From the IMG/VR virus record IMGVR_UViG_3300000117_000232, positions 1-24,789 of that record: a stretch of 24,789 nt of DNA; one strand, written 5' to 3'. This document shows, piece by piece, positions 1 to 24,789 of this stretch. The DNA is from a virus. The notes under the pieces were generated by a model. It was not told where the DNA came from and ran no database searches. It saw only the letters and a program-made list of their open reading frames with translations. How positions within the stretch are numbered: position 1 is the stretch's first letter; every line of letters begins with the position of its first letter. Both the position numbers and the translations under genes were made by a program.

Positions 1-152
1 GCTACTTCTGTAGTATGTGAACCTTCAACAACTTGTAATACTTTACCACCTGTAATAGAAGGAATAGCTCCATCTTTAATTAAAAGACCATCAATGGTTA
101 CACCATTAGCACTTGTATATTCATTGATTGTGTTTACTTGTATTTCACTCAT
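1..152 (-). CDS. Partial fibre-like protein (N-terminal 50 residues)
   Basis: An open frame starts at ATG 152-150 and runs off the left edge. It overlaps the preceding fibre gene by four bases (ATGA). The 50 visible residues begin MSEIQVNTINEY and include GVTIDGLLIKDGAI and GGKVLQVVEGSHT. This style of N-terminus (short repeats of 'vnti...gvtidgvlikdg') is common in fibre or baseplate-decoration proteins of uncultured marine phages, which is known from family resemblance only. Its position directly after a tail fibre gene supports a second receptor-binding or fibre-attached subunit. The function cannot be proven because most of the gene is outside the window. Confidence 0.75.
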   Translation of the reverse strand, partial: MSEIQVNTINEYTSANGVTIDGLLIKDGAIPSITGGKVLQVVEGSHTTEV

Positions 153-1924
153 AGTATTACCATTGTACCAGCATTTGTAACTGTTCCTGTTATTGTAATA
201 GGTCCTGCATACACAGCACCATCAGTAGAACCTATAGTGTAATTTGATGTTTGTTCTTGACTATGAACATAAGCACCACCTGCTGATGTTAAAGCTAGTG
301 TTGTACTCATAGTAGCTCTTTCTACACCTGCTGTATCAAACCTAATAATATCTTCATCAGCAGTTTCTTCTACCTGTATCTTGGTATCGCCATCTGCATC
401 TAATATTTCATCTGATGCTGGTAAAGAAACAGTTGCATCTATTGCACCATCTCCTGCATCATCATAAGAAAAAGTAATTCCTGTATGTGTACCATTTGTT
501 ACAAGCATATCGCCAACAATATCTTGTACTTCTTCTGTACTTGTAGATGCTGTGTTAGCAATAGTTAATGTACCAGCAGTATCATCATAAGTTACTGATA
601 TACCAGAACCTGCTGCAATTAATCCACCTACATAATCTTCTACTTCTTCTTGTGTAAGTTGTGTATCTGTAGATGATATCTCTAATGTTCCAGCAGTATC
701 ATCATAATTAACTGTTACATTTGTTCCAGCAGTAATCAATGAACCAACAATATCTTCTACTTGTTCTTGTGTTAATACAGTATCAGTATCAGTTCCATCA
801 ATAGTTAATGTTCCTGCACCATCATCATAAGTAAGAGTTATGTTTGTTCCTGCTGTAAGAAGGGATGCAACTTGGTCATCTACTCTTTCATTTGTAAAAT
901 ATAAATTAGTACCTTCTGACAAATCACTTGTTGATTTACCACTAAATGCTGTGTCAAATCTTGCAGTTGTATAGTATAAGTTTGTACCTTCAGATAAATC
1001 AGTTGTTGATTTACCACTAAAAGCAGTATCAAACCTAGCTGTTGTGTAATAAAGATTAGTTCCCTCTGCTAAATCAGAAGTTGTGTTATTAGATAAGTCA
1101 TCTTCAACACCTGTAATTGTAAGTGTTCCAGCAGCATCATCATAAGTTAATGTAATGTTTGAACCTGCTGTTAGCAAAGATGCTACTTGGTCATCAACTC
1201 TCTCTGTTGTGAAATAGAGATTAGAACCTTCTGCTAAATCATCTGTACTGTTGTTACTTAAATCATCTTCTGTTGCAGCTACTGTTAAAGTTCCTGCTGC
1301 GTCATCATAGGTAAGAGTTACATTAGAACCTGCTGTGAGTAATGTATTTACTTGGTCATCTACTCTTTCAGCAGTGAAGTATAAGTTTGTGCTTCCTTCT
1401 GTAACATCATCAGTAGTACCAGTAAGTTCTGATAAGTCATCTTTACTAGCTACTTGACTATCCACATACGCTTTAATAGATTGTTGTGTAGCTAAGTGTG
1501 TATCGCTATCAGATACTAAATCATCTTCATCTTTTACAACACCAGTCGCAGTGTTTAAACTGCTACCATCTGTATTTATAATCTTGTCTACTCTGTCGTG
1601 TATATCATCAAAGTGTTGAGCTTGTGCAGCTTGTCTAATCTTTGCACCAGCACTGTGTGTTCTAAGTCCACCACCACCAGTATCTATATTTCTTTGAACT
1701 GTTAGTGTTGTTCCAGATATATTAGTTACCTTTACATATTCTCTCTGGCTATCACTGTCTGGGTCTAAAACTAAATACATTACAACAGCTCCAGAGATAG
1801 CTGTATTTGTACTATCTGTAGGTGCTGCGTCTACTGAAATTGTTACGCCACTTGCATCTGCAGTCAATGCAGTTGTAATAGTACTCTCATATCCATTACT
1901 TAATTTACTTTCTTGTGCTGTCAT
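149..1924 (-). CDS. Repeat-rich tail fibre protein (591 aa)
   Basis: This is the likely receptor-binding fibre of the short tail. Residues about 12-110 form a beta-rich attachment-like domain (TLTVQR, THSAGAKI). Residues 143-157 carry the linker-like segment ATQQSIKAYVDSQ. Residues 180-500 are built from two alternating modules: five LY[FY]T motifs (181, 236, 291, 316, 341) and six YDD hairpin motifs of the form TAGxNxTLTYDDxAGTLT (around 207, 261, 367, 408, 447, 488). The C-terminus (about 548-591, AYVHSQEQTSNYTIG then GPITITGTVTNAGT) resembles the glycine- and threonine-rich end of trimeric phage fibres. The ATG lies one base after the stop of the nozzle gene and has an AGGA sequence five bases upstream. 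The repeats and gene position support the fibre call; the receptor is unknown. Confidence 0.82.
   Translation of the reverse strand: MTAQESKLSNGYESTITTALTADASGVTISVDAAPTDSTNTAISGAVVMYLVLDPDSDSQREYVKVTNISGTTLTVQRNIDTGGGGLRTHSAGAKIRQAAQAQHFDDIHDRVDKIINTDGSSLNTATGVVKDEDDLVSDSDTHLATQQSIKAYVDSQVASKDDLSELTGTTDDVTEGSTNLYFTAERVDDQVNTLLTAGSNVTLTYDDAAGTLTVAATEDDLSNNSTDDLAEGSNLYFTTERVDDQVASLLTAGSNITLTYDDAAGTLTITGVEDDLSNNTTSDLAEGTNLYYTTARFDTAFSGKSTTDLSEGTNLYYTTARFDTAFSGKSTSDLSEGTNLYFTNERVDDQVASLLTAGTNITLTYDDGAGTLTIDGTDTDTVLTQEQVEDIVGSLITAGTNVTVNYDDTAGTLEISSTDTQLTQEEVEDYVGGLIAAGSGISVTYDDTAGTLTIANTASTSTEEVQDIVGDMLVTNGTHTGITFSYDDAGDGAIDATVSLPASDEILDADGDTKIQVEETADEDIIRFDTAGVERATMSTTLALTSAGGAYVHSQEQTSNYTIGSTDGAVYAGPITITGTVTNAGTMVIL
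446..1387 (-). repeat. Degenerate internal repeats of the fibre gene
   Basis: This part of the fibre gene encodes six YDD beta-hairpin modules and five LY[FY]T modules. Two LYYTTARFDTAFSGKST units, about 25 residues apart, are almost identical in protein (residues 291-307 and 316-332) but differ at many third codon positions. That suggests old duplications kept by protein-level selection. The mosaic order (LYFT+YDD, LYFT+YDD, LYYT, LYYT, LYFT+YDD, then YDD alone three times) would allow length change by recombination. Confidence 0.8.
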
Positions 1925-1925
1925 A

Positions 1926-3896
1926 TTATCCTAATCTTACTACTCCTAATGTTCCAATTCCTGCTGTATTTGTAAATTGTGATACAACATCTTCTGCTCT
2001 TACACCTCTTATTCTAACAGTACAATATTGGGTTACAGAACCTATATTAGCATCATTTATCACAGGATAAGCAACACTTTCAACAACTCCTCTAATAGTT
2101 TCTTGAGGGTCAAACAACTGTAAGGTAACGCTGTCACCTTCTTTTTGTTTTAGTTCTTGATACACTGCTTCTCCAAGGTTTCTAACCCTTAATCTTTTTC
2201 TGTTAGGTCGTTCTAATTGGTCAGATATATTTACAGGTATATCTACTACCACTAGCTGTGGTCTAGGCAATGCCCTAGCAGATACACTTCTAAATACTGG
2301 TGTTCCTGTCTTATCATCAGTAGCTTGTAAAACTATTTTCATATTAAGATATCTAGCGTTTCTGTTAATCTGTACTTCTTCTCCACCAAATCCCTGGGTA
2401 CTGTCATTAGCTAACTCCCATCTGGTATCATTCTCATCATTAATAGTTTCTGGTCTAGTAGAAATAAAACATTGTATTCTCCTGGTATCAACTATCTCGT
2501 TATGTTCAATAGTTGTTCCTACCCACTGTTTAACTTCTGATGTAAAGAAATCTATATTAGGTGTAACTATGTAACCAGTATCTTCATACAAGTTTGTTTC
2601 TTTAGTTATACCACCATTAGCACCATCAACAGTAGCGATAATCTTACCACCAGTTTGTCTAATGCCACTAACAATACCTTGTCCTGTTAATTTTTTATCT
2701 CTAGCTAGTGATGCAGTTGGTAAGTAATACCTCCACAAATAAACTTCACTAGAACTTTCTTGTACACCACAGAAAATACTATCTCTTGTAGCAAACATAG
2801 CGTGTGGTGCTGTTAGTACACCATCATCCCATTCTTTTATCAGTTGTCTATCATTGAGTACATATAGATTGTCTGCAACAGTAAGATTACTTCTATATAA
2901 TCTTCCAGTGTTTGTTCCATATTCTTGTGTACCATAAAAAATTATTCCTTCTAAAGCATTAATACTGTGTATTTCTTCGTCACCTATTCTTGATTGACCT
3001 AATACTTGTAAAGTTCCACTCACATCTTTTAAAGAATAAATATTACCATCAGTACTACACGCAAGTATTACTGCACCTGCATCAGTCATATCTGTAAATT
3101 CATGTGTAGGTTCTGTAGTTATTATTGCATCAGCTATTTGAAAATCACCACTAAAGTTGTGTAGGAAAGCTGCACTTTCCCATAAGTATTCTGCTTCTGT
3201 GCTTTTACCTGTAACTAAAAGTCTACCTTTTTTAAACCATATACCAGTAAAGTATCCTGTAAATACAGAACCTAAACTTTCATCAGTCCAGGTATCAGTA
3301 GTTAAGTTATAAGAAATAAGTTGTTTGTTTGTTCCACCATCTCCAGTTGCAACAAATAAATTATTACCAAAAGCTGCAATACCCTGTATAGCATAAGATA
3401 CATTAGTAGAAGTCATAGGTGACCAGTTCTCACCTTCATCTGTAGATTTATAAACTGTTGTTCCATCTGTCACATAAAGATAACCATTAGTTGTTTGTGC
3501 AAGATAATTTTTTGTACCAGTAAAAGTTACACCTTTATCAGCCATTGTGTGAAGCAAAGTTACTTCATACGATAATTCTGTATCTGCATTAAAAACATCT
3601 ACGCCTCTACTATCAAAAAATCTAGTTGTATCTTTTTCTACATTAGTTCTTTTATGTGCGTAATCTAACCCTTGTCCTCCAGAAAAATCGTTACGAGAAA
3701 ATATCTGTCCTATGTTAGTTGTTATATCTTCTGGGTTTTGTCTTAAATCTATTTGTTGATTAGGAAAATCTGCAGTCCTAATAGTCAATGGTCTATCTGT
3801 TGATACAGCAGTTCTAAATAATAAATTATCTAATCTAAACCCATAACCTTTTCTTTGTGGGTTTGTTACATCTGCAGTAGTTGGTACTCTAGGCAC
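1926..3896 (-). CDS. Tail nozzle / propeller-like tail protein (656 aa)
   Basis: A large beta-rich protein with blade-like repeats: TTVYKSTDEGENWSPM (BNR/Asp-box-like, about residues 143-158), FGNNLFVATGDGGTNKQLISY and FKKGRLLVTGKS. These are typical of beta-propellers. In T7-like phages the nozzle (gp12) at the tail tip is propeller-like, and this gene sits exactly after the adaptor candidate and before the fibre, so I infer a nozzle role. The N-terminus contains the segments NPEDITTNIGQIFSR and DFSGGQGLDYAHKR. The start is GTG (3896-3894), overlapping the adaptor stop by eight bases. No clear SD is visible, so translation is probably coupled. An alternative is a head-proximal hub or neck decoration protein. 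Confidence 0.6.
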   Translation of the reverse strand: MPRVPTTADVTNPQRKGYGFRLDNLLFRTAVSTDRPLTIRTADFPNQQIDLRQNPEDITTNIGQIFSRNDFSGGQGLDYAHKRTNVEKDTTRFFDSRGVDVFNADTELSYEVTLLHTMADKGVTFTGTKNYLAQTTNGYLYVTDGTTVYKSTDEGENWSPMTSTNVSYAIQGIAAFGNNLFVATGDGGTNKQLISYNLTTDTWTDESLGSVFTGYFTGIWFKKGRLLVTGKSTEAEYLWESAAFLHNFSGDFQIADAIITTEPTHEFTDMTDAGAVILACSTDGNIYSLKDVSGTLQVLGQSRIGDEEIHSINALEGIIFYGTQEYGTNTGRLYRSNLTVADNLYVLNDRQLIKEWDDGVLTAPHAMFATRDSIFCGVQESSSEVYLWRYYLPTASLARDKKLTGQGIVSGIRQTGGKIIATVDGANGGITKETNLYEDTGYIVTPNIDFFTSEVKQWVGTTIEHNEIVDTRRIQCFISTRPETINDENDTRWELANDSTQGFGGEEVQINRNARYLNMKIVLQATDDKTGTPVFRSVSARALPRPQLVVVDIPVNISDQLERPNRKRLRVRNLGEAVYQELKQKEGDSVTLQLFDPQETIRGVVESVAYPVINDANIGSVTQYCTVRIRGVRAEDVVSQFTNTAGIGTLGVVRLG

Positions 3897-4830
3897 TAGG
3901 ATATACCACGCTGTTTAAACTAACTGGCTCTGGATATCGTGCTCGTAAGTCCTTTCTTGCTTGTTGTATAAGGACTTGTTGATACTGTAACAAAGAGTTT
4001 CTTATGTTAGTAGAAGAACCTACTTGATATACATTAGCTTGTATTGCATCACTTATATATTCTGTAGTTGCAGATGGTATGTCTTTACCAGCAATCATCT
4101 GTGCTGCTACACCTGCCATAATTATTGGTTCGTACTCTGTCTCTAGTCCAATGTCTGCTAATGTAGCAGTTTCATCAGATACTTCTCCAAACTTTTTCTT
4201 AAAAGTACAATGCACATTTACACCACTACTTATACCAGAAAATTGTACTACTTTACCAGTTGCTGTTACGCTTGTTGGAACATCAATAAGTTCTATTGAC
4301 ACACCTCTAAACTGTACAGAAGTTTCATCACCAGAAATAGATGTGTACTGTGACACTGCTTTCAGTGGTGCAACAATTCTGTTGTCATCACTACCAGTTA
4401 ATGCTACATATCCTGTAGCAGATGATATTGTCTGTGTCTCTACTGCAAATAATGTAGGGTATAAATTTTCTATTTGGTCTTTTACTGCATTAAAAACATT
4501 AACTCTTATAAAAGGTGGATTTATTTTAATTAAATCACCCTCTGCGTGTGTAGTGGCTGTTGTGCCTCTAGCACTTCTTTTAACAGTTAAGGTTTCATCT
4601 GCTGTATTTAATGCTACAACTAACATAAGCTCTTGATTTATTTCTATGAATGCTCCTGCACCCATTGCATCTTCTTCTTCTGTTGTTAAGTAATCAGCTT
4701 CATACGCTACAGTAGCTGTAGTTGTATCTGTTATAGCTGTCCTTAATGTAGAAAATGACTGGATGTCATCATTAGGTTCTAGGTATTCTCGGTAAACTCT
4801 ATCTACTAAATCTTTTATAGTTGTGCTCAT
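3889..4830 (-). CDS. Head-tail adaptor / tail tubular protein candidate (313 aa)
   Basis: The protein begins MSTTIKDLVDRVYREYLEP, an N-terminal helix typical of neck or adaptor subunits. Residues 28-107 form a beta domain (INQELMLVVAL, LTVKRSARGTTATTHAEGD) resembling the attachment domain of the downstream fibre. Residues 108-128 are helical, and the rest mixes strands with a helical C-terminus (about 265-300, QVLIQQARKDLRARYPEP). Size and place right after the major capsid gene fit the adaptor that docks a short tail to the portal (T7 gp11-like in role; no sequence match claimed). The ATG at 4830 has no strong SD. It is preceded by a hairpin in the 68-base gap after the capsid gene, so its expression may be lower than capsid. 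Confidence 0.6.
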   Translation of the reverse strand: MSTTIKDLVDRVYREYLEPNDDIQSFSTLRTAITDTTTATVAYEADYLTTEEEDAMGAGAFIEINQELMLVVALNTADETLTVKRSARGTTATTHAEGDLIKINPPFIRVNVFNAVKDQIENLYPTLFAVETQTISSATGYVALTGSDDNRIVAPLKAVSQYTSISGDETSVQFRGVSIELIDVPTSVTATGKVVQFSGISSGVNVHCTFKKKFGEVSDETATLADIGLETEYEPIIMAGVAAQMIAGKDIPSATTEYISDAIQANVYQVGSSTNIRNSLLQYQQVLIQQARKDLRARYPEPVSLNSVVYPSA

Positions 4831-4851
4831 GATTATATAAATTCTAGCAGA

Positions 4852-4884
4852 ACTTAGAGCAGCGTGGTGGCACTGCTCTTAAGT
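4852..4884 (-). terminator. Hairpin after the capsid gene (attenuator candidate)
   Basis: An 11-bp inverted repeat with one bulged base lies in the 68-bp gap between capsid and adaptor genes. The arms are ACTTAGAGCAG (4852-4862) and CTGCTCTTAAGT (4873-4884), with a ten-base loop. On the minus transcript it follows the capsid stop and is followed by AU-rich sequence (TCTGCTAGAATTTATAT) but no clean U-run. A partial terminator or RNA-processing/stability hairpin that keeps capsid mRNA in excess over tail mRNA is the likeliest role. Confidence 0.55.
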
Positions 4885-4898
4885 CCTAATATTATATT

Positions 4899-5909
4899 TT
4901 AGCTTACGCCATTGATAACTGCATGATACTCGGCAGGTCCTTTATCAAGACCAATTTCCATATATACACGCTTTGAGATTGCTGCTGCATCATCATTGTC
5001 TGTATCCTCTACGAATACTGCACCTTTACCTGGGATGTTTAAGAATGCTACATCTAGGTATGCAAGGTCAAGAATGAATGCTTGGTCAGCAGGAACAAAT
5101 TCGTTCACTACTAATCCCATGTTTCCAAATGGTGTGATGATGGTGTCAATGTTGATACCAGCGATATTTCTATCTCTTGGTAACACTGCCATCTTCTGGT
5201 TTCCTTGTGCAACAAGTCCTTGGTTTAAATCAAGAACTGAACCTGGTCTTGCGAACAAGACTGTGTTTTGCATTGGAGCTCCAGCATCATACATAAGTTT
5301 TAATGTTTCAGAAACTGCTGTGTAATCTAATGATTGTGCTGTTCCTGTTCCATCATTATTTGTATCATGTGCGAAAGCTGATGAACCATTTCCAGAAGCT
5401 ACCCATTCTGCGATACCTCGCATCTCTCTTGGGTTGCCATCTGTTCCATCATTGAAAGTAGCATTAAAAAATTCGTACTCAACTTCTCTTGCGATTTTGC
5501 TAAGTAGTTCTTCAATTTGAAATGCCATTTCGTCATTGATAGGGTTTGAACCTTCAAATGCTGCTGTTCCACTTTCCATAGCTTGTGAGTTCAAATAGCC
5601 TGTTGAACCTAGAGCAGAGTATGTTAATTTAACACCCTGGTTCCAGATTTGTACACAGTCTATTGCAGAACTTCTGCTTCTACCAAAGTAAGCAGGTGTT
5701 CCACCTTCGGCAACTGCTGTATAAGAGTTGACTGTAGGTGTGTCTACTTTTTGGGTTTGGAAAACTGGAGAGTTTAGAAGTTTACCACCTGTTAAACCAC
5801 CCACCATGGATAGTAAAGGGGTCCTTCTAGCACCAACTTTAAAGAGTTCACCTGTAAAGTTATTAATCTCTGCTACAGAGATTGGGTCTGGTGAGCCTAT
5901 AGCTGCCAT
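4899..5909 (-). CDS. Major capsid protein, SU10/DUF5309-like HK97 fold (336 aa)
   Basis: The main shell protein, expected to assemble the icosahedral head on the scaffold. Visible features are an N-terminal segment ending in RRTPLLSMVGG (about residues 28-38), an acidic helix with EELLSKIAREVEYEFFNATF (about 132-151), RGIAEWV (about 163-169) and a C-terminal strand region (VYMEIGLDKGPAEYHAVING). The TP-x-LSM-x-GG start and the FFNATF...RGI pattern match what I know of the SU10-type/DUF5309 capsid family. Length of about 340 aa without an attached protease domain also fits. The gene follows a scaffold-like gene, has the strongest SD in the region (AGGAG, six-base spacer) and is flanked by hairpins on both sides, as often seen for capsid genes. 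Confidence 0.85.
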   Translation of the reverse strand: MAAIGSPDPISVAEINNFTGELFKVGARRTPLLSMVGGLTGGKLLNSPVFQTQKVDTPTVNSYTAVAEGGTPAYFGRSRSSAIDCVQIWNQGVKLTYSALGSTGYLNSQAMESGTAAFEGSNPINDEMAFQIEELLSKIAREVEYEFFNATFNDGTDGNPREMRGIAEWVASGNGSSAFAHDTNNDGTGTAQSLDYTAVSETLKLMYDAGAPMQNTVLFARPGSVLDLNQGLVAQGNQKMAVLPRDRNIAGINIDTIITPFGNMGLVVNEFVPADQAFILDLAYLDVAFLNIPGKGAVFVEDTDNDDAAAISKRVYMEIGLDKGPAEYHAVINGVS

Positions 5910-5915
5910 TATTTT

Positions 5916-5920
5916 CTCCT
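5916..5920 (-). promoter_or_regulatory. Strong SD of the capsid gene
   Basis: AGGAG on the minus strand, six bases before ATG 5909. The surrounding ten bases, TAGGAGAAAA, are repeated exactly in the hairpin about 20 bases upstream. Confidence 0.75.
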
Positions 5921-5933
5921 AATAATCTTATGC

Positions 5934-5952
5934 CTAGGAGCTTTTCTCCTAG
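5934..5952 (-). promoter_or_regulatory. Hairpin between scaffold and capsid genes
   Basis: A perfect 7-bp stem, CTAGGAG (5934-5940) and CTCCTAG (5946-5952), with a five-base loop. It starts one base after the scaffold stop codon. Its 5' arm plus loop on the mRNA (CTAGGAGAAAA) copies the capsid SD region, so the 3' arm (CUCCUAG) can in principle pair either with the upstream copy or with the real SD. It lacks a U-run, so a terminator is less likely than translational control or RNA stabilisation. Confidence 0.5.
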
Positions 5953-5953
5953 A

Positions 5954-6403
5954 CTACTTGTCTTTGAGCTCGTCTAGAGCTGCTATTTTAGACGCAATAC
6001 TGTCTCTAGTTCTGCCAGTTTGCTGTGCTTGGGCTATCTGTTCTTGTACAGAAGGAGCTGCATTAATGGTTTGTGCTGATTGCTGTAAAGCATCCAGTCT
6101 ATTTTGACCTTCGTTAACTGTATTACGAATACTGTCTTGTTGTCCACTAACAACTTCTTCTCCGAACTCCTCGGTGATAAATGTTTTTAAAGCATTAATC
6201 TCTAAGTCGCCTTCGTACATCAAATCTGCAGCTTTACCAACGCCTTTAGTTCTGTCTAATCCGACTTGTTTAAACAAATTATCTCTTTCTTGGACTTGGT
6301 ACTTTACCAGTTCCTCTTTGAGAGTTTTGTTTTCTTCTCGAATTGCTTTCCAATTCTTGTCTTCTCCAACTGAACTATCAGTATCGTTAATTTCTTCTGA
6401 CAT
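5954..6403 (-). CDS. Head scaffolding protein candidate (149 aa)
   Basis: A small, charged, largely helical protein placed directly before the major capsid gene, the classic place for a scaffold. The N-terminal part is a coiled-coil-like stretch (WKAIREENKTLKEELVKYQV, about residues 18-37). The middle is acidic (FITEEFGEEVV), and the C-terminal half is Gln/Ala-rich, ending in a charged helix (SIASKIAALDELKDK) that could contact capsid protein. I start it at ATG 6403 (MSEEINDTD) rather than the in-frame upstream ATG at 6445, because AGGAG sits seven bases before 6403 and the upstream candidate has no SD. No protease motif is seen, so this is not a fused protease-scaffold. Assignment is by position and composition. 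Confidence 0.7.
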   Translation of the reverse strand: MSEEINDTDSSVGEDKNWKAIREENKTLKEELVKYQVQERDNLFKQVGLDRTKGVGKAADLMYEGDLEINALKTFITEEFGEEVVSGQQDSIRNTVNEGQNRLDALQQSAQTINAAPSVQEQIAQAQQTGRTRDSIASKIAALDELKDK

Positions 6404-6571
6404 TTGCTGTCTCCTATCTATAAATAATATTTTTACAAGAGCCATCTATGTAATGCTCTGATAACAACTACTTATTTTTTATTTTCCGTGTCTTGTTAGT
6501 AGGCATCAAGACAGTGTTCGTATATCTCCAGGTCAAGTTTAACCCCCAGACCTAGGTATAGGGTCGTATTT
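6404..6571 (-). promoter_or_regulatory. Structured leader of the scaffold-capsid transcript
   Basis: A non-coding stretch between the 286-aa gene and the scaffold. Three inverted repeats can be drawn. One has arms CCAGGTC (6528-6534) and GACCTAGG (6549-6556), with one bulged A and a 14-base loop. The second has arms TGTCTTG (6489-6495) and CAAGACA (6507-6513), with an 11-base loop. The third has arms AGAGC (6438-6442) and GCTCT (6455-6459). None is followed by a U-run on the minus strand, so these are not plain terminators. I see no tRNA and no credible small gene. A leader controlling late mRNA stability or translation is inferred. Confidence 0.45.
6411..6415 (-). promoter_or_regulatory. SD that fixes the scaffold start
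   Basis: AGGAG on the minus strand with a seven-base spacer to ATG 6403. It favours a 149-aa product over a 163-aa product from ATG 6445. Confidence 0.7.
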
Positions 6572-6598
6572 AGTATACCACAATATGTAGTGGTGCAA
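6572..6598 (-). promoter_or_regulatory. Extended -10 promoter before scaffold/capsid
   Basis: On the minus strand TGGTATACT (6580-6572) is a near-perfect extended -10 element (TGn plus TATACT). A possible -35, TTGCAC (6598-6593), lies 15 bases upstream of the -10 hexamer, short but tolerable for an extended -10 promoter. It begins directly after the stop of the 286-aa gene, in the largest intergenic gap of the module. Transcription would begin near 6565 and produce the structured leader, then scaffold and capsid mRNA. Confidence 0.5.
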
Positions 6599-6599
6599 G

Positions 6600-7460
6600 T
6601 TATTGTTCAGTTAAACCTGTAACAGAACCTTCTCTAGTTCTTACTGCACCTACTTGTGCAGAGCTTAATGATTGTTGTTGTGCAACAAGTTTACCTATTC
6701 GTTCTTGTTGTTGTGCTATCCCAAGCTGTGTAGCTTCTACTATATCTTGTGCTGTAACACCTCGTTGTTGTGCTGCTCCTAATTCTACAAGTCCAGGTGC
6801 AACTTGGAAACCTACTCTAGCTTGTTGTGCTGTAAGTCCAGCTTGTCTTAATTCTTCTGCACCTTCAATACTTATATCTGTACCAGCAAGTAATGCTTCT
6901 GCACCTATCTGTGCTCTAACTATATTTTGTGATACTATCTCTCCTGCATTTATAGCACCAGATGCAAGTCCTGCACTAATATTAGGGTCAATAGCACTAG
7001 CAATAATCTCTGCATCAGTTAATGTTTTACCAAAGTTTCTTTGATAGAACTCTTTAACTTGTGGTATTGCTGTAACTACTTGTGAATACAAAGCATTTAT
7101 TCTATTACCAAACTCTTGGTTACTAACAACATTAGTAACTAATGTCTCTATTCTTTCATTAGTAAGTATTAGTTCAGCATTTAATCCAATGCTTTCTATC
7201 TTTCTTTTATAAGCATCTACTAAGTTTAAGTACTCTTGTTCTGTGTATTTAACAGATACACCATCTGGGTTTACATTACCAGGGAAGTAATTTTTATACT
7301 GTTGTGACTGTCTCATAATAAGAACAGCCTCATTAGCATCTTGATTTGTGTCTATAAAAGCCTGTACATAAATATCAAGCAACTCATCTGGAAACTCTTG
7401 TCCAAACTTTAGCTTTACATCTGTTAATAATTTTTGTTTTGCTGTTGCTGTTAATGCCAT
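6600..7460 (-). CDS. Internal virion / ejection protein candidate (286 aa)
   Basis: Last gene of the ejection block. Residues about 40-125 read as a helical domain with MRQSQQYKNYFPG, then YTEQEYLNLVDAYKRKIESI and IETLVTNVVSNQEFGNRIN. The pattern 'R-x-S/T-x-x-Y-x-x-x-FPG ... EYxxL...Y...IxxxGL... SxxEFxxRI' is one I associate with internal or minor tail proteins of actinobacterial phages (family resemblance, not a search result). The C-terminal third is Ala/Gln/Ile-rich helix (AQQARVGF, LGIAQQQERIGKLVAQQQ) suited to coiled-coil assembly. The start overlaps the previous stop by one base (TAATG). Its stop is followed at once by the promoter for scaffold/capsid. Exact function unknown. Confidence 0.55.
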   Translation of the reverse strand: MALTATAKQKLLTDVKLKFGQEFPDELLDIYVQAFIDTNQDANEAVLIMRQSQQYKNYFPGNVNPDGVSVKYTEQEYLNLVDAYKRKIESIGLNAELILTNERIETLVTNVVSNQEFGNRINALYSQVVTAIPQVKEFYQRNFGKTLTDAEIIASAIDPNISAGLASGAINAGEIVSQNIVRAQIGAEALLAGTDISIEGAEELRQAGLTAQQARVGFQVAPGLVELGAAQQRGVTAQDIVEATQLGIAQQQERIGKLVAQQQSLSSAQVGAVRTREGSVTGLTEQ

Positions 7461-9436
7461 TATGTTGCCATTCCTCTAACTACTGGTGCTGCAATACCTT
7501 CTACGATACCATCAGTAACCTTATCAAACATAGTTTGATTACCATTGTTTAAACCGTACTCCGTAAGAATAGTATTTATTTTCTCTTGGTCATTAGCTTT
7601 TAATATATTCAACCACTCTGCTGATGTCTCATCCATTCTCTCTCCTAGATACTGGTAAGAATAGTTACGCCAAGGTGAAGCTATATCTTCGTATGTTAAG
7701 TTCTCCTCGTACAAATCAGTAGTAAATAATGCTTTCCTAATGTTCTTAAGTTTATCTTCTATCATAGCTATACCTACTGCTTCGCTCTCTGCGTTCCTAA
7801 GTATTCCTGCATACTCATCTAAGTTAGCATTCTCAAACTCTGCAAAGTTAGGTCCTAACCATTTCTGTGCTAAAGATTTTACTTGTGCATATCCAGCTTG
7901 TGTAGTTTCTATTGGTAACTCTTGTGTTCCTTCTAACCAAGTTATTAATTGATTGTCTCTTTCAATACCTGCTAGTGGGTCACCTAAACCTTGTGCCTGT
8001 CTAGCCCATGTTAGTTCTGTCCAGTTACCTGTTGTAAGCTGTGTTGCAAAAAACTCTACCAAACTATCTCCATCTGCATTAACAACTTCATCAGCATTTG
8101 ATACACCGTTTTGTCTAAGTATTTCTGCTGCTCTAATTCTGTTGTTATCTAAAAATGCTTTAGCATCTGCTGGTAAATTATCTATGTCTTGACCTTGTGA
8201 TGTGAGTAACCAATCTCTTTGTTCTTGTGTATGTGTTTGCCACCATTCTGTTCCTTGCCATTCATAGTCAGCTATAGTTCTGTCTTCTACAATACCTTCT
8301 AGCCACAATGAATACAGCTCATCTGTTTCCATCCAGGGCTGTACTTTCTTTACCTTAGCAAAGTTATCTACCATAGTGTCAAATGGATTAGACAATCCTA
8401 ATTTTATGTCACCATCAATTTCGTTGTATCCACCTAGCCATAATGAGTTATTCCAATCTTCTTCATCTTCACTAATGTTCCTAATACCTGGCATACCTGT
8501 AGTAAAGAAACCAGATAACTCGTCATCACTAGCTTTGTATCTAATAAACATATTTGTTCCTGGTATTCCAAATGTTAAATACTTTTGTCCAGTTGCATCT
8601 TGCCATATCTGTGAACCCATACGACCAAAGTCTGTAGTTGTTTCACCACCAGTAACAACTGGAGGTTCAGTAGCACCACCAGTACTAGCTCCATCTGTTA
8701 CTTGTCCAAGTATCTCTTGTAAAGATTTATTAGATGAGAAGTCATCTTGACCTAAACCTGCAAATTCTGGTAGTTCCCATCCCCAAGTAAACCCTTCTGG
8801 TTTACCTGCTTCTGTTGATGTAGCCCATGAGCCACTATCGTATCTACCCCAGTACAATTTATCTGGTGCACCAGTGGCTGTAGGTGCAGTGGTAGCTCCG
8901 TTACCTGCATCATCATCACCTCTTGATGCGTAAAAATCTGACAATGCTTTATTAGCATCTTGTATTGTTGCGTAGTACTTAGGATTACCAGTCATAAATT
9001 CTGCAAACTCTGCACTGGTACCTTTAAAAGCACTTTCGTTTCCATACATATCGAAGATTGTGTATGTATTGTCTATATCTTTTTTATCAATCTCTTTAGG
9101 CAAATCTAAACCAGTAGACCCTGTTGGTATAAAACTTGGAGTAAATGTTGCATCACTAGGTATAGATATATTCTCAATAATAGTATCGATAGATGGCTTC
9201 ATTGCTTCCTGGTCTTCTTTAGGTAGCATAGATATAAGTTCATCTTTAGCTTTTTGTTTAGCTTCTTGAGCTTTTTGTTTAGCTTCTTGTTGTTCTGCTA
9301 GTTTAAACAGCTTAGCATCAGAAGGTAAAGATTTAGCTGCTTCTGCTTTATCTCTATCAGATACTAATTTATCGTACTGTCTTCTGTTTATTTGTCCTTC
9401 AATTAATTGTTTAAGTAAGTCATAATATTTTGCCAT
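7460..9436 (-). CDS. Large internal virion protein candidate (658 aa)
   Basis: The N-terminus (residues 1-85) is a charged helix with a duplicated heptad QEAKQKA (50-56 and 57-63). Residues 90-270 are Gly/Thr/Asp-rich and probably flexible (TGGATEPPVVTGGETT). The C-terminal half is helical with many Trp/Tyr residues (WQGTEWWQTHTQEQRDWLL, TWARQAQGLGDP, YEDIASPWRNYSYQYLGERM). The YEDIA-x-PWR...LGER element recalls large proteins of actinobacterial phages that travel with the 286-aa family; this is recollection, not a computed match. No enzyme motif seen. It starts in a TAATG overlap with the preceding gene and ends in another with the next, so the three genes are translationally coupled. I infer a structural part of the ejection machine. 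Confidence 0.5.
   Translation of the reverse strand: MAKYYDLLKQLIEGQINRRQYDKLVSDRDKAEAAKSLPSDAKLFKLAEQQEAKQKAQEAKQKAKDELISMLPKEDQEAMKPSIDTIIENISIPSDATFTPSFIPTGSTGLDLPKEIDKKDIDNTYTIFDMYGNESAFKGTSAEFAEFMTGNPKYYATIQDANKALSDFYASRGDDDAGNGATTAPTATGAPDKLYWGRYDSGSWATSTEAGKPEGFTWGWELPEFAGLGQDDFSSNKSLQEILGQVTDGASTGGATEPPVVTGGETTTDFGRMGSQIWQDATGQKYLTFGIPGTNMFIRYKASDDELSGFFTTGMPGIRNISEDEEDWNNSLWLGGYNEIDGDIKLGLSNPFDTMVDNFAKVKKVQPWMETDELYSLWLEGIVEDRTIADYEWQGTEWWQTHTQEQRDWLLTSQGQDIDNLPADAKAFLDNNRIRAAEILRQNGVSNADEVVNADGDSLVEFFATQLTTGNWTELTWARQAQGLGDPLAGIERDNQLITWLEGTQELPIETTQAGYAQVKSLAQKWLGPNFAEFENANLDEYAGILRNAESEAVGIAMIEDKLKNIRKALFTTDLYEENLTYEDIASPWRNYSYQYLGERMDETSAEWLNILKANDQEKINTILTEYGLNNGNQTMFDKVTDGIVEGIAAPVVRGMAT
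9248..9289 (-). repeat. Perfect 21-bp tandem duplication
   Basis: Positions 9248-9268 and 9269-9289 are identical. On the coding strand each copy encodes the seven residues QEAKQKA, so the duplication adds one full coiled-coil heptad to the N-terminal helix of the 658-aa protein and keeps the frame. Perfect identity at the DNA level implies a recent slippage event. Confidence 0.95.
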
Positions 9437-11631
9437 TAGCTATCTGTTCCTGCATATAAGTCTTGTGCTATTCTACCATATACATCTTCAAATAAAGAGT
9501 TATGTATCTCTTTGGTTAGCTTATAACCTATAGAATATTTGTCTGAATAACCAGCTTCTTGAAAACCTTCCCAAAAATTTCTACCAAAACTATCCCCATC
9601 ATCTGTATTTTTTGCTGTTGCTAAACCTTTGCCAACATCTGCTGCTAATAAAGCTAACTCATAAGCTGTATATGCTGCAAGAGCTGGTGCTGATATAGCA
9701 GCTAGTCCTAGTCTTGGTAATAATTTTCTAATTCCTGTTTCAATAATAACATCCCCAGGTGCGAGTGCTGTCATAGCTCCACCAAAACTAAACTTACCTG
9801 CTTTCTTTGCAAAGTCCATAGCTGTTGATGATATAGCTTTACCAATCTTTGGGTCTTTTAATACATTTTCTACATCTGGTAACTTAGATTTGTCCACATA
9901 CTCTGCAATATCTTCTGGTGTTTCTGCAATAAGTTTTTTTATTTCTGGTTTAGTTCCAGCAGTTTCTGGTAAGTTACCAACAAAATCTATAACATCTTCT
10001 ATCATATCTATTTTTTTTGGTGTTACTTCTATAATTAATGTGTCTGGTGCTGTATTGTTTACACCAGATTTGACAATACCTAAAATACCCATATTCTCGA
10101 ACTTAGAAGTATTAAAGTTATAGAACTTAACATCCACATTCTTATTTGCATTTGTGTAATTTAAAAATTCTTTTAGTGGTCTAATATGAAATATTTCACC
10201 AGCAGGTGGTTGTATTTCAAACACAGAAAAAGCATTGTCTATAGTAGGCTTTAACATATTTGTCATTTCCTGTATAGTCTGTTGTACCTCTGGTACTAAA
10301 CCTGGTGTTGCTTTTCTTAGTTCAAACATTTTTTCTACAAACTCTGGTGACACAGCACCTGTTGCTCTTAGTGCGTTGTCCGATAATACAAACCCAATGT
10401 CGTTATAACTTTGTGCTAAAGGTTCACCAGGACTTTGTAACCATTGGTGTAAATAACTTTTAGCGTCCAGTGATGAACCAACATCCATTGTGTTTAATAA
10501 ATTTTTACCAACATCCGTGTCTAATGCTTCTATTAAATCTTCGGCATAAGGTACTTCATATCCAGCAGATATAGATTGTACTGTTGTCGAGAAATCTTTA
10601 TACGCTTGTTCAAGACCTTCCATTATATTATGTAAACTTGATGTATCGAAATCTGGATTATATGCACCTGTTACATTACCATTTATGTAATTTATTAAAT
10701 TATTTCTAAACGCTTCAACATATCTGTTAGTAGTATTTTTTATACCATACCAAGCATTGTCTGATAGTAAATCTACTGTATCTGAAAAAGAACCAGCAAT
10801 ATCTTTTCTCCCTACTGGGCTATATTCTATTTCGTCTAATAGTTTTTCTATATATGGACCATGCACTGGGTCTTGCAAAGCAGAATGTAGTTCTAATGTT
10901 TGTCTATTAAATTGACTTTCACCAACAAATTGTCTTGAAAGTTCTATAGGTACTCTCAATGTGTCGTTAACTGCAGATGGAAATATCATTGCAGCATTTG
11001 CACCTTTGTCTTGGTATTTAATAAAAAACTCTGTTGTCATATCTACACCATCTGTTCTTGTATACACACTTTCTATATCATCTAAAAATTCTTTAGACAA
11101 TTCAGCTTCATCTATACCATATTCTGCTATCAGTTGTGGTATTACATCTAAATCTTCTTGGTCTAATACCTTTTTGAATGTAACAGTATTACCAATGTAT
11201 TCAGATAAATGTAATGCAAATTGTTTTAAATATACAGGTAAATCATTAAACTCCTCTAACTGATATGCTTTGTGGTCTACAAATATTTCGTCAGCAAACT
11301 CTGCAACTTTCATTAATTTATCTACAAATTTTTCTTCTGTTAAACTACCTATTGCTGATACTTCATCTAAGTTATGGTATGACTTAATAGATAAATCTGG
11401 ATAATTCATGTGGTTGTCTAGTATGTCAATAATAAAATCAAATCTATTCTCTGGTGTACCTATGTTTTGTAACTCTGCTTTTGGTATAGTCACATATAAG
11501 TTTGGATGTATTTCATCTGTACCAATTAATAAATTAGCAATATTTTGTCTAATTAATTTTGCGTTTATATCTATTGAGGCTAACGCTTCGTTTATGTTGT
11601 CTATGTATTGTTGGTATGCTCCATCACTCAT
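9436..11631 (-). CDS. Internal virion protein with hydrophobic C-terminal segment (731 aa)
   Basis: Mostly helical, no recognised enzyme motif. Near the C-terminus (about residues 637-664) lies the hydrophobic run LGLAAISAPALAAYTAYELA followed by LLAADVG. It is preceded by Gly/Ala-rich sequence (FSFGGAMTALAPGDV), long enough for a membrane-spanning or amphipathic hairpin. In a short-tailed phage this suits an ejection protein that enters the host membrane. I choose ATG 11631 (MSDGAYQQY) because it forms the ATGAGTGA overlap with the 62-aa gene, the same junction as used by the 319-aa gene. An in-frame TTG at 11643 would add four residues but has no better SD. Function inferred from position and the hydrophobic segment. 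Confidence 0.5.
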   Translation of the reverse strand: MSDGAYQQYIDNINEALASIDINAKLIRQNIANLLIGTDEIHPNLYVTIPKAELQNIGTPENRFDFIIDILDNHMNYPDLSIKSYHNLDEVSAIGSLTEEKFVDKLMKVAEFADEIFVDHKAYQLEEFNDLPVYLKQFALHLSEYIGNTVTFKKVLDQEDLDVIPQLIAEYGIDEAELSKEFLDDIESVYTRTDGVDMTTEFFIKYQDKGANAAMIFPSAVNDTLRVPIELSRQFVGESQFNRQTLELHSALQDPVHGPYIEKLLDEIEYSPVGRKDIAGSFSDTVDLLSDNAWYGIKNTTNRYVEAFRNNLINYINGNVTGAYNPDFDTSSLHNIMEGLEQAYKDFSTTVQSISAGYEVPYAEDLIEALDTDVGKNLLNTMDVGSSLDAKSYLHQWLQSPGEPLAQSYNDIGFVLSDNALRATGAVSPEFVEKMFELRKATPGLVPEVQQTIQEMTNMLKPTIDNAFSVFEIQPPAGEIFHIRPLKEFLNYTNANKNVDVKFYNFNTSKFENMGILGIVKSGVNNTAPDTLIIEVTPKKIDMIEDVIDFVGNLPETAGTKPEIKKLIAETPEDIAEYVDKSKLPDVENVLKDPKIGKAISSTAMDFAKKAGKFSFGGAMTALAPGDVIIETGIRKLLPRLGLAAISAPALAAYTAYELALLAADVGKGLATAKNTDDGDSFGRNFWEGFQEAGYSDKYSIGYKLTKEIHNSLFEDVYGRIAQDLYAGTDS

Positions 11632-11812
11632 TTTCTTTATCAAACTTTTTACTATTTATTTGTACAAGTAACGCATCAGTTGCAGCATCACTAACTATCT
11701 TCATAACTTCTGGATTTTTTAAATCTAATTCCATCATGTTTTCACGAACCCATTCACCATAATATAAACCATCTTTATCTAATTGTGATTTATCAAATTT
11801 AGTCAGAGCCAT
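11624..11812 (-). CDS. Small unknown protein (62 aa)
   Basis: A 62-residue charged protein beginning MALTKFDKSQLDKDGLYYGE, with a predicted helical rest (NPEVMKIVSDAATDALLVQI) and an acidic-basic C-terminus ending in FDKENE. It has GAGG five bases before its ATG, overlaps the transglycosylase gene by 14 bases and the 731-aa gene by eight. That tight packing and the SD support a real gene. I do not recognise a family. A cofactor or assembly partner of the neighbouring ejection proteins is possible but unproven. Confidence 0.6.
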   Translation of the reverse strand: MALTKFDKSQLDKDGLYYGEWVRENMMELDLKNPEVMKIVSDAATDALLVQINSKKFDKENE

Positions 11813-12650
11813 AAAAACCTCTTAGTACATCTAAGACTGTTTTTTGGTCATCAGATAACTGTGCATAATCTGTATTGACATTAACATCATTGCTAATCTT
11901 TGGTAAATTTTTTCTACCTCTTTGTTCATTTACAGATGCCTCTAGTAATTGTATTACTTGTGCTCTGGTTTTACTTTTGAAATCATCCACAGTAGGTTGT
12001 CCAAACATATTTGTTATACCTTGACTTCTAGATGTTGTATCTATTGAAGTATCTTTAGGCATAGTAGTTGCAGTAGTAGGAGGTACTGTAGTAGTACTAG
12101 ATGTAGTGGTACTAGATGTAGTAGGTGTAGTATCAGCAAAGTCTATATCGTTATAATTTTTTATATAACCTATAGCTTCTGTAATCTCTGCATCTAAAGC
12201 ATCTTTAAATATTAATTCTTGGTCTGCTGCCAAGTTTTTCATGTTTGGCTTTATGTATTCTTTATAAGTTGTCCAAGCATCAAAGGGGTCTGGTCCATAA
12301 GACTTAGGGTTTTTTCTTCTGTAATTCATTATGTGTACTGCAAACTTAGTTGCGTAGTCTATGTCGTACTTAACTTTATTTGTAAACTCATCTAATGATA
12401 AAACTTCGCCTTGTTCTGCATAAAAGTTCTTAACCATATTGTCTGGTTCTTGTCCTTTAAAATACTGTGGTGGGTTTATTTGCCACAAACCTTTATCATT
12501 AGGGTCTGTATCTCCATCTATACCATGTTTAAACTTGCTTTCAAGATATGCAATAGCCAGTAATATACCAGCATCATCACCAGAAACTTGCTCATCAAAC
12601 AACATTTGTTTTACTTCTTCAACTGTAAACTGTTGCACTGCTTCTTCCAT
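11799..12650 (-). CDS. Lytic transglycosylase-like virion enzyme (283 aa)
   Basis: Probable peptidoglycan-cleaving enzyme of the virion that opens the cell wall for DNA entry. Residues 25-65 show the lysozyme-like/SLT signature: a helix with the candidate catalytic Glu37 (LLAIAYLESKFKHG), then NDKGLWQINPPQYF (GLWQIN, 54-59). Residues 100-135 hold a second helical stretch with DPFDAWTTYKEY, typical of the end of such domains. A Thr/Ser/Pro linker at about 174-207 (PTTSSTTTSSTTTVPP) leads to a short helical C-terminal domain (DDFKSKTRAQVIQLLEASV). The linker composition resembles that of actinobacterial proteins. No signal peptide is seen, fitting a virion protein. The start is a TAATG overlap with the 319-aa gene. 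Confidence 0.75.
   Translation of the reverse strand: MEEAVQQFTVEEVKQMLFDEQVSGDDAGILLAIAYLESKFKHGIDGDTDPNDKGLWQINPPQYFKGQEPDNMVKNFYAEQGEVLSLDEFTNKVKYDIDYATKFAVHIMNYRRKNPKSYGPDPFDAWTTYKEYIKPNMKNLAADQELIFKDALDAEITEAIGYIKNYNDIDFADTTPTTSSTTTSSTTTVPPTTATTMPKDTSIDTTSRSQGITNMFGQPTVDDFKSKTRAQVIQLLEASVNEQRGRKNLPKISNDVNVNTDYAQLSDDQKTVLDVLRGFYGSD
12095..12124 (-). repeat. 15-bp tandem repeat in the Thr/Ser linker
   Basis: TACTAGATGTAGTGG (12095-12109) is followed directly by TACTAGATGTAGTAG (12110-12124), one mismatch. The coding strand reads repeated TTSST in the transglycosylase linker, so slippage can lengthen the linker in frame. Confidence 0.85.
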
Positions 12651-13609
12651 TATCTTTGTACACCCCTTCTAGATAGATTAGTTAATCCAGCTATTGTTGC
12701 TGCACCTCTAGCTCTTGTAGCTTCTGTTTCTCCTGCAACTCTTGCAGCTTCTTCTCTTGGTGCAAATACTTCTTCTTCGATACCAGCTAAGTCTTCTGCA
12801 AACTGTTCAGCATCTGCTTCTTCTGCAGGTGTTGCTGGTATTAATCTACCACCAACTGGTGTAGATGGGTCAAATGCTAACCTACCTTCTGTACCAGCAG
12901 ATAGTCCTTGTATCTCTTGATTAAACAAACCAATACGATTGTTTATCTTACTGGTAATGTAATCTTTTTCTTCTTGACTAAGTGGTGCACCTTTTCTCGC
13001 CTTTGACTTTGCTAGTAACTCATCAACAATATCATCCATCTGGTCACTTTCAATAACTGGTGCTTTAGTCTTTGCAGATTTTCTTACAGACATATCTGTT
13101 CTAAGTACACCTAGGCTTTGCACCCAGTCTAACTTACCACCATTGTTCATAGAAAACTCCATAAGTCTTCTAATACCTTTAGTAAATTCCTCATCTACCA
13201 TAGAACCTTGTGTCTTTGTTAAGTCAATAAGACCAACACTAGCTAACTGATTTTTTAAAATAATTCTTAACCCTGGTGCTATATCTCTAGCTACTTCACC
13301 AGCCATATATGGATAGTAAATAAAGTTATAACCTTTAGCTTTTAAATATTCTTGTGCATCTATTGTTGTTTGTTTAGTTACATACTCTCCTGTAGTGCTA
13401 TCAAACCTAGTTATTTCTTCATCATATTTACTTTGAAATCCATCACCTAAAGGTTTGTTAGTATCTACACCATCAGATAGTAAATCTAATACCCACTGTG
13501 CTGTAGGTGTAGCGTCACCTAAACCTGGTTGTGTAGGTAATCTTGGTGCATCTTCTACACCACCAATACCTCTTGGTATTGTGTATCCTTTAGTTTCGTT
13601 TTCACTCAT
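12650..13609 (-). CDS. Unknown virion-associated protein, partner of the transglycosylase (319 aa)
   Basis: N-terminal 40 residues are Pro/Gly-rich (YTIPRGIGG, APRLPTQPGLGD). Residues about 110-175 contain a small helical domain (RIILKNQLASVGLIDLTK, then EEFTKGIRRLMEFSMNNGG and WVQSLGVL). It resembles a domain found upstream of, or fused to, cell-wall lytic domains in actinobacterial phages; this is a recollection. A Lys/Asp-rich helical part follows (DDIVDELLAKSKARKG), then an acidic, Ala/Glu-rich C-terminus ending with basic RGVQR. Start ATG 13609 overlaps the giant gene's stop (ATGAGTGA) with AGGAG nine bases upstream. Placed directly before the transglycosylase, it may help position that enzyme. 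No catalytic motif seen. Confidence 0.5.
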   Translation of the reverse strand: MSENETKGYTIPRGIGGVEDAPRLPTQPGLGDATPTAQWVLDLLSDGVDTNKPLGDGFQSKYDEEITRFDSTTGEYVTKQTTIDAQEYLKAKGYNFIYYPYMAGEVARDIAPGLRIILKNQLASVGLIDLTKTQGSMVDEEFTKGIRRLMEFSMNNGGKLDWVQSLGVLRTDMSVRKSAKTKAPVIESDQMDDIVDELLAKSKARKGAPLSQEEKDYITSKINNRIGLFNQEIQGLSAGTEGRLAFDPSTPVGGRLIPATPAEEADAEQFAEDLAGIEEEVFAPREEAARVAGETEATRARGAATIAGLTNLSRRGVQR

Positions 13610-16600
13610 CTGATAAATCTCCTAGACCAAATCTTGTTACTTCATTATAAAACACATCTTGGAAGACTGGTAGGAACTCTGGAGTTTCTTGTGCTAAGTT
13701 TGCTCCGTACTTATACAGTCCATCTCTAATAAGTTGTGCTTCTTCTGATGTTTGTGTTCTTAACCATACTACTGCATTTTCTTTCAGTGGTATGTTTTTT
13801 CCAATCTGTATACCTTTAATTATTTCATTTCTGTAATTTAGATAATCACTTACTTCTGGATATAAACCTCCTAATGCTTCAACTCTTGGGTCTGTAATAG
13901 CTTGTTCAAGTATTGGTATTACTAAATCCCAATCAAAAGTATCTGGTATTTCTTTGCCTGGCAATAATGTAGCTACCTGTGCTGGGTCTACTTGATAAGC
14001 TAAAGGAAACATTTTTCTTAATGTGAGCTCTAGTTCTGCTTTCTCTATTTTCTGTTCGTTTGCTGTGTATCTTTCTTTATCCCACTTACCTTGGTATCTC
14101 TCTAGCATAGCTCTTTCTACAAGTGATGCTGCAAAAGTAGCCGCTCTCCAATATAACTCCTCTTTGTTAAGTGGTGTTATATTACCTAGACCTTTTTGTA
14201 TTCCATAAGATGTGTAATCTACTTCACCTGTTCCCAGTTTGTCAAAGAAATATAAAATAGATGAACCATAATCACCGTAGAGTTCTGGATTTTCCATTAA
14301 GAAATCGTACTCTGGTTTTGTTCTAGCCATAGGTCCACTCTCTGATATGCTCTTACCTTTAAGTTGTAACTGTGCAGATGTAAATGATGTCTCCATATCA
14401 TAGATATCTAATCCAAGTAACCTTACAACATCTAAAGTTGCTTCATAGTCTGCTTGTTTGCTACCCATAGTAAGAGCATATTGTTCTCTTAGGTCTTGAT
14501 AAAAACCATGTATAACTGACAACTCAACAAAGCTATTCCACACAACACCAGATGGTTCCTGTGAAGTACCATACCATTCATTAAAAGTATCGTCTTCTGT
14601 ATTTATACGATATAACACATTTAGTTTTGGAACTAATGGGTTAATGTTTCTATCCCAGGCTTTTAACTGGTATATGTTATCTCGTATAACTGCTGCTGTA
14701 TTGAAAATAAACTCTGGGTCATCTGACTTATTAGGATAAAGTATTGATGCTATCTGTACTGATTGTGTAGTAGCAAGCATATATAAATCTTCATCTACAC
14801 CAGAGATACCTAGTTTGCTTGATACTGCATTGAGTAAGTTTTTACCTGTAGCTGGTAGGTTTTCTTCTACGAGTATTTCACCTAGTATATCTTTTATGTC
14901 TCCACTACCCATACTGTCAAATGGCAAACCAAACTGAAAGATAGTTCTTTCTAGTAATCTTCTAATTTCTGGATTATCTCTAGTAACAAATCCTGTTGGT
15001 ATAGCAACTACTGGTCCTAATGGTGGTAACAATCCACCACCAGCTACACCTAAAGCTGATATAGGTAAACTTCTTTTAAGTATGATATTGCTATCTTCCA
15101 TGCTTATATCATCACTCCATAAACCTTCACCTTCTGTCTTTACATAATTTTCTAATGCTGTTCCACCTACAGGTATAATTAAATACTTCTCACCAAACTT
15201 ATCTGAATACACATAGTTATTCTCTATACCTTTTCTGTAAGCAAATCCTACTTGTGCTCCTGCTCTAGGGTTAGCAGCAGCTAGTTGTGTCCACCTACCT
15301 AGTACCTCTCTGTATGCTTCAAAGAAAGGTAGTCCTACTTTGTATGCTTCTGCTAGGTATCCTCTTTCTAATAAGTTGTACAATAATCTGTTGTGTAATT
15401 CAAAGGCATAAGCAGATGATGATTTGTTTAAATCATTAAAGGTCATGTTTCTAACAGTGTCACTTCGTATATCATCTAGGTCTAACATTGTGTGATACTC
15501 AATTTCTGTAAACTGTGATATAACACCACTCTTTCTTGCATTATTCATAACAAGTTTTCCAGACTTACTATCTACCATTGCGAGTAGTCCTGTTTGCTGC
15601 ATAAGTTCTGCTACATCATCATATTTAGCATTACCCATCTGTAGTACTTTTCTTAGTTCTTTGATTGTAGGAGTAGGATTTTCTTTAATTAAGTTTTTAA
15701 AATCAGTAGTTATATTGTAAGTATTTTTACCTGTATCTTTATGAAACTCTCTTATTGCACGACTAAATTGCATATCTTGTGATGTATCTAACACACCATC
15801 TACTAACACATTTCGTCTAGGTAGTGATGAATAGTATGCACCAATCTTTGTATTCTCGTCACCTAATCTAATTCTACCTGCAGTCTCTACGCTGTATGCT
15901 TTGCTTTCTGCATTAGCTAAGTTTAAATCTAATTCTATTTGGTTCTTAGATACAGACTGCAATACTCTAGGTGCATATTTATTGTCTGCATTATATGCAA
16001 CGAAGGTTACAGCATCATCAGTTACCTGTAATCTTTGCTTTACAGTTTTTTTCATTACTTCTTCTATTTGTTCAAAAGGAACTTCTGCATCTGTTAGATT
16101 TCTTTTAACTGCAGCAACTAAATCACCAGGTAAATTGATTACATTATCTGGGTCGTAATGTGCATCTAATATATCTTGTAAAGATTTTCTAGTAGCAAAC
16201 ACTAAGTTGCTTTCTAAGAAGTGATAATACGCTTGTTTAAATGTAGGTATTCGTGATAGTGTTGCTTCTGATTGACCTACTGCAAAGAATAGTGCATCCA
16301 TAAATGCACCATACTTAGCTGCAAAACCTTTTGTTTGATTAACTACTCCTGGTACAGTGAATGGCAAATCTTCTAATACTTCTAACATCATTGGAGTGAT
16401 GTCTTCTTTAATCTTCTTTTTATTAATTTGTTTAGCAACATCAATACTTCTAATGTTTGTTCTACCAATTTTTCCTTGTGCAATTATATCCATAAGGTCT
16501 TGCTGGTTAGCAGTAAAGTTAGATATTGTCATTTTGTGATGTTTAACAAAATCTATAAAGTCTTGTTGTGTTGTAATAACTGGTATAACTTGTGATGATT

Positions 16601-19600
16601 TATCAACACTTCTAATAGATAATATCTTTCTATTCATATCTTGTATCTCATCCATAAGATATGGTGTTTTTTGTATAAGGTCTACCACTTCTTCATCAGT
16701 TAAATTCTTCTTCATAGCTTGTGCAATCACTGGCATAAATGGGTCATGAGCCATCTGTGTTATTAAGTAATCTGCATACGCTTCTATGTAATCATCCTCT
16801 AGACCAATCTTTGTTGCAGCACCTTCTGCTACTTCTTCTGCACTAGCGTACTTCCTTATATCTTCCCAATCACCTCTGTTCTTTCTAAACACAGTTGTAA
16901 ATCTTGGGTCTCTTTCGTACAAGTCTTGTACTTCTGGCAAACCAAACTTAGCATTGTTTTCTTTTAGTGCTCCTAAACCTTTTCTAATAAACTCTGGATA
17001 CTTTTCATCTAATACTTTAGCTGTAGTTCTAAATGGTCCAGTAAGAGCTGTGTATGGTTTAAAGTCTGGGTTCTGTGCTTGTATAAGTTTAACCATTGCA
17101 GCATTAGGGTCGTTCCATATTAACTTCATGTACTCCCATGGGTCTCTAAATATAGAAGCCATACCTCTAGCAGACATTCTTAAGTTACCATCAGTAGTTA
17201 TCTTAAGTGGGAAAGCTACACGAGTAACTAACTGCAAAGGCATCCATACTCTACTAATAAAACTAAACGCTATATCTGTAGCTTTAAAGGGTATAGCTTC
17301 TGCACCGTATTTAAACAGTACACCAGGGTCATCTAGTCCATCTGCAATAATACCTTTAAGCTCATTACCTATTGGTGTAGCAGGGTCATAAAAAGTACCT
17401 AGCTTTCCTTCATCTGCAGCTTGTCTAACTGCGTCCATACTTTCCTCAAACCCATTCTTTTTAAATACTTTGTTACGCAACCTTCTACGCATACTTGTAT
17501 ATCTAAGTATTGGTTTTAAGTCTGGAACATTAATTGTTAAGTCCATAGCTTGTCCTACCATACCTAGTGCGTGTTGTGTTGCCCACTGTTTATCTGTTTC
17601 AGATAACAATGTATTAGCAAACTGTGCTCTAGCTATAGGGTCTAAACCTTCTTGCATAGCTGCTCTATCATAGAACTTGTCGCTAAGTGCAGCTCTATAT
17701 GTCCTACCCTTTTCACCAAATCCTCTAACATCATCTAAGTGTTCAGCCATAAATTCTTTGATTTCGTTATTTGACATACCAAATATATATCTAAGTTGTA
17801 ACGCACCTTCTGTTTTAATTAACTCATCATAAAATACAGCCTGTGCTCCTCTGTAATCTTTTGCTTGTATGTTGTCATAAAACTTTATAAGTAAGTCATC
17901 TATTTTATTTTCTGGTATAGAAAACATATAACCTGTTTTAACAAATGTATCTACAGCTCTATCTACTTCTGTTAGGTATGCCCAAGGTCTTGATGGTAGT
18001 CTTACATCTGTACCACCAAAAATATCTTTAAAACTTGACATTAATGTACGAACTGGATTACCAGATTTTCTACCACCAGCTCTCATGTAAGTTGCTTGAT
18101 ATTGGTTATCAGTCATAGCTGCGTACAAGTTATCTAAGAAGTTGTCATTTAATACTTTTGCTTGTATATGGAAGTCATTAGCTTGTGTTAAGTTATTACC
18201 TTTAAAACGCACATCAGATATAAGACCACCAGTCAAACTATCTTTAATTACATCAAATACTTTGTCTGGATTGTCAACAACTTCTTTTGCCATACTTGCA
18301 CTGAAACCATTTCTTACTAAGTAGGTCATAACAGGTGCTCCATCATCAACAGCTTTAGTTATAATATCTGACATACCTTGTATCACTGGGTCTTTATCTA
18401 TCCAGAAATCTGCAGATTGACCACCTGCTTTTAAGAAGTCATCTAATTCTTTACCTACGCTAGTTAATGTTTTTGATGTAGCTGCTTTACCAGTAATACC
18501 AACTCCAGGAAAAATCATAGTAGGGTCTGTTAAAGCCATACCAGTTAAGTTTCCAATAAATCCTATCCAAGCATTCCATCCATGTTTAGGTTCAAAGTTT
18601 AAATCAGATATCTTATCTTGTTCTGCAGATAGCAAAGCATTAAATTTAGTTTGAAATTCATCATCTGACATATCTTTAGTGTTGTAAGTAGTTACTAAAT
18701 CATTTATCAATCCCTCTGTTTCTAGCTTTATATCAGCTATAACATTGTTTAATGGTGAGTACTCTCCACCTAATGAACCAGTAAGTGTATATCTAATCTG
18801 GTCACCTGGTGTAGCTGGTATGCTATATCTTTTAAAACCTTCTCTAGAAGTAATAGCTTCTTGAAAGTATTCATTAGAACCAAAGTATTGTTCTATTCCT
18901 TCTGGATTACCAGAACCTAATAATTGATTAGATGTATCTATATATGCTTCTAATCTTTCTTGTAATGTAGGTTCTCTTACTTCTCCATCTTGTGCAATCT
19001 TTAGGTTTTCTCTATACACACTAGGAAAATGTTTGTTAATAACTTCTATGTCTGTTTCAGCAAACTTAAAGTCTTTTTGTGTATTTAGAAAACTTAAACT
19101 ATCTGTCACTGCTAATGGTGCTAAATTTAATTGTTCTTCTGTTAGTTCAAATCCTAATGTTCTTGCACCCTTTTTAATAGCACTTCTTACTGCACCAGCT
19201 TCTAGACCTTTAATAAAAGATTGTAACTTCCAGGTTATAGGTATTTCATTATCTTCTGTTTCTGGGTCTCCAACAAATCTTGAGTAGTCTCTATCTAATT
19301 CTTTACCCTGTTCTGCTGCTAATCTCTCTAATTCTGCTTTAGAAGCAACACCAAATGAGTTAGCACCACTGACTTGAAAGTCTTGGAACTTAGCATTTAA
19401 CCCTACAATCAAAGCATTAATTACTGTACTTTTTCTTAGTTGTGCGTCACCCCATAAATCTTGTCTAGTTTCTTGTTGTACATCTTTAGTCTTCTGTACA
19501 CCATCTTTTATCTGTTGCCAAAAAGATGTACTTCTTTTCTTTACAAAATCTTCTTTAGGGTCTGGTACAACTGTCTCTGTGTCTTTCCATAAATTGTAAT

Positions 19601-19814
19601 AGTCTGTACTAGACAATCCCATAGACGCTGCAGCGTATGGTAAATCACTATCTTCATTAGGGTTCATTGATTGAAAGTCTAATGTTTTTTTACCTAGTGC
19701 TTCTATCTCTATATCAGACATAGAGCTCTTAGCTTGTTCTACTGCTTGTTTGTCAAGGGTTTTTTCTTCTTGTCTTTTAAGCCACTCTTGACCCCAACTA
19801 AGATAGAACGACAT
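13602..19814 (-). CDS. Giant internal virion / ejection protein (2,070 aa)
   Basis: The largest gene, a quarter of the window. The protein is largely helical and soluble, with three Gly/hydrophobic stretches: WNAWIGFIGNLTGMALTDP (about residues 410-430), a WMPLQLVTRVAFPLKI block followed by DGNLRMSARGM (about 855-880), and ISALGVAGGGLLPPLGPVVA (about 1583-1605). The 'W-x-P...L.TR.A.PLK...LR' block resembles large proteins of actinobacterial phages as I recall them. No HExxH protease, nucleotide-binding loop or clear RNA-polymerase motif was found. By size and place it is likely a T7 gp16-like or N4-like internal protein that is packaged in the capsid and extruded with the DNA; this is inference. 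The ATG shares one base with the preceding stop (TAATG). Codon style matches its neighbours, so no sign of a foreign origin. Confidence 0.6.
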   Translation of the reverse strand: MSFYLSWGQEWLKRQEEKTLDKQAVEQAKSSMSDIEIEALGKKTLDFQSMNPNEDSDLPYAAASMGLSSTDYYNLWKDTETVVPDPKEDFVKKRSTSFWQQIKDGVQKTKDVQQETRQDLWGDAQLRKSTVINALIVGLNAKFQDFQVSGANSFGVASKAELERLAAEQGKELDRDYSRFVGDPETEDNEIPITWKLQSFIKGLEAGAVRSAIKKGARTLGFELTEEQLNLAPLAVTDSLSFLNTQKDFKFAETDIEVINKHFPSVYRENLKIAQDGEVREPTLQERLEAYIDTSNQLLGSGNPEGIEQYFGSNEYFQEAITSREGFKRYSIPATPGDQIRYTLTGSLGGEYSPLNNVIADIKLETEGLINDLVTTYNTKDMSDDEFQTKFNALLSAEQDKISDLNFEPKHGWNAWIGFIGNLTGMALTDPTMIFPGVGITGKAATSKTLTSVGKELDDFLKAGGQSADFWIDKDPVIQGMSDIITKAVDDGAPVMTYLVRNGFSASMAKEVVDNPDKVFDVIKDSLTGGLISDVRFKGNNLTQANDFHIQAKVLNDNFLDNLYAAMTDNQYQATYMRAGGRKSGNPVRTLMSSFKDIFGGTDVRLPSRPWAYLTEVDRAVDTFVKTGYMFSIPENKIDDLLIKFYDNIQAKDYRGAQAVFYDELIKTEGALQLRYIFGMSNNEIKEFMAEHLDDVRGFGEKGRTYRAALSDKFYDRAAMQEGLDPIARAQFANTLLSETDKQWATQHALGMVGQAMDLTINVPDLKPILRYTSMRRRLRNKVFKKNGFEESMDAVRQAADEGKLGTFYDPATPIGNELKGIIADGLDDPGVLFKYGAEAIPFKATDIAFSFISRVWMPLQLVTRVAFPLKITTDGNLRMSARGMASIFRDPWEYMKLIWNDPNAAMVKLIQAQNPDFKPYTALTGPFRTTAKVLDEKYPEFIRKGLGALKENNAKFGLPEVQDLYERDPRFTTVFRKNRGDWEDIRKYASAEEVAEGAATKIGLEDDYIEAYADYLITQMAHDPFMPVIAQAMKKNLTDEEVVDLIQKTPYLMDEIQDMNRKILSIRSVDKSSQVIPVITTQQDFIDFVKHHKMTISNFTANQQDLMDIIAQGKIGRTNIRSIDVAKQINKKKIKEDITPMMLEVLEDLPFTVPGVVNQTKGFAAKYGAFMDALFFAVGQSEATLSRIPTFKQAYYHFLESNLVFATRKSLQDILDAHYDPDNVINLPGDLVAAVKRNLTDAEVPFEQIEEVMKKTVKQRLQVTDDAVTFVAYNADNKYAPRVLQSVSKNQIELDLNLANAESKAYSVETAGRIRLGDENTKIGAYYSSLPRRNVLVDGVLDTSQDMQFSRAIREFHKDTGKNTYNITTDFKNLIKENPTPTIKELRKVLQMGNAKYDDVAELMQQTGLLAMVDSKSGKLVMNNARKSGVISQFTEIEYHTMLDLDDIRSDTVRNMTFNDLNKSSSAYAFELHNRLLYNLLERGYLAEAYKVGLPFFEAYREVLGRWTQLAAANPRAGAQVGFAYRKGIENNYVYSDKFGEKYLIIPVGGTALENYVKTEGEGLWSDDISMEDSNIILKRSLPISALGVAGGGLLPPLGPVVAIPTGFVTRDNPEIRRLLERTIFQFGLPFDSMGSGDIKDILGEILVEENLPATGKNLLNAVSSKLGISGVDEDLYMLATTQSVQIASILYPNKSDDPEFIFNTAAVIRDNIYQLKAWDRNINPLVPKLNVLYRINTEDDTFNEWYGTSQEPSGVVWNSFVELSVIHGFYQDLREQYALTMGSKQADYEATLDVVRLLGLDIYDMETSFTSAQLQLKGKSISESGPMARTKPEYDFLMENPELYGDYGSSILYFFDKLGTGEVDYTSYGIQKGLGNITPLNKEELYWRAATFAASLVERAMLERYQGKWDKERYTANEQKIEKAELELTLRKMFPLAYQVDPAQVATLLPGKEIPDTFDWDLVIPILEQAITDPRVEALGGLYPEVSDYLNYRNEIIKGIQIGKNIPLKENAVVWLRTQTSEEAQLIRDGLYKYGANLAQETPEFLPVFQDVFYNEVTRFGLGDLSDE

Positions 19815-20167
19815 TAGATAAACCTATATTTTAGTTCTGGGAACCTATCTAGCAATACTTGCTTAGTAACTTGTGCTTCGCTTATAGGTGTAGGTGTACT
19901 TGCTTGTTTCTCTGGTACAAATCCAGGTTCATCTGGAAATTGTGTCGGAGTAGTAAATACATCACCTATTGGTTGTTGTGCTATTGCAGCACTAGGCATA
20001 CCACCTGTTTGTGCAACTTCGTTTTGTATAGCATCTATTTGACTTTCAATAGCTGTTGATTGCCCTGTTGGGTCGCCTTCCATTCTTGGTGGTACCACCA
20101 AATCAGCATACGCCCCATCTACTGTCATATCTGTTGCTTGTTTAAACGACTTAGATTTGCGAACCAT
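19814..20167 (-). CDS. Small disordered protein after the portal (117 aa)
   Basis: I start this at ATG 20167 (MVRKSKSFKQATDM) because GGAG sits six bases upstream. Two upstream in-frame ATGs at 20179 and 20173 lie in or before that SD. The N-terminus is basic. Residues 25-100 are rich in Pro, Gln, Thr and Gly (PPRMEGDPTGQ, PTQFPDEPGFVPEKQ) and probably disordered. The last 20 residues form a hydrophobic-aromatic tail (VLLDRFPELKYRFI) that may be a docking peptide. It overlaps the 81-aa gene by 17 bases and the giant gene by one. I recognise no family. A packaged linker or portal/ejection-complex accessory protein is a guess from position. Confidence 0.6.
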   Translation of the reverse strand: MVRKSKSFKQATDMTVDGAYADLVVPPRMEGDPTGQSTAIESQIDAIQNEVAQTGGMPSAAIAQQPIGDVFTTPTQFPDEPGFVPEKQASTPTPISEAQVTKQVLLDRFPELKYRFI

Positions 20168-20396
20168 AATCATCTCCATTATCTATTTCAAAACCTAACG
20201 CTACACTAATGTACACATTAGGTATTGGTGTAGGTATAATATAACTTCCTAATGGTACATCACCTAATGCTTCTTGTGGTCTAACAATAGGAGATAGGTT
20301 TATGATTGTTTCTACTTCTTCTTCAAAAGGTGTTTCATTCCAATCTTCTTGATTAATAATATCAATAAACTGTTCGTTAATTTTATCTTTAGACAA
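20151..20396 (-). CDS. Small acidic protein with TTG start (81 aa)
   Basis: The start codon is TTG (20396-20394), with a full AGGAG six bases upstream. It overlaps the end of the portal gene by eight bases. The product is acidic in its first half (NQEDWNETPFEEEVETI), then Pro/Ile-rich (IPTPIPNVYISVALGFEI) and ends in a short Asp/Gly tail. No family recognised. Position after the portal and before the ejection block suggests a head-vertex or packaging accessory. The TTG-plus-strong-SD start also shows that this phage uses TTG as a real initiator, relevant for the 30-aa gene before the terminase. Confidence 0.65.
   Translation of the reverse strand: MSKDKINEQFIDIINQEDWNETPFEEEVETIINLSPIVRPQEALGDVPLGSYIIPTPIPNVYISVALGFEIDNGDDYGSQI
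20174..20177 (-). promoter_or_regulatory. SD that fixes the start of the 117-aa gene
   Basis: GGAG on the minus strand with a six-base spacer to ATG 20167. It lies inside the last codons of the 81-aa gene and argues against starts at 20179 or 20173. Confidence 0.6.
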
Positions 20397-22155
20397 GACC
20401 AGCTCCTGGAGGTATAGCAGGTCCAGTTGCTACTTGCTCTGGTGGTAATCCTCCACCACCTAATTGTGCTAGAACAGATGCTATGTCTGGTTCTGGTTGT
20501 GCAGCAGCTTGTTGTTGCTCTTGTGCTTCTACTTCTTCTTCTGTATAAAACTCATCTAGAATTTCTGTCATGTTTTGTGGATTTTTTCTAATCTCTTTAG
20601 CAGCCAAACTAGCTTTTATATTTCCTTGTGCTGCTTGTGACATGAGTGCTTCAAACAATACAGTCTCTGCTTTTTCTGCATTAACTCTATTTTGTATTTG
20701 TGAGATGTTGTCTAATCCATCTAAATTCTCTTGTAATGTTTGCATATCTATAACACCTTGTTGTTTTAATTGTAGACCAGTAATAATTTTTTGTGGCTCA
20801 TCAAATCCAGCCATAACACCATACACTCTGCGTGTTTTGTATAGTTGTCCAATATCACTCTCTGGTACATAAGTTTCTTTAAATGCTGTGCCTTTGCGAT
20901 AACCAGCAATAGGTTTACGCATTTTGCCATACATTACTTCATCCCATTCAAGTCTCTTAGCGTCTATCTGTTGTAGAGCATCTTGCATAACTGTTTGGTA
21001 TTCTCTTACATGAAGTGATGATGACTGACCAAGTTCCTCTAATCCTCTACCAGTGACAAAAGCATTAGGCGATTGTCCATCATCTGATACTGGATAAGCA
21101 GAACCTAGGCGAAGATGTCTTTCTAATCTATCTATCTGTTGGAACAACTGATAAGGTAAGTTGTTTACTGGTTTAGATACTTGACTACCTGGTGTCAAAT
21201 AGTTTACAGCGAACCTACCCTTTCTATATTGTCCACTCTCTATCTCGCCAATGATGTTGGTTTCTGTAAACACAGCATCTTCCATTGCAATGACAGATAG
21301 AATATTTATCTTTGCCATATTAGCCATCAATCCTATAACATGATGAAATTGTCCTTGTAGTTGGTCAAAGCTAAAACGCTTTGCTATAACAAATCTTGGT
21401 CCAGACTTTAATGGATTAGGTATGAAATCTAATATAATTTTATTTTCTGGTAGGAAAATGTAAGTACCTTCGTCATCATAATATTCTGCAACAACTTTAC
21501 CTGTTCCGTCTTGGTTAGCCCAAGTCTTGTCGTAACTAGATAAGTACGCCATTGTATTGTATTCAGAACTAACTTCATCCATAATTACATTTTTAAACTT
21601 AGGATATGTTTTAGCTAGTTCCTCATGTGGTATTCGTTGTAATATTGCTAACTCTTTAGGTTGTTGGTCAGCACCAAAATGTCCTGGGTAACAAAGATAA
21701 GGGTCTTTAATTTCTGCGTATGGATATGGTACTCCATTTGCATCTACTTTTTCTTTTAGTACCCATACAGCAAAGCCGTAACCAGGTAACCATCTACCAA
21801 CTTGTGGTAATTGTAAATCTAATTTTTGTATATCATCATAAGCAGTAACAATGCGTTCTAGTTTCTCTGCTCTCTTTGTAGCTCTTTCACTATCCTTATC
21901 ATTAAAAATATCTACTTTTAAATCTGGTGCTCTACCAATTTTTTGTGCAAATCTTTCTAACGCAGACATAAGTAAGTTAGGTGCAGGTAACTGTTTGTAA
22001 TCCATGTCACGCATATCTTTACCAAGTAATGCTTTTAATCCGTCTGCACCACCATTAAGTATTGCTCTTACATTATGTTTATCTGATGACATAACAGAGT
22101 TGAGTTGTCGTAGTTCATATACTCTGCTGTATAATTCATCTGCTGTCTTGACCAT
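20389..22155 (-). CDS. Portal protein (588 aa)
   Basis: The dodecameric ring at the head vertex through which DNA is packaged and ejected. Evidence is its place directly after the large terminase (TAA then ATG with no gap), its length in the 500-600 aa range usual for portals, and its layout. It has a mixed alpha/beta wing region (IKDPYLCYPGHFG, VVAEYYDDEGTYIFLPENK). A helical stem-like segment follows (HHVIGLMANMAKINILSVIA, about 280-300), then a long crown helix (SSLHVREYQTVMQDALQQID, about 385-405). The C-terminal 50 residues are low in complexity and rich in Gln, Ala, Pro and Gly (EAQEQQQAAAQPEP), as in many portals. GGAG lies four bases before the ATG. The motifs are weak by eye, so the call leans on context. 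Confidence 0.82.
   Translation of the reverse strand: MVKTADELYSRVYELRQLNSVMSSDKHNVRAILNGGADGLKALLGKDMRDMDYKQLPAPNLLMSALERFAQKIGRAPDLKVDIFNDKDSERATKRAEKLERIVTAYDDIQKLDLQLPQVGRWLPGYGFAVWVLKEKVDANGVPYPYAEIKDPYLCYPGHFGADQQPKELAILQRIPHEELAKTYPKFKNVIMDEVSSEYNTMAYLSSYDKTWANQDGTGKVVAEYYDDEGTYIFLPENKIILDFIPNPLKSGPRFVIAKRFSFDQLQGQFHHVIGLMANMAKINILSVIAMEDAVFTETNIIGEIESGQYRKGRFAVNYLTPGSQVSKPVNNLPYQLFQQIDRLERHLRLGSAYPVSDDGQSPNAFVTGRGLEELGQSSSLHVREYQTVMQDALQQIDAKRLEWDEVMYGKMRKPIAGYRKGTAFKETYVPESDIGQLYKTRRVYGVMAGFDEPQKIITGLQLKQQGVIDMQTLQENLDGLDNISQIQNRVNAEKAETVLFEALMSQAAQGNIKASLAAKEIRKNPQNMTEILDEFYTEEEVEAQEQQQAAAQPEPDIASVLAQLGGGGLPPEQVATGPAIPPGAGLV
20403..20407 (-). promoter_or_regulatory. SD supporting a TTG start
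   Basis: AGGAG on the minus strand, inside the portal's last codons, six bases before TTG 20396. No ATG is near in this frame. Confidence 0.65.
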
Positions 22156-24078
22156 TTATCTCCAACTATCTAAATCTATTCCTAGTCCTTCATAACCTGT
22201 AAAACTAGGTGAGTAATCCATACCCATTGTAGCAAGTTTCTCTTTTTGTAAACGCCTTATTGTTTTCATTGGAAACCAACTTGCCATAACTATGTCAGAC
22301 TTTGTACCTACTGACCTACTCTTATTTTGAGCAGAACTAAAATACACTAACTGACTTCTGTATAAGTTTACCTTTTCTTGTGCCTCAAAGCTACGATAAG
22401 GTAAATTAATTAACTTATTTGCAAACAATGGTCTCATAGCAGTAACACCATAAACTGGGTCGTGCTTGTTACCATAAGTCTGTGTACCTTCTAAAAATAC
22501 ACCGTGCTTTGCAGCAAACTCTCTAATTGATTTATCTTGTCGTATTGCTCTTTGAAATCCATTCTCCTCAATAACCCAATGTGCTAGGTTATATTCTTGA
22601 AACCATTTTTTAATTATCTCTAGTGCTTGTGGTATACCTCCACCTAAAGAGTTCTCCATATCAATCATGTACAAGGTGTCGTCTTCTTGATTGTATCCCC
22701 ACAAAAATGCTGCCTGGTATCCAGTTGATGCAGGGTCAAGTCCTGCTATTAATCGTACATTAGCAGGTACCTGCCCAATATTTCTGTTCTGGTCTCTACA
22801 CTGTTCAATCTCCTCTGACGAAAATAAACTTAAACCGTCTGGCATAGCAACATTAAGATATACCATCTCATAAATTGCTCTACCACCTGTAGTTTCTGCA
22901 GCAGACTTTCTACCCATTAACCACTTGTAAGTTCTTTTCTCTGACCATAACATACATTTTTTATGTGCATCATTATCCCAGTCTGGTAGTGTACAAGCTA
23001 CATCATGTGCTTGTTCTACTGTTGTAGACCAGCTTTCATTATCTACTAAGTGTGAATACAAATCGTCATAGTGTTGTCTAGAGCCAATAACAATCATTGC
23101 TGTATGTTCCTCTTTACGACTTGATAATGTTGTAGTCCACCAGTTTCTTGTGTTTTCTCTTGATGCTGGCTGCATAGTAGAACTGTGGTCCTCAATGTCA
23201 TCAGCAATAATTATGTCACAGTCACGAGACAAAATTTTACCACCTCTACCAAGACCTACCATAGTAGGTGACTTAATACCTGTTACTGTTCTTGTACCTA
23301 CAGTAAATCCATTTTGTGACCATGATTTACTAGATTTTGTTTTAGGTTTAAATGTTGGTCCAGGTCCACAAAGTTCTTCTATTAACAGTTCGTTATTTTC
23401 TAACTGGTCCATCACTGCACCAACAGAGTTTTTAGCAATGTCTTCGTTACCACCTACCCACATAATTCTAATGTTAGGATTTTTAGCAATAAGCCATACA
23501 ACAAAATGTATAAGTAATTCTGTTTTACCATGTCGTGGTGGTGATAATATCATGTGCTGTCCACCAGTTTCTATAGCTTTCATAATACTTTCTATCCAGT
23601 TCTTATGAAACTTAGGTGTTAGATATGGTACGCCTTGTTCTGTTCTAAAGTACCTATCTCTAAACTCGTCAAAATCTTCTAGTGTTTTTTCTGCTACTAC
23701 TGGTAAAGCCCATGTTTCCTGGGCTTTTTCTGTTTGTAAATCTTCTAAATAAGCCTGGTATGCCATCTGCACAGCAGCAGGTGTAGTCTCTAATATTTTT
23801 GCTACATCAGTAAGCGTTATTGTTTTTTCATATATCTCTTGTGCAAGTCCAGATGATTTGATATCTTCGTATACTTGTCCTCGTCTAGTAGCAACACTAG
23901 GTTTTTGTGATGGTATGTTTAAACTGTCATCTTCTTGTTGCCATTCTTTACCAGCTTTTCTAGCTCGTTTTTTTTGCATATTAATTCTGTTAGCACACCT
24001 ATCAGAACAATACTTACGCTTACCTTTAGGCAAAGGTCTATGGCATCCTCCTGCATAACATAAAGGTCTATTTGCCAT
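22156..24078 (-). CDS. terL: Large terminase subunit with N-terminal Cys4 finger (640 aa)
   Basis: DNA-packaging motor and nuclease. The ATPase has a Walker A, SPPRHGKT (residues 179-186), a Walker B, IIIADDIED (about 289-297, Asp293/Asp294 with Glu296), and a coupling segment VIGSRQHYDDLY (about 330-341). The C-terminal RNase H-like nuclease shows RLIAGLDPASTGY (Asp448), a second acidic strand WVIEENGFQ and a late Asp in KSDIVMASWF. Upstream, residues 7-28 form a Cys4 motif (C7-x4-C12-x11-C24-x3-C28) in a basic context. Residues about 88-112 look like a helix-turn-helix (TLTDVAKILETTPAAVQMAY). These extra N-terminal parts could provide a DNA-recognition role usually given to a small terminase. 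No separate small terminase is visible nearby. The gene overlaps the 30-aa gene by 11 bases. Confidence 0.95.
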   Translation of the reverse strand: MANRPLCYAGGCHRPLPKGKRKYCSDRCANRINMQKKRARKAGKEWQQEDDSLNIPSQKPSVATRRGQVYEDIKSSGLAQEIYEKTITLTDVAKILETTPAAVQMAYQAYLEDLQTEKAQETWALPVVAEKTLEDFDEFRDRYFRTEQGVPYLTPKFHKNWIESIMKAIETGGQHMILSPPRHGKTELLIHFVVWLIAKNPNIRIMWVGGNEDIAKNSVGAVMDQLENNELLIEELCGPGPTFKPKTKSSKSWSQNGFTVGTRTVTGIKSPTMVGLGRGGKILSRDCDIIIADDIEDHSSTMQPASRENTRNWWTTTLSSRKEEHTAMIVIGSRQHYDDLYSHLVDNESWSTTVEQAHDVACTLPDWDNDAHKKCMLWSEKRTYKWLMGRKSAAETTGGRAIYEMVYLNVAMPDGLSLFSSEEIEQCRDQNRNIGQVPANVRLIAGLDPASTGYQAAFLWGYNQEDDTLYMIDMENSLGGGIPQALEIIKKWFQEYNLAHWVIEENGFQRAIRQDKSIREFAAKHGVFLEGTQTYGNKHDPVYGVTAMRPLFANKLINLPYRSFEAQEKVNLYRSQLVYFSSAQNKSRSVGTKSDIVMASWFPMKTIRRLQKEKLATMGMDYSPSFTGYEGLGIDLDSWR

Positions 24079-24160
24079 AGTTGTTACAATCCTTATTCAT
24101 ACATACCACTTTACCATCAATTACTGATAAGTGTTCTTCACAAGATGGACAAGGTATCAA
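24068..24160 (-). CDS. 30-aa zinc-ribbon peptide, TTG start
   Basis: A tiny frame from TTG 24160 to TAG 24068. It encodes (M)IPCPSCEEHLSVIDG, then KVVCMNKDCNNYGK: a Cys4 zinc-ribbon pattern C4-x2-C7-x12-C20-x4-C25 that fills the whole peptide. The start is one base after the stop of the 45-aa gene and its end overlaps the terminase start by 11 bases, so it fits the operon's gap-free packing and could be translated by re-initiation. SD support is weak and no ATG is available, which is the main doubt. The clean Cys spacing is unlikely by chance in a frame with no other use. The role could be a nucleic-acid or terminase accessory. The 81-aa gene shows that TTG starts occur here. Confidence 0.6.
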   Translation of the reverse strand: MIPCPSCEEHLSVIDGKVVCMNKDCNNYGK

Positions 24161-24161
24161 A

Positions 24162-24299
24162 TTATTTTTTCTTTTTGGGAAAACCCTTTTTCATATTTGC
24201 ATACGCTTTAGGGCTAATTGTAGAATTTTTTTTGGACCTACTAGTTCCAGCTTTTTTTCTTTTGTTCATATTGTAATATAAACCTTTTTTAGCTACCAT
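24162..24299 (-). CDS. Basic small phage protein (45 aa)
   Basis: ATG 24299 to TAA 24162, nine bases after the 85-aa gene, with AAGGA upstream. The product begins MVAKKGLYYNMNKRKKAGTS, continues with RSKKNSTISPKAYANM and ends in GFPKKKK. Short proteins of the same layout ('KKGLYxNINKRKKAGTSRSK...TIS..AY.NM..GF') are familiar to me from many marine phage genomes, near terminase and structural genes, but have no known function. Its strong positive charge suggests DNA or RNA binding, or a packaged counter-ion role. Confidence 0.75.
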   Translation of the reverse strand: MVAKKGLYYNMNKRKKAGTSRSKKNSTISPKAYANMKKGFPKKKK

Positions 24300-24308
24300 A
24301 TCTTTTCC

Positions 24309-24566
24309 TTACCACATTTTACAAGACCAATATCTTGGACTTGTTTTATCTTTAGCTGTACTGCATTTGTGTCTTGCTCTAAATGATGCTCTAGCTTTTG
24401 GGTTATCTTTTCGTATTTCCATGTTGGGGTCGCCAAACATAACCTTTTTAACTTTGTCACCATCTTGAACAAATACTTTAAATTTTTTTCTACCATGTCC
24501 TGGTTCGCCTTTACCAATCCTAGATGGACTGTTGAGTTTGACAGACTTACCTTGATATTCAGCCAT
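24309..24566 (-). CDS. Conserved small phage protein with FGDPNMEI signature (85 aa)
   Basis: ATG 24566 follows the 23-aa gene's stop by two bases. The protein has a basic Gly-rich N-terminus (PSRIGKGEPGHGRKKF), a strand pair (KVFVQDGDKVKKVMFGD), the segment FGDPNMEIRKDNP (44-56), and a C-terminus FRARHKC (62-68) then RYWSCKMW (78-85) with conserved-looking Cys68, Cys82 and His66. I know this signature from small proteins of cyanophages and other marine phages; their function is not established to my knowledge. The Cys/His residues may bind metal. A different frame over the same bases (24293-24517) lacks this signature and is rejected. Confidence 0.85.
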   Translation of the reverse strand: MAEYQGKSVKLNSPSRIGKGEPGHGRKKFKVFVQDGDKVKKVMFGDPNMEIRKDNPKARASFRARHKCSTAKDKTSPRYWSCKMW

Positions 24567-24568
24567 AC

Positions 24569-24640
24569 TTACTTCTTTTTCTTTTTACCTTTTTTGGATT
24601 TTTTATTCATCCCTTTTGGGTAACCAATACCTTTTGGCAT
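24569..24640 (-). CDS. Lys-rich 23-aa peptide
   Basis: ATG 24640 to TAA 24569 with a full AGGAG five bases upstream. The product begins MPKGIGYPKGMNK and continues as almost pure Lys/Ser/Gly, ending in five Lys; 11 of 23 residues are Lys. Its stop is two bases before the next start. MPKG-x-GY peptides of this kind are seen in marine phages, again without known function. The good SD at the head of the operon is the main evidence that it is translated. It may bind nucleic acid or simply couple translation into the following genes. Confidence 0.65.
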   Translation of the reverse strand: MPKGIGYPKGMNKKSKKGKKKKK

Positions 24641-24676
24641 ATTAACTCCTGTGTTGTTTTTATTATCATAACACAA

Positions 24677-24696
24677 AACCTCGCCGAAGCGAGGTT
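24677..24696 (-). terminator. C(UUCG)G hairpin, intrinsic terminator candidate
   Basis: A perfect 8-bp stem with arms AACCTCGC and GCGAGGTT around a four-base loop. Read on the minus strand the loop is UUCG closed by C-G, a very stable tetraloop. The 3' arm runs into GGTTTTG, a short U-run. It lies 37 bases before the 23-aa gene. It could end an upstream minus-strand transcript lying mostly outside the window, or sit in the leader of the packaging operon. The other strand shows no U-run. Confidence 0.6.
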
Positions 24697-24719
24697 CTGT
24701 TCGTACAGTCTGTCCATTT

Positions 24720-24748
24720 ACTGTAATGAAAAATATGAAAGTTCACAA
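24720..24748 (-). promoter_or_regulatory. Weak promoter candidate upstream of the packaging operon
   Basis: On the minus strand TTGTGA (24748-24743) is separated by 17 bases from TACAGT (24725-24720); each matches the bacterial consensus at four of six positions with ideal spacing. If used, the C(UUCG)G hairpin would lie in the 5' leader of the mRNA. AT-rich DNA gives such matches often, so this is tentative. Confidence 0.2.
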
Positions 24749-24789
24749 AACTATTACATCTCTTTACACCAGTACACCATATACTTTTG

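Follow-up and report, generated by a model that had tools for sequence, protein, structure and literature searches.

What is encoded by a run of seven overlapping genes that, in a marine phage, separates the portal gene from the genes for scaffold and capsid? The DNA analysed, here called the window, is an entire IMG/VR record of 24,789 bases and represents a fragment of a phage genome. The run, below called the block, occupies 13,215 of these bases (53%) and specifies about 4,400 amino acids. The original prediction had placed seven overlapping genes between the packaging genes and the scaffold and capsid genes, filling more than half of the window, and the ORF listing bears this out in full: all seven are recovered on the - strand at the expected sizes and positions, with neighbours overlapping by 1-14 bases. 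The answer to which the evidence leads, and in which we have considerable confidence, is that these genes specify the ejection (internal virion) proteins of a podovirus with a virion module in common with the Streptomyces Beephvirinae.

Table 1. Features of the window. Block genes are numbered by slot, the giant standing before slot 2. Among the profile comparisons behind the nozzle, adaptor and slot 5 matches, some profiles held both the marine and the Streptomyces group, and the E-values are inflated to that extent.
Feature	Position	Strand	Evidence
Terminase large subunit	22156..24078	-	phrog_38 E 2.5e-65; tblastn matches mainly Streptomyces Beephvirinae
Portal protein	20389..22155	-	24.9% to FlowerPower portal, E 4e-20; 365 IMG/VR relatives
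Small 81-aa protein between portal and giant	20151..20396	-	ORF kept in relatives
Small 121-aa protein between portal and giant	19814..20179	-	ORF kept in relatives
Giant putative ejection protein, 2070 aa, 0 Cys	13602..19814	-	ORF listing, profiles
Block slot 2, 319 aa, 0 Cys	12650..13609	-	ORF listing, relatives
Block slot 3, SLT-like transglycosylase, 283 aa, 0 Cys	11799..12650	-	E-S-K-F...G-L-W-Q-I signature; PF01464 E 0.0021, below cut-off
62-aa ORF, 0 Cys	11624..11812	-	56-aa homologues at same place in relatives G009 and G010
Block slot 4, 731 aa, 0 Cys	9436..11631	-	alignment: variable body and conserved hydrophobic C-terminal module of ~120 aa
Block slot 5, 658 aa, 0 Cys	7460..9436	-	profile matches to clades B and C; weak to Streptomyces gp11/gp12
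Block slot 6, 286 aa, 0 Cys, all-helical model	6600..7460	-	phrog_8424 E 2.1e-24; homologue of Streptomyces phage gp13
Presumed scaffold protein	5954..6445	-	position; phrog_7813
Major capsid protein, SU10_MCP family	4899..5909	-	PF17236 E 7.8e-48
Presumed head-tail adaptor	3889..4830	-	tblastn to Streptomyces gp43; Streptomyces profile matches marine adaptors
Presumed tail nozzle	1926..3896	-	full-length profile match to 642-aa Streptomyces protein, E 2.7e-11
Repetitive tail fibre-like protein	149..1924	-	phrog_697 E 1e-33

That the block ORFs are real coding sequence and not chance follows from the recurrence of the same ORF order in those related contigs which span this part, the head proteins of which can be aligned at about 50-95%. 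The size given for slot 4 is counted from ATG 11631; an in-frame TTG would give 735 residues. Against the PDB, the nozzle profile has only a weak partial match, to a dispase autolysis-inducing protein (E 0.0018). The fibre-like protein at the end of the window (149-1924) is built of tandem DLSEGTNLYYTTARF-type repeats, is acidic (net charge -76) and is without cysteine. The interval between capsid and adaptor genes (4831-4898) is without the gene of 114-117 aa that clades B and C of the relatives have there and the window clade lacks.

Among 50,697 phage records the portal and adaptor match only Streptomyces Beephvirinae and the phage Caudovirales sp. ct2KA10, and the terminase matches the same phages plus a few haloviruses. 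Beephvirinae infect Streptomyces, a Gram-positive soil bacterium. In the deposited maps the order is terminase, endolysin, portal, small genes, a giant of 1,640 aa, a protein of ~275 aa, an NlpC/P60 protein, an SLT protein, one of 370-390 aa, tRNAs, scaffold and capsid (the beephvirines compared were FlowerPower, Immanuel3, Manuel and Abafar). Adaptor and nozzle follow the capsid, as they do in the window, and the virion-module gene order is the same; portal, adaptor and last block gene are homologous, and the giant is linked by profile. The differences are that beephvirines have an endolysin gene between terminase and portal and a cluster of 15-22 tRNA genes before the scaffold, while in the window that first interval is without an endolysin gene and a tRNA search was negative; that the block counts 6-7 genes in the window and 5 in beephvirines, the window giant being the larger; that the capsids have no profile similarity; and that GC is about 35% in the window and 60% in Abafar. 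ct2KA10 (OX376640/1) has a portal 25% identical to that of the window and the same order, with a 1,764-aa giant before scaffold and capsid, but its cysteine-free block comprises three genes only (1764, 442 and 530 aa; locus L168, in the unannotated record OX376640).

The homology on which we rely comes from HMMs made from a single group, from clade-only giant alignments set against reversed decoys, and from tblastn. A Streptomyces-only HMM of the last block gene finds the marine slot 6 proteins with E-values of 6e-12 to 8e-11, and by tblastn marine slot 6 matches Streptomyces beephvirines only. Abafar was shown by TEM to be of podoviral morphotype, with a 16-nm tail (PMC11536984). Given homology and synteny with Beephvirinae, this short-tailed member included, the window derives very probably from a podovirus; the short tail originally predicted is thus upheld, also by the lack of a long-tail gene set. 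The same synteny disposes of the proposal that the gene order is undescribed, since it is already present in the deposited genomes of Beephvirinae and ct2KA10. Annotation of the block genes there goes no further than hypothetical, peptidase, glycosylase or minor tail, and a search of the literature found none of them named as ejection proteins.

The giant is more elusive. By tblastn it has zero matches among the 50,697 phage records. Profiles built from one clade at a time connect clades A and A2 (E 2e-200), B and C (4e-57), A2 and B (7.5e-5) and B and the Streptomyces giants (3.5e-6); the last two score 53 and 64, where reversed decoys reach at most 31. Compared directly, the profile of the window-clade giants does not rise above decoys with that of the Streptomyces giants, and the window giant appears to be linked to them by profile only, through the intermediate marine clades B and A2. 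The stretch shared by clade B and Streptomyces giants holds a W-x-x-L/I-x(4)-P element and a G/P-rich G-P-x-V motif, both of which can be read in the window giant; its best-conserved region, at about residues 1460-1660, includes the latter. Modelling of the C-terminal 1,200 residues with AlphaFold gave a poor model (mean pLDDT 52), for which Foldseek returned nothing significant. The top entry, a chain of the cyanophage A4 pre-ejectosome at E 0.62, is not counted as evidence.

Across the block as a whole, scans against Pfam and PHROG yielded almost no matches. Profile searches had been advised as a check; in those against the PDB neither the giant nor slots 4-6 matched anything meaningful. The predicted cell-wall enzyme holds in part. 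The SLT domain of slot 3 scores below the Pfam cut-off, yet the E-S-x-F...G-L-W-Q-I signature is intact in the window and in the majority of clade A; no peptidoglycan-degrading domain was recognised in clades B and C. The membrane-like C-terminus proposed for slot 4 likewise survives as a conserved hydrophobic module, but no 19-residue stretch of it exceeds the transmembrane threshold. Slot 6 yields a fairly confident helical AF2 model (pLDDT 80), which has no PDB match; its matches in BFVD are phage proteins, possibly from freshwater actinophages.

Among IMG/VR viral contigs the portal has 365 relatives, of which some are located in MAGs labelled Actinomycetota, Rhodobacteraceae or Flavobacteriaceae. 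Contigs that cover the region have portal, 1-2 small genes, a giant of 1,700-2,300 aa, 4-5 large genes, scaffold, capsid, adaptor and nozzle. A synteny search had been advised for the order of portal, giant, SLT, scaffold and capsid; the order of terminase, portal, giant, accessory proteins, scaffold and capsid does recur in marine relatives. Fourteen related contigs of 31-41 kb were annotated, the longest genomes being about 40.5 kb. In these 14, neither a major tail protein nor a tape-measure gene was recognised, and a WhiB gene was not found; the opposite strand carries mostly small genes, one of them for a single-strand-annealing protein. Proteins with a DUF5675 domain occur in the late region of 40-kb relatives (L141:12054-12614 and L147:15507-16088) and are possibly lysis proteins. 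A 54-kb contig from an Actinomycetota MAG (PBPX01000048; loci L176 and L178) has two portal copies separated by about 43.8 kb, as would be seen if assembly had run past one full genome length of a circularly permuted phage.

Block genes diverge faster than head genes, and by sequence comparison the block is mosaic: contigs with capsids 90-97% identical carry giants only 16-29% alike. Relative G013 shares with the window 90% of its capsid and 83% of its portal residues, and its giant is only 16% identical, which is chance level over most of the length (between G013 and another relative, G006, capsids are 51% and giants 24% alike). In a further contig (IMGVR_UViG_3300004369_000138; loci L040 and L082) the capsid is 97%, the portal 81% and the giant 29% identical to those of the window, and the slot 3 enzyme is 77% identical over 172 residues. 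A third case lies within a single gene. Slot 4 of locus L108 (L108:4230-6425) resembles that of L110 (72-93%) and then, for its last ~150 residues, is 100% identical to that of L109, the breakpoint falling at the conserved C-terminal hydrophobic module. These patterns show that parts of the block have been swapped between phages with nearly the same head. Fast divergence of gp15-like proteins and exchange of ejection proteins in other phages have been reviewed (PMC8954989).

An unexpected feature of the block is the absence of cysteine. Thirteen genomes together have none in 54,117 block residues, as against 390 in 64,135 residues (0.61%) for other genes of the same strand and 293 in 18,481 (1.6%) for the opposite strand; for the window alone the figures are 0 of 4,351 in the block and 16 of 3,408 elsewhere. 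Throughout the fetched loci all 19 block profiles match only cysteine-free ORFs. Histidine is also threefold low (0.55% vs 1.62%), the only further residue with a strong depletion. In the Streptomyces blocks the sole cysteine is that of the D-C-S-G-L-V (DCSGLV) motif of the NlpC/P60 domain, presumably the catalytic residue of the peptidase.

This sign, an empirical one and not a published definition, was calibrated on nine reference phages outside the group. The known ejected proteins of T7, P22, N4 and SU10 have one cysteine in about 10,800 residues: T7 gp15 and gp16, P22 gp7, gp16 and gp20, N4 gp50 (3,500 aa), gp51 and gp52, and SU10 gp20-24 have none, and T7 gp14 has one, at residue 2. The five SU10 proteins, next to a gp19 with six cysteines, were flagged as candidates before it was known to us that the virion contains them and loses them when its genome is released (PMC9509320). 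The internal proteins of epsilon15 break the pattern, with 5 cysteines in 2,574 residues. Cysteine-free too are the tape-measure proteins of three siphophages and a few scaffold, capsid and fibre proteins, among them the T7 and P22 scaffold proteins. In StenR_269 and Zobellviridae, a putative virion polymerase was earlier noted to lack cysteine (PMC10747016); no statement of a general rule for ejected proteins was found in the literature searched. The present comparison suggests that such a lack is a mark of ejected proteins in general and no argument for a polymerase. The predicted ejection-protein block draws its support from homology and synteny with Abafar, from the cysteine-free signature, from the putative cell-wall enzyme and from the lack of a long-tail gene set, and its genes lie in the virion-module cluster as podovirus ejection genes do; that the products are packaged and ejected is what we infer from these.

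Could the giant be the tape-measure protein of a long-tailed phage and its neighbours tail-tip proteins? Tape-measure proteins are large and cysteine-free, as the giant is, and occurrence of the SU10_MCP capsid family in siphophages also counts against podovirus ejection. However, by ORFs, PHROG and Pfam no major tail protein, tail terminator or tail chaperones were recognised adjoining the giant, which moreover precedes the capsid gene, and Abafar, a distant relative with the same order, is a podovirus. Siphophage tape measures amount to one cysteine-free gene per phage, which makes a contiguous run the better sign: in the regions read, lambda, Mendokysei and EL753P1 each have a single large cysteine-free ORF, where the window has six in a row. 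A long-tailed phage is accordingly very unlikely. No greater credit is due to the idea that the giant is an ejected virion RNA polymerase for early transcription, like N4 gp50. Size and lack of cysteine, the argument applied to StenR_269 (PMC10747016), would suit it, N4 gp50 being likewise without cysteine at 3,500 aa. But T7 gp16 and SU10 gp24 share that lack, so it does not point to a polymerase; the giant has no profile similarity to gp50, and single-subunit polymerase motif patterns (TxxGR and motif-B), crude as they are, find N4 gp50 and are absent from the window giant.

The block proteins might, on the other hand, be structural and stay in the capsid as an inner core or scaffold-like component. 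Their genes adjoin those for scaffold and capsid, and the scaffold proteins of T7 and P22 share the lack of cysteine. What makes retention improbable, to a degree that leaves it only a slender chance, is that the contiguous run includes a putative cell-wall enzyme, that the NlpC/P60 and SLT proteins of the Streptomyces phages make most sense outside the virion, and that divergence is very fast and accompanied by exchange, as in ejection proteins.

With the block taken as a set of ejection proteins, a course of events can be proposed. The proteins would be made with the head genes and packed in the procapsid near the portal, to exit through portal, adaptor and nozzle ahead of the DNA and then reassemble across the host envelope. 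There the SLT-type enzyme of slot 3 would open peptidoglycan, slot 4 may engage the membrane through its conserved hydrophobic C-terminal module, and the giant with the remaining proteins might build or line a conduit for DNA. Lack of cysteine could prevent disulphides and mis-oxidation in chains that have to unfold, be threaded out and fold anew beyond the reducing cytoplasm.

The broader proposition has two parts: that podoviruses related to actinobacterial phages, cultured Streptomyces phages included, possess a complete ejection machine of several proteins, with no sequence relationship to the machines of T7, P22 and N4, and that strict loss of cysteine over contiguous large genes reflects a general constraint on proteins threaded out of the virion and so provides an annotation-free finder of ejection machines. 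We see the chances of both holding as evenly balanced. If they do, a large ejection cassette of several genes is carried both by Streptomyces phages, which are easy to grow, and by a marine group that is recovered widely, and it can be flagged by a simple test of composition. An unannotated block of 8-14 kb becomes testable by proteomics and cryo-EM, and since the cultured Streptomyces phages carry a distantly related cassette in the same order, the ejection idea can be tested there.

Set against the ejection proteins of T7, P22, N4 and SU10, the block profiles gave no match with E up to 10. In T7, the ejection genes follow capsid and tail genes and have no sequence similarity to the block, but gp14, gp15 and gp16 include large proteins almost or fully without cysteine, and the T7 ejectosome combines a peptidoglycan hydrolase with membrane segments (PMC8954989). 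N4 has in gp50, gp51 and gp52 a giant cysteine-free virion protein with smaller partners, the giant in that case being an RNA polymerase with motif patterns not seen in its window counterpart. In the Kuravirus SU10 the ejection genes come after the tail fibres and lack detectable sequence similarity, but like the window it has a capsid of the same Pfam family name and, in gp20-24, five cysteine-free proteins, among them a transglycosylase and a single giant of 1,473 aa.
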